DNA from: Closterium sp. NIES-65 | Lineage: Eukaryota; Streptophyta; Zygnematophyceae; Desmidiales; Closteriaceae | NCBI GenBank assembly: GCA_948144175.1 | Contig: CANXME010000202.1 | Location: forward strand, 1,823,253-1,887,252 | Direction of reading: 5' to 3' | Length of the DNA stretch: 64,000 bases | Shown here: in pieces, positions 1 through 64,000 of the stretch | How the letters are laid out: every line of letters begins with the position of its first letter | Position numbering within the stretch: position 1 is the first letter of the stretch | The notes under the pieces: model-generated | The model's input: the letters and a program-made list of their open reading frames with translations, nothing else | What the model was told of the DNA's origin: nothing | Database searches by the model: none | Made by a program: the position numbers and the translations under genes

Positions 1-629
1 TTGGAATAGCTGGCCTGTTGGTCCAATGGACAGGTTGGACCAACTAGCCTGTTGGTCTAATCGATCGGTTTGGACAAACTGGCCTATCGGTCCGATGGAC
101 TGGTTGGACCAACTGGCATGTTGGTCCAGTCCACCTGTTGGGCCAACTGGCCTGTTGGTCCAAAATACCGGCTAGACCAACCGAATTGGTCCAATTGACC
201 TGTTGGACAGGTTGGACCAACGGGCATGTTGGTCTGGTCGACCTGTTGGACCATCTAGCCTAATGGTCCAATGGAAGGATTGGACAAACTAGCCTGTTGG
301 TCCAATGGACGACTTGGACCAACTAGCCTGTTGGTCCAATGGACCGGTTGGACATATTGCCTGTTGGTCCGATCGACCGGTTGGACCTATTGGTTGGATC
401 AACTCTCTTGTTAGTCAAATAAACTGGTTGGAACTTGCCTGTCGGTCTAATGAACCAGTTGGACCAACTGTCCTGTTGGTCTATTTGATCAGTTGGACCA
501 ACTAGACTGTTGGTCCAATCAAGTGGCACGCTGGTCCAATGGACCAGTCGGACGAACTGGCCTGTTGGTTTAAAATACCAGCTGGACCAACTATATTGTT
601 GGTCCAATCGACCGGTTACACCAATTGGC
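1..629. repeat. 34-bp satellite array, left piece
   Basis: This is a tandem array of a roughly 34-bp unit made of two related 17-bp halves, TTGGTCCAATGGACCGG and TTGGACCAACTGGCCTG. Each half starts with the near-palindrome TTGGWCCAA. Copies are diverged by several substitutions each. The consensus has no stop codon in any of six frames, so the short open frames here are a by-product and I do not call them genes. The array begins before base 1 and is cut at 629 by a gypsy LTR. The same array resumes in the same orientation at 29540. Confidence 0.93.
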
Positions 630-1047
630 TGTCACCGTATATGCACTTAATGCATGTGCTATAACAGTAGAATGATGGTATAGTGTGGGTTTTATACTAA
701 AACCATAGGAAGACTAGATAGGAATAAGAGTATAAGTAATAGGTGTAGCATGTAGGGAAGTTACTGTTAGGAGCGAGGGTGTAGAAGGGGGGAAACAGGA
801 TAAGAGCGGTTGAGATAAAAGGGGGGAAAGACTCCGAAGGGCGAAATGTGAAACCAATCAACCCCAACCCCAAGCCGCACATTTGGAAATGTGCACCCAG
901 GGGTGGGGTAAGGTCACTCACCTCCAACCCATCGATGCTTTCTCGTTGTTATTCTCTCGAACTAGTGAAATTTGTTGTCTCACGCTCTAGCACACTGCAG
1001 CACGGCACTAAGAGGGAACCTACGGGGTGAGGGACGTAGCTCTTTCA
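630..1047 (+). repeat. Gypsy 5' LTR
   Basis: The sequence begins TGTCACC and ends CTCTTTCA, so it has TG...CA ends, and it recurs at 28985-29399. An 18-nt segment at 934-951 is the exact reverse complement of 1048-1065. If the element self-primes, transcription should start near 934. The LTR replaces the satellite abruptly at 630. Confidence 0.9.
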
Positions 1048-1065
1048 TAACAACGAGAAAGCATC
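1048..1065 (+). other. Putative self-priming primer-binding site
   Basis: The first 18 bases after the 5' LTR are the perfect reverse complement of 934-951 within the LTR; one further pair (1047 with 952) extends this to 19. No tRNA 3' end (TGG...) is present here. In Tf1-type gypsy elements the 5' end of the mRNA folds back onto a site just after the LTR and primes minus-strand DNA. The position and length fit that mechanism, with a loop of about 96 nt. Self-priming is inferred; the complementarity is seen directly. Confidence 0.75.
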
Positions 1066-1114
1066 TCTTGCAGCGTAGGAGAATATGGACAAGTACGAGC
1101 TGCACTAAGGTAGG

Positions 1115-1522
1115 GTGTTCAGCCAACGTGAGGAGGAGCGGCTGCGACGCGAGCCTTCACGGGAACGAGGGCGGTCCTGGGAACGATCGCCGCGCCGACC
1201 CGTCTTCCGCGCGGATCGGGTCCCCCCTGCGAGGGACCGTCCAAGGGAAGGAGCAAAAGATGTCAGAGCAGGCGTCGACGGCCACGCCGGAGGCATGGAT
1301 TGAAACGCGTGGCTGCGGGAGAGCGCCCGCGGGACTGGCGTGGAAGGCGGAAGCCACCGCGACGCAGGTGTGTTTCACTCGCCGGAAGATCGCGGACGGC
1401 GCCGCGATGAGAGAGGTCGTTGGCAAGGATTCGAGGAACGGCCCCGGGGACAGGGAGGCAACGGCAGCGGCGACGCTCGCGAAGGGGGCTTGCAAGAGAA
1501 CACAGCTCAGGAGGTGACATAG
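1115..1522 (+). pseudogene. gag: Gypsy gag, N-terminal fragment
   Basis: This is a reading frame rich in Arg, Glu, Ser and Pro that encodes the start of the gypsy Gag, a structural protein. The frame contains a TGA at 1301-1303 and a TAG at 1520-1522, where copia A/B inserted. With the 5-bp target duplication removed, the frame continues in phase at 14252, which supports one original gene. No conserved domain is visible in this charged N-terminal part, and the true start codon is uncertain; 1115 (ATG) is the first plausible one. The leader at 1066-1114 holds nothing I recognise. Confidence 0.6.
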
Positions 1523-1653
1523 TGTCAGAACATATAGCTTGTGCATATTGTGTAGGCTATTGTGGGGTAGCCCATAAGGGGTACAACCCAATTAGGGTTA
1601 GTACTTGTACTCAATTCATTCATAGTTCTTTCATTCTCGTTCTCATCTTCTCA
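1523..1653 (+). repeat. Copia A 5' LTR
   Basis: This is a 131-bp LTR starting TGTCAGAACAT and ending TCTCA. It is preceded by the target duplication CATAG. It is followed at once by TGGTATCGAGCAGG, which matches the initiator-Met tRNA 3' end with one change and so is the primer-binding site (1654-1667). Short LTRs of 120-134 bp are shared by A, B, C, D and M. Confidence 0.9.
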
Positions 1654-2620
1654 TGGTATCGAGCAGGTTCCCTCGTGGGAACTGTTCCTTGGGCCCACCG
1701 ATTTTTTTTTTCCTGCCCGGGGCGCATCCTGCCCCTGCCCGAAGCGTGCCTAGGTTCGCGCCCTTCATAGCGGCCCCGTCGCGTCACCCTTAGCGGCCCG
1801 TCGCGTCGCCCTTAGCGGCCCGTCGCGCCGCCCTTACGGTCGCGTCGCGCCACCCTAACGGTCTCGTCGTGCCGCCCTAGCGGCCTCTCGCCGCCCCGAT
1901 CAGCCGCCCTTGCGGCCCCGATCAGCCGCCCTTTCACAAGCGGCCCGTCGCCGCCCTTGCAGCGGCCCGTCGCCGCCCTTCTCACGGCCCCGCCGTCCCT
2001 TTAAACGGCCCCGCCCCCCTCACCTGCGGCCCGCCGCCCTTCCTGCGGCCCATCGCCCTTACCTGCAGCCCCGTCGCCCTTCCCTGCGGCCCCGCCGCTC
2101 TCACCTGCGGCCCTGCCGCTCTCACCTGCGGCCCCGCCGCTCTTACCTGCGGCCCCGCCCCTCTCACCGGCGGCCCCGCCACTCTCACCTGCAGCCCCGC
2201 CGCTTTCAATTCCGGCCCCGCCGTCCTGACCTGCGGCCCCGTCCCCTGCTGCAGCGCCGCCCGCCACCCGAGTTGCCCGAGCCGCCTCACCCAGCCGAGC
2301 AGCCGACCGCCGCGCCACCCTACAGCAGCACCGCCGAGCCGCCCAGGCAACCGAGCAGCTGGTCAGCCGAGCCGCCGAGCCGCCCAGCAGCCAAGCAGCC
2401 AAGCCGCCCTGCAGCCGAGCCGCCCAACAGCCAAGCCGCCTTACAGCCGAGCCGCCGGGCCGCCGAGCCGCACTGCAGCCGAGCCGTCCAGCCGCCCAGT
2501 AGCCGAGCTGCCGAGCCGCCCTACTGCCAAGCCGCCCGAGCTGCCCCGTCCGGTAAGCACAGCGCCTCTTTCACTGCACTGCCCTCACCCTACTGTTTGC
2601 ACTGCTAGTCTACTGTGGTC
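1654..2620 (+). other. Copia A primer site and GC-rich repetitive leader
   Basis: The primer site is followed by a short T tract (about 1691-1700) and then roughly 850 bp of GC-rich imperfect repeats. One block (about 2085-2230) repeats a 21-bp unit of the type CTCACCTGCGGCCCCGCCG. Open frames here encode only Pro/Arg/Ala-rich low-complexity sequence, so I call none. Equivalent leaders with different repeat units precede gag in B and C. Confidence 0.75.
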
Positions 2621-5600
2621 ATGGCTACCCCTAGTGTCCTCGCTTTTGACGCTGAGGGTCGAGCCATTGACTTTGACGTCTAGGTAGATGACCTGCAGCT
2701 GTTCTTACAGTGCGATAGGGAAAACGGTCTCTCTCTCTTTGACCTCACCTGTGGCGCCTCTCCTGCCCCTGCTGCTGATGCTGACGCCACTGTTCGCTCC
2801 CAGTGGGCCACGCGCGACGCCGCTGCACGTCTTGCTGTGCGTCGCCACCTCCCTACCTCCGAGCGTGCGCACTTTAGTCAGTACAAGAGTGCTCAGACCT
2901 TGTACCATGCTGTAGTTGCACGCTACTCCTCCCCTGCCACTGCTGCACTGAGCCGTCTGATGCTACCGTACCTCTTCCCTGACCTTGCTGCCATTCCCAC
3001 AGTCGCTGACCTCATTACGCACCTCCGCACTAATGACACTCGCTACCGCGCTGCGCTTCCTGCTGACTTCTGCGCCAGGAACCCCCCCCCCCCCCCCCCC
3101 CCCCCCATGTACATCACCCTCTACTACATAGTCACCCGACTCCCTGACTCCCTTCGCGTAGTCAGGGACCACTTCCTCGCAGTGTGCCCCACCACTCTCA
3201 CCGTTGACCTCCTCGAGAAGGCCCTCCTAGCGGCGGAGAAGAGCATAGTCGCTGTAGGAGCCTCTCGTGGTGACCCCCGCACCCCTGTCTTTGAGGGGTG
3301 TTCTCCCTCCCCCCTCTTGCCCTCTGTTGCTTCTGCTGCTGCGGCCGACCTCGTAGGTTTTGAGTCGGTCGGTGCTGCGTCTGCCCCTTCGGGGAAGCGC
3401 CGCACAGGCAAGGGAAAGGGGGGCAAGGGCGCCAGAGGAGCTAGCGGGGGCGGTGGAGGTGGCGGTGGAGGCGGCGGAGGGAGTGGGGGTGGTGGAGGGA
3501 GTGGTGGAGGGGGTGGGGGTACCGGTGGCAGCAGTGGAGGCGGAGGCGGCGGCGGCAACGGAGGGAGCGGAGGCGGCGGTGGTGGCGGAGGCGACGGTGG
3601 TGGCGGAGGCGGCGGTGGTGGCGGAGGCGGCGGAGGCGGTGGAGGCGGCGGAGGTGGCGGTGGAGCCGGTCGCGGGTCTACGCAGAGGAGTGGCTCCGGT
3701 GGTGGTCCGCGCCAGCAGCAGCAGCGCGGTCGTGAGACCCTGTCCCCTCAGCATCTCCGTGAGTGGTACACTGCACGCCAGCGGGGTGGGGGTTTTGGTC
3801 CGTGCACCTACGTCCTTCGCACCGCCAACCGCGCGGGTGAGCAGTGTGGGGGTGCGCACCCCACCCAGCGCTACTTTGGCCGCCTAACGGACGCGTGGCG
3901 TCACCAGTTCCCTGAGGTCACAGAGATCCCTCGCTGGGGCGAGATGTCTAGGGCGGGAGTTGCCATCTATGATCTTGATTTTGATGCTATTCTTTCTGCC
4001 ATGTATGCTGTGACTATTAGTGATGAGGGTGACTGTTACCAGTGTTTCCCGCCCGATCCGGGCATTGAGACTGCTGCTCTAGGTACTGGTAAGGCCGCTG
4101 CCCTAGGTGCTTGCGACGCTGCTGCTCAAGGTGCTAGTGCGTCTGCGTCCTCAGGTACTGGTGAGTCTGCGCTCTTAGGTACTGCGTCGGCTTCGGCCTC
4201 CCTCACCTTCACCCTTGACTCTGAGGCTTCTCGCTCCTTCTTTCGGGACCGCACCACACTCACGCCGCTTAGTCGGCCGGTTGCGGTGTCTCTGGCTGAC
4301 CCCTCGGGGGGTCCTATCCTGTCTCACTTCTCCACAGTCCTCCCGTGTCCGTCGGCTCCCTCTGGCACCCTATCTGGTCTCTACCTCCCCTCGTTCTCTA
4401 CGAACTTGGTGAGTGGTGCTGACCTACAGGATGGGGGAGTGCATCAGTTCACTCCTGCGCGTCAGCGGGTGACGCACTGCACAGAGGCTCGCACAGGCCG
4501 ACACTTAGCTACGTTTACACGTCAGCCGGGGTCGAGCCTGTACACACTGACCACTGCGTCTCCTCAAGTTGCTGAGTCTGGTAGGGTAGCTGCGTCGGGT
4601 CAGGTGTTTGCTGCAGCGTCCAGGTCTGGTCCTGAGTTTGCCCCCTGTTCGTGTCGTCTCCTGTCTCACGAGACTCTCCTCTGGCACCACCGCCTTGGTC
4701 ACCACTCTCTGCTTCGTCTCAGAGGCATGGCCTCCCGTCTTCTTGTTTCTGGTCTCCCCCGGTCCCTCCCTCCCCTTCCTCAAGGGCCTTGCCCTACCTG
4801 TGTCCCCTGTGTCGAGGGGTGCCAGCGGGCTGCCCCTCACTCCTCCCAGTTTCCTCCGACAGAGGCCCCGTTGCAGACGCTTCACATGGACGTCTGGGGC
4901 CCAGCCCGCGTCCGTGGACAGGGTCACGAGCGCTACTTCCTGCTCGTTGTTAGCGACTACTCGCGTTACACCGCGGTCTTCCCCTTGCGTAGCAAGGGTG
5001 ATGTCACTGAGGTGCTGATCGACTCGATCGGCGCAGCTCGTCTCCAACTCAGACAGAGCTTTCGCTCGGACTTTCTCGTTCTACGTCTGCACTCGGACAG
5101 AGGCGGAGAGTTTTCCTCTGGCCTTCTGAGAGCCTACTGTCGCGCACGAGGCATCCGTCAGACCTTCACGCTTCCGGAATCTCCGCAGCAAAATGGGATC
5201 GCTGAGCGCCGCATTGGCATGGTTATGGACGTCGCTCGTACGTCTATGATGCATGCGGCTGCCCTCCATTTTCTGTGGCCGTTTGCGGTGAGGTACGCGG
5301 CGCATCAGATCAACCTTCACCCCAGGGTCTCCAGGCCGGAGACCTCCCCAGCCTTGCTGTGGACGGGGAAGGTTGGCGATGCGTCTGCGTTCCGGGTTTG
5401 GGGATCTCGGGCGTTTTTCCGCGACTTGTCTGCGGACAAGCTGTGCCCTCGTGTTGCTCCTTGCGTTTTCCTGGGGTTACCCCCTGACGCGCCTGGGTGG
5501 CAGTTCTACCACTTCACCTCTCGCTGTGTTCTGTCCTCCCAGGACGTCATGTTTGACGAGTCGGTCCCCTACTACCGCCTCTTCCCCTACCGCACTCCGT

Positions 5601-6884
5601 CCCTCCCCCCCCCCCCCCCGCTCTTCCTTGTACCAGGTCCCTCCCCGGTAGACGCCCTCCCCCCTCAGGGTCCTACCCCTTCAGGTGTGTCCTAGGTAGA
5701 CGCAGTCGAGCCTGTCGAGGTTACTGGTGACTCTGGTGCTGCTGAGGGTTCTGAGCCTGCGGGTGCTGGGACTGGGGGTGCTGAGCCTGGGGGTGCTGAG
5801 CCTGGGGGTGCTGAGACTGGGGGTGCTGAGCCTGGGGGTGCTGAGCCTGGGGGTTCTGAGCCGGGGGGTGCTGTGCCTAGGGGTGCTGTGCCTGGGGGTG
5901 TTGTGCCTGGGGGTGCTACGCCTTGGGGTGCTTTGCCTGGGAGTGCTACATCTGGGGGTGCTGAGCCTGGGGGTTCTGAGCTTGGAGGTGCTATGCCTGG
6001 AGGTTCTCTGGGTGCTTCGTCTCTGCGGGAGCCACTCTCTCCACAGGATTTGCGCGAGTGGTTTGCCTGGCGCTGGAGCCGTTCTGCTGGCGCTGGAGGT
6101 TTTTCGGCTACTGAGGGTGCTGTTGTCGCGGGTCCCGGAGGTGCTTGTACTGGGAGTACTGGAGCTGCTGGGCCTGCGGGTTCGACTGGAGCTAGTGCTG
6201 TTGAGGGTGTTGGCGCTGAGACTACTGCTAGCGGTCCTGCTGCGGGCACTACTGGTGCTGCTGGAGGTTCTGGAGCTGCTGCAGGTGCTGCTGGAGCGGG
6301 TGCTCCTGCTGGGGGTACAGGTGCTGTCCCTGCTGTGTCTGGCGTCGCCGCGCGGCCTCGACCGTACTTCGTTCCACTCCTGCAGCAGGTTCTTGGGCCT
6401 CCGCCTTCTACTGGTCCTCCTTCTTTAGAGTGTCCATAGCCTGTCCCGTCACAGTTACAGTTGCAGCCTACCTCCCCTTTGCCTGCTCCTTCTTCCTACA
6501 CTGGTCCTACTAGAGGTCTTCCTGAGCGTCGTGAGCCTGCGTCTCGCCCTGCGTCGCCTGTGCGTGCTGCTCGCACTAGTGGTCGTGGTTCGCGTCAGCG
6601 TCCTCCTCCTGTCCCTGGCAGGCACAGGATGTCTCTACTACGGTCCACTGCTCCTCTGCGTGCACCTTTGCCTTCTCCTCCTGAGTCCTCTCTTCCTGCT
6701 CTTGCCGACCCGGAAGCGGACTCTCTTCGTGCTGCCAGCCCTACTGTCACGCGTCTCCTTGCTACTATCGTCACTGACCCTTCTTTCGAGTCCACTGCTG
6801 CGTCTGCCCTAGTTGCTGAGCTCGTCAACTTTGCTGCTCGCTGTCGCCTAGACTACGCTGCTAGTCTTGTCGCTGAGTCTGAGT
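2621..6884 (+). pseudogene. gag-pol: Copia A gag-pol, truncated before RT
   Basis: The ATG at 2621 starts the same MATPSVL-type Gag as in copia C. One frame runs to 6884 with three TAG stops: 2681 (codon 21, Trp in B and C), 5693 and 6437 (both CAG in B). In order it encodes Gag, a long poly-Gly linker (about 3448-3670), a Cys/His motif whose last Cys is Tyr, an aspartic protease in which DSGA reads DSEA, the integrase HHCC and DDE core (MDVWG, SDRGGEF, NGIAERR), and a linker with EPGGA-type repeats (about 5740-6010). It stops at the second LTR, so RT and RNase H are missing. A run of 25 C at 3082-3106 keeps the frame. Confidence 0.88.
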
Positions 6885-7018
6885 TGTCAGAACATTATAG
6901 CTTACTCATTTATGTAGGCTATAGTGGGGTATCCCATAGGGGGTACAACCCAGTTAGGGTTTCCTATTTGTACTCACTTTGTTCATAGTTCATTCACTCT
7001 CTCGTTTTCTTCTTCTCA
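6885..7018 (+). repeat. Copia B 5' LTR
   Basis: This 134-bp LTR starts TGTCAGAACATTATAG and ends TTCTCA. It is followed by TGGAATCAGAGCAGG, an initiator-Met-type primer site with one change. It interrupts A directly after an Ala-Glu-Ser-Glu stretch that continues uninterrupted in B. It differs more from the two outer LTRs than they do from each other. Confidence 0.88.
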
Positions 7019-7989
7019 TGGAATCAGAGCAGGTTCCCCTGTGGGAACTGTGCTTCGGGCCCACCACCTAGAATTTTTTTTTTCTGCCCTGGCGCCCGCC
7101 CTAGCGCCCGCCCTAGCGCCCGCCCTTTTGAGCCGCCCGTTAACGCCGCCTGTTAGCGCCGCCCGTTAGCGCCGCCGGTGCGGCTGCCCGTTCGCGCCGC
7201 CCTTTGCGCAGCCAGTAGCGCCGCCCGTGCGGCCGCCCGTTAGCGCCGCCCGTGCGGCCGCTCGTAGCGCCGCCCGTGAGCCGCCGCCCGTGAGCCGCCG
7301 CCCGTCGCGCCACCCTTTAGCGCCGCCCGTGCGCCGCCGCCCGTGACGCAGCCGCCCGTGAACCGCCGCCCGTGACGCCGCCGCCCGTCACGTCGCCCCC
7401 CCCCCCCGTGACGCCGCCGCCCGTCCCGCCGCCCGCCCGTCACGCCGCCCGCCCGTGAGCCGGCGCTGCCTGCGAACCGCCCACCCGTGGGCCTTCAGCC
7501 CGCCCGTGAGCTGCCGACGCCGCCCGTGAGCAGCCGACGCCGCCGACGCCGCCCGTGAGCCGCCGACGCCACCCGTGAGCCGCCGACGCCGCCGACGCCG
7601 CCCGTGAGCCGCCGACGCCGCTGTCGCTGCCGTCGCCCGTGAGCCGCCGACGCCGCCGCCGCCGCCCGTGAGCCGCCCTGGCCGCCCGCCCAGCCGCCCG
7701 TGAGCTCACCGCGCGCCGTCCCAGCCGCCCGTGCGCCGCCACCGAGCCGCCCCAGCCGCCCGTGCCGCTGCCCGAGCCGCCTGAGCCGCCCGAGCCGCCC
7801 GGGCCGCCCGCGCCGCCCTAGCCGCCCGAGCCGCCCGAGCCGCCCGAGCCGCCCGAGCCGCCCGAGCTGCCCGAGCCGCCAGAGGAGCTGCACTCCTGCT
7901 CCTGTCGAGCTACTGCTGCTCCTGGGCTGTGTACCTGCGCCGCTGACCTACCCGACTCTTCCTGCCCGGTGAGACTGTCAGCTGCTGTC
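7019..7989 (+). other. Copia B primer site and GC-rich leader
   Basis: The layout matches the A leader: primer site, T tract near 7074-7083, then about 800 bp of GC-rich short repeats. The units here are of the type GCCGCCCGTGAGCCGCCGACG (about 7270-7680) and later GAGCCGCCC (about 7770-7880). The frames on both strands encode only low-complexity Arg/Gly/Pro sequence and are not called. Such a leader should form strong RNA structure; its role is unknown. Confidence 0.75.
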
Positions 7990-10900
7990 ATGGACACCCC
8001 CAATGTCCTAGCTTTTGACGCTGAGGGTAGAGCCATTGACTTTGCAGTCTGGATTGAAGACCTGCAGCTGTACTTACTGTGTGATGCGGTTGATGAGGTC
8101 TCTCTCTTTGACTTTGTCTCTGGCGCTGTCCGTGCCCCTCCTACTGATGCTGATTCCGCCGTTCGCTCCAAGTGGGCGACCCGCGATGCTGCTGCACGTC
8201 TTGGTGTGCGTCGCCACCTCCCTTCCTCCGAGCGTGCCCACTTTAGTCAGTGCAAGACCGCTCAGGCCTTGTACGACGCTGTAGTTGCACGCTACTCCTC
8301 CCCTTCCTCCGCTACGCTGAGCCGCCTCATACTACCTTTTCTCTTCCCTGACCTCGCTGCCTTTCCCACTGTCGCTGACCTCATTACCCACCTCCGCGCT
8401 AGTGACGCTCGCTACCGCGCTGCACTTCCTGCTGAGTTCCGCGCCGCCAACCCTCCTCCCATGTACATCACTCTCTACTTTCTTGTCACCTGTCTCCTTG
8501 AGTCCCTTCGTGTCGTTAGGGACCAGTTTCTCTCTGTCTGTCCCACCACCCTCACTGTCGACCTCCTTGAGGAGTCCCTGCTAGCGGCTGAAGAGAGCAT
8601 AGTCGCTGTAGGGGCCTCTCGGGGTGACCCTCGCACCCCCATCTTTGAGGGGTGTTCTCCTTCCCCCCTGCTGCCCTCTGTCGCCTCTGCCGCTGCGGCC
8701 GACCTCGCTGGTTTTGAGTCGGTCGGTGCGGCGTCTGCCCCCAGCGGTAGACGCCGCTCTGGCAAGGGCAAGGGGGGCAAGGGAGCGGGTGGAGCTAGAG
8801 GAGGCAGTGGCGGAGGAGGTGGGGGTGGCGGGGGGAGTGGGGGTGGCGGTGGAGGTGGTGGCGGGAGTGGAGGTACTGGTGGAGGCGGTGGAGGCGGAGG
8901 TGGCGGCGGAGGCGGTAGCGGATGAGGCGGGGGCGAGGGTACCAGTGGGGGCGGTGGCGGTGGAGACGGGGGCGGTGGTGGAGGCGGGAGTGGCGGTGGC
9001 GGCGGGGGTCGGAGTGGCTCGTCCCAGCGGAGCAGCTCTGGGGGTGGTCAGCGCCAGCAGCAGCAGCAGCAGCAACAGCAGCGCTCTCGCACCGTCCCCG
9101 CCCCTCAGCAGCTCCGTGAGTGGTACTTGCAGCGTCAGCGTGGTGGTGCGTTTGGTCCCTGCCCCTACGTTCTTCGCACCGGCGACCGTGCGGGGGAGAG
9201 GTGTGGAGGCACCCACACAGCCCGCCGCTGCTTTGGCCGCCTCACCGACGCCTGGCGTCAGCAGTTTCCGGAGGCCGCTGAGATCCCCCGCTGGGGGGAG
9301 CTGTCTAGGGCTGGTGTAGCCATTTATGATCTTGACTTTGATGCTATTCTTTCTGCTATGTATGTTGTGACTGGTAGTGATGAGGATGACTGTTACCGGT
9401 GTTTCCCGCCCGACCCGGGCATTGGTACTGCTGCGTCAGGTACTAGTGAGGCTGCTGCTCTAGGTGCCAGTGCGTCAGTGCTCTCAGGTACTGGTGAGTC
9501 TGCCCTCTCAGGTACTGTGTCGGCTTCGGCCTCTCACACCTTCACACTTGACTCTGGAGCGTCTCGCTCCTTCTTTCGGGACCGCACTACTCTCACGCCG
9601 CTGAGTCGGCCGGTTGCGGTGTCCCTGGCTGACCCCTCTGGGGGGCCTGTCCTGTCTCGCTTCTCCACGGTACTTCCGTGTCCGGCGGCCCCCTCTGGCA
9701 CCCTGTCTGGTCTCTACCTCCCCTCGTTCTCGACGAACCTGGTGAGTGGTGCTGACCTACAGGATGCGGGTGTCCACCAGTTCACTCCTGCTCGTCAGCG
9801 GGTGACCCACTGCACGGAGGCTAGCACGGGACGCCACCTGGTTACGTTTACATGTCGGCCAGGGTCGAGCCTGTACACACTGACCACTGCTTCTCCTCCA
9901 GGTACTGAGTCTGGTAGGGTCCCTTCGTCTGGTCAGGTGTTTGCCGCAGCGTCCAGGTCTGGTCCTGAGTCTTCCCCCTGTTCGTGTCGTCGTCTGTCTC
10001 ACGAGACCCTCCTCTGGCACCACCGCCTTGGCCACCCCTCTCTGCTTTGGCTCAGAGGCATGGCCTCCCGTCTTCTTGTGTCTGGTCTCCCCTAATCTCT
10101 ACCTCCCCTTCCTCAGGGCCCTGGCCCTGCCTGTGTCCCCTGTGTCGAGGGGCGCCAGTGTGCTGCCCCTCACTCCTCCCAGTTTCCTCCGACAGAGGCC
10201 CCGCTGCAGACACTTCACATGGACGTGTGGGGCCCAGCCCGCGTCCGTGGACAGGGTCACGAGCACTACTTCCTGCTCGTTGTTGACGACTACTCGCGTT
10301 ACACCACAGTCTTCCCCTTGCGCAGCAAGGGTGAGGTTACTGAGGTGCTGATTGACTGGATCCGCGCAGCTCGTCTTCAGCTCAGGCAGAGCTTTGGCTC
10401 CGACTTTCCTGTGTTGCTTCTGCACTCTGACAGAGGCGGAGAGTTCTCCTCTGGCCTTCTACGTGCCTACTGTCGGGCGCGAGGCATCCGCCAGTCCTTC
10501 ACGCTTCCGGAGTCCCCACAGCAAAATGGGATTGCTGAGCGCCGCATTGGCATGGTCATGGACGTCGCCCGTACGTCCATGATGCATGCGGCTGCCCCCC
10601 ATTTTCTGTGGCCGTTTGCGGTCAGGTACGCAGCGCATCAGATCAACCTCCACCCCAGGGTCTCCAGGCCGGAGACCTCCCCAGCCCTGCTGTGGACGGG
10701 GAAGGTTGGCGATGCGTCGGCGTTCCGGGTCTGGGGATCTCGGGCGTTTGTCCGCGACTTGTCTGCGGACAAGCTGTCCCCTCGCGCTGCTCCCTGCGTC
10801 TTCCTAGGGTTCCCCCCCGACGCCCCTGGGTGGCAATTCTACCATCCCTCCTCTCGACGTGTTCTGTCCTCCCAGGACGTCACGTTCGACGAGTCGGTAC

Positions 10901-13900
10901 CCTACTACCGCCTCTTTCCCTACCGCACTCCGTCCCTCCCCCCACCCCCGCTCTTCTTGGTACCAGGTCCCCCCCCGGTAGTCCCCCTCCCCCCTCAGGG
11001 TCCTGCCCCTTCAGGTGTGTCCCAGGTAGACGCGGTCGAGCCTGTCGAGGTCACTGGTGACTCTGGTGCTGCTGCGGGAGCTGAGCCTGGGGGTGCGGAG
11101 TCTGGGGGTGCTGAGCCTGGGGGTGCGGAGTCTGGGGGTGCTGAGCCTGGGGGTGCTGAGCCTGGGGGTGCTGAGCCTGGAGGTGCTGAGCCTGGGGGTG
11201 CTGTGCCTGGGGGTGCTGAGCCTGGAGGTGCCGAGCCTGGGGGTGCTGTGCCTGGGAGTGCTGTGCCTAGGGGTGCTGAGCCTGGGGGTGCTGAGCCTGG
11301 GGGTGCTTCGTCTCGCCGGGAGCCACTCTCCCCACAGGAGCTGCGTGAGTGGTTTGCCAGGCGCTGGAGGCGTGCTGCTGGTGCTGGTGGTTCTTCGGCT
11401 GCAGAGGGCACTGCTGCCGCGCGTCCCGGCGGTGCTCGTCCTGTGGGTGCTGGAGCTGCTGGGTCTGCGAGTTCTCCTGGAGCTGGTGCTGCTGAGGGTG
11501 TTGGCGCTGAGCCTGCCGCTGGCGGTCCGACTGACAGTGCTCCTGGTGCTGCTGCTGGAGGTTCTGGAGCTTCTGGTGGTGCTGCTGGAGGTGCTACTGG
11601 AGTGGGTGCTCCTTCCAGGGGTGCTGGTGCTGTTCCTGCTGTTTCTGGCGTCGCCGCGCGGCCCCGACCGTACTTCGTTCCGCTCCTGCATCTGGTTCTT
11701 GGTCTTCCACCTCCTCCTCCTCCCTTAGAGGGTCCGCAGCCTGACCGGTCACAGCCACAGCTACAGCCTGCCTCCCCTTTGCCTGCTCCTTCTCCCTACG
11801 CTGGTCCGACTGGAGGTCTTACTGAGCGTCGTGAGCCTGCGTCTCGTCCTGCGTCGCCTGTTCGTACTGAGCGCGCTAGTGGTCGCGGGTCGCGTCAGCG
11901 TCCTCCTCCTGTCCCTGGTACGCACCGGATGTCACTGCGTCCGTCCACTGCTCCTCTGCGTGCCCCTTTACCTTCTCCTCCTGCTTCCTCTCTTCCTGCT
12001 CTTGTCGACCCGGAGTCGGACTCTCTTCGTGCTGCCAGTCCTACTGTCACGCGTCTCCTTGCTACTGCTGTCACTGACCCTTCCTTCGAGTCGTCTGCTG
12101 CGTCTGCCCTTGTCACTGAGCTTGTCGACTTTGCTGCGCGCTGTCGTCTAGACTACGCTGCCAGTCTTGTTGCTGAGTCTGAGTCTGCCTGTCCTCCGTC
12201 CGTCGGGGGTGAGTGTGCCCTCGGCACGGACGTCCTTGAGGACAGGCAGGAGGAGTTCCAGTGTCTGGCCGGCGCTTCACCCCATCTCGCGTCTGTACTG
12301 CTAGCCCCTGAGGGAGACCCGGATGCACCAGACATCCCGACTCCGCGCTCTTACTCGGAGGCGATAGAGGGTCCCTACTCCTCTCAAAGGCAGGCAGCTA
12401 TGGATGCAGAGATGGCTTCCTGGAAGTCCACAGGCACCTACGTCGACGCTGTCCCCCCTCCTGGGGCGAACATCGTCAGTGGCATGTGGATCTTCAGGGT
12501 GAAGCGGCCGCCGGGTTCTCCGCCTGTCTTCAAGGCGCGTTACGTGGCTCGTGGCTTCAATCAGCGGCAGGGGGTTGACTACTTTCAGACCTTCTCCCCC
12601 ACCCCGAAGATGACCACTCTTCGGGTTCTGCTGCACGTTGCTGCTCACCGTGACTACGAGCTGCACTCTCTCGACTTCAGCACAGCTTTCTTGCAGGGCA
12701 GTCTGCACGAGGAGATCTGGCTGCGCCGCCCACCTGGCTTCACTGGGTCTTTCCCTCCTGGTACCCAGTGGAGTCTCCGGCGTCTAGTCTACGGTCTCCG
12801 CCAGGCGCCACGTGAGTGGCACGACACACTGAGGACTACGCTCGCGGCACTTGGGTTTGCTCCGTCTACTGCCGACCCGTCGCTGTTTCTGCGCACCGAC
12901 ACCTCTCTGCCGCCGTTCTACATCCTTGTGTACGTCGACGACTTGGTCTTTGCCACAGCTGACACTGCTGGACTTGCCTACGTGAAGTTCGAGCTGCAGA
13001 AGAGACATACGTGCACTGACCTGGGTGAACTGCGTAGCTACCTTGGCTTGCAGATCACCCGGGACAGAGCGCGCCGCACCATTACCCTGACTCAGTCACA
13101 CATGGTGCAGCAGGTCCTTCAGCGCTTCGGCTTCACGTACTCCTCGCCTCAGGCCACTCCTCTGCCTACTCGCCAGTCGCTCTCAGCTCTGCCTTCGGAT
13201 GAGTCCGTAGAGTCGAGTGGCCCGTTTGCAGAGCTTGTTGGCTGCCTCATGTACCTGATGACCTGCACACGTCCTGACCTTGCATACCCTCTTAGCATCT
13301 TGGCACACTATGTTGCTCCTGGGAGACAAAGACCAGAGCACATGGCAGCAGCAAAGAGGGTGTTGCGTTACTTGTGCAGTACGTCGGGCATGGGGCTAGT
13401 GCTTGGAGGGCGCAGTCCAGTGGTCCTCACTGGGCACGCAGACGCTTCCTGGGCTGACGACCAGGCTACGCAGCGGTCGTCACAGGGTTACACCTTCAGC
13501 CTTGGTTCCGGCTCTGTTTCGTGGCGGGCTACTCGCTCGTCTTCTGTTCTGGGCTCCAGTTGTGAGGCTGAGATCAACGCTGGGGCTATGGCTGCACAGG
13601 AGTTACGCTGGCTCACCTACCTGCTGACCGACCTTGGAGAGCAGCCTCGTTCTCCTCCAGTCCTGTATGTAGACAACAAGGCCATGCTGGCCTTGTGTCG
13701 AGAGCAGCGACTGGAGCACAGAACAAAGCACATTGCTCTTCGCTACTTCCTTCCTCGTGAGTTACAGCAGCGTGGTCAGTTGCGGCTTGCGTACGTGGCC
13801 TCTGAGGCCAACACTGCTGATGTCTTCACCAAGGCACTTGCGCCTTGTGATCATCAGCGCTTCTGCACGCAGCTGGGTCTTGTGCCTGTCTTGCCTCACT

Positions 13901-13914
13901 TGCTCACCTCTTGA
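7990..13914 (+). pseudogene. gag-pol: Copia B gag-pol, nearly full length
   Basis: One frame of about 1975 codons is broken only by TGA at 8923 (in the poly-Gly linker) and TAA at 10093 (before the integrase core). Order: Gag (from ATG 7990); poly-Gly linker (about 8800-9020); a Cys/His motif C-X13-C-X3-H-X4-C; aspartic protease with DSGA near residue 520; integrase HHCC then DDE (MDVWG, SDRGGEF, NGIAERR); an EPGGA repeat linker (about 11080-11310); RT with YVDD at about residue 1648; RNase H ending with the AEANTADVFTKAL-type signature. The integrase-before-RT order is diagnostic of Ty1/copia. It is the best reference copy for A, C and D/E. Confidence 0.92.
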
Positions 13915-14126
13915 CCTTGCTTGTACTGTTACATATATATATATACCTGCTCTTGCTTGTCTAGCCTTATATATATATGTACTCTTGCATGTGAACTGGC
14001 CTTGTGGCCTTGAACTTGTGCTCGGAATGTCTGGTGACTTTGTGATCCACCCTGAGCTTGCTTTGCTTTGCTTTGCTTGACTGGTCTTGTGACCCCTTGT
14101 TCTCCCCCACTTTGCCTATGGGGGTG
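13915..14126 (+). other. Copia B 3' untranslated region and polypurine tract
   Basis: These 212 bp after the RNase H stop contain two short AT runs (about 13930-13945 and 13968-13978) and a CTTTG-type repeat. They end with CTATGGGGGTG, the plus-strand priming tract that directly precedes the LTR. The same tract, inverted, adjoins the LTRs of copia C (15903) and D (30812). Confidence 0.8.
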
Positions 14127-14246
14127 AGTGAGAACATATAGCTTGTGCATATTGTGTAGGCTATAGTGGGGTAGCGCATAATGGGTACAACCCAATTAGG
14201 GTTAGTACTTGAACTCAAGTCATTCATTCACGTTCTCATCTTCTCA
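14127..14246 (+). repeat. 3' LTR of composite copia A/B
   Basis: This roughly 120-bp LTR starts with a slightly worn AGTGAGAACAT in place of TGTCAGAACAT and ends TTCTCA. It is followed by the target duplication CATAG (14247-14251), after which the gypsy gag frame resumes. Stretches shared only with the LTR at 1523 mark it as A-type. Confidence 0.88.
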
Positions 14247-14251
14247 CATAG

Positions 14252-15772
14252 GAGTGGGACGCGGAAGAAGCTGAGAGGAACCAAGGGCTGCCGATCAAGG
14301 AGGCAGATGTGGATGATGAGAACGAAGTGCAGTCAGAGGGAACGGGCGAGGCGGAACCCGAGCCGACGGAAGAGAATGCGGGAGCAAGTCAGGCGGCGGT
14401 CGAGGACTGAAGGACCACGCTGCAGGAATCGCGTGGTCGAGACGGAAGCCGTGGGGAGGGACAGCGCGCAGAGGGCTCCACACGGCAGGAGCAAGGGGCA
14501 CCAAACAAGGGCGCTCGGGATGCACAAGCGCCGAGACCGCACGGTAAAGGAAGGGCGGAGCGGTCGCGCACGCCGGAAAGGGATCAGCACCACGGAGAAT
14601 GGCGCGTGGGCGATTTCCGCATGCATGTCAGGCGACAGGACTAGGAAGGCTGTAGCGGCCGCGGCACGCGTTCGCCGGGACGGCGCTAGGCGCGCGATGA
14701 CGAATGGAGGGATGAGCCGCGCTCACTCAGGCCGCAAGGGCGCCAAGAAGGGAGGCACGGGGAGGAGCGTGTGTCACGGGAGTGGCGTGGTCAGCAGCAA
14801 GGGGAGCGCAGCAGCACAATGCGCTCGTCGGGCAGGCCGAGTCAGCGAGCTCAGCGGGACAACGGCGGGTCCTGCTCGCCCGATTGGCGCCGCACGCGGA
14901 GAGGGGAGTACGGAGGGGAGAGGCACTCACTTGAACGCCGCCAGCAGTGGAGCAAGAGGGAAAACGCCTGGTCACCGTCGCCAGAAAGGCGGCCGCTGCA
15001 TGAGACTAGCAGGGAGGAGAGGCGGAAGGCGCGCGAACCGCCGACGCCACAATGGGGACGGGCGGAAGAGTGGGGAGGGCCAAGGGAGGGGTGCCACGAG
15101 TCAGGAGGGAGTCGTCAAGAGGGCAGAACGGAGGGCGGAACCCAGGCGCACGGAGCGGAGCGGGCACGGGAAGCCAGAAAAGGCATGCAGAGAGCGAGGG
15201 CGAGGGGAGCGGAGAGGGGTCGGCCAGGGGGAGCCAGTGAATCATGGGGAGAGGGGCGAAGGGGTGCCGCCACCACCCTGCGAGTGGATGTGCCCACCAG
15301 ATTCTCGGGCGACCAACGCGCGGGGCCTACCCTCAAGAACTATCTGATGCAGGTAGGGAATGTGCGGTACCACTCCGACCGGCACAACATGGACCTAGTG
15401 GACTTCTTTTTGAGCTTGCCGAACACACTGGAGGGAGAGGCCATGAGGATGAAGGAACTGTTGTGGAGAGCAGGGAGGTACGGGGAAGACCCCACGGAGG
15501 CATTTTTGGAGCGGCTGCAGCGGCAATTTTCAGGTCACACGGCGGAGCGGATAAGGGAATTCCAGAAATTCAGCAGGGGCCGGGCCGAGTCACTGTTGAC
15601 CTACTACAACAGACTGATTACTGTGGCAGAGGACGTGAGATGCACAGATAATAGTTTCTCATCAACAAGCTCCTGAAAAGCTTTGATGAGGGCTTAGGAG
15701 GTGGGCTGAGGATGAGAGTGTAAAGCTGGGCGAGGAGGCAATCCTGGAAGAGGTGTTCGATATGGCAGAGAG
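14252..15772 (+). pseudogene. gag: Gypsy gag, central part
   Basis: The gag frame interrupted at 1522 continues here in phase. First comes a long Arg/Glu/Gly-rich stretch (to about 15280) with TGA at 14408 and TAGs at 14642 and 14687. Next is a capsid-like region with VPTRFSGDQ, then LVDFFLSLPNTLEGEA, then AFLERLQRQF and LLTYYNRL, which reads as a retrotransposon gag domain. Small frameshifts follow near 15655 and 15722. The frame ends at copia C's target duplication (15773-15777). The gene continues at 22789. Confidence 0.78.
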
Positions 15773-15777
15773 GGTGG

Positions 15778-15902
15778 TGTGAAATAATGAGGAATGATTG
15801 ACTAGAAAATGAGTTTAGTACAAATATGTAACCCTAGGAAACTGTACCCCATAATGGCTACACCACTACAGCCTAGAAATACTATAGCATAAATGTTTGA
15901 CA
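15778..15902 (-). repeat. Copia C 3' LTR
   Basis: This 125-bp LTR reads on the reverse strand from TGTCAAACATT to TTTCACA. The polypurine tract (complement of CACCCCCATAG) adjoins it at 15903. Its partner is at 22659-22783. Confidence 0.92.
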
Positions 15903-16094
15903 CACCCCCATAGGCAAAGTGGGGGAGAACAAGAAGTCACAAGACCAGTCAAGCAAGGAAACCTCAAGGTGGATCACAACGTCACCACACATTCCGAGCA
16001 CAAGTTCAAGGCCACAAGGCCAGCTCACATGCAGGATTATAAATAAAGGTAAACAAGCAAGTGCAAGTATAAATAGATCACAGTATAAGCAAGG
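15903..16094 (-). other. Copia C 3' untranslated region
   Basis: About 190 bp lie between the RNase H stop and the LTR. On the reverse strand this stretch carries the same CTTG-rich sequence as the 3' untranslated region of copia B and ends in the polypurine tract. I see no gene in it. Confidence 0.7.
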
Positions 16095-19000
16095 TCAAGA
16101 AGTGAGCAAGTGAGGCCAAGTACGCACAAGACCTAGCATCGTACAAAAGCGCTGATGATCACAAGGCAGAAGTGCCTTGGTAAAGATATTAGCAGTGTTG
16201 GCCCGAGAGGCCACGTAAGCAAGGCGCGGCTGACCACGCTGCTGCAGCTCACGAGCAAGGAAGTAGCAAAGAGCAATGTGCTTCGTTCTGTGCTCCAGTC
16301 TCTGCTCCCGATACAAGGCCAGCATGCCCTTGTTGTCTACGTACAGAACTGGAGGAGAACAAGGCGGCTCTCCTAGGTCAGCAAGCTGGTAGGTGAGCCA
16401 GCGTAACTCCTGTGCAGCCATGGCCCCTGCGTAGATCTCGAAATCACAGCTGGAGCCAACAATAGAAGACGAGCGGGTAGACCGCCACGAAACAGAACCG
16501 GAACTAAGGCTGAAGGTGTAACCCTGTGACGACCGCTACGTAGCCAAGTCCTCAGCCCAAGAAGCGTCTGCGTGACCTATGAGGACCACTCGACGTCGCC
16601 CTCCAAGCACTAGCCCCATGCCCGACGTACTGCACAAGTAGCGCAACACTCTCTTTGCTGCAGCCATGTGCTCTGGTCGGTGTCTCCCAGGAGCAACATA
16701 GCGTGCCAAGATGCTAAAAGGGTATACAAGGTCAGGTCGAGAGCAAGTCATCAGGTATATGAGGCAGCCAACAAGCTCTGGGTACGGGCCATTCGGCTCT
16801 ACGGACTGATCCAAAGGCAGAGCTGAGAGCGAGTGGCGAGTAGACAGAGGAGTGGCCTGAGGCGAGGAGTACGTGAAGTCGAAGCGCTGAAGGACCTGCT
16901 GCACCATGTGTGACTGAGTCAAGGCAATGGTGCGCTGTGCTCTGTCCTTGGTGATCTGCAAGCCAAGGTAGCTACACAGTTCACCCAGGTCTGTGCACGT
17001 GTGTCTCTTTTGCAGCTCAGACTTCACGTGGGAGAGTACAGCAGTGTCAGCAGTAGCAAAGACCAAGTCGTCGACGTACACGAGGATGTAGAACGGCGGC
17101 AAAGAGGTGTTGGTGCGTAGAAACAGCGACGGGTTGACAGTAGAAGGAGCAAAGCCAAGAGCCGCAAGTGTAGTCCTCAGTGTATCATGCCACTCACGAG
17201 GCGGAGACCGTAGACTGGCGGCCGGAGGCTCCACTGGGTACCAGGAGGAAACGACCCAGTGAAGCCAGGTGGGCGGCGCAGCCAGATCTCCTCATGCAGG
17301 CTGCCCTGTAGGACAGCAGTGCTGAATTCAAGAGAGTAAAGCTTGTAGTCGCGCTGAGCGGCTATGTGCAGCAGCACCCGAAGAGTGGTCATCTTCAGGT
17401 CTGAAAGTAGTCAACTCCCTACCGCTGACTGAAGCCTCGAGCCACGTAACGCGCCTTGAAGACAGGCGGAGAACACGGCGGCCGCTTCACCCTGAAAATC
17501 CGCATGCCATTGATGATGTTCGCCCCAAATGGGGGAACCTCGTCGACGTAAGTGCCTGTGGACTTCCAGGAAGCCATCTCTGCGTCCATGGCTGACTGCC
17601 ACTGAGAGGAGTAGGGACCCTCTATCGCCTCTGCGTAAGAGCGCGGAGTCGGGATATCTAGTGCATCCGGGTCTCCCTTAGGGGCAATCAGAATGGACAC
17701 GAGATGAGGTAAAGCAGCACCGAAACACTAGAACTCCTCCTGTCTGTCCTCAAGGAAGTCCGTGCCAAGAGCACTCACCTCGACAGACGGAGGTCTGACA
17801 GACTCTGACTCAGCAACAAGACTAGCGGCATAGTCTAAACGACAGCGAGTAGCGAAGTCTACAAGCTCAGCAACTAGGGCATACGCAGCAGTGGGATACA
17901 TAGTGGAGAAATGGAAGGACGCAGTGCCATCTGGTGCGTGCCTGGGACTACAGGAGGACGCTGATGCGGAACACGACGACTAGTGCGAGCAACACGAACA
18001 GGCGACGCAGGACGAGACGCTGGCTCACGACGCTCAGCAAGACCTCTAGTAGGACTAGTGTAGGGAGAAGGAGCAGGCAGTGGGGAGGCGGGCTGCAACT
18101 GTGACTCAGACTGGACTGGCGGTGGACACTCTAAGAAAGGAGCAGGACCAGCAGAAGGCGGGAGACCAAAAACTTGCTCAAGGAGCGGAACGAAGTACGG
18201 CCGCGGCCGCGCAGCGCCTCCAGAACCAGCAGGTACAGCACCAGCACCCCCAGCGGCAACACCAGTGACAGTAGCACCCCCAATCTCCCGCAGCGCCAAC
18301 TCCAACACCCTCAGAAGCATCACCCTCAGAAGCACCTCCAGTGCCAACACCCCCAGCAGCTCCAGCTCCAGCAGCTCCAGAAGCACCTACCCTAGCAGCA
18401 CCGCCAGCTCTCGCACCGCCAGTAGCTCCAGCACAAGGTTCACCATCTGGCCCAGCAGCTCCAGTACCTCCAGTACGAGCACCTCCGGGACCCGTAGCAC
18501 AAGTACCCGCAGCAGTAGTAGAACCTCCAACTCCAGCATCACCTCCAGCTCCAGCAGCACGGCTCCAGTGTTGAGCAAACCACTTGGGCAGCTCCTATGG
18601 AGAGGGTAGCTCCGCCAGGACGAAGCACCCCAAGGACCTCCAGACCCAGTACCGCCAGACTCCACACGAGCAGGCCCAGCACCCTCAGGCTCCACACCCC
18701 CATTCGCAGCATCCCTAGGCACAGCACCCTCAGGCACAACGCCTCCAGGCACAGCACCCCCAGGCTCAGCACCTCTAGCAGCACCAGAATCAACAGCTAT
18801 CTCGACAGGCTTGAGTGTGTCTACCTGAGACACATCTGAAGGGGCAGGACCCTGAGGGGGAAGGGGGTCTACGGGGGGGGGGGGACCTGGAGCGAGGAAG
18901 AGCGGCGGCGGGGGAAGGGGTGCAGTGCGGTAGGGGAAGAGACGGTAGTAAGGAATCGACTCGTCAAACGTGACGTCCTGGGAGGACAGAACACGGCGCG

Positions 19001-21808
19001 AGGTGGGGTGGTAAAACTGCAAACCGGGCGCGTCAGGGGGGAAGCCAAGGAAGACGCACAGCACGGGGGGACAGCTTGTCCGCAGACAAGTCGCGGACAA
19101 AAGCCCGAGATCCCCAGACACAAAACGCAGACGCATCGCCAACCTTCCCCGTCCACCGCAGAGTAGGGGAGGTCTCCGGCAAGGAGACCCGGGGCTGAAG
19201 GTTCATCTGATGCGCCGCGTACTGAACCGCGAATGGCCACAGAAAATGGGGAGCAGCCGCATGGATCATGGACGTACGAGCGACGTCCATGACCATGCCA
19301 ATGCGGCGCTCAGCAGTCCCATTTTGCTGTGGAGAGGCCGAAAGCGTGAACGTCTGGCGGATGCTCCGTGCACGACAGAAGGCTCGCAGAAGTGGAAAGG
19401 AAAACTCTCTGCCTCTGTCGGAGTGCAGCCGCAGAACAGGAAAGTCCGAGCCAAAACTCTCTCTGAGCTGGAGACGAGCTGCGCGGATCTAGTCGATCAA
19501 CACCTCAGTGACCTCACCCTTGCTGCGCAAGGGGAAGACTGTGGTGTAACGTGAGTAGTCGTCAACTTCCAGCAGGAAGTAACGCTCATGACCATGTTCA
19601 CGGACGCGGGCGGGGCCCCACACGTCCAGGTGAAGCGTCAGCAGCGGAGCCTCTGTCGGAGGAAACTCGGAGGAGTGAGGAGCGGCATGCTGCCGCCCCT
19701 CGACGCAGGGAACGTAGGTACGAGCAGGCCTCGGAGGAAGAGGAGAGAGGGACCGGGGGAGACCAGAGACAAGGATACGGGAGGCGATGCCTCGAAGACG
19801 AGGCAGGGAGGGGTGACGAAGGCGGTGGTGCCAGAGGTGAGTCTGGTGAGACAGGAGACGACACGAGCACGGGGCAGACTCAGGACCAGACCTGGACGCT
19901 GTAGCAAACACCTAACACGACGCAGCTACCTGACCAGACGCAGCAACCGGAGGAGCCTCAGTAGTCAGTGTGTACAGGCTTGACCCCGGGTGACGGGTAA
20001 ACGTGGCCAAGTGTCGGCCCGTCCAAGCACACGTACAGTAGGTCACTCGCTGACTCGCAGGAGTGAACTGGTCAACCACCCCATCCTGTGGATCAAAACC
20101 ACTCACCAAGTTTGTAGAGAATGAGGGGAGGTAAAGAACTGACAGGGTTCCAGAAGGGGCCGCCGGACACGCTAAGACAGTGGAGAAGTGGGCAAGGACA
20201 GGACCCCCAGAGGGGTCTGCCAGGGAGACCGCAACCGACCGACTAAGCGGCGTGAGTGTGGTGCGGTCTCGAAAGAAGGAGCGGGAAGCACCCGAGTCAA
20301 GGGTGAAGGTGTGGAAGGCATGAGCCAACGTGGTACCTGAGAGAGCTGAGTCACCAGCACCTGGGGCAGCAGACGTACCAGCACCTAGAGCAGTAGCCTC
20401 ACCAGCACCTAGAGCAGCAGCCTCAATGCCCGGGTCAGGCGGAACACACAGGTAACAGTCACCCTCATCACTAGTAGACACAACATACTTGGCAGCAAGA
20501 ATAGCATCATAATCAAGATCAAAGATAGCAACCCCTGACCTAAGCAGCTCGGCCCAGCGAGGGATCTCAGTGGCGTCAGGGAACTGGAGATGCCAGGCGT
20601 CCGTCAGGCGGCCGAAGCAGCGTTGGGTGGTGTGCGGGCCACCGCACGGCTCAGTGGTGTGCGGGTCGCCGGTACGCAGGACGTAGGCACAGGGACCAAC
20701 ACCCCCACCTCGCTGACGCGTAGCGTACCACTCACGAAGCTGCTGAGGGGGGGGGGGGTCTCACGAGTGCGCTGCTACTGCTCGTGCTGACCACCACCGA
20801 AGCCTCCCCGCTGCACAGAGCCACCCCGATCAGCTCCACCGCCGCCGCCGCCAACGCCGCCACCGCCGCCTCCTCCGCTCCCACCGCCACCGCCGCCTCC
20901 GCCTCCACCGCCGCCACCGAAGCCCCCACCCCCGCCACCACTCCCACCGCCACCCCCAGACCCTCCGCCACCTCCACCGCCACCTCCACCGCTCCCGCCA
21001 GCTCCTCCAGCTTCCTTGCTCCCCTTGCCCTTGCCGTTGCGGCGTCTCCCGCTAGGGGCAGACGCAGCGCCGACCAACTCGGTGCCAACGAGGTTGACCG
21101 CAGCACCAGAGGCAACAGAGGGCAAAAGGGGGGAGGGGGAGCACCCCTCAAAGAAGGGGGTACGAGGGTCACCACGAGAGGCTCCTACAGCGACTATACT
21201 CTTCTCAGCTGCCAGGAGGCGCTCCTCGAGGAGGTCAACGGTGAGTGTGGTGGGGCAAACTGAGAGGAAGTGGTCCCTGACCGAGCCAAGGGAGTCAGGG
21301 AGCCGGGTGACTAGGTAGTAGAGGGTGATGTAAATGGGGGGGGGGGATTCTTGGCGCAAAACTTAGCAGGAAGCGCAGCGCGGTAGCGGGTGTCACTAGT
21401 GCGAAGGTGCGTAGTGAGATCAGCGACTGTGGGAAAGGCGGCGAGGTCAGGGAATAGGTACGGCAGCATGATGTGACTAAGGGCAGCAGTGGCAAGGGAA
21501 GAGTAGCGTGCAACTATAGCGTCGTACAAGGTCTTAGCACTCTTGTACTTACTAAAGTGCGCGCGCTCAGTGGACGGCAAGTGACTACGCACAGCAAGTC
21601 GGGCAGCAGCATCGCGTGTGGCCCACCGTGAGCGAATAGTACTGTCAGCATCGGCACCAGGGGCAGTAGAGGCGCCAGACGTGAGATCAAACAGTGAGAG
21701 ACCATCTTTTTTATCGCACTGCAGGAAAAGCTGTAGATCATCGACCCAGACCTCAAAGTTGACAGCCCGACCCTCGGCATCAAAGGTGAGAACACTAGGG
21801 GTAGCCAT
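16095..21808 (-). pseudogene. gag-pol: Copia C gag-pol
   Basis: The start codon is at 21808 (MATPSVL). A poly-C tract (about 21337-21347) shifts the frame inside Gag. Then follow a poly-Gly linker (about 20830-21005), a C-X13-C-X3-H-X4-C motif, a protease with DSGA, integrase (HHCC; SDRGREF; NGTAERR), a linker, RT with YVDD, and RNase H ending at 16095. Six TAG stops stand at 20775, 19912, 19489, 17728, 17419 and 16536. Compared with copia B, five replace CAG and the one at 19489 replaces TGG. Further frameshifts lie near 19060, 18600 and 17210, and a short deletion lies near 17400. Confidence 0.9.
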
Positions 21809-22658
21809 GACAGCAGCAGTAGCAGGCTAGCTATAGCAGGCTAGCAGTAGCTCAGCACGAGAGGCGCGGCTCGGCGGTGCTCTTACCAGGGGTGGGAGGG
21901 GAGGGCCGAGGCGCGCCGGGAGGGACAGGGCCGCGACAAGGCGGTAGTGGAGTGCCGCTCCTCGGCTGCAGGGCAGGGTCGCCTCGGCGGCGGCGGCTGT
22001 CACGGCAGTGGCAGCGGCGGTTGTCCTAGCAGGAGCGGCGGCGGCTGTCACGGCAGCAGCGGCGGTGGCGACCGGTCGTAGAAGAACCAGCAGAGGCAGC
22101 AGGCGCGACGGCAGCTGCTGCTGGGGTGGCGACGGCTGGGCGGCAGGGCCGTGAAGAGCCGGGGAGGGGCCGCGAAGGGACCGCGACGAGCCGCGAAGGA
22201 GCCGTGGAGGGGCCGTGAAGGAGCCGCGAGGGGCCGCGAAGGGCCGCGGAGGGGCCGCAAAGGGGACGCTAAGGGCGGCGAAGGGGCCGACCAGGGGCCA
22301 CAAGGGGCCGTGAAGGGGCCGCGAAGGGCGGCGACGGGGCCGAGAAGGGGCCGCGAGGGGCTGCGAAGGGGCTGCGAGGGGCCGCGAGGGGCCACGAAGG
22401 GCCATGAGAGGGGCCACGAAGGGCCGCGCAGGGGCCGCAAGGGAGCCGCGAAGGGGCCGCGGAGGGCCGTGAGAGGGGCCGCGAAGGGGCCTTAAGAGGG
22501 CGCGACGGGCCGCTAAGGGCAGGGGACGTGACGGTAGAGCAGGCACACGGGGCGCGACTAGGGCAGGCGCGAAGCGCGCTCCGGGCAGGTAAAAAAAAAA
22601 ATTCGTTTTAGTGGTGGGCCCTAGGAAACATTCCCACTAGGGAACCTGCTCTATACCA
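21809..22658 (-). other. Copia C primer site and GC-rich leader
   Basis: The reverse-strand primer site (22645-22658; TGGTATAGAGCAGG) adjoins the 5' LTR. The leader that follows has an A/T run (about 22590-22602) and about 550 bp of imperfect repeats of the type GGGGCCGCGAAGG as read on the forward strand. It is like the A and B leaders, but its repeat unit is different. Its open frames are low-complexity Pro/Arg and are not called. Confidence 0.75.
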
Positions 22659-22783
22659 TGTGAAATAATGAGGAATGATTGACTAGGAAATGAGTTTGGT
22701 ACAAATATGTAACCCTAGGAAAATGTACCCCATATTGTCTACCCCACTACAGCCTAGAAAGACTAAAGCATAAATGTTTGACA
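22659..22783 (-). repeat. Copia C 5' LTR
   Basis: This 125-bp LTR pairs with 15778-15902. It is followed by the target duplication GGTGG at 22784-22788, where the gypsy gag frame resumes. Confidence 0.92.
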
Positions 22784-22788
22784 GGTGG

Positions 22789-24323
22789 AGCTCGCACAGA
22801 GGAAATACGAGGCTTATCTCCCCAGGCCGGCAGAGAGAAGCCGTGTTGGTGTAAGGGCCTAATGAACTCAAGCTATTAAGACTTTATCACACTTAAAACC
22901 TCTCCTCGGGGTCACCTCCAAGGGTCCTTGGGTGCCTGGTACAAGACCAGCCCCTATCATTGGGTCCGAGTTTGTAGAGAGAGGGATCAAGAGGGACTTA
23001 GTCAAAACAGCAAGAGTACCTTGAACGTCGCGCAGCGTATCGTGCAGACCGTCGATCGGATTAAGCTGAGAATTTCCTATATCGAAGCTCACTCTAAGAG
23101 CTTTAAAATAAGCCAAGTTGCCTCGCGAAAAGTTCTGCCATTACGAAGTTATGGCTCGGACAGCGTTAGCCTAGCGTTGGAGTGCTAGCGTACTAGCGTT
23201 GACTCGGGTAGCATTCCGCCGTCGCACCGCATAGAAAAGAAATTCCAGCAAGGAAGGAATTCGCTTGAATCAATTTCACTATATTCAGGTACAAACAGAG
23301 AAGGAATAAATAGCTCTAGCTAGCAAGGACCTTGGGAATCAACCTGGGAACAACCAGGGATGATCCCAAATAATTCCAAGCAACAGAACCAACCTGGCTT
23401 GACAAAATAGCAGGTGATAGGTTGGTGAACAACCTCTGGTTCTGTTTTTCCAACCTGGGGAAACAACAACCAGGTTCAGGTCCTAAAAACAGAACCTGTT
23501 TTGTCTTTGCCCAACCAGCCAAATGCTGGTTCCGCTGGTTTCCCCTGGCCCTGTAGCATGCAGATACAGACAAACATCCAACCTTCACCTAAATTGTACC
23601 CCTATAGTGCCTGCCCTGCTACACTATAGTCAACCAAACAAAACAGTACAATTTCGAGTTGGATAGAACTGAATCTGCGCAATCAAGTAAGTTGAACCGC
23701 AAAGCTTCCATCTTGGGTTCCTTTGCGAGCTCGTCCTTTCTGCTTGTACTGTTCATAGCGCGTACAATGTTATGCCGAAGCGCACATTTTGCGAGTACCT
23801 GCAAATGCTTCAAGCGAAAATTGCGAAAGCAAACAAACACACAAACATACCATTCACACGCAAATGCATTCGCACACGCATACTCGTACAAACAGACGGC
23901 AGGATGTCGTGCAATGTGAATTTGCACCCAACAAGCCGGAGGCCAACATGGGCGGCAGCAATAATACTGGAAGGGGGAGGGAGGACGGATGGACGAGGGG
24001 AGTCAGGGAGTGACACCAGGACATGTCACAGGTGTGGGCCGCCAGGGCACCTACGCAGGGACTGCAAGAACGGTGACGGGTGTGGGAAGCCAGGGCACAG
24101 GAAGCGGGAGTGCCCAGATGTAGCCAGGTGTGAAATCTGCAAGAAGTGGGGGCATGAGGCGAAGGATTGCTACCAGAGAGAAGGGGGAATTAGGAGGCAT
24201 CCAGAGGAGCTGCAGCAGCAGATTAGTAGGTTGCAGGCACAGCTCTTGGCGACCAGGCTAAGAGGGGAGGCAGAGGCAGGGATGTACGCTCTCAGGAAGG
24301 GGAGGAGGTGGAGCAGGACGTGA
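22789..24323 (+). pseudogene. gag: Gypsy gag C-terminus with zinc knuckles
   Basis: Two coding pieces, 22789-22838 and 23939-24323, flank the solo LTR and join in frame when one AGCCG copy is removed. The second piece has the nucleocapsid knuckles: CHRC-GPPG-H-LRRD-C, then one of the same spacing that lacks its first Cys (GDGC-GKPG-H-RKRE-C), then CEIC-KKWG-H-EAKD-C. Knuckles of this kind bind the element RNA during packaging. The frame ends at a TGA at 24321, probably after a small indel, before the protease. Confidence 0.85.
22844..23933 (-). repeat. Solo LTR of the G/H/L copia family
   Basis: This is a single 1090-bp LTR, TGTTGG...CCAACA, in reverse orientation. It is flanked by the perfect 5-bp duplication AGCCG (22839-22843 and 23934-23938) and has no internal sequence. 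Recombination between two LTRs normally leaves such a scar. It is nearly the same as the LTRs at 46603, 51211 and 62037. The gypsy gag frame reads through once it is removed. Confidence 0.95.
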
Positions 24324-24415
24324 AGTGTGCCCTCATGGCTTGGAGAGGAAGGGAGGAGATGGGGCTGAGGAGCGGAGGCAAGGATGGCAGGCGGGAGCAG
24401 GGAAGGAAGGAATAG

Positions 24416-24802
24416 TTGAAGGGAGAGAAGCCAGCCGAGCCAGCCCTGAAGCGAGCCCCTGCACGCCATCCCCAAGAGAGGCTGGCGTGCCAGACCTTGG
24501 TGCTACTGCTGGAGAAGGGAGCCATGGAAGTGGAGGGAGAGAAGGTTAAGACAGCCATCATAGACACGGGGCCACAGAGTGTGATGTTGGGCAGAGGGAT
24601 GGCTCAAAGGCTAAGGGTTGCTGGCGCTGGAGAGGCATGTGGCAAAGGGGATGTTGGTAATGATGGCGGAAGGGGGGGAACCGAAGTGGATGCCATGCAC
24701 CCGAACGCCTATACAAGTGACGCTGATGCCGGGGGGGGGGAGCATGAGACCAAAATCTGCATAAAGTGTGGGATTTCTGAGTCGGAAGACTTTGAGTGCT
24801 AG
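24416..24802 (+). pseudogene. pol: Gypsy aspartic protease region
   Basis: The frame carries IIDTGPQSVML (about 24555-24590), with the catalytic Asp-Thr-Gly of a retropepsin, between the gag knuckles and the methyltransferase. This enzyme would cut the polyprotein. A single-base loss near 24795 puts the following part (GTELVYAVGM) in another frame, so the 24800 stop is not a natural end. Low similarity in the surrounding residues prevents exact domain limits. Confidence 0.75.
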
Positions 24803-26052
24803 TAGGCACCGAGCTGGTGTATGCGGTAGGGATGACAATATGCACGTGGATGGAGAAAGTCGAGTTTAGGACGAGGTACTGGAAAAGGGAGGGGCCACGG
24901 GGAGAGCTGCCAGTGCGGTTCGTGAAGGTGGAGCCGAAGAGGGCATACCAGGCCGTGGGGGGACTGCTGCCTGGGGAGCAGGGGGGGACACCAGGGTTGG
25001 GAGGAGCACCAAGAATGAAGGGGATGGACAAGCCACAGCAGCAGAGTGATTGGCAGCAGCCCATCTACCTGGTGGAGCTGTTTGGGGGGATAGGGGCAGG
25101 GCTGTCCGCGTTGGTGAGGAACGGGATAGCGGTGAGGAGGTGGACGTATGTGGAGAAGGAACCCGGGGCTAGGAGGATGGCAGAGCATCATGCCTCGAAG
25201 CTGCAAGCGGAGTTTCCAGAACTGCTGAGTGAGAGGGTGATTAGAGAAGCAATGGGAGGGACGATCCACGATGTGAAGGAGATAAGGGAGGCGGAGGTGG
25301 CGCGCTGGGGGCAAGTGGATCTGCTGGTAGCAGGGTGGGAATGCCAAGGGGTGCCGTGGGCAGGCAAGGGGAAGGGAGAGGAAGATCACATGACAAGGCT
25401 AATGGAGGAGCTATTCCGAATCCTGGAGTGGCTGTAGGAGAGGTAGGGCTGGGTGGCATACTTGCTAGAAAACCTGGACCTGGAGGGAGACCGCAGAGAG
25501 CCGATCCGACTGGTGAGAGACGGAATCAGGGGGCAGCTGGGAGAAAGAATGAGCTGTGATGCGGCCAGAATGGGGTCTTATGCACGCATTCTCAGAATGT
25601 ACTGGCAGAATGTGGTCCCTACCGTAAAGCTGCAAGCAGAGGTGGATGGGGTGAGGCGAGCAGCAGAGATGAAGGTGCAGGACATCCTGGCGCCAGGGCG
25701 TACCCCAGCACCGGTGTGTCGCAAGAGCTACAGCAGGCATGAGCAATGCAACCAAGTAGGGCAGGAGAGGCGAGCACTGCCCACTCTGGTGGCATATGTG
25801 GGGCCAGCAGGGTACAAGTGGGAAGCAGGGAAGCCCGGACCGGGGATGGTGTATGATCACGGGAGACGGAAATGGGAGGAGCCCACGGCACTCGAGCGGG
25901 AGTTGGCTATGGGGTACGGAGAAGATGCAACAGTAGCACCCGGGGCGAATGAGGCGGACAAGAGGAGGGCTCTAGGGAATGCAATGGATGGCCATGTGGT
26001 GAGGTGGCTGATTCAGCGGATGTGGCGAGAGACGGTCGTTAGCTGGGGGTAG
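24796..26052 (+). pseudogene. C5-cytosine DNA methyltransferase domain inside gypsy pol
   Basis: Between protease and RT stands a complete-looking cytosine-5 methyltransferase fold. SAM-binding motif I is VELFGGIGAG (about 25069-25098), followed by YVEKEP. Motif IV is GWECQGVPWAG with the catalytic Cys at 25342-25344; the usual Pro before it is Glu. Motif VI reads ENL (25468-25476; usually ENV). A motif VIII-like RILRMYWQN and motif X ALGNAMDGHVV (about 25963-25998) follow. The order I to X is the standard, non-permuted one, and the spacing looks DNMT3-like. TAG stops at 25435, 25444 and 26050 break one continuous frame. The domain would methylate DNA, perhaps the element's own cDNA; this copy cannot be made whole without readthrough. 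Confidence 0.88.
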
Positions 26053-27614
26053 GAAGAAAGGAAGGGAGGAACGGAGGCAGAGCCGCGGGGAGCATGGAGC
26101 TGCCAAGAGAAGGAAGAGGAGAGCTGGGTGGTGGGGGAAGCGATGAGCAAGGAAGGAAAGGATGCCATGTAGGAGCTGCTGGCTAGGCACAGGAAGTGTT
26201 TCGCTTTCACCATGCAGGAATTGGGGAGGTGCAAGGTGAAGGAGATGGAGCTGAAGCTAAGCAGCACCGAACCAGTATTCCACCGCAGGAGGAAGATGCC
26301 GCCCGGGGGGAATCTGTAAGGAGAAGATGAAGGAGCTGCTGGAAGCGGGACTGATTAGGAGATCAGAATCCGAATACACCACACCAACAGTGGTGGCAGC
26401 CAGGCGAGACCTGACAGGGGAAGTGTTGAGCAGGAGGATGTGCCGAGACTACAGGGCACTTAACAAAATCACCATAGCAGACAGGTACCCGATGCCGATG
26501 GCGGAAGAGGTCTTTGACAAGTTAGCGGAGGGGGTGTTCTTCATTACGCTGGACCTGAGGCAAGGGTTCAACGAGATCAAGATCCGGGAGGAGGACATCA
26601 AGAAGGCGGCTTTTCATGGGCCAGACGGGCTATATGAGTGGCTGTACATGCCATTTGGACTGCGGAACGCATCAGCAGTGTTCCAGAGGTCATGGACAGC
26701 GTGTTGCGGGGAGTGGTGGGCGCGGCCTGCTACATTGATGATGTGGTAATCTTCAGCACCTACAGGATGTGGAGAAGACCCTGGCGGGGATTGAAGAAGC
26801 AGGACTCACCTGCCACCCGAAGAAGTGCAGATGGGGGGAACAAACAATGCAGTATCTGGGGTACGAGGTAAAAGGGGGACACATAGGGATCCAAGAGGCC
26901 AAGGTAGAAGTCCTGGACAGACTGAGGGAGCGGAAGGACAAGTCAGGGCTGAGAGCAGTGCTGGGCTTCCTGAGCTACTACAGGCGGTTTGTGACCAACG
27001 TCAGCAAGAGAGTGGCGGTGCTGAATGGGCTGCTGCTGGAGGACAAGGTGTGGGAGTGGGGAGAAGCACAGAAGGGAGCACTGCAGGACCTGATGGCAGC
27101 AGTGAAGACCGCAACAGTACTCAATTTGCTCGCCGCCGATCACCCCTTTACGCTCTACACCGACTAGAGCAGCCAAGGGATGGGGGGGATACTCTGCCAG
27201 GATGTGGAAGGAGAGGAGAAAGTAGTGGCATGTGCGAGCAGGAGCTGCAACTCAGCGGATGCACAATACAGCTCCTACATAGGAGAAGGGTTGGCGGCCG
27301 TGTGGGCAGTGGGGCATTTCAGGGTGTACTTGCAGGGGAGGGAATTCACCTTAGTAACAGACCACCAGCCTCTGTCTTGGCTGATGACAACCCCGGGGTT
27401 GACGGGCAGGAATGCAAGATGGGCAATGAAGCTGCAGGAGTATGACTTCTAAATCAAGCATAGGCCAGGAAAGACATTGCAGCACGTGGATGGCCTCTCT
27501 CGGAACCCCCCACCGCCAGAGCCCACTGTGACCTTGACACTGCTGGCAAGATTAGTGGAGCAGAATGGGGCCAAGGAAGGGAAGGGGCCAGCAGATATTT
27601 GGGAAGATGTATAG
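26053..27614 (+). pseudogene. pol: Gypsy reverse transcriptase and RNase H
   Basis: RT begins with ELLARHRKCFAF (after TAG 26170), continues with CRDYRALNK, LDLRQGF, MPFGLRNA and YIDD (about 26732-26743), then YLGY and the thumb/connection region. RNase H has YTD at about 27157, then DAQYSSYIGE and VTDHQPLSWL. Frameshifts occur near 26315 (G run), 26688 and 26760. Stops are TAG 27165, TAA 27450 and TAG 27612. The YIDD box and the position before integrase are typical of Ty3/gypsy. Confidence 0.92.
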
Positions 27615-28826
27615 GCAATGCGGTGGGTGAAAGGAGAGACAAGAGAGGACGAAGAGCTGACGGCACGAGTAGGGGCAAGGGGCCAGAATTATAGATGGTA
27701 CCAGCAGCAGCCGCAGGTGCAGATAGAGGATGGGTGGAAGCTGGCCCCAAGCAAGAGAGAGGCAGTGATTAAGGAGGTACACACAAAGCTAGGGCACTTT
27801 GGGCACGAAAGGACTGTTTAGCTACTAAAGACAGGGTGGTGGTGGGAGGGGATGCGGAGGCAAGTGAAGGGGTGGGTAGAGGGCTGTGAGGCGTGCCAAA
27901 GGAGCAGGGAAAACCTCACCCAAGCCAAGGCAGAGTTGCAGTCGTTGCCCATCCGAGGCCTAGGTTTCAGGTGGTCCTTGGATCTAGCGGGGGAGCTGCC
28001 GCTGAGCCAGGGAGGGAAGCAAAACATAGTGCTCATGGTGGAACATGTGAGCAAGTGCCTGGAGGTGGGGGCCATCCCAAGCAAGAGCTCAAGGCACATG
28101 GCAGCGGCGTTCAAGGAACAAGTGGTATGCAGGTTCGGGGCATGTGCAGAGGTCCTCACAGATCAAGGGACAGAGTTTCAAGGGAAGTTCAAGAAGCTGC
28201 TAGAGGAGAAAGGGATCACCTACAGGAGCACTTCTCGCTACCACCCACATAGCGATGGGCTGACTAAGCGACATGTGCAGACCTTGAAGCGGGGATTGCG
28301 AGCGTACATGGAAAAGAGGAAGCTGGACTGGGATGAGGAGCTGCATTGGATTGCAGCAGGTTACAGATTTGGGAAGCAAGCGGCTCTAAGAGATCACTCT
28401 CCTTATAGTCTCCGATACGGATGTGAGCCGCTGCTGCCGGTGGGAGAAGCCCGGGTCCTCACAGACACTGTGATGGCACGAACAATAGAGATCTAGGTGG
28501 CACTGTCAGAAGCTCGAGCAAGATACCTACGAGTGATGATGCTAGCGGCATTGGAGAATCTCCACACCGCCCATCTGAGGGATGCTTGGTGCTATGAGCA
28601 GCGGCAGCAGCAAGGGGCGGGGGGAAGACCCAGGAAAGGAGTGAGTCAGGGGCAGGAAGTGTACCTAAAGCGGGCAAAGCAAGAAACGCAGTATGTCGGG
28701 GTTTTGGAAAGTGACAAAGGGGCACTCTTGAAGGAGCACCAGAGTAACACGGCCATGGTGAAGGGGGGTAAGCCTCAAGAGAAGGGTCCTGTGACCCGAG
28801 CTCAAGCAGCTAGAGCACGAGCATAG
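27615..28826 (+). pseudogene. pol: Gypsy integrase
   Basis: An HHCC zinc-binding region (HTKLGHFGH to CEACQRSR, about 27780-27910) precedes the catalytic core with LDLAGE (Asp) and LTDQGTEF (Asp). At the third catalytic position, where SDG.TER is expected, the copy reads SDGLTKR (about 28251-28271), so the catalytic Glu is Lys. TAG stops lie at 27819 and 28494. The C-terminal tail runs to TAG 28824. No chromodomain is visible. Confidence 0.9.
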
Positions 28827-28842
28827 GAGGGGGCAATGGGTA

Positions 28843-28984
28843 AGTGAGGCTATGCAACACGGAGAAGGAAGAAATAGGAGAGACAGCATGAGAAGAACAG
28901 GTGCAGGGAGAAGAGCAGGTGCAGGATGAAGAGCAGGTGCATGAAGAAGGGCAGGGGCTGAGAGGAGGAAGGTTCTCCGACAGC
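28843..28984 (+). repeat. Gypsy subterminal region, copy 1, with polypurine tract
   Basis: This is a purine-rich 142-bp stretch between pol and the 3' LTR. It repeats an AGAAG/AGCAGGTGCA theme and includes GAGAGGAGGAAGG about 12 nt before the LTR, the likely polypurine tract. The same stretch is repeated right after the 3' LTR (29400-29539). Confidence 0.8.
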
Positions 28985-29399
28985 TGTCACCACATATGCA
29001 CTTAATGCATATGCAATAACAGTAGAATGATGGTATAGTGTGGGCTTCACACTAAGACCATAGGAAGACTACATAGGAATTAGAGTTTAAGTAATAGGTG
29101 TAGCATGTAGCGAAGTTACTGTTAGGAGCGAGGGTGTAGAAGGGGGGAAACAGGATAAGAGCGGTTGAGATAAAAAGGGGGAAAGACTCCAAAGGGTGAA
29201 ATGTGAAACCAATCAACCCCAACCCCGAGCCGCACATTTGGAAATGTGCAGCCAGCGGTGGGGTAAGGTCACTCACCTCCAACCCATCGATGCTTTCTCG
29301 TTATTCTCTCGAACTAGTGAAAGTTGTTGTCTCGCGCTCTAGCACACTGCAGCACGGCACTAAGAGGGAACCTACGGGGTGAGGTACGTAGCTCTTTCA
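28985..29399 (+). repeat. Gypsy 3' LTR
   Basis: This 415-bp partner of 630-1047 runs from TGTCACC to CTCTTTCA. In the segment matching the self-priming stretch (29289 onward) it lacks three bases (one GTT) that the 5' LTR has. About 20 substitutions separate the two LTRs. Confidence 0.9.
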
Positions 29400-29539
29400 A
29401 GTGAGGCTATGCAACACAGAGAAGGAAGAAACAGGAGAGACAGAATGAGAAGAACAGGTGCAGGGAGAAGAGCAAGTGCAGGATGAAGAGCAGGTGCATG
29501 AAGAAGAGCAAGGGCTGAGAGGAGGAAGGTTCTCCAACA
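29400..29539 (+). repeat. Gypsy subterminal region, copy 2, outside the 3' LTR
   Basis: This is a direct copy of 28843-28984 with few changes. It starts right after the 3' LTR and ends within a few bases of where the next LTR would begin (TTCTCCAACA against TTCTCCGACAGC). It is then followed by satellite. The 3' LTR therefore sits between two copies of the same internal stretch. Confidence 0.85.
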
Positions 29540-30684
29540 TGGCCTGTTAGCCTAATGGACGGCTTGGACCAACTGGCCTGGTTGTCCAATAGATCGGTTG
29601 GACCTACTGGCCTATTGGTCCAATGGACTGCTTTGAACTCGCATGTTGGTCCAATGGACCGGTTGGACCAACTGGTCTATCGGTCCATTTGATCTCCTCT
29701 ACCAACCAGACTGTTGTTCAAATCGTCTGGTTGGACCAACTAGCCGGTTGGCCCAATAGAACGGTCAAACAAACTGTCCCGTTGGTCCATAATTTTGGTT
29801 GGACCAACAAAACTGTTGGTCCAATGCACGGGTTGGACCAATTGGCTTATTGGTCTGGTGAATGGATCGGAACAACTGGGGAGTTGGTCCAATAGATCGG
29901 TTGCACCAACTGGCCTGTAGGTCCAATGGACCAGCTGGACAAACTGGTATGTTGGTTGGATAGACCGGTCGGGCCAACTGGCTTATTTCTTCAATGGACC
30001 AATCGGACCAACTGGCCTGGTGGTCCAATCGACCAGTTGTACCCGTTGGACTGTTGGTCGAATGGATCAGTTTGACCTAAAGGACTGTTGGTCCAATGAA
30101 TGGGTTGGGCCAACTATTCTATTGTTTCAATGGACGAGTTAAACCAACTGACCTCTTGGTCTAATGAGATTGGTTGGATCTGTTGGTTTAATAGACGGAT
30201 AGGGCCAACTGACCTGTTGATCGAATTGAGCTAGTTAGACCGACTGACCTGTTAGTCCAATGGACCAGTTGGACCAACTTGCCTGTTGGTTAAATTGATC
30301 AAGTCGACCAACTGGCCCACTAGAAGGATTGGACCAACTGGTCTGTTCGTCCACTGGATGGACTAGACCAACTGGCCAGTCGGTGCAACTAGACCAGTTG
30401 GACAAAATTGGTATGTTGGTCTAATGGACCGGTTGGACCAACTGACCTGTTGGTCCAATGGACCGGCAGGACCATGGTCCAATAAACAGGTTGGACGGAC
30501 TGGTCTGTTGCTCCAGTGTACCGGTTGGACCAACTGGGGTGTTGGTCCAGTGGACCTGCTGGACCAACAGACCTGTTGGCCCAATTGACCGGTTGAACCA
30601 ACTTGCCTGTTGGTCCAATCGACCAGCTCGACCAACTGGCCGAATGGTCCACTAGAAGGATTGGACCAACTAGTCTGTGGGTCC
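29540..30684. repeat. 34-bp satellite array, right piece
   Basis: The same 34-bp unit and orientation as 1-629 occur here, about 33 units, diverged. It ends where the copia D LTR begins. The open frames on both strands follow from the stop-free unit. Confidence 0.92.
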
Positions 30685-30811
30685 TGTTAGAATGAAGAAG
30701 TGATTGGACTGGAAACAAGTGAGAGTACAAATACCTAACCCAAGAATAATATACCCCCTAAAGGCTAACCCACTGTAGCCTACACAAATACAACATATAT
30801 GATGTTTGACA
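30685..30811 (-). repeat. Copia D/E 3' LTR
   Basis: On the reverse strand it runs from TGTCAAACATC to TTCTAACA and adjoins the polypurine tract at 30812-30822. The 30823-31044 stretch is 3' untranslated sequence with AGCAAAGCAA repeats like that of copia B and C. Confidence 0.88.
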
Positions 30812-31044
30812 CACCCCCATAGGCTTAGTGGGGGAGATCAAGCAGTCACAAGACCAGTCAAAGCAAAGCAAAGCAAGACAAGCTCAGGGTTGATCTTAAA
30901 GATACCACACAAATTCCGAGCACAAGCAAGTGGTCACAAGTCCAGTTCACATGCAGTTTGATAATAGAAAAACAGGTACAGTGATCACAACCTAGCAAGT
31001 GTAAGCATGCAGGTATATATATAGAGATCATAGTACAAGCAGAG

Positions 31045-32358
31045 TCAAGAAGTGAGCAATTGAGGGAGAGTAGGCACAAGGCCTAGAACAGTACAGAAAC
31101 GCTGATGGTCACAAGGCTGAAGCGCCTTGGTGAACACATCAGCACTGTTGGCCCGAGTGGCCACGTAACGCAGACGAAGCTGACCACGCTGCTGCAGCTC
31201 TCGAGCAAGGAAGTAGCGCAGAGCGATATGCTTCATTCTGTGCTCCAGTGTGTGCTCCTCACACAAGGCAATGGCAGCCTTGTTGTCGACGTACAGTAAT
31301 GGAGGAGAACAAGGCCGCTCTCCCAAGTCGGTCAGCAGGTAGGTGAGCCAGCGTAACTCCTGTGCAGCCATGGCTGTGGCGTAGATCTCAGCCTCACAAC
31401 TGGAGCTGAGAACAGAAGACGAGCGTGTAGAACGCCAAGAAACTGAACCAAAGCCAAGGCTGAAGGTGTAACCCTGAGACGACCGCTGAGTAGCCTGGTC
31501 GTCAGCCCAAGAAGCGTCTGAGTGCCCAATCAGTACAACTCGGTCTCGCCCTTCAAGCACTAGCCCCATGCCCGACGTACTGCACAAGTAGCGCAACACC
31601 CTCTTAGCAGCATCCATGTGCTCCTTCTAGTGACGGCCAGGAGCGACATAGCGCGCAAGGATGCTATGAGGGTATGCAAGGTCAGGTCGAGTGCAGGTCA
31701 TCAGGTACATGAGGCAGCCAACAAGCTCTGGATACGGGCCACTCGGCTCTACGGACTCATCTGAAGGCAGAGCTGAGAGAGAGTGACCAGTAGGCAGAGG
31801 AGTAGGCTGAGGCGAGGAGTACGTGAAGGACCTGCTGCACCATGTGTGACTGAGTCAAGGTGATGGTGCGTCGTGCTCTGTCCCGGGTGATCCGCAAGCC
31901 AAGATAGCTTGTCAGTTCACCCAGGTCTGTGCAGGTGTGTCTCTTCTGCAGCTCCAACTTCACGTGGACAAGTGCCGCAGTGTCAGCAGTGGCAAAGACC
32001 AAGTCGTCGACGTACACGAGGATGTACAACGGCGGCAGCAAAGTGTCGGTGCGTAGTAACAGCGACGGGTCAGCAGTAGAAGGAGCGAACCCAAGAGCCG
32101 CAAGTGTAGTCCTCAGTGTGTCGTGCCACTCACGCGGCGCCTGTCGGAGACCGTAGACTGGCCGCCGGAGGCTCCACTGGGTACCAGGAGGGAACGACCC
32201 AGTGAAGCCAGGTGGGCGGCGCAGCCAGATCTCCTCGTGCAGGCTGCCCTGTAGGAAAGCAGTGCTGAAGTCAAGAGAGTGGAGCTCGTAGTCACGCTGA
32301 GCGGCGACGTGCAGCAGAACGCGAAGAGTGGTCATCTTCGGGGTCGGGGAGAAGGTCT
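31045..32358 (-). pseudogene. pol: Copia D/E RT and RNase H
   Basis: Read on the reverse strand, this begins just inside RT (TFSPTPKMTTLRVLL) and continues through LHSLDFSTAFLQG, YVDD and the RNase H end (ANSADVFTKAL). Relative to copia B it has a 14-nt deletion near 31832 that shifts the frame and a TAG at 31627. The first part of RT lies beyond copia F at 39722-39925. Confidence 0.9.
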
Positions 32359-32363
32359 GGAAG

Positions 32364-33339
32364 TGTTAACGGGAATGGAGTGTTGGCCCCGCCCTCGCTT
32401 GGGCAACGCCGACGACTTGGTCGGATGCACGGGAGTAGCAGCCGACTGTTCACAGTGGGATAGCTGCTCGACAGGTTACGTCGAGCGGCAGCGGACCGCT
32501 GTGGTGTTGCTGTCAACCAGGATGCTCGACAGCTGCAAGTGACTGGCCTGGGCGGCGGGTGAGCCGTCCGGGAGGTCGACGAAGCAGTCCGTCAACCTAC
32601 AGTTCGACGGGGAGGTCTACGGAGCATCCCGTCGAACTGCAGTTCGACCGGGAGGTCGACGGAGCAGTTCTGGTCGACGGAAGGGGTCCGTCGACCAAGG
32701 GGTAGCTTGACGGGAGGTGTGGTCGACCAGGAGCATCCGGTGGTCGACCAGAGAGACCCAGTGGTCGTTGGGAGGCACCTGGGAGTCGACCAGAGCACCA
32801 GGGGTCGACCAGGTCGACCGGGTAACCTGCTTGACGAGTTCTGCGGAGGCACGCGAATGCCATCGAGATCGCGATGGCGCAGGCAACTTCGGGCTGGTAT
32901 CCCGAAGTCGATGTGGCTCGTCAGGCGCAGACAACAGCCGACGGATGCCCAACGAGGCAAGTCGGACCAATCGTCTGCGCACATCTGCGAGCGCGCGCAC
33001 TGCTGTGTTCTACGGGGCACGCCGTCGACCTGCTTTGTTGGCAGGTCGCCCTTCTACAGTGCTGGCGCGGCTCCTCTACGCAATGCTGGCAGGCGGTCGA
33101 CCGAGCTGCGCTGGCAGTCGACCAGGCTAGCTGCAGGGTTGCTAGGTTCCTGATGTAGTCATTGTTGTCATTGCTTCTATCATTCAATTCTGTAATTCCA
33201 ACTTTGCTAGTGGAAACTCTTGCCAATTTCTCTTGTGAATGTGCAAGCACTAAGGAACCAAGCAAAGCTGAGATCACCTCTAGTAGTTCGTGCCAACCCT
33301 GTAGTCTAGCTCACTGCCGTTGTAGAGTGAATCTCTGCA
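32364..33339 (+). repeat. Copia F 5' LTR
   Basis: It starts TGTTAACGGG and ends CTCTGCA, 976 bp. I count 12 exact GTCGAC hexamers in it. It is followed directly by a tRNA-Phe-type primer site. Confidence 0.95.
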
Positions 33340-33378
33340 TGGTGCGGTGAGCGTGGAACGAACACGCGACCTTCGGAT
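33340..33378 (+). other. Extended tRNA-Phe primer-binding site of copia F
   Basis: The first 18 bases after the LTR are the exact complement of the 3' end of plant tRNA-Phe (nucleotides 76-59). After one mismatch at nucleotide 58, 16 further bases match (57-42), one mismatches (41), and three match (40-38). Similarity then ends at nucleotide 37. Positions 58 and 37 carry m1A and wybutosine in plant tRNA-Phe. The tRNA sequence is from memory. This is an antisense half-tRNA imprint and not a tRNA gene. Confidence 0.85.
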
Positions 33379-33436
33379 AGGAGCCGACTTTTGCACCTAC
33401 TAAGTCGTTCGTAGGCCGGCAGCAACGATAGTCGCC

Positions 33437-36400
33437 ATGGTCGACCCCGTAGTTGATGCGGGTGTAGCTGACACTTTGGAGGCACGTTTGGCTGACGCGA
33501 GGAGACGCCACGCGAATGGCGAGTACGGGACGATCCCCTTAGTGATCGCCGAGTTGGGCATCCGGTCGCAGTGGGCGACGGAACACCCTTCCCGTCCTGC
33601 TTCTCCTCGACCGGTGCGCAACGAAGGTGGCGTCGACGACGAGGTCGACGGTGGTGCACGAGTCAGCGGCAGCGAAGGCACGAGGCATAGAGGAGTGATC
33701 AAGGTCGACGGTGGTGTCGACGGAATCCAGGCGCGAGTGCAGCGGTCGACGGCGGCTGCAGGCAGCTCGCACGCCGACGTCGATGTTCGACGTCGCTCTC
33801 CTCTACGAAGTGGTGGTGGGCTCTCGGCGACGACGCATGTGACGGCGGGCGGGATTGCACCGGCGTATGGCTATTTCAAGTTTTCGCCGGATCGGATCAC
33901 CGTCGCTCCGCTGCAAGGTCGACGGGACCTCATCACCTGGAGGGAGTCGATCGAACCTCAGCTGGAGGTCGCCGGGCTTAAGGGCTTCGCCGACGGCACC
34001 GTGCCAATTCCGCCCGAGGAGGATGTCGGGCTGCGCGGGGAGTTTCGTTCTGCTCACCTGCTCACCTTCATGGTCATCTCGAGGTGCTGCTCGCCGGTGG
34101 TACAGCTGGCGCTCAGGAGCTGTCGAGAGCGACTGGATGCTGGTCACCAGGCATGGCGCTTCATCATATCGACGTACCAGGTCACGGACGACCTGTAGAT
34201 CGGGCAGCTGGAGGAGAAGATGACCCACATTCGGATGGGCGAGCAGGAGTCGGCGACGGATTACTGCTACCGTGCTCGACGGATCCTGGCTGAAATGCGA
34301 ATGGCAGGCGCCGAATACTCGACGGCGTCTTACATCACCCACATCGTCAAGGGCTTGCCGCGCAGCTACAATCTCATGAAGAGGATGATGATGGTGCCCG
34401 GCACGCGTGAGTCCCTCGACGAAGACTCCATCACCAGCTACATTCTCCAGGATGAGGCGATGCTGGAGGCAGAGCAGCCCACGGAGTTCCTTCCGCAGGC
34501 GAGTTACGCTGCACCGACGAAGCCGAATACACAGCGGGAGCAGCGCAGGAAGCCGGGCGGAAGTGGTAGCGGAGGTGGGCGGTCGACGAAGGACGTCGAC
34601 GAAACGAGGTCGACGCGGGACAAGGGTCGACGTGGTGGTGGTCGACGGCGAGAGTGCTGGGTCTGCGGCGATCCCGACCATCTCTCCTTCGAGTGCCCTG
34701 ACCGCGATGAGAGCAACGAGGACGACAACAAGGAAGGCCGCGGTCGATCGACCAGTCGTCGCACCCGTCAAGCTGAGAAGCCGCGCAAGGAGAAGCAAGC
34801 GTCGAAGAAAACGCCCTTGACGAAGGACGTCGACAGCTCCAGCGGCAAGAGCCGAGGCGACGGGGAGGCGTCGTGCTCGATGGTCGGCGTAGTGGAGCCG
34901 ACGGTCTCGCTAGCACCGGAGGCTGGCGAGGACTTCCAGGCGGTGGCAGCAGCTGTGCAGGCCAACCCGATGGCGGTGCTGCTCGACAGCGGGTGCTCCC
35001 ACCACCTGATGGGGACGAAATCGGTCTTCGTTGACATGGGGCCGAGCGATGGGGTGAAGCATGTGCGTGGGTTCAACGGGGCATTGCAGCCTGTCAAGGG
35101 TCGCGGAACCGTCGCTCTGCAAGGGGAGGCCGGGAAGCGAGTCCTCATCCCCGACGTACTCTACGTTCCAGGCGTACAGGCAAACCTGTTGTCTGCTGGC
35201 CAGCTGAAGGAGAGCGGCGTGCTACTGCAGGGCGATGGCGATGAGATGCTGCTCGTCGACGCGACTGGAGAGGTGCTTGGTCGAGCACGCTACACCGGAC
35301 GAGTCCTCTGCACCGACCTTCGCCCCTGCCCGACGCAGTTGCAGTCGACCGAGGTGGTGGCTCTGCGGACGATCACCTCGGCGACGAAGACGACCCCCAA
35401 TAGGATGCATGCGCGGCTTGCCCACGTCAACGTCGACACGATCAAGAGCTCGGCGAAGCATGATGTGGCTACTGGGCTCGACATCACGTTGTCAACCGGA
35501 GCAGACCCGCCATGTGTCTCGTGCGTCGGAGGAAAGCTGGCGCGGCACACCTTCCCCGCCAAGGGCTCGGATGCAGCGGAGGCGCTGGCTGTCGTGCACA
35601 TTGACTTGTGCGGGCCATTTCGGGTGGCTGCCAAGGATGGCAGCTTGTACTTCCTACTGCTGAAGGATCGCCATACTCGATTTGTATGGGCGATGCCGGT
35701 CGCTAAGAAGAGCGACGTGCTGCGGGAGTTCGAGAAGTGGCTGGTGCTCGTGGAACGACAGACGAAGAAGTCGGTTCTGTCGCTTCGCTCCGATCGAGGG
35801 GGGGAATTCCTCGGGAAGGCGTTCACCGACTTCGTCGACGGGAAGGGCATCGTCCACGACCTGACGTGCCCCTACACTCCGCAGCAGAATGGCATGGCCG
35901 AGCGGGAGATGCGTACGGCCGTCGAGTCCGTGCGGACGATGTTGCTGCACATGGGCGTGCAGCACCATTGGTGGCACCTGGCTCTACGACAAGCTGTCTG
36001 GGTGCGCAACTGCTTGGAGCGGTCGACGACGCCGCCGGGGACGACTCCGTACCAGCTGCTGACCGGACAGAAGCCCGACCTTACGCTGGCGCGGGTGTGG
36101 GGCTGCATGGTGCAGTTCATGGTTCCCGAACAGCAACGAGGTGGAAAGCTGGCGCCGAAGGCTCGCTGGGGACTTCACCTGGGTGTGTCGCCAGCGAGCA
36201 AGGGCTGGGAGGTGCTCGACCTGACCGACAACAAGATGGTCACGTCGGTCGAGGTGATCTTCTATGAGACGCTGTCGCTGGAGGTGTGGAAGGCGAAGTA
36301 TGGGCCGGCGTCGGAGCGGACGCAGGCGCACCCGCCGACGGACACCTCGACGGCGACGGTTCCCCTGCTCGCCGAAGCCGACGAGCCTGCTGATGAAGAT

Positions 36401-38611
36401 GCTGTGGAGGTCCTTCCACCTCCCCCTGTTCTTGCTCCTCCGTCTCCCGTCACCGATCTGCCTGCGCCGACACCTGTGTCGGCCACCGACGATGAGGGGA
36501 GCCTGGAGGCGTCGCGTGTGGCGCAGGCCAGTGGCATCGCCGGCGGACGACAAGGCGCCAAGCTCGACGACTACGATGGAAAGCCGTCGAAGACAGGAGA
36601 GCCGGTCGAAGAGGAGCCATCGGCAGGGGTACACTCGATAGGGGAGCGGCAACCGGAGCGGTCGACAGGAGAATTGTCGAAGGTAGCAGCAGAGGAACAG
36701 CCGGTCGAAGGGTCGAAGCAGCTGGTCGACGACGTTCTAGTTGAAACGAAAGGGGAGCTATCGGCGGGTGAGGAGTCCACCGACAGCGACGTGTTGGAAG
36801 TGCCGATCACGAAGCCTGAGCTGCGACGCTCAGGTCGAGCTCGACGGCCGCCGGAGCGGTTGAGCTTTCACGCCTGCTTACCGCCAGCTGCCTTCACCAC
36901 GGTGTACGACGAGGTCGACGACGACCTGCTGTACGACGATGCCGAGGAGGATGAAGACCTGTCGGAGCTCGACCCTGACGTGCATGCCGACCCCGAACAC
37001 CGCTGGGACATCGCCACGATGACGGTGAAGGAGGCGCTGTCGAGCTGGAAGGGCGAGGCGGTGAAGGCCGCCATGGAAGAAGAAATCCGTAGCCTCATCG
37101 CTATGGGGACTTGGGAGCTGGTCGAACGCCCACGCGGGGTGAACATTATGAAGAACCAATGGGTGCTGACGACCAAGTACCGCATCGACGACACCGTCGA
37201 GCGCGAGAAGGCGAGGCTGGTCGTAAAGGGCTTCACGCAGGTGTACGGCGCCGACTACGACGAGACGTACTCGCCGGTGAGCAGCTACGTCACGCTGAGG
37301 ATCTTCCTCAGCATAGTCGCCATCCTCGACCTCAACCTGATGCAGCTCGACATGAAGAACGCTTTCCTGCAGAGCAAGCTCGACAGAGTGCTCTACATTT
37401 ACCAGCCGGACCACTTCAACGACGGGACCGGCCGGGTGTGTAAGCTGCTGAAAAGCCTCTACGGGCTGAAGCAGTCGCCGCTGCTGTGGTACAGGGCTCT
37501 TGACGGTGTGCTGCTGGGCGCTGGCTGGAAGAAGAGCCAGGTCGACGAGGCGCTCTACTTCAAGACCGGCGATGACGGTGTGACCTGCTGGGTCTTGGTC
37601 TACGTCGACGACCTGCTCGCCGCTAGCTGCAGCACCGCGATGCTGAAGGAGCTGAAGGAGCTGCTGGAGGCCGCCTTCGAGCTGCGTGAGATCTCGCCGG
37701 TGGAAAAGTACCTTGGGCTGGAGATCGTGCGGGACAGGCCGGCCAGGAAGTTGTGGCTGCACCAGCAGGGCTACGTCGACAAGCTGCGCAGGCGCTTCGT
37801 CGACGAGGAGCTAGGCGGTCGAGTCCCGAAGACGCCGGTCTCGGTCGACGCCTACGTTCATTTGACGTTCAACGACGAGGAGGCTCAGGAGCGCGAAGAG
37901 GAGGAGTACCGCCAGAAGGTCGGCTCGCTGCAGTTCGCGGCGAGGACGACGAGGCCGGACATTGCGTTCGCCTGCAGCAAGCTGGAGAGCGGCCTCACGG
38001 TGAGGAGCGATCAGCATTGGCGTGAGGTCAACCGTTGCCTCGCCTTCCTCGCCGACACCCGCGACACCGCCCTGGAGTTCGGCGGTGGACCAGAATCGTT
38101 GGAGCTGATTGGCTACGTCGACGCCGACGACGCGGGCGACAAGCAGAACCGGACGAGCACGGGAGGCTACGTGTTCGTCCACGGAGGGGCCGCAGTCTCC
38201 TGGTCGAGCTCGCGCATCAAGTGCGCGACATTATCATCGACCGAGTCGGAGTACGTGGCGGCCACGGATGCCGGCAAGGAGGGGCGTCGACTTCGCTTCC
38301 TCCTTGCGGAATTCAAGCTGCTCGACGCTGGAAAGCCGACCATCCTCCGCGTCGACAACAAGTCGGCAATCACGGTCGCTGAGGGCTTGGGGCTGACGGG
38401 CAACCTCAAGCACATGGAGCGACGCTACGCCTGGCTGCAGCACATGGTGAGGCGCGGGAAATTTGTGCTGAACTACATCCCTATCACCGAGCAGCCGGCG
38501 GATTTCCTGACGAAGGCGCTGCATTTTCCGGCTTTCAACCGGTGCTCTGTCGCCATCGGCCAAGTTCGCCTGGTGGACGTCGGCGACGGCGATGACGAGG
38601 TGCAGCAGTAG
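33437..38611 (+). CDS. gag-pol: Copia F gag-pol polyprotein (one internal TAG)
   Basis: The ATG at 33437 opens a 1724-codon frame interrupted only by TAG at codon 254 (34196-34198). Gag occupies about residues 1-400 and ends with a CX2CX4HX4C zinc knuckle (CWVC-GDPD-H-LSFE-C, about 408-421). The protease has DSG at 517-519. Integrase has HIDLCG, RSDRGGEF and NGMAERE as the DDE triad. RT has YVDD at about 1389. RNase H ends with ITEQPADFLTKAL. All catalytic residues I can check are present. The TAG lies inside Gag, so without readthrough or suppression only a truncated Gag is made. It reads DDL-stop-IGQLEEK, where a Gln (CAG) would fit. Confidence 0.93.
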
Positions 38612-38740
38612 GTGCCGTGCCCTTCTGCACGGCTGGTGCGGTGACGGCGTGCTGTGCATGGGGTGCACGCCGAGGACGAGCTTTTTGCGCGGAGTACTGC
38701 CGTGTGGGCTGGAGGCCCAAGCGTGAGCGCGGCAGGGGAG
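38612..38740 (+). other. Copia F 3' untranslated region and polypurine tract
   Basis: A short 129-bp spacer lies between the gag-pol stop and the 3' LTR. It ends in GGCAGGGGAG directly before TGTTAACGGG, the plus-strand primer tract. Confidence 0.85.
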
Positions 38741-39716
38741 TGTTAACGGGAATGGAGTGTTGGCCCCGCCCTCGCTTGGGCAACGCCGACGACTTGGTCG
38801 GATGCACGGGAGTAGCAGCCGACTGTTCACAGTGGGATAGCTGCTCGACAGGTTACGTCGAGCGGCAGCGGACCGCTGTGGTGTTGCTGTCGACCAGGAT
38901 GCTCGACAGCTGCAACTGACTGGCCTGGGCGACGGGTGAGCCGTCCGGGAGGTCGACGAAGCAGTCCGTCAACCTACAGTTCGACGGGGAGGTCTACGGA
39001 GCATCCCGTCGAACTGCAGTTCGACCGGGAGGTCGACGGAGCAGTTCTGGTCAACGGAAGGGGTCCGTCGACCAAGGGGTAGCTTGACGGGAGGTGTGGT
39101 CGACCAGGAGCATCCGGTGGTCGACCAGAGAGACCCAGTGGTCGACGGGAGGCACCTGGGAGTCGACCAGAGCACCAGGGGTCAACCAGGTCGACCGGGT
39201 AACCTGCTCGACGAGTTCTGCGGAGGCACGCGAATGCCGTCGAGATCGCGATGGCGCAGGCGACTTCGGGCTGGTATCCTGAAGTCAATGTGGCTCGTCA
39301 GGCGCAGACAACAGCCGACGGATGCCCAACGAGGCAAGTCGGACCAATCGTCTGCGCACACCTGCGAGCGCGCGCACTGCTGTGTTCTACGGGGCACGCC
39401 GTCGACCTGCTTTGTTGGCAGGTCGCCCTTCTACAGTGCTGGCGCGGCTCCTCTACGCAATGCTGGCAGGCGGTCGACCGAGCTGCGCTGGCAGTCGACC
39501 AGGCTAGCTGCAGGGTTGTTAGGTTCCTTATGTAGTCATTGTTGTCATTGCTTCTATCATTCAATTCTGTAATTCCAACTTTGCTAGTGGAAACTCTTGC
39601 CAATTTCTCCTGTGAATGTGCAAGCACTAAGGAACCAAGCAAAGCTGAGATCACCTCTAGTAGTTCGTGCCAACCCTGTAGTCTAGCTCACTGCCGTTGT
39701 AGAGTGAATCTCCGCA
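38741..39716 (+). repeat. Copia F 3' LTR
   Basis: This 976-bp partner of 32364-33339 ends CTCCGCA, followed by GGAAG. Several differences from the 5' LTR are GTCGAC to GTCAAC changes, that is, transitions at CpG. Confidence 0.95.
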
Positions 39717-39721
39717 GGAAG

Positions 39722-42117
39722 AAGTCAACTCCCTCTCGCTGACTGAAGCCTCGTGCAACGTAACGCGCTTTGAAGACAGGCTGAGAACCCGGCGGCCGCT
39801 TCACCCTGAAAATCCACATGCCACTGACGATGTTCGCCCCTGGTGAGGGAACCTCGTCGACGTAGGTGCCTGTGGACTTCCAGGAAGCCATCTCTGTGTC
39901 CATGGCTGTCTGCCACTGAGAGGATTACTCACCCGCGGTCGCCTCAGGGTAAGAGCGCGGGGTCGGGATGTCTGGAGCATCCGGGTCTCCCTCAGGGGTA
40001 ACCAGCATGGACACGCGACGAGGTAAAGCAGCGGCAAAGCACTCAAACTCCTCCTGCCTGTCCTCAAGGACGCCCGTGCCAAGAGCACACTCACCCCCGA
40101 CGGACGGAGGACAGACAGACTCAGACGCAGTGACAAGGCTAGCGGCGTAGTCTAGATGACAAGCGGCAGCAAAGTCAACTAACTCACCGACTAGAGCACA
40201 CGCAGCAGAGGACTCAAAGGTAGGGTCAGTGACAGCAGTGGCGAAGAGACGCGTGATAGTAGGACTGGTAGCACGGAGGGAGTCAGACTCCGGGTGAGCA
40301 AGAGCAGGAAGAGAGGACGCAGGAGGAGACGGCAGAGGGACACGCTGAGGAGCAGTGGAAGGACGAAGCGCCATCTGGTGAGTGCCTATGATAGTAGGTG
40401 GACGCTGACGACCAGTGCGAGCAGTAGGAACAGGCGACGCAGACCGAGACTCTGGCGAAACAGGACGAGACTCAGGCTCACGACGCTCAGTGAGACCGCC
40501 TGTCGGACCAGTGTAAGGAGAAGGACCAGGGAGTGGCAAGGCAGGCGGTAACTGTGACTACGACTAGACAAGCGGAGGACACTCTGAGGAGGGAGCAGGA
40601 CTAGGGGGAGGCGGCTGACCAAGAAACTGCTGAAGGAGCGGAACGAAGTACTGCTACGGCAGCGTAGCGCCTCCAGAACCAGCAGCGGCACCACCAGTAC
40701 CTCCAGCTCCAGGGTCTCCAGCTACACCGGCAGCACCAGCTCCCAGGTCCGCAGCACCAGTAGCAGCTCCAACTCTAGGGTCCGCAGCTCCAGCAGCAGC
40801 TCCAACTCCAGGGTCCGCAGCACCCGCACCAGCTCCAACGCCCGGGTCCTCAGCTCCAGCAGTAGCTTCAACTCCAGGGTCCGCAGCACCAGCAGCACCA
40901 CCAGCACCAGCAGCACCTCAAGCAGCGTCAGCAGAACTAGCACCAGCAGCACCTCCAGTAGTACCAGCAGCACCGCCAGCAAAAGCAGCACCTCCAATAC
41001 TAGGGTCCGCGACACTAGGAGCGCCACTCCGGAGACTGCAGCGCTGTGCGTACCACTCTCGGAGCCGCTGGGGAGAGGGCAGCTCCCGCCTAAGAGGGGA
41101 AGCACTAGCACCAGCTCCAGCAGCATTCCTAGCTCCAGAAGCACCTCTCCTGAGGCTGCAGTACTGTAAGTACCACTCACGCTGCTGCTATGAGGAGAGA
41201 GCTCCTCCAGGTGTAGCACTCCCAGGCTCAGCACCTCCAGACTCAGCACCCCCAGACTCAGCACCCCCAGACTCAGCACCTGCAGGCTCCGCACCCGCAG
41301 GCTCAGTACCCCCAGACTCCGCACCCCCAGGCTCAGCACCCCCGGACTCCGCAACCCCACGCTCCGCACGCTCAGGCTCAGCACCCCTAGCAGGACGAGA
41401 GTCGACAGCTACCTCGACAGGCTCAACCTGGTCTACCTGGGACACACCTGAGGGAGCGGCACCCTGAGGGGGGAGGGGGTCTACCACAGCAGCACCTGGC
41501 GCGAGGAACAGAGGCGGGGGGGGGGAGTGGGGCAGTGCGGTAGGGGAAGAGGCGGTAGTAGGGCACAGACTTGTCAAAGTTGACGTCCTGAGAGGGAAGG
41601 ACACGTCGTGAGGTGGCGTGGTAAAACTGCCAACCAGACGCGTTCGGGACAAAGCCAAGGAAGACACAAGGAACAGCGCGGGAGGAGAGCTTGTCCGCGG
41701 ACGTATCGCGAACAAAAGCTCGAGATCCCCAAACCAGGAAACGCGACGCATCGCCAACCTCTCCCGTCCAACGCAGTGTCGGGGAAGTCTCCGGCAAGGA
41801 GACACGGGGCCAGTGGTTGAGCTGATGCGCAGCGTATTGGACCGCAAATGGCCACAGAAAGTAGGGGGCAGGCGCATGGATCAAGGAGGTACGAGCGACC
41901 TCCATGATCAAGCCAATGCGGTGCTCAGCAACCCCATTCTGCTGTGGAGAGGCCGGAAGCGTGAACGACTGGCGGATGCCGTGCTCCGCACAGTAGGCTG
42001 CCAAGAGGTTGGAGGAGAACTCACCACCTCTGTCTGAGTGCAAGCGCAGGACAGGAAAGTCCGAGTGGAAACGCTCGCTGAGCTGGAGACGAGAAGTGCG
42101 GATCCAAGGGATCAAAA
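39722..42117 (-). pseudogene. pol: Copia D/E integrase core to RT start
   Basis: The reverse-strand frame opens with VLIPWIRTSRLQL at about 42117, then the integrase second Asp (HSDRGGEF) and Glu (NGVAEHR). A frameshift at a C run (about 41518-41528) leads into a long repetitive linker with 15-bp and similar repeats (about 40680-41400). The conserved PSVGGECALGTGVLEDRQEE block and the RT start follow, up to GVDFF at 39722, where F inserted. Stops include TAG 41188, 40564 and 40558 and TAA 39925. The protease and the first integrase Asp are missing. Confidence 0.87.
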
Positions 42118-42223
42118 CAACGACAAAGTTACAAGCAATATGCATAAAACCCTAATATATAGGTAGGGAAAAAAGGCAACACCGAGACTTAACCAAATAC
42201 AACATATGAAATATTTGTTGACA
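42115..42223 (-). repeat. LTR-like end of copia D/E
   Basis: Read on the reverse strand, it starts TGTCAACAAAT and shares about 35 bp with the start of the D/E 3' LTR (CATATGTTGTATTTG), then drifts. It abuts integrase coding sequence with no primer site or leader. It is either the D/E 5' LTR after a large internal deletion or a related LTR joined secondarily. Confidence 0.55.
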
Positions 42224-44490
42224 CGATAGTGTCTTTGATGTGGTACTTCATCATCAACACCCACCGGTTCTTCATAATATTCAAACCGCGTTGGCGTTCG
42301 ACCAGCTCCCACGTGCCGTTGCCGATGAGGCTGCGGATTTCCTCGTCCACGGCGACCTTCACCGCATTGTCCCAGCGGTGAACAGGGTCGGCGTGCACGT
42401 CGGGATCAAGCTTGGGCAGGTCGAAGTTGGCTTCGAGGTCGTTGAGCAACACCATGAAGGCGGCTGGCGGCAGAGAAGCGTGGAAGCTCAGCCTCTCCGG
42501 CAGCTTCCGACTTTGGCTAGAGCGTTGCAACACAGGCATCTCGACCAGAACCTCCACCACGTCACTGTCGGTAGACTCCTCCCCTACCGACAGCTCCCCT
42601 TCATCGTCAATGGCCTCGTCGTCGACTAGCTGCTTTGTAAGTGTCTTCCCCTCAACCAGCTGCTCCCCTCTCTTCGGCCCGCTTGCCGACCTCTCTCTCG
42701 TCGATTGCTCCCCTGTCGACTTCCCCGTCTGCTGCCCCACTGTCCGCGGCACTTCTGTTGCTGCCTCTTGTGCCACCAGTTCCCCTGTCTACCGCTCCAC
42801 TGTCGTCGACAGCTGCACACCCTCCTAAACGAGCTTGGCGTCACGTCGGCCACCGGTGATGCCACTGGCCGGCGTCACAGGCGATGCATCAAGGCTTCCC
42901 TTATCGCTGGTGGCCGACAGCAGTGTTGACAGAAGCAGGTCGGCAATGCGGGGCGGAGCAACGGGAACAGGAGGAGGACAAGAGCGTGGGAATTCCTCGA
43001 CATCCTCATCAGCAGGCTCGTCGACCACAACGAGCAGCGGGAACGTCACCGTCGAGGTGTTTGTCAATGGGTGTACCTGCGTCTGCCCCGATGTCGGCCC
43101 ATACTTCACCTTCCACACCTCCAGCGACAGCGTCTCCACCTTGTGGTCGGTCAAGTGAAGCATCTCCCAGCCCTTGCTCTCCGCTGACACACCAAGGTGA
43201 GGCCCCGAGCGGGCCTTAGGCGCTAGCTTCGCACCGCGACTTTGCTTGGGGACCATAAACTGTACCATGCAGCCCCACACCCATGCCAGAGTGAGATCAC
43301 GCTTCCTATCAATCAGCAGCTGGTGCGGCATTGTCCCCAGCGGCGTCCTCGATCGCTCCAGGCAGTTGCGCACCCAGATGGCTTGCCGTAGGGCGAGGTG
43401 CCACTAGTGGTGCTGCACGCCCATGTGCAGCAGCATCGTCCGCACAGATATGACAGCCATGCCGTTCTGCCGCAGGGTGTACGGGCATGATGCCCTTCTC
43501 ATCGACAAAGTCGGTGAACTCCCGGCCGAAGAACACTCCTCCGTAGTCGGAATGGAGCATCAACCACAATGTCTTCTTCGTCTGTCGCCCCACCATGAGC
43601 AGCAACTTCTCCAACACCCGCAGAACGTCTCTCTTCTTAGCGACCAGCTAAACCCACACATACCGAGTGTGGCAATCCTTCAGCAGGAGGAAGTACAGGC
43701 TGCTGTCCTTGGCAGCCACCCGGAATGGCCTGCACAAGTCAATGTGCACGACAGCTAGAGCCTCCTCAACGTCCAAGCCTTTGTCGGGGAAGATTCGCTG
43801 TGCAAGTCCCTCCAACGCACGAGATACACGACAAGTCAGCCCCGGTCGACGGCTTGATTTCGAGGCCTTTAGCGACTTCATGCTTCGCCGAACTCTTGAT
43901 CGTAACAATGCCGACGTGCGCGAGCCTCGCGTGCCACCGGTCAGGGGTCGACTTTGTTGTTGAGGCGATCATCCGTAGAGCCACCACCTTGGTCAACAGC
44001 GACCGCGTCAAGCAGGGGCGAAGGTCGGTGCAGAGGACGCGGCCGGTGAAGTGTGCTCGACAGAGTACCTCGTCTGCACTCGACACGAGCAGCATCTTGT
44101 TGCCATCGTCCTGCACCTTCACAATACTTTCCTACAACTGGCTGGCTGACAGCAGGTTTGCCTGCACGCCCGGAACGTAGAGCACGTCGGGGATGAGGAC
44201 CTGCTACCCGGCCTCCCCTTGCAAAGTGACTGTGCTGCGACCCTTGACAGGTCTACAGAGCCTCATTGAAGCAGCGCATATGCTTCACGTTGTCGCTCGG
44301 CGCCATGTCAAAGAAGATTTAAATTGTCCCCATCAGGTGGTGCGAGCTGCCGTTGTCGAGCAGCATCACATTCGGGTTGGCTTGCGCGGAGACCACAAGC
44401 GCCAGCGACCCTGTCGGCTCCACCACGCCGACCATCGAGCGCGACGTCTCCCCGTCGCCTTGGCCCTTGCCGCTGGGAGATAAATTACGG
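42224..44490 (-). pseudogene. gag-pol: Decayed F-family copia J, gag-pol remnant
   Basis: The reverse-strand fragments align in order with F: the Gag end (SMVGVVEPTGSLAL), protease (LLDNGSSHHLMG; DSG reads DNG), integrase (HIDLC, then HSDYGGVFF in place of SDRGGEF), the acidic linker, and RT start (GTWELVERQRGLNIMKNRWVL). It stops at KYHIKDTIV, where the LTR-like end of D/E begins. At least five frame changes are needed. The Gag N-terminus is missing between the LTR and 44490. It is an old, dead copy. Confidence 0.85.
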
Positions 44491-45247
44491 GGGAAGGCAC
44501 ATGTTCTAGGAGTGATCGTGGTGTTCCTTACCGTTCTGTAGAACTTGTGCATTTACAAAGCAATTTGGCAAGAGTTTCACTCGGGAAAGTTGCATTGCAG
44601 AATGATACCAATCACAATGTCAAGAATGACTACATCATAGCCTAGAAACCTAGCAGCCAAGCAAGTCGACCACCAGCAGAAGAAGGTCAACAGCCTCCAT
44701 CATTGCGTAGAGGGTCCGTGCCAGCTTTGCAGAAAGGCGGCCTGCCAATAGAGCAGGTCGATGGCGTGCCAACACTGCAGCAAGGCGGCCGTCCAGCGTT
44801 GCACCCGTGGATAATAGCAGCGCACATGCGCACACCTACTTCGCAGGTGCCTGCAGACAGTTGGTTCGACGTGCACCATTACGTGTCAGTCGGCTGATGA
44901 CTCGGGATACCAGATGGAGGTCGCCTTTGCCATCTAAACCTCGACACGTTCGCGTGCCTCCGCAGAACCTTGTTGAGCAGGTTACCTCGGCGCCCCGGTC
45001 GGCGACCTCCCTCGTTGACCACCTCCTTCCTCGAGGACAACCCTGGTCGACGGACCCATCTGTCGACCAGCTCGGTCAGCTGTTGCCGTCGAAGACCCCT
45101 CGTTGACAGCTCCTTGACAGACCCGTGCAGGTCGTCGACCACCCTCGTCGACCTCTGAAATACACCCGGCTGCACCTCCCGCGCACCCGACCTCAAGGTC
45201 GGCTTTGCCCAAGCGAGGGCAGGGCCAACACTCGATTCCCATCAACA
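44491..45247 (-). repeat. Copia J 5' LTR (partial, diverged)
   Basis: On the reverse strand it opens TGTTGATGGGAATCGAGTG against TGTTAACGGGAATGGAGTG in F. It keeps the CCCTCGCTTGGGCAA block, scattered GTCGAC motifs and the end block near CTTGCCAA. It is shorter than the 976 bp of F and its inner edge is approximate. Its outer edge at 45247 abuts the 37-bp satellite. Confidence 0.78.
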
Positions 45248-46333
45248 TATGGTTGGTGCCAAGAGTAAGTGATTTACTTGCCCATATGGTTGGTACTAGG
45301 AGTAAATGCAGTACTTACCCATATGATTGTTACCAAGAATAAGAGTGTTACTTACCCATGTGTTTGGTATCAAGAGAAAGTGTGTTTCTTATCCATATGG
45401 TTGGTACCAAGAGTAAGTGCATTACTTTTTGACATGAATGGTACTATGCCTACTTACCGATATGGTAGGTATCAAGAGTAAGTGTGTTACTTACCCAGAT
45501 GGTTGGTACAAATGGTATGTGCGTTACTTACCGGTATGGCTGGAACCAATAGTAAGTGCATTACTTACCCATATGGTTGGTATAAAGATGAAGTGTGTTA
45601 CTTACCCATATGATGGGTACCAAGAGTAAGTGCGTTACTTACCCATATGATTAGTACTAGGAGTAAGTGCGTTATATAACCATACTGATGGTACCAATAA
45701 TAAGTGCGTTACTTACCCATATGGTTGGTACCAAGAGTAAGTACGTTATTAATCTATATGGTTGGTACCAAGAGTAAGTGCATTATTCACCAAAATACTT
45801 GGTTCTAAGAGTAAGTGAGTTACTTAGCAATATGGTCGGCACGAAGGGTAAGTGCGTTACGTACTGATATGGCTGGTACCAAGAGTAGGTGCGTTACATA
45901 CCCATATGGTTGGTACCAAATGTAAGTTCCTTTCATACCGGTATTGTTGGAACCAAGAGCACGTGCGACTTACCCATATGGTTGGTACAACCAATAATAT
46001 GTGCGTTACTTACCTGTATTGTTGGTACTAGAGTACGTGCGTTAGTGACCCATATGGTTGGTACCAAGAGTAAGTGTGTTACATACCCATATGGTCGGTG
46101 CCGAAATCAAGTGATTTACTTACCCATACGGTTGGTACCAGGAGAAAGTGCGTTCCTTATCCATATGGTTGGTACCAAGAGTAAGTGTGTTGCATACCCA
46201 TATTGTTGGTGCCAAGAGTAAGTGCTTTACTTACGCATATGGTTGGTACCTAGAGTAAATGCGCTACTTATCTATATGGTTGGTACCAAGATTAAGTGCG
46301 TTACTTACCTATATGGTCGGTACCAAGAGTAAG
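45248..46333. repeat. 37-bp satellite array
   Basis: About 29 copies of a unit of the type TTACTTACCCATATGGTTGG followed by TACCAAGAGTAAGTGCG are present. The unit holds the palindromes CATATG and GGTACC and an inverted repeat ACTTAC...GTAAGT, so single strands could fold. It is unrelated in length to the 34-bp satellite, though both contain a GGTTGG...ACCAA core. No gene lies here; the short open frames are repeat-derived. Confidence 0.93.
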
Positions 46334-46602
46334 TGTCAGAATGTTATTATCTAGCCTGAAGTGGAGTGCTCTGTAGCGATTACAACCCTGTTAGGGTTTG
46401 CTATATGTATCCCAACTACTGCTAGTGAAACCCTCCTTTCTTCATTTCTCGTCTTGCCTGCTATAGTTCTTGACATGCTATCAGATGGATCGACCCTCTT
46501 GGGTCGTTCCTGTGTATGGGCTCACCACCTCACTGCTTCCGCTGCCAATGCTACTCTGTGTGTTGCACGCCCCGTGGCTTTCTGCCCCGTCGGCCCGCAC
46601 GT
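46334..46602 (+). repeat. Copia M 5' LTR and start of leader
   Basis: A 142-bp LTR (46334-46475) runs TGTCAGAATG to TTGACA. A worn primer site (TGCTATCAGATGG, 46476) and 114 bp of leader that resemble the start of the A leader follow. It is cut by the G LTR at 46603. The matching coding remnant resumes at 57155 after the G/H block. Confidence 0.78.
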
Positions 46603-47696
46603 TGTTGGTGTAAGGGCCTAATAAACTCAAGATATTAAGACTTTATTAAACTTAAAACCTCTCCTCGGGGTCACCTCCAAGGGTCCTTGGGTGCCTGGTA
46701 CAAGACCAGCCCCTATCCTCGGGTCCGAGTTTGTAGAGAGAGGGATCAAGAGGGACTTAGTCAAAACAGCAAGAGTACCTTGAACGTCGCGCAGCCTATC
46801 GTGCAAACCGTTGATCGGATTATGATGAGAATTTACTATATCAAAGCTCGCTCCAAGAGCTTTAAAATGAACCAAGTTGCCTCGCGAAAAGTTCTGCCAT
46901 TACGAAGTTATGGCTCGGACAGCGTTTTGCCTAGCGTTGGAGTGCTAGCGTACTAGCGTTGACTCGGGTAGCATTCCGCCGTCGCACCACGTAGAAAGGA
47001 AATTCCAGCAAGGGAGGAATTCGCTTGAATCAAATTGACTATATCCAGGTACAAACAGAGAATGAATAGATACTTCTAGCTAGCAAGGACCTTGGGAATG
47101 AACCTGGGAACAACCAGGGATGATCCCAAATAATTCCAAGCAACAGAACCAACCTGGCTGGACAAAATAGCAGGTGGTAGGTTGGTAAACAACCTCTGGT
47201 TCTGTTTTTCCAACCTGGGAAAACAACAACCAGGTTCAGGTCCTAAAAACAGAACCTGTTTTGTCTTTGCCCAACCAGCCAAATGCTGGTTCCGCTGGTT
47301 TCCCCTGGCCCTGTAGCATGCAGATACAGACAAACAACATCCAACCTTCACCTAAATTGTACCCCTATAGTGCCTGCCCTGCTACACTATAGTCAACCAA
47401 ACAAAACAGTACAATTTGGAGTTGGATAGAACTGAATCTGCGCAATCAATTCAACCGAACCGCAAAGCTTCCATGTTGGGTTCCTTTGCGAGCTCGTCCT
47501 TTCTGCTTGTACTGTTCATAGCGCTTACAATGTTGTGCCGAAGAGCACATTGTGCGAGTACCTGCAAATGCTTCAAGCGAAAATTGCGAAAGCAAATAAA
47601 CACACGAACATTCCATTCACACCCAAATACATTCGCACACGCATACTCGTACAAACACACGGCAGGATGTCGTGCAATGTGAATTTGCATCCAACA
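46603..47696 (-). repeat. Copia G 3' LTR
   Basis: This 1094-bp LTR is in reverse orientation, TGTTGG...CCAACA as read on either strand. It is followed inside by the polypurine tract (complement of CACTCCCCCTCAACC) at 47697. It is nearly identical to the solo LTR at 22844 and to the H and L LTRs. Confidence 0.94.
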
Positions 47697-50600
47697 CACT
47701 CCCCCTCAACCTGCCGGCTGCATTTCCATCATTCCATGCTAGTTCATGCTCATTCCACTCATGCGCACACAACGCCAATGAGGCTCATCCGCAAGCCTCT
47801 TGGTGAGGAAGTCTGCTGGCTGCTGGTGAGTCTTGATGTAGATCGGATTCACCGTCCCCCTTTTCACTTCCTTACGCAGCCAGTGCCACTTCATACGCAT
47901 GTGCTTGTTCAGCCCATGAAGCACAGCGTTCCTGGCCATCCCAAGAGCCCCCTTGCTATCACAAAACAGCGGCATAGCAACCTTCTGCTCCTGGCCAATC
48001 TCCTCTAACAACCTCCTCAGCCAAATCACCTCCTTTACCCCATGAAACATCGCCATATACTCTGATTCCACAGAAGAGAGTGCTGTCTCCGTCTGCTTTT
48101 TTGACCTCCAACTAACAGGTCCTCCCCCAACTACACAGATGTATCCTCCCACAGATGAAGAATCCTCCTTTTCAGAGGCCCACGTAGCATCGGTAAAGCA
48201 AGTGAGAAAGAGCTTGCCTTCTCCAAGCCTCTCCCCCTTCTCTTTCAGCACCTCAACCCCTTTGTGCTTCACCTGTGCAGATGCGGAGTATTGAACTCCA
48301 ATGCTTGGGTGAGAGTTCAGATACTTCACCACACGCTCAGCTGCATCCACCTGCTCCTCTGATGGATTCTGCACCACCCTAGCCAGCTGCCCAACCGAGA
48401 AAGAGATGTCAGGCCTCGTGTGAACAGCTGCATACAAGAGGCTGCCTACCAAGGACTGAAATTGCTGCTGCTCCTCGGCTTCAACCCCTTCATCCTCTGC
48501 AGCTTTCACAAGCTTGAATTCTGCTGGCAGGGGAGTTGCAACCTTGCGCTCATTCTCAATCCCATACTTCTCCCCCAGCTCCTTGATGAACTTCTCCTGG
48601 TGCAGCTTCAACCACCTGTGATCCAGATCCCTCTCCACGTGCATTCCGAGGTAGTATTTTACCTCCACAAGGTTCTTGCACTTGAAGTTTTCCATCAGCT
48701 GCTGCTGCACCTTCTAGATCTCCTTCATGCTGCTGCTGAAGAGAAGAATGTCGTCCACGTAGACCAAAAACAACACCAGCTTGTCCCCCTCCCCCTTGAG
48801 AAAGAGGCTCTCATCACAGCTGCTGGTCCTGAATCCCATCTCCTCTAAAACAGCTGCCAGCTTCTAGTACCAGCAGCGTGACGCCTGCTTCAAGCCGTAG
48901 ATGGACTTTTTCAGCTTGCACACCCTGCCCGTACCATCCTCATACCCAGGCGGCTGCGTTAGAACACCTCCTCCTCTAAAATCCCGTTGAGGAATGCCGT
49001 TGATATGTCCATCTGGATAATGAACTTCCCACTAACGGCTGCATCTGCCAACAAGACACGAAGGGTAGGGGTTTTGGCAGAGGGAGCAAAGATCTCATTG
49101 AAGTCCCGCTTCTCCTTCTGCATAAACCCCTTAGCCACCAACCTACTCTTGTAGATGGTGACCTGCCCCTTGTCGTCAGTCTTGATCATTAGCACCCACT
49201 TGCATTGTACCGCTTTCTTTCCCTCAGGCAGCACCACTAGTTCCCAAGTCCCATTCTCCAGCAGGCTCTCGTACTCAGCATCCCTGGAAGCCAGCCATTT
49301 GTCCCTATATGGTCCAGCTAATGCCTCATCCATGCTAGCTGGTTCCTCTGGTGCAGGGGCAAGAAAACAGTACGCAGGCTCATCCTCCTCATCCGGGTCA
49401 TAGCCATGTGGTAGAATCAGCAATGCCTCCTCTGTCCCAAGCTGCTGCTCCGCTACATCAGCTCCTGCAGTCAGCTTCTTAGTAGCCATACGGGTACGTC
49501 CTGGCCTGGAGACGGGTGTCTCCCATCCCCTCATAACAACACCCTTCGGCTTCTTAGTTTTTCCCTGCTGCTGCTCTCCTCCCTCGGATTCAGCAGCTCC
49601 ACTAGTGCTAGTCTCCACATCATTTTCTCCACCAGCAGGTGCCTTGTGTACTTTCTTTCCATCACCACCCTCTGCAGCTGCCTCTTCTCCCTCCTCCCAC
49701 ACACTAGGAGTCAGGTCCAGCTGCATGGTGATCTGCTCCATCTGCTGGGACACCCTGGCCTCCGGCTGTTTCTCCCAGCTCCCATACATCATGCCCTCAA
49801 CAAACTTCACATCCCTGCTGTCAAACAACACACCCTTGGAAGGCTCCCACAGCAGCCATCCCTTGCTCTCAGCAGCCAGCCCCAAATGCACATTCCAGAT
49901 TGCACTCTCCCCCAACTTACTGCGGTAGGTCTTGGGGACGTGGGCGGCTGCCATGCAACCGAACACCCTCTGCATGTCCACCGGCGGCTTCCTCCCAAGC
50001 CACCTTTCCAACGGCACCCACGAGTCATCCTCAACCTTTGTGAGTACCCTGTTCCTAGCGACGGTAGCGTGCCGAACAGCATGGGGCCACATCAAGTTGC
50101 CCAGCCCAGATTCTATGAGCAGCGCCCTAGCTGTCTCTAGAATTGTCCGGTTCGCCCGTTCTGCTACACCGTTGGATTGTGGGGTGTAAGCTGTGGTCAG
50201 CTCCCTCTGAATGCCCTGCTTCTTGAGCCAGGCCGTCATCTCAGCTCCAAGGAACTCACCACCCCGATCTGTCCTAATCCGCTTCACCACACACTCCGCT
50301 TGCTTCTCCACAAACGGCAGCCAATTGTCCCGGATCGTGGAGGCGGCATGGTCCTTCTGCTTCAGCGGATACGCCCACATTAGCCTGCTCCAGTCATCCA
50401 CTATGGTTAGGAAGTACCGCTCCCCCTTGTGCCCTTGCACCGGCAGCGGCCCCACCAAGTCCATGTGGACCAGCTCCAACGGCTTTTTGCTCCTGCCAGC
50501 CACACTATGGAAGGGGAAACGGGTAAACTTTGAGAGCAAACAGATTTCACAATTCTCATCGAGTGGCTGTCCGTTCAGCTTCAGACCCTTAACGGCTCCA

Positions 50601-51210
50601 TCTTCCTCCAATTGCTTCAACAAGGGCATTGCCACATGCCCCAAGCGTCGGTGTGCCGTTGCCCAATCTGTCTCCCCAGATCTGGCCGACAATTTCACAC
50701 CAACCTCTCCAACGGCGTTGCACTCCCCCAGGGATGCACACCCCTCTCCAGCCTGCCCCCCACCATGCCACGCCAACGCCGGCAGCTGCCACATGGATCT
50801 GTACACGTCCGTACTCTCGTGCAGATCCCAAAGCACCCGATTGCCCAGCTTCCCCTTGTAAGTGCGTGCCCCATCCGTACTAGTGCTCACCCCAGACTTG
50901 CCAAGCTTACGGAGGGAGATGAGGTTGGCCTTGAGTTCAGGAACAAGGAGAACGTCGTGCAGCACCACCGGCTTGCCATCTGCTCCCTTAAACGCAGCTC
51001 GTCCCGCACCAGCCACCTTCAGCGCGTGTCCAGAGGCGGAGCACACCTCGTTAATCGGTGCAGCTCGTACGTGGTCAAGCAGGTCCTCGCGCAGCGTCAT
51101 CGTCCAAGCAGCACCCGTGTCCAACACCCAATAATCCAGGGAGTGCAGCTCTGCTCCAACCTTGGCAGATCCGTCTCCTTGGTCCCCCTTGTCTCCCACA
51201 TGGAAGAATT
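47697..51210 (-). pseudogene. gag-pol: Copia G gag-pol, 5' truncated
   Basis: This is a sister of H, in reverse orientation, beginning at FFHVGDKGDQ just before the protease; Gag and the 5' LTR are gone. The protease has the intact DTGA. Integrase has HMDLVG, RTDRGGEF and NGVAERA with the catalytic Glu present. RT and RNase H are complete. Defects are a frameshift near 48962 and TAGs at 48864 and 48714, both CAG in H. The coding end reads HWRCVRMSGMSMN. It abuts the H 5' LTR head-to-head at 51210/51211. Confidence 0.92.
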
Positions 51211-52294
51211 TGTTGGGTGCAAATTCACATTGCACGACATCCTGCCGTCTGTTTGTACGAGTATGCGTGTGCGAATGCATTTGCGTGTGAATGGTATGTT
51301 TGTGTGTTTGTTTGCTTTCGCAATTTTCGCTTGATGCATTTGCAGGTACTCGCAAAATATGCGCTTCGGCATAACATTGTACGCGCTATGAACAGTACAA
51401 GCAGAAAGGACGAGCTCGCAAAGGAACCCAAGATGGAAGCTTTGCGGTTCAACTTACTTGATTGCGCAGATTCAGTTCTATCCAACTCGAAATTTGTTTG
51501 GTTGACTATAGTGTAGCAGGGCAGGCACTATAGGGGTACAATTTAGGTGAAGGTTGGATGTTGTTTGTCTGTATCTGCATGCTACAGGGCCAGGGGAAAC
51601 CAGCGGAACCAACATTTGGCTGGTTGGGCAAAGACAAAACAGGTTCTGTTTTTAGGACCTGAACCTGGTTGTTGTTTCCCCAGGTTGGAAAAACAGAACC
51701 AGAGGTTGTTCACCAACCTATCACCTGCTATTTTGTCCAGCCAGGTTGGTTCTGTTGCTTGGAATTATTTGGGATCATCCCTGGTTGTTCCCAGGTTGAT
51801 TCCCAAGGTCCTTGCTAGCTAGAGCTATTTATTCCTTCTCTGTTTGTACCTGAATATAGTGAAATTGATTCAAGCGAATTCCTTCCTTGCTGGAATTTCT
51901 TTTCTACGCGGTGCGACGGCGGAATGCTACCCGAGTCAACGCTAGTACGCTAGCACTCCAACGCTAGGCTAACGCTGTCCGAGCCATAACTTCGTAATGG
52001 CAGAACTTTTCGCGAGGCAATATGGCTTATTTTAAAGCTCTTAGAGTGAGCTTCGATATAGGAAATTCTCAGCTTAATCCGATCGACGGTCTGCACGATA
52101 CGCTGCGCGACGATCAAGGTACTCTTGCTGTTTTGACTAAGTCCCTCTTGATCCCTCTCTCTACAAACTCGGACCCGAGGATAGGGGCTGGTCTTGTACC
52201 AGGCACCCAAGGACCCTTGGAGGTGACCCCGAGGAGAGGTTTTAAGTGTGATAAAGTCTTAATAGCTTGAGCTTATTAGGCCCTTACACCAACA
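51211..52294 (+). repeat. Copia H 5' LTR
   Basis: This 1084-bp LTR runs TGTTGGGTGC to CACCAACA. It is 10 bp shorter than the L LTR because of a small deletion near 51494. The stretch 51650-51800 is dense in CAGGTT/AACCTG motifs. The initiator-Met primer site TGGTATCAGAGC follows at 52298-52309 after a 3-nt gap. Confidence 0.94.
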
Positions 52295-52340
52295 AGCTGG
52301 TATCAGAGCTGCGTTATAGTGATCCTCGATATAGGTAGCT

Positions 52341-55300
52341 ATGGCGGGCAACACCTCGGCGGTAGCTGGTGAAACTTCAGCCCAAGATCGTAGCGGCAGC
52401 CATGATTCTGGTGTTTCTGCGCCAAGGGGAGCGCGAACAAGCCAGGGCTCGCTGATCAAGGAGGTGCTGAAAAACTTCACCGTCGAGAAGTTCAATGGTG
52501 AGGGCTATGATGATTGGGCCTGGAAAATGCAACTTTATTTCCGTCAAATCGGATTGCTGAAACTAATGATTGGGGAGGAGCCTAGACCGAGTGACCCCGC
52601 CCTTCAGGAAGGTTGGGACGAGCGCGCCTCGGCTGGCTACTACTTGATGTCGCAGAGTTTGGAGCTGAACCAGCGTCACCACGTCATGCACCTGCTGCCG
52701 GAGGTTGAGTGTGGTCCGAAGGCGTGGACGGTGTTGAAGGAGCTGCACGCCCCGACCTCCGTTGTTGCAACATTGATGCTGGAGAGGGAGCTGTCCGCGT
52801 TGCGCCTGAGCGAGGGAGAGCCGGTGCAACCTGTCCTGGACAAATTGCGCGACCTCTACGCGAAGTTGGCGACCGCGGGAATCACCTACCCGGAGCAAAC
52901 AAAGTGCTTGAAGATGCTCTCGCTGCTGCCGGAATCGTGGCTTCAATTTACGAGCGGATTGAGCCTGCCGCAGAACCAGAGCTTGTGGACGCTCGAGTGG
53001 GTGCGGACGAAGATTCTGGAGGAGGACTTCCGTCGCCGCCAACTGAGGGGTGGAGACGACGGCAGCAGCGGCTACGGGATGCAAGGGAGCCGACGTGGCA
53101 AAGGACGTGGCTTCGGTGGTGCTGGACGCGGTGCAAAGAAAGACGACGACTCCAACGACCAACAAGGAGGTACCGGTTGGGGTCGCGGTGCGAAATCTGG
53201 ACGTGGGGGCAAGTCGGGTGCGGGTGGTAAAATGAAAGGGAGTTGCTGGTATTGTGAGAAGGAAGGGCACCCCTGGTTTTTGTGCTATAAGAAACCCGAT
53301 GGATGGACCCCCCAGAATCGTCACCAGGATGGCGGCGCGCGGAGGAACCAGAAAAACGGCGCCAACGTGGTCGCTGATTCGTCCGACAACAACCCGAAGG
53401 GCAACGGCGGTGCGGAGAAGAAGAAGGAGCGCACCGCGGGCCAATTCTTCCATATGGGAAACAAGGGGGAGCAAGGAGACGCATCTGCTAAGGCTGGAGC
53501 AGAGCTGCACCCCCTGGACTATTGGGTGTTGGACACAAGCGCTGCTTGGACAATGACGCCGCACAAGGACCTGCTGGACGACGTACGCGCTGCACCGATT
53601 AATGAGGTGTGCTCTGCCTCTGGACACATGTTGAAGGTGGCTGGTGCGGGACGAGCTGCATTTAAGGGAGCGGATGGCAAGCCGGTGGTGCTGCACGACG
53701 TTCTCCTCGTCCCCAACCTGAAGGCCAACCTCATCTCCCTCCGTAAGCTTGGCAAGGCTGGGGTGAACACCAACACGGATGGGGCTCGCACTTATAAGGG
53801 GAAGCTGGGCAATCGGGTGCTTTGGGATCTGCACGAGAGCAAGGACGTGTACAGATCCATGTGGCATCTGCCGGCGTTGGCGTGGCATGGTGAGGGGCAG
53901 GCTAGAGAGGGGTCTGCATCCCAGGGGGAGTGCAACGCCGTTGGAGGGGTTGGTGTGAAAGTGTCGGCCAGATCTGGGGAGACGGATTGGGCAACGGCAC
54001 ACCGACGCTTGGGGCATGTGGCAATGCCTTTGCTGAAGCAGCTGGAGAAGGATGGAGCCGTTAAGGGCTTGAAGCTGAACGGACAACCACCCGATGATAA
54101 CTGTGAAATCTGTTTGCTCTCAAAGTTTACCCGTTTCCCCTTCCATAGTGTGGCTGGCAGGAGCAAGAAGCCGTTGGAGCTGGTCCACATGGACTTGGTG
54201 GGGCCGCTGCCGGTTCAGGGACACAAGGGGGAGCGGTACTTCCTGACCATTGTGGATGATTGGAGCAGGCTTATGTGGGCATATCCGCTGAAGCAGAAGG
54301 ACCATGCCGCCTCTACGATACGGGAAGATTGGCTGCCATTCGTGGAGAAGCAAGCGGAGTGTGTGGTGAAGCGGATTAGGACAGATCGGGGTGGTGAGTT
54401 CCTTGGAGCTGAGATGACGGCCTGGCTCAAGAAGCAGGGCATCCAGAGGGAGCTGACCACGGCTTACACCCCACAGTCTAACGGTGTAGCAAAACGGGCG
54501 AACCGGACAATTCTGGAGACAGCTAGGGCGCTGCTCATAGAATCTGGGCTGGGCAACTTGATGTGGCCCCATGCTGTTCGGCACGCTACCGTCGCTAGAA
54601 ACAGGGTACTCACAAAGGTTGGGGATGACTCGTGGGTGCCGTTGGAGAGGTGGCTTGGGAGGAAGCCGCCGGTGGACATGCTGAGGGTGTTCGGTTGCAT
54701 GGCAGTCGCCCACGTCCCCAAGACCTACCGCAGTAAGTTGGGGGCGAGTGCAATCTGGTGTGTGCATTTGGGGCTGGCTGCTGAGAGCAAGGGATGGCTG
54801 CTGTGGGAACCCTCCAAGGGTGTGTTATTTGACAGCAGGGATGTGAAGTTTGTTGAGGGCATGATGTATGGGAGCTGGGAGAAACAGCCGGAGGCCAGGG
54901 TGTCCCAGCAGATGGAGCAGATCACCATGCAGCTGGACCTGACTCCTAGTCTGTGGGAGGAGGGAGAGGAGGCAGCTGCAGAGGGTGGTGATAAAGAGAA
55001 GGTGCAGGAGGCACCTGCTGGTGGAGGTGATGGTGTGGAGATTAGCGGTAGCACTAGTGGAGCTGCTGGATCCGAGGGAGGAGAGCAGCAGCAGGGGAAA
55101 ACTAAGAAGCCGAAGGGTGTTATTATGAAGGGATGGGAGACACCCGTCTCCAGGCCAGGACGTACCCGTATGGCTACTAAAAAGTTGACTGCAGGAGCTG
55201 ATGTAGCGGAGCAGCAGCTTGGGACCGAGGAGGCATTGCTGATTGTACCGCATGGCTATGACCCGGATGAGGAGGGTCAACCTGCGTACTGTTTTCTTGC

Positions 55301-57140
55301 CCCTGCACCAGAGGAACCAGCTAGCATGGAGGAGGCATTAGCTGGACCAGATAGGGACAAATGGCTAGCTTCTAGGGATGCTGAATACCAGAGCCTGCTG
55401 GAGAATGGGACTTGGGAACTAGTGGTGCTGCCTGAGGGAAAGAAAGCGGTACAATGCAAGTGGGTGCTAAGGATCAAGACTGACGACAAGGGGCAGGTCA
55501 CCATCTACAAGAGTAGGTTGGTGGCTAAGGGGTTTATGCAGAAGGAGAAGCGGGACTTCAATGAGATCTTTGCTCCCACTGCCAAACCCCCTACCCTTCG
55601 TGTCTTGTTGGCAGATGCAGCCGTTAGTGGGAAGTTCATTATCCAGATGGACATATCAACGGCATTTCTCAACGGGATTTTAGAGGAGGAGGTGTTCATG
55701 ACGCAGCCACCTGGGTATGAGGATGGTACGGGCAGGGTGTGCAAGCTGAAAAAGTCCATCTACGGCTTGAAGCAGGCGCCACGCTGCTGGTACCAGAAGT
55801 TGGCAGCTCTTTTAGAGGAGATGGGATTCAGGACCAGCAGCTGTGATGAGAGCCTCTTTCTCAAGGGGGAGGGGGAGAAGCTGGTGCTGTTTCTGGTCTA
55901 TGTGGACGACATTCTTCTCTTTAGCAGCAGCATGAAGGAGATCCAGAAGGTGCAGCAGCAGCTGATGGAGAACTTCAAGTGCAAGAACCTTGGGGAGGTA
56001 AAGTACTACCTCGGGATGCACGTGGAGAGGGATCTGGATCACAGGTGGTTGAAGCTGCACCAGGAGAAGTTCATCAAGGAGCTTGGGGAGAAGTATGGAA
56101 TTGAGAATGAGCGCAAGGTTGCAACTCCCCTGCCAGCAGAATTCAAGCTTGTGAAAGCTGCAGAGGATGAAGGGGTTGAAGCCGAGGAGCAGCAGCAATT
56201 TCAGTCCTTGGTGGGCAGCCTCTTGTATGCAGCAGTTCACACGAGACCCGACATCTCTTTCTCGGTTGGGCAGCTGGCTAGGGTAGTGCAGAATCCATCA
56301 GAGGAGCAGGTGGATGCAGCTGAGCGTGTGGTGAAGTATCTGAACTCTCACCCAAGCATTGGAGTTCAATACTCCGCATCTGCACAGGTGAAGCAGAAAG
56401 GGGTTGAGGTGCTGAAAGAGAAGGGGGAGAGGCTTGGAGAAGGCAAGCCTTTTCTCACTTGCTTTACTGATGCTACGTGGGCCTCTGAGAAGGAGGATTC
56501 CTCATCTGTGGGAGGATACATCTGCGTAGTTGGGGGAGGACCGGTTAGTTGGAGGTCAAAGAAGCAGACGGAGACAGCACTCTCTTCCGTGGAGTCAGAG
56601 TACATGGCGATGTTCCATGGGGTGAAGGAGGTGATTTGGCTGAGGAGGCTGTTGGAGGAGATTGGCCAGGAGCAAAAGGTTGCTACGCCGCTGTTTTGTG
56701 ATAGCAAGGGAGCTCTTGGGATGGCCAGGAACGCTGTGCTTCATGGGCTCAATAAGCACATGCGTATCAAGTGGCACTGGCTGCGTAAGGAGGTGAAGAG
56801 GGGGACGGTGAATCCGATCTACATCAAGACTCACCAGCAGCCAGCAGACTTCCTCACCAAGAGGCTTGCGGATGAGTCTCATTGGCGTTGTGTGCGCATG
56901 AGTGGAATGAGCTTCGATATAGGAAATTCTCAGCTTAATCCGATCGACGGTCTGCACGATACGCTGCGCGACGTTCAAGGTACTCTTGCTGTTTTGACTA
57001 AGTCCCTCTTGATCCCTCTCTCTACAAACTCGGACCCGAGGATAGGGGCTGGTCTTGTGATAGGCACCCAAGGACCCTTGGAGGTGACCCCGAGGAGAGG
57101 TTTTAAGTTTGATAAAGTCTTAATAGCTTTAGTTTATTAG
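52341..57140 (+). CDS. gag-pol: Copia H gag-pol polyprotein, open throughout
   Basis: This is a 1599-codon frame from ATG 52341. Order: Gag with WAWKMQLYFRQIGLL and related blocks (about 40-230); a zinc knuckle CWYC-EKEG-H-PWFL-C (about 302-315); protease; integrase; RT with YVDD at 1187; RNase H ending at about 1520 (QQPADFLTKRL). Two active-site changes stand out: the protease reads DTSA (398-401) where G has DTGA, and the third integrase residue is Lys718 (NGVAKRA) where G has Glu. Both fit G-to-A changes, so the frame is open but probably encodes a dead integrase. The last roughly 75 residues after MSGM are read from a truncated LTR, an accident of the 3' deletion. Confidence 0.93.
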   Translation: MAGNTSAVAGETSAQDRSGSHDSGVSAPRGARTSQGSLIKEVLKNFTVEKFNGEGYDDWAWKMQLYFRQIGLLKLMIGEEPRPSDPALQEGWDERASAGYYLMSQSLELNQRHHVMHLLPEVECGPKAWTVLKELHAPTSVVATLMLERELSALRLSEGEPVQPVLDKLRDLYAKLATAGITYPEQTKCLKMLSLLPESWLQFTSGLSLPQNQSLWTLEWVRTKILEEDFRRRQLRGGDDGSSGYGMQGSRRGKGRGFGGAGRGAKKDDDSNDQQGGTGWGRGAKSGRGGKSGAGGKMKGSCWYCEKEGHPWFLCYKKPDGWTPQNRHQDGGARRNQKNGANVVADSSDNNPKGNGGAEKKKERTAGQFFHMGNKGEQGDASAKAGAELHPLDYWVLDTSAAWTMTPHKDLLDDVRAAPINEVCSASGHMLKVAGAGRAAFKGADGKPVVLHDVLLVPNLKANLISLRKLGKAGVNTNTDGARTYKGKLGNRVLWDLHESKDVYRSMWHLPALAWHGEGQAREGSASQGECNAVGGVGVKVSARSGETDWATAHRRLGHVAMPLLKQLEKDGAVKGLKLNGQPPDDNCEICLLSKFTRFPFHSVAGRSKKPLELVHMDLVGPLPVQGHKGERYFLTIVDDWSRLMWAYPLKQKDHAASTIREDWLPFVEKQAECVVKRIRTDRGGEFLGAEMTAWLKKQGIQRELTTAYTPQSNGVAKRANRTILETARALLIESGLGNLMWPHAVRHATVARNRVLTKVGDDSWVPLERWLGRKPPVDMLRVFGCMAVAHVPKTYRSKLGASAIWCVHLGLAAESKGWLLWEPSKGVLFDSRDVKFVEGMMYGSWEKQPEARVSQQMEQITMQLDLTPSLWEEGEEAAAEGGDKEKVQEAPAGGGDGVEISGSTSGAAGSEGGEQQQGKTKKPKGVIMKGWETPVSRPGRTRMATKKLTAGADVAEQQLGTEEALLIVPHGYDPDEEGQPAYCFLAPAPEEPASMEEALAGPDRDKWLASRDAEYQSLLENGTWELVVLPEGKKAVQCKWVLRIKTDDKGQVTIYKSRLVAKGFMQKEKRDFNEIFAPTAKPPTLRVLLADAAVSGKFIIQMDISTAFLNGILEEEVFMTQPPGYEDGTGRVCKLKKSIYGLKQAPRCWYQKLAALLEEMGFRTSSCDESLFLKGEGEKLVLFLVYVDDILLFSSSMKEIQKVQQQLMENFKCKNLGEVKYYLGMHVERDLDHRWLKLHQEKFIKELGEKYGIENERKVATPLPAEFKLVKAAEDEGVEAEEQQQFQSLVGSLLYAAVHTRPDISFSVGQLARVVQNPSEEQVDAAERVVKYLNSHPSIGVQYSASAQVKQKGVEVLKEKGERLGEGKPFLTCFTDATWASEKEDSSSVGGYICVVGGGPVSWRSKKQTETALSSVESEYMAMFHGVKEVIWLRRLLEEIGQEQKVATPLFCDSKGALGMARNAVLHGLNKHMRIKWHWLRKEVKRGTVNPIYIKTHQQPADFLTKRLADESHWRCVRMSGMSFDIGNSQLNPIDGLHDTLRDVQGTLAVLTKSLLIPLSTNSDPRIGAGLVIGTQGPLEVTPRRGFKFDKVLIALVY

Positions 57141-57154
57141 GCCCTTACACCAAC
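56909..57154 (+). repeat. Copia H truncated 3' LTR
   Basis: Directly after the coding end the sequence jumps into the last 246 bp of the LTR (CTTCGATATAGG to ACCAACA). The polypurine tract and the first roughly 840 bp of the LTR are missing. TGAGC is present at both deletion ends (compare G and the intact LTRs), which points to microhomology. Confidence 0.9.
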
Positions 57155-59094
57155 ATTTTGATCTCTTGGATTCGTATTGTTCCTCTTCAGCGTAGAGCTC
57201 ATTTACAATACAACCTCCCAGTTCTATGCCTGCGCTGTGATCGTGGGGTGAGTTTTCCTCCGGTCTCCTTGAGTACTTCTTTCGTGGGGAGTTCTTCACC
57301 CACTCGCTCATGCTTCCAGCAGAATGAAAACGCTGAGTGCCACATTGGCCTACTCACGGAGGTAGCCCGCATCTCCATGATCCATGCGGCTGCTCCCCAT
57401 TTCATGTGGCCGTTTGCGGTCCGATACGTCGCGCATCATCTGAACATTTGGCCCCGTGTTTCATAGTGAGAGGCATCACCTACAATCCTCTGTACGGGGT
57501 CGGTGGGCGATGCGTCGACGTTTCGGGTCTGGGGCGCGCTTGCCCTTGTTTGCAATCCTATCGCGGATAAGCTCTCTCCACACACTATTCGCTGCGTCTT
57601 CCTTGCCTTTCCCACAGACGCCCCTGACTGGCAACTTTACCACCTAGCCACCTGCTGCGTCATTTCTTCCCAAAATGTCACCTTTGACGAGTCAGACTGC
57701 TACTAACGTCTCTATTCCCATGGCAGGTGCCGCGTGTCCCCTCCCTTGCCTCTCTTCCTGGTTCCCAGTCTGCCCCATGTAGACCCCCTCCCCCCATGTC
57801 CTACTCCCTCAAGTGTGTCTCATGTCACCCCACTCCCCTCGGTTGTGCCTTTGGATGTCTCCTCAAACTCCTTTGGCCCGGCTGAGGGGGGTAGCCCTGC
57901 TGCTGACAACACAGTGGCCTCTCGCCGCCCGCCGCGCTTGGAGACACCTCCTGGCTTCCGCGTCGGTCGTCCTCACCTCCTTTGCAGGCTGTCGATGTGG
58001 ACTCTAGAGGCCCTGGTGCTGTTGGGGGTGGTGACTCTGGGGGTGCTGAGGGTCCTAGTGTTGGTGGGGTCGAGGGTGCTGCTGGTGGAGGGTCTGGGGG
58101 TGCATTGCAGCCACTGCCGCAGCGGCCGTTGTTTTGGGAGGAGCAGCCGTCGTTACTGCCACTTCCTGGAACTGCTGCTGGAGGTTCTTGGGGTGCTTTC
58201 TCTGGAGATCCTACCGCTAGAGGTGCTTGTGGTAGTGGTGTTGGAGCTGGAGGTGCTGACTTTGGAGCTGGAGGTGCTGACTCTGTGTTGGTCGTGCTGG
58301 AGCTCGAGGTGTTCCCAGGACTGGTGTTCGTCTTGGAGGAGCTAGGCCTAGGGGTGCGTCGCAGCCGCTACAGCATCGGCCGTTGTTTCGGGAGTAGCAA
58401 ACGTCATTGTTCTTGCTTCCTGAGTCGGCCCTTCACCACCTTCTTAGTCTCCTGCTTGTCTTTGCTGAGCCGTTTGCTACTGGTACTACTCCTCCTCTGT
58501 TGTTTCTGCCGCCTGACCTGTCTCAGGCACCGTTGCCTTTTGGTTCCCCTCTCCCTCCTTGTTACTCCCCAATAACCAACTACACGACCTAGCGACGGGA
58601 GCTTGCGTCTCGTCCTACCTCACCTGTTGCTTGGCCCCGTCACTACCGTGTGTGCCCTCCACCTGTACCAAATACTCACACAATGGCACTTTGTCCTTCC
58701 TCTGTTTCGTAGTCTGTTGTCATGCCGTTACCTCCCTTTTCTTCTCTTCTTGGCATTCCTGACCTTGTGTCTGACCCTACTCGTACTGCCTGCCCGACCA
58801 TCACTTGGTGTCTTGCCACGCTTGTGACAGACCATACTTTTTCCTCTGCTGATGCGTGTGCCTTGGTCGCTGATCTCACTGACTTTGTTGCTACTTCCCG
58901 ACTTGACTACCTCGCAAGTCTGGCTTTTAACTCTGCCTTGCCCTTGGCTATGATGTCCTTGAGGGTTGGAAGTTTGAGCTGGGGTACCTCGCGGCTTTTG
59001 TTCGTCTCATCTCGCTGCCATGCTGCTTGCACCTGAGGGAGATACGGATGCACTCGACATCCCGACCCCACGCACTTATGCTGAGGCGATCAGA
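57155..59094 (+). pseudogene. pol: Copia M integrase and linker remnant
   Basis: This is a heavily decayed forward copia. It begins at LISWIR of the integrase, then shows MIHAAAPHFMWPFAVRY, GDASTFRVWG, FPTDAPDWQLYH and FDESDCY in different frames. A Gly/Val-rich linker remnant (about 57980-58330) follows, then SADACALVADLTDFVATSRLDYLASL, and finally DIPTPRTYAEAI at 59050-59094. RT and RNase H are absent; satellite starts at once. Many stops in all frames. It belongs with the LTR and leader at 46334. Confidence 0.8.
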
Positions 59095-62036
59095 CCGGTC
59101 CATAGGACAATAAGTTAGTTGGTCCGAGCTGTCCAGTGGGCCAACAGGCCAATTGGTGCAACCGATCAATTGGATCAACAATCCAGTTGGTCGAGCTGGT
59201 ATTTTGGACCAACAGGCCAGTTCTTCCGACTGGTCCGTTGGACCAACATCCTAGTTGGTCCAACTGGTAGATTGGACCAACAATCCAGTTGGTCCGACCG
59301 ATCAAATAGACCAGCAGGCCAGTTGGTCCAACCGGTCCATCACACCAACATGCAAGATCAATCCAATCAATTTGTCCAGCAAGACAGTTGATCCAACCAA
59401 TCCATTGGACCAATAAGTCAGTTGGTCCAACTAGTCTATTGGACCAACAGGCTAGTTGGTCCAATCTGTCCATCGGACCAACGGGCTAGTTTGTCCAATC
59501 TTTTCATTGGACCATCAGGCTAGATGGTCAAACTGGTTGATTAGACCAACAAGCCAGTTGGTCCAACCGGTCGATGAGACCCACAACTTGGTTGGTCTAT
59601 CCAGTATTTGGGCCAACAGGCCAGTTCGTCTGATAGGTCCATTAGACCAAAAGGCTTGTTGGTCCAACGAGTCGATTGGACCAACCGTCTAGTTGGTCCA
59701 ACCGATCAAATCACCAATCGGCCACTTAGCTTAACCGGTCCATTGGACCAACATGATAGTTCAAACCCGCCTATTTTTCCAACAGACGAGTTGACCCAAC
59801 CATAATATTGGACGAATAGGTCAGTTGGTCCAACTGGTCCATTGGATCAATAGGCTAGTTTAGTTACTCATTCAATTGTACCATCACGCTAGATGGTCCA
59901 ACTATTTGATTGGACCAACAGACCAGTTGGTCCAACTTGAACGGTTGGACCAAGTTGAAACAACGGTCTATTGAACCTAGAGTCTAGTTGTTCCATCCGT
60001 CCATTGGACCAATAGGCAAGTTGGTCCAACCGGTCGATTGGACCAACAATTCGGTTGGTCCAACCAGTATTTTGGACCAACTGACCAGTTCATCCAATTG
60101 AACCATTCGGTCAAAAGACAAGTTAATCCAACCAATCCATTGGACCAACACATTAGCTGGTCCAACTTGTCCATTGGTCAATAGGAAGTTGGTCCAATCT
60201 AGCAATTGAACCAACATGTGTTTATCTAATCCAACCGGTCGATTAGACCAACTGACCAGTTGGTCCAACCGGTCGACTAGACCAACAGGTTACTTATTCT
60301 AACGATTCAAGTTGGATGAACAGGTCAGTTGGCCCAACCAGTTCATCGGACATGTAGGCCGGTTGTCTAGCCGGTCCATTGGACCTATAGGCCAGAGTGT
60401 CCAACCGGTCCATTTATCCAACGGGCTTGTTGGTCCAACCGGTCCATCGGACCAATAGGTCAGTTGGTCCAACTAGTCCATCGGACCTAGAGGCCGTTGG
60501 TCCAACCAGCCCATTGGACCTAAAGGCCAGTTGGCCCAACCGATCGATTGGATCAACATGCCGATTGGTCCAATGGGTCTATTGGACCAACTGGCCATTG
60601 GTCGAATGGGTCTATCGGATCAACTGGCAAGTTAATCCAACCGATCCACTGGACCAACATACCAGTTGGTCTAACAGGTCAACTGCACAAAATAGTCAAT
60701 TGATCCAATCGGTCAACTGGACCAACAGACCAGTTGGTCCGACCGGTCCATCGGTCCAACTAGCCAGATGGTCCATCCCGTCAATTTGACCAACAGGCCA
60801 GTCTGTCCAACTGGTCCAGTGGACCAATTCGATAGTTGGTCCATTGGGTCGATTGGACCAACAGGCCAGTTGGTCCGACGGATCGATTGAACAAAGATGT
60901 AAGTTACCCCGACCGGTTGATTGGACTAGCAGGCCAGTTGGTCCAACCAGTCGATCGGATCAATAGGTCAGTTGATCTAATTAGTCGATCAGACCAACAG
61001 GTCAATTGGTCCAGCCGGTCCATGGGACCAACAAGCCAGTTGGTCCAGCTGGTCCTTTGGACCAACAGGTCAGTTGGCCCAACGGGTTGATTAAACCAAC
61101 AGGCCAGTTGGCTATCGGACACACAAGCCAGTTGGTCCAGCCAGTCCATTGGACCAACAGGTCAGTTGGCCCAACGGGTCGATTGGACCAGCATGCCAGT
61201 TGGTTGGACGAACAAGCCAGTTGGTCAAACCGGTTGATAGGACCAACAATCCAGTTGGTCCAACCGGTCTTCTGGACCAACATGTCAGTTTGTCTAACCG
61301 GTCCACTGAACCAAAAGGCCAGTTTGTCCAATCGGTTTATTAAACCAATAGGCTAGTTGGTCCAATCCTTCTGGTGGACCATCAGGCCAATCGGTCGTAC
61401 CGGTCGATTGGACCAACAGGAAAGATGGTCCAACCGGTGTATTGGACCAACAAGGCACTTGATTCAACTGGTCCGTTTGATAAACAGGCAAGTTGGTCCA
61501 ACCGGTCCATTGGACGAACATGTAAGTTGGTCCAACCGCTCCATTGGACCAACAGGTCGGTTGGCCCAATCCACCCATTGGACCAACACGTTCAACTAGT
61601 CCAATTGGACCAACAAGTCAGTTGGTCCAACTGGTCCATTGGACCAACAGACCAGTTGGTCCAACCGATCCATTGTACCAACAGTCCAATTTTTACAACC
61701 GGTCGACTGGATTAACAGGCTAGTTGGTCTAACTGGTTTGTCGTACCAAAAATCCAATAGGTCCAACAGGTTCATTCGACCAACAGGCCAGTTGGTCCAA
61801 CTTGTCAAGTGGAGCAACATGCCTGTTGGTCTACCCAGTCCATTGGAGAAATAGGCCAGTTGGCCCAACCGGCCCATTGTACCAACAAACTGGTTGGTCC
61901 AACCGGTTCATTGGACCAACAGGCCGGTTGGTTCGACTGGTCCATTGGACCAACAGACCAGTTGGTCCAACCGATCAAATCAACCAACAGGATATTTGGT
62001 CCAACTGATCCATTGGACCAACATGCGAGTTCAAAC
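59095..62036. repeat. 34-bp satellite array, inverted
   Basis: This is about 2.9 kb of the same 34-bp unit as at 1-629, in the opposite orientation (TTGGTCCAACCGGTCCATTGG order). Units are diverged from one another. It cuts copia M on the left and is itself cut by the L LTR on the right. Reading frames up to 130 codons on both strands come from the stop-free unit and are not genes. Confidence 0.94.
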
Positions 62037-63130
62037 TGTTGGGTGCAAATTCACATTGCACGACATCCTGCCGTCTGTTTGTACGAGTATGCGTGTGCGA
62101 ATGCATTTGCGTGTGAATGGTATGTTTGTGTGTTTGTTTGCTTTCGCAATTTTCGCTTGAAGCATTTGCACGTACTCGCAAAATGTGCGCTTCGGCATAA
62201 CATTGTACGCGCTATGAACAGTACAAGCAGAAGGGACGAGCTCGCAAAGGAACCCAAGATGGAAGCTTTGCGGTTCAACTTACTTGATTGCGCAGATTCA
62301 GTTCTATCCAACTCGAAATTGTACTGTTTTGTTTGGTTGACTATAGTGTAGCAGGGCAGGCACTATAGGGGTACAATTTAGGTGAAGGTTGGATGTTGTT
62401 TGTCTGTATCTGCATGCTACAGGGCCAGGGGAAACCAGCGGAACCAGCATTTGGCTGGTTGGGCAAAGACAAAACAGGTTCTGTTTTTAGGACCTGAACC
62501 TGGTTGTTGTTTTCCCAGGTTGGAAAAACAGAACCAGAGGTTGTTCACCAACCTACCACCTGCTATTTTGTCCAGCCAGGTTGGTTCTGTTGCTTGGAAT
62601 TATTTGGGATCATCCCTGGTTGTTCCCAGGATGATTCCCAAGGTCCTTGCTAGCTAGAGCTATTTATTCCTTCTCTGTTTGTACCTGAATATAGTGAAAT
62701 GGATTCAAGCGAATTCCTTCCTTGCTGGAATTTCTTTTCTACGCGGTGCGACGGCGAAATGCTACCCGAGTCAACGCCAGTACGCTAGCACTCCAACGCT
62801 AGGCTAACGCTGTCCGAGCCATAACTTCGTAATGGCAGAACTTTTCGCGAGGCAACTTGGCTTATTTTAAAGCTCTTAGAGTGAGCTTCGATATAGAAAA
62901 TTCTCAGCTTAATCCGATCGACGGTCTGCACGATACGCTGCGCGACGTTCAAGGTACTCTTGCTGTTTTGACTAAGTCCCTCTTGATCCCTCTCTCTACA
63001 AACTCGGACCCGAGGATAGGGGCTGGTCTTGTACCAGGCACCCAAGGACCCTTGGAGGTGACCCCGAGGAGAGGTTTTAAGTGTGATAAAGTCTTAATAG
63101 CTTGAGTTTATTAGGCCCTTACACCAAACA
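62037..63130 (+). repeat. Copia L 5' LTR
   Basis: This 1094-bp LTR of the G/H family is close to identical with the H 5' LTR. The left flank is satellite (CAAAC just before it). A primer site TGGTATCAGAGC follows at 63134-63145. Confidence 0.95.
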
Positions 63131-63176
63131 AGCTGGTATCAGAGCTGCGTTATAGTGATCCTCGATATAGGTAGCT

Positions 63177-64000
63177 ATGGCGGGCAACACCTCGGCGGTA
63201 GCTGGTGAATCTTCAGCCCAAGATCGTAGCGGCAGCCATGATTCTGGTGTTTCTGCGCCAAGGGGAGCGCGAACAAGCCAGGGCTCGCTGATCAAGGAGG
63301 TGCTGAAAAACTTCACCGTCGAGAAGTTCAATGGTGAGGGCTATGATGATTGGGCCTGGAAAATGCAACTTTATTTCCGTCAAATCGGATTGCTGAAACT
63401 AATGATTGGGGAGGAGCCTAGACCGAGTGACCCCGCCCTTCAGGAAGATTGGGACGAGCGCGCCTCGGCTGGCTACTACTTGATGTCGCAGAGTTTGGAG
63501 CTGAACCAGCGTCACCACGTCATGCACCTGCTGCCGGAGGTTGAGTGCGGTCCGAAGGCGTGGACGGTGTTAAAGGAGCTGCACGCCCCGACCTCCGTTG
63601 TTGCAACATTGATGCTGGAGAGGGAGCTGTCCGCGTTGCGCCTGAGCGAGGGAGAGCCGGTGCAACCTGTCCTGGACAAATTGCGCGACCTCTACGCGAA
63701 GTTGGCGACCGCAGGAATCACCTACCCGGAGCAAACAAAGTGCTTGAAGATGCTCTCGCTGCTGCCGGAATCGTGGCTTCAATTTACGAGCGGATTGAGC
63801 CTGCCGCAGAACCAGAGCTTGTGGACGCTCGAGTGGGTGCGGACGAAGATTCTGGAGGAGGACTTCCGTCGCCGCCAACTGAGGGGTGGAGACGACGGCA
63901 GCAGCGGCTACGGGATGCAAGGGAGCCGACGTGGCAAAGGACGTGGCTTCGGTGGTGCTGGACGCGGTGCAAAGAAAGACGACGACTCCAACGACCAACA
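63177..64000 (+). CDS. gag: Copia L gag, cut by window end
   Basis: The ATG at 63177 opens the same Gag as H (MAGNTSAVAGE). It is uninterrupted to the end of the window, 274 codons, with only a few changes from H. It covers the capsid-like part and the Gly/Arg-rich stretch before the zinc knuckle. Whether the rest of the element is intact lies outside the window. Confidence 0.93.
   Translation, partial: MAGNTSAVAGESSAQDRSGSHDSGVSAPRGARTSQGSLIKEVLKNFTVEKFNGEGYDDWAWKMQLYFRQIGLLKLMIGEEPRPSDPALQEDWDERASAGYYLMSQSLELNQRHHVMHLLPEVECGPKAWTVLKELHAPTSVVATLMLERELSALRLSEGEPVQPVLDKLRDLYAKLATAGITYPEQTKCLKMLSLLPESWLQFTSGLSLPQNQSLWTLEWVRTKILEEDFRRRQLRGGDDGSSGYGMQGSRRGKGRGFGGAGRGAKKDDDSNDQ

Follow-up and report, generated by a model that had tools for sequence, protein, structure and literature searches.

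Ty3/Gypsy retrotransposons with split repeats and a putative Dnmt3-class DNA methyltransferase in the alga Closterium

Results

A methyltransferase domain within a single Gag-Pol frame

A family of elements in the genome of Closterium sp. NIES-65 can be assigned with high confidence to the Ty3/Gypsy retrotransposons, with a single Gag-Pol frame that encodes, in this order, gag, protease, a Dnmt3-class C5-DNA methyltransferase (DNMT), reverse transcriptase (RT), RNase H and integrase. This confidence applies to the identification of the family, function being a separate matter. One copy lies in the window, the whole stretch of 64,000 nucleotides that was analysed (contig CANXME010000202.1, positions 1,823,253 to 1,887,252), where a sequence-only reading had proposed that a Gypsy Pol encodes a C5-DNMT of its own, placed between protease and RT; the natural copies and their domain order uphold this proposal. 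A DNMT-carrying retrotransposon is a rare arrangement, reported before from few algae, and the Closterium family looks recently active. Retrotransposons that carry the silencing enzyme of their hosts are a puzzle without a tested answer, and Closterium is a unicellular organism that has known mating types and belongs to the algae most closely related to land plants.

As for function, we lean towards self-methylation of the cDNA as the main role of the DNMT, while granting it somewhat less than an even chance. The polyprotein would be cut by its own protease, and the particle would carry the DNMT along with RT and integrase. The DNMT would methylate cytosines, most likely in CG, of the element's double-stranded cDNA before or at integration, so that the new copy would reach the nucleus bearing the marks of native DNA.

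Natural ORFs that hold the DNMT motif and RT in one frame measure 2,316–2,463 amino acids. The search for intact genomic copies that had been suggested yielded the DNMT in one open frame in C387 (2,316 aa), C160 (2,370 aa), C741 (2,463 aa), C1886 (2,389 aa) and C2203 (2,379 aa). Since DNMT and RT share one frame in natural copies, a host gene lying beside a transposon is ruled out. C741 was scanned against Pfam as five pieces (residues about 700–850 were in none), which matched RVT_1 (E=9.8e-33), RT_RNaseH (PF17917, E=1.6e-33), Integrase_H2C2 (E=8.5e-19) and rve (E=1e-10); the aspartic protease was weak (PF13975, E=2.4e-4, below the curated cut-off), and residues 1–700 gave no Pfam match. Protease-RT-RNase H-integrase is the order of Gypsy elements, and the Ty3/Gypsy series ending in a DDE integrase is present in both the window copy and C741, with protease matches below cut-off. 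Pfam detected no chromodomain after the integrase in the 445-aa integrase piece of this one copy, and no PWWP or ADD domain in its scanned pieces. A 3,852-aa open frame around another DNMT match (G000:C948:7985-8620), the longest among the matches listed, is possibly a fusion or a tandem element.

Layout and history of the window copy

The element in the window is larger than first reported, extending from 630 to 29539 with nested insertions, and its features are as follows.

626..629, + strand: left 4-bp target-site duplication TGGC (flank ...TGGC, then TGTCACC; the right counterpart is also TGGC)
630..1046, + strand: repeat A1, the 5' terminal repeat (A2 aligns to 630-1046, 393/414 identical)
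1047..1484, + strand: 5' leader and start of gag (element 1-866 aligns to 630-1484, 78%)
1485..14297, no strand assigned: nested insertion(s), with tandem copies of about 5.4 kb (1523-6884 and 6885-12184, 80% identical) inside gag
14298..15777, + strand: middle part of gag (element 951-2399, 72%)
15778..22783, - strand: copia-type element nested in gag, with end repeats of about 125 bp (22659-22783 versus 15778-15902, 93.6%)
22784..22843, + strand: short piece of gag (alignment to natural copies)
22844..23933, no strand assigned: solo-LTR-like insertion TGTTGG...CCAACA (AGCCG at both flanks; absent from the duplicate copy C106)
23934..24323, + strand: C-terminal end of gag, bearing CCHC zinc knuckles (PF00098, E=5e-8, in two stretches; open frame 23691-24323)
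24416..24802, + strand: aspartic protease region, IIDTGPQSVMLG (PF13650, E=0.011, below cut-off)
24796..25047, + strand: protease C-terminus and linker to the DNMT (residues 241-304 of the gag-protease piece map to 24796-24987)
25048..26067, + strand: C5-DNA methyltransferase domain, Dnmt3-like (natural-copy alignment and relatives)
26263..26975, + strand: reverse transcriptase, frameshifted (PF00078, E=1.2e-11; four pieces, three frames)
26976..27605, + strand: RNase H (90% to natural copy C387; the C741 counterpart gives the PF17917 match above)
27615..28844, + strand: integrase, H2C2 zinc-binding and DDE core (PF00665, E=1e-9; PF17921, E=1.9e-7)
28842..28982, + strand: repeat B1 (self-comparison)
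28985..29398, + strand: repeat A2 (B1/A2 junction CCGACA-GC-TGTCAC)
29399..29539, + strand: repeat B2, the 3' end of the element (B1/B2 134/141 identical)
29540..29543, + strand: right 4-bp target-site duplication TGGC, matching the left flank

The copia type and strand of 15778..22783 were judged by eye from minus-strand frames; its insertion left a 5-bp duplication, element positions 2395-2399 being found on both sides. Both flanks of the whole element resemble one 34-bp-type minisatellite, within which it sits. The A1/A2 and B1/B2 identities of the window copy make it older than the other eight dated copies, whose A1/A2 identities are 97.8–100%. Another locus, C106 (G000:C106:1823656-1841655), matches the right part of the window element at 95% and its left neighbour at 90%, but is devoid of the solo-LTR insertion and constitutes a natural empty site. 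The alignment makes a segmental duplication the natural reading of this pair, which agrees with the copy-number variation that passages of PMC10407611 describe.

Two further features of the window were noted. The solo-LTR-like repeat, about 1.09 kb long, is present in four copies (22844-23933, 46603-47696, 51210-52294 and 62037-63127), the last three being 95–98% identical to the first. A copia-type element at 34199-38611 has an uninterrupted frame of 1,470 aa and, unlike its neighbours, is undepleted in CpG (1.13 of expectation).

The DNMT domain and its catalytic motifs

Motifs I, IV, VI, VIII and X had been read in order in one frame of the window, and the sequence bears this out. The span proposed for them (24796..26052) holds for its DNMT part, but 24796-25047 is protease C-terminus and linker, and the domain itself occupies 25048-26067, to which all 340 residues (1-340) of a natural copy align in one frame with 83% identity (tblastn). 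In-frame stops are found at 25435, 25444 and 26050; with these, and an RT split over three frames, the window copy is dead. A DNA_methylase profile match had been proposed as a check: the two window halves stay below it, the first piece alone (24796-25434) reaching PF00145 at E=6.8e-4 (19.6 bits versus a Pfam cut-off of 22) and the second open piece of the original span giving no Pfam match, whereas related domains match PF00145 in 6/6 cases in one set and 11/11 in another. The PDB matches of the first piece are DNMT3A/B/C (best E=0.0025; 27 matches at E up to 1), and a profile made from 11 retro-DNMTs matches DNMT3A with E=2.2e-21.

The genome (874,075,685 bases in 2,400 contigs) contains at least 150 matches to the first piece, at 63–100% identity and with the window's own included (150 of 1,314 first-look candidates were scored). 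What would have refuted the sequence-only reading, a domain missing from all other copies of the element, is thus not observed. Counted by hand, 117 of these 150 matches are free of stops, some matches being partial; found with a DNMT piece as query, they give no fraction of related elements without DNMT. The window copy is broken and falls below the Pfam cut-off by itself, as chance motifs or an assembly artefact would have it, but the probability of either is negligible: both are refuted by the scored genomic matches, by matches in further Closterium strains and in metagenomes, and by the fold and selection evidence given below.

Motifs I to X follow the canonical order and are not rearranged as in DRM enzymes, a type that is thereby ruled out; DRM chains align only over positions 9-138 of the profile query. 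Alignment A3, whose 11 retro-DNMT rows go down to 34% identity to the first row, shows no variation at three positions: the catalytic Cys, the motif VI Glu and the motif VIII Arg. Motif IV is W-E-C-Q-G in the examined Closterium rows, save single variants (P0014 carries D), and also in metagenome relatives P0030 and P0077, while P0029, P0031, P0044 and P0079 carry W-P-C-Q. Pro before the catalytic Cys is the usual residue in C5-methyltransferases, and it was also seen in the C5-methyltransferase chains compared here; rows without it form one side of a branch, weakly (59/74). The Glu at this position had been called distinctive, which is correct insofar as it typifies the Closterium rows, but P0030 and P0077 share it. 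ENL, to which the same quality had been attributed, does not set these proteins apart, as EHL, ENL, ENP, ENV and ENG all occur among relatives. The replacement of Pro by Glu counts against cDNA self-methylation, and on sequence grounds the protein is best described as a putative enzyme.

Affinity to Dnmt3

Among solved C5-methyltransferases, DNMT3 ranked first by profile, Foldseek and VIA (fold and profile). For the fold comparison, the AlphaFold row was P0014, a natural relative with D before the Cys, and fold alignment A4 contained 22 rows. A tree with known DNMTs had also been suggested; the one calculated here took in 21 retro-DNMT rows and 10 of 22 IMG/VR loci, and in its best version the retro-DNMT clade adjoins DNMT3A (94/86), a placement that was not starred and involves one Dnmt3 row only. 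The alternative grouping with P0055, a bacterial or phage-type enzyme, was not rejected (p-AU 0.076). The unstarred placement and the unrejected grouping count against our preferred explanation, in which the DNMT is of Dnmt3 class.

Single members match phage DNMT families well (phrog_116, E=9e-16), which together with the p-AU value of the P0055 grouping would fit an origin of the DNMT in an enzyme of phage or bacterial type, as opposed to a host Dnmt3. We regard this origin as unlikely, given the position of the clade beside DNMT3A in the best tree and the first rank of DNMT3 by all three comparisons. In phage records (10 of 62) and IMG/VR (22 loci), only distant phage enzymes were found, with 23–45% identity among the matches listed; the search pattern itself accounts in part for the W-P-C-Q-G seen in the IMG/VR loci.

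Selection and age

Between lineages, the omega values of the DNMT are 0.063–0.141 (NG86; 11 rows, of which 10 are distinct natural sequences, L003 being the C1642 locus), below a Ka/Ks of 0.2, with dS mostly above 1 and saturated in one pair (C160-C741). The cleanest pair, C741-C1886, has dN 0.031, dS 0.469 and omega 0.067. For RT, omega is 0.027–0.053 (12 pairs with dS above zero), and the DNMT is, pair by pair, about 1.4–4.8 times less constrained. These values show purifying selection on a DNMT kept for a long time, less strictly than RT, and its weaker constraint counts against our preferred explanation. In the youngest subfamily, omega is 0.26–1.19 on few changes, which is what recent copies in partial decay should show. 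Within one copy the repeats are identical (A1/A2 380/380, B1/B2 85/85), so the family moved very recently.

The faster evolution of the DNMT relative to RT, and the W-E-C-Q of motif IV in Closterium instead of P-C, would also suit a domain that is no longer a DNA methyltransferase and whose role in Pol is structural or lies in binding nucleic acids, or which methylates RNA. This seems improbable in view of the invariant Cys, Glu and Arg in the 11 A3 rows, of omega values between lineages well below 1, and of a profile that is far nearer to DNMT3 than to DNMT2.

Split repeats and integration

Self-comparison of copies revealed direct repeats in the order A1-coding-B1-A2-B2. Thirteen copies were examined, window included, and this split plan was present in all nine with both ends readable (C1642, C167, C387, C1871, C741, C1886, the window copy, C2203 and C1634). 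Four copies with one or both ends missing or unreadable stand outside this count: C106 shows B1-A2-B2, C430 only A1, and C1802 and C160 only partial A1. The two ends are not plain LTRs, the 3' end being B2 and not the end of A2. Outside A1 and B2, the nine copies all bear perfect 4-bp target duplications (CGGC, CAGC, GTCT, CTCG, ATAC, TCCT, TGGC in the window, CCTT and TCTG), the chance of any one 4-mer match being about 1 in 256. The termini are TGTCAC...CGACA in eight of the nine, with a CAACA end in the window copy; TG...CA ends and a short target-site duplication, both Ty3/Gypsy traits, are thus present. At the internal B1/A2 junction, two element ends are fused via GC, forming the palindrome GACAGCTGTC. 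By eye, the roughly 30 nt that follow A1 showed no TGG-type start of a tRNA primer-binding site in the four copies belonging to one subfamily.

The split repeats on one side, and the 4-bp duplications and rve domain on the other, combine the repeat plan of DIRS/PAT elements with the insertion chemistry of a DDE integrase. Membership in DIRS/PAT itself is ruled out by the DDE rve and the 4-bp target duplications; a phage-integrase (tyrosine recombinase) match was absent from the scanned pieces of one copy.

Tandem arrays surround at least three of the nine copies with resolved ends: the 34-bp-type minisatellite of the window (626-629 and 29540-30690), a 71-bp array at C741 and a 117-bp array at C1886. 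There may be an insertion preference for satellite DNA.

The B1-A2 block, with GACAGCTGTC at its junction, could act as the template that restores both termini in reverse transcription, and the DDE integrase would insert the DNA after this restoration. We entertain, as a speculative proposal with perhaps one chance in several, a hybrid route in which reverse transcription is of DIRS type and B1-A2 restores and joins the ends, a retroviral-type DDE integrase opens the GACAGCTGTC junction for an insertion that duplicates 4 bp of the target, and a co-packaged Dnmt3 domain methylates the same molecule. Were this so, a single continuum would run from retroviral to DIRS replication, and the DNMT would be tied to a joined or circular intermediate, which would explain the recurrence of DNMTs in SymbioDIRS, KnitGypsy and the Closterium elements.

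CpG footprints

Between four young copies (six pairs, which are not independent), 17–37 of 61–88 transitions (27–44%) fall where one of the pair has CpG, counted in either copy, while CpG positions amount to about 8–11% of C1642. This excess indicates that integrated copies are probably CG-methylated by some enzyme. In six ORFs (C387, C160, C741, C1886, C2203 and C1634), the ratio of observed to expected codon-boundary CpG is 1.07–1.28 over the first 500 codons and 0.35–0.67 in 24/24 segments downstream, with similar GC3, and Arg codons show the same step. The 5' side that has kept its CpG looks like an unmethylated 5' region. CpG-poor halves also occur in three of four copia-like ORFs without DNMT, though not in the fourth (copia-like by the YVDD motif only), so the loss of CpG is not ascribable to the element's own DNMT; its non-specificity counts against cDNA self-methylation.

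These footprints also bear on a different role, in which the DNMT would have host chromatin or silenced copies as its main target, dampening the element's own transcription or buffering the host, with selection favouring benign copies. The transition excess at CpG and the CpG-poor coding segments past the first 500 codons agree with it, and dampening is raised as an option by the authors in passages of PMC5890265. Host enzymes, on the other hand, would yield the same CpG pattern, most copia-like ORFs without DNMT are CpG-poor as well, and 1,314 first-look candidates (150 scored) do not suggest strong restraint. We consider this role a minority prospect, if a serious one.

Distribution

Organism-named matches of the DNMT piece and of the DNMT-only profile were all from Closterium (NIES-53, -54, -64, -65, -67 and Naga37s-1), and the longer DNMT-RT profile added Closterium Yama58-4 via its RT side. 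Protein searches with the DNMT piece and these two profiles gave no match named as Klebsormidium nitens. Some Closterium matches of the long profile cover the RT side only (e.g. P0103, P0107 and P0112); they may be gene-model fragments or DNMT-less relatives, and count against a necessary role of the DNMT.

Discussion

Closterium belongs to the Zygnematophyceae, another streptophyte class than that of Klebsormidium. While the kind of element is already known, what seems new, judging from the genomic copies, is a young, many-copy member in a second streptophyte class, with an integration mode resolved at the sequence level. The presence of the type in a second streptophyte class, and in hosts known from metagenomes only, points to a greater age or mobility than the lone Klebsormidium example implied. 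As the copies are many, young, diverse and under selection, self-methylation, effects on the host and the life cycle that joins split repeats to an integrase are all testable.

The sequence-only reading had assigned the element to a class known from earlier work (de Mendoza 2018), correctly so, as PMC5890265 describes KnitGypsy-Dnmt3. Among the openly accessible main texts searched, this was the one source found that describes retrotransposon DNMTs. Passages of PMC12344493 (2025) cite the 2018 paper and concern LTR Copia and DIRS families in streptophytes and dinoflagellates; the word 'methyltransferase' is absent from the text of PMC10407611, as are 'DNMT' and 'retrotransposon' from that of PMC11096116. 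Methylation of cDNA was proposed for DIRS elements in PMC5890265, which, in the passages drawn on here, also reports that SymbioDIRS-Dnmt3 methylated CG in yeast and that the K. nitens domain gave no methylation there, an outcome its authors call inconclusive. By analogy, the K. nitens result would count against self-methylation in Closterium.

Of the known enzymes, animal DNMT3A and DNMT3B share the fold and motif order of the Closterium DNMT and are its best structural and profile match. They differ by an identity of only about 18–24% to the retro-DNMT, by S-P-C-N where the latter has W-E-C-Q, and by about 17 residues fewer between motifs I and IV. Closer counterparts come from metagenomes, with 35–38% identity to the first A3 row: P0077 has DNMT-RT-RNase H-integrase in one protein, P0079 has DNMT-RT in one protein, and P0029 has, ahead of the DNMT, a stretch that resembles a protease (by eye, with no Pfam match). 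P0079 and P0029 retain Pro before the catalytic Cys, unlike Closterium.

The dinoflagellate elements SymbioDIRS-Dnmt3 and SymbioLINE-Dnmt are likewise retrotransposons with a C5-DNMT, and SymbioDIRS has the same A-coding-B-A-B repeat scheme, but they employ a tyrosine recombinase or a LINE endonuclease (PMC5890265, in part), in contrast to the DDE integrase and 4-bp duplications of Closterium. Also among the closest known systems is KnitGypsy-Dnmt3, which, according to passages of the same paper, has a non-rearranged Dnmt3-class DNMT within the Pol ORF of a Gypsy element that lacks introns, A-coding-B-A-B repeats of DIRS structure and purifying selection on the DNMT. Those passages make no mention of its target duplications, and their authors give K. 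nitens fewer copies than Symbiodinium. Closterium differs from K. nitens in its larger number of copies, and in that the termini and 4-bp target duplications of its elements are shown here.
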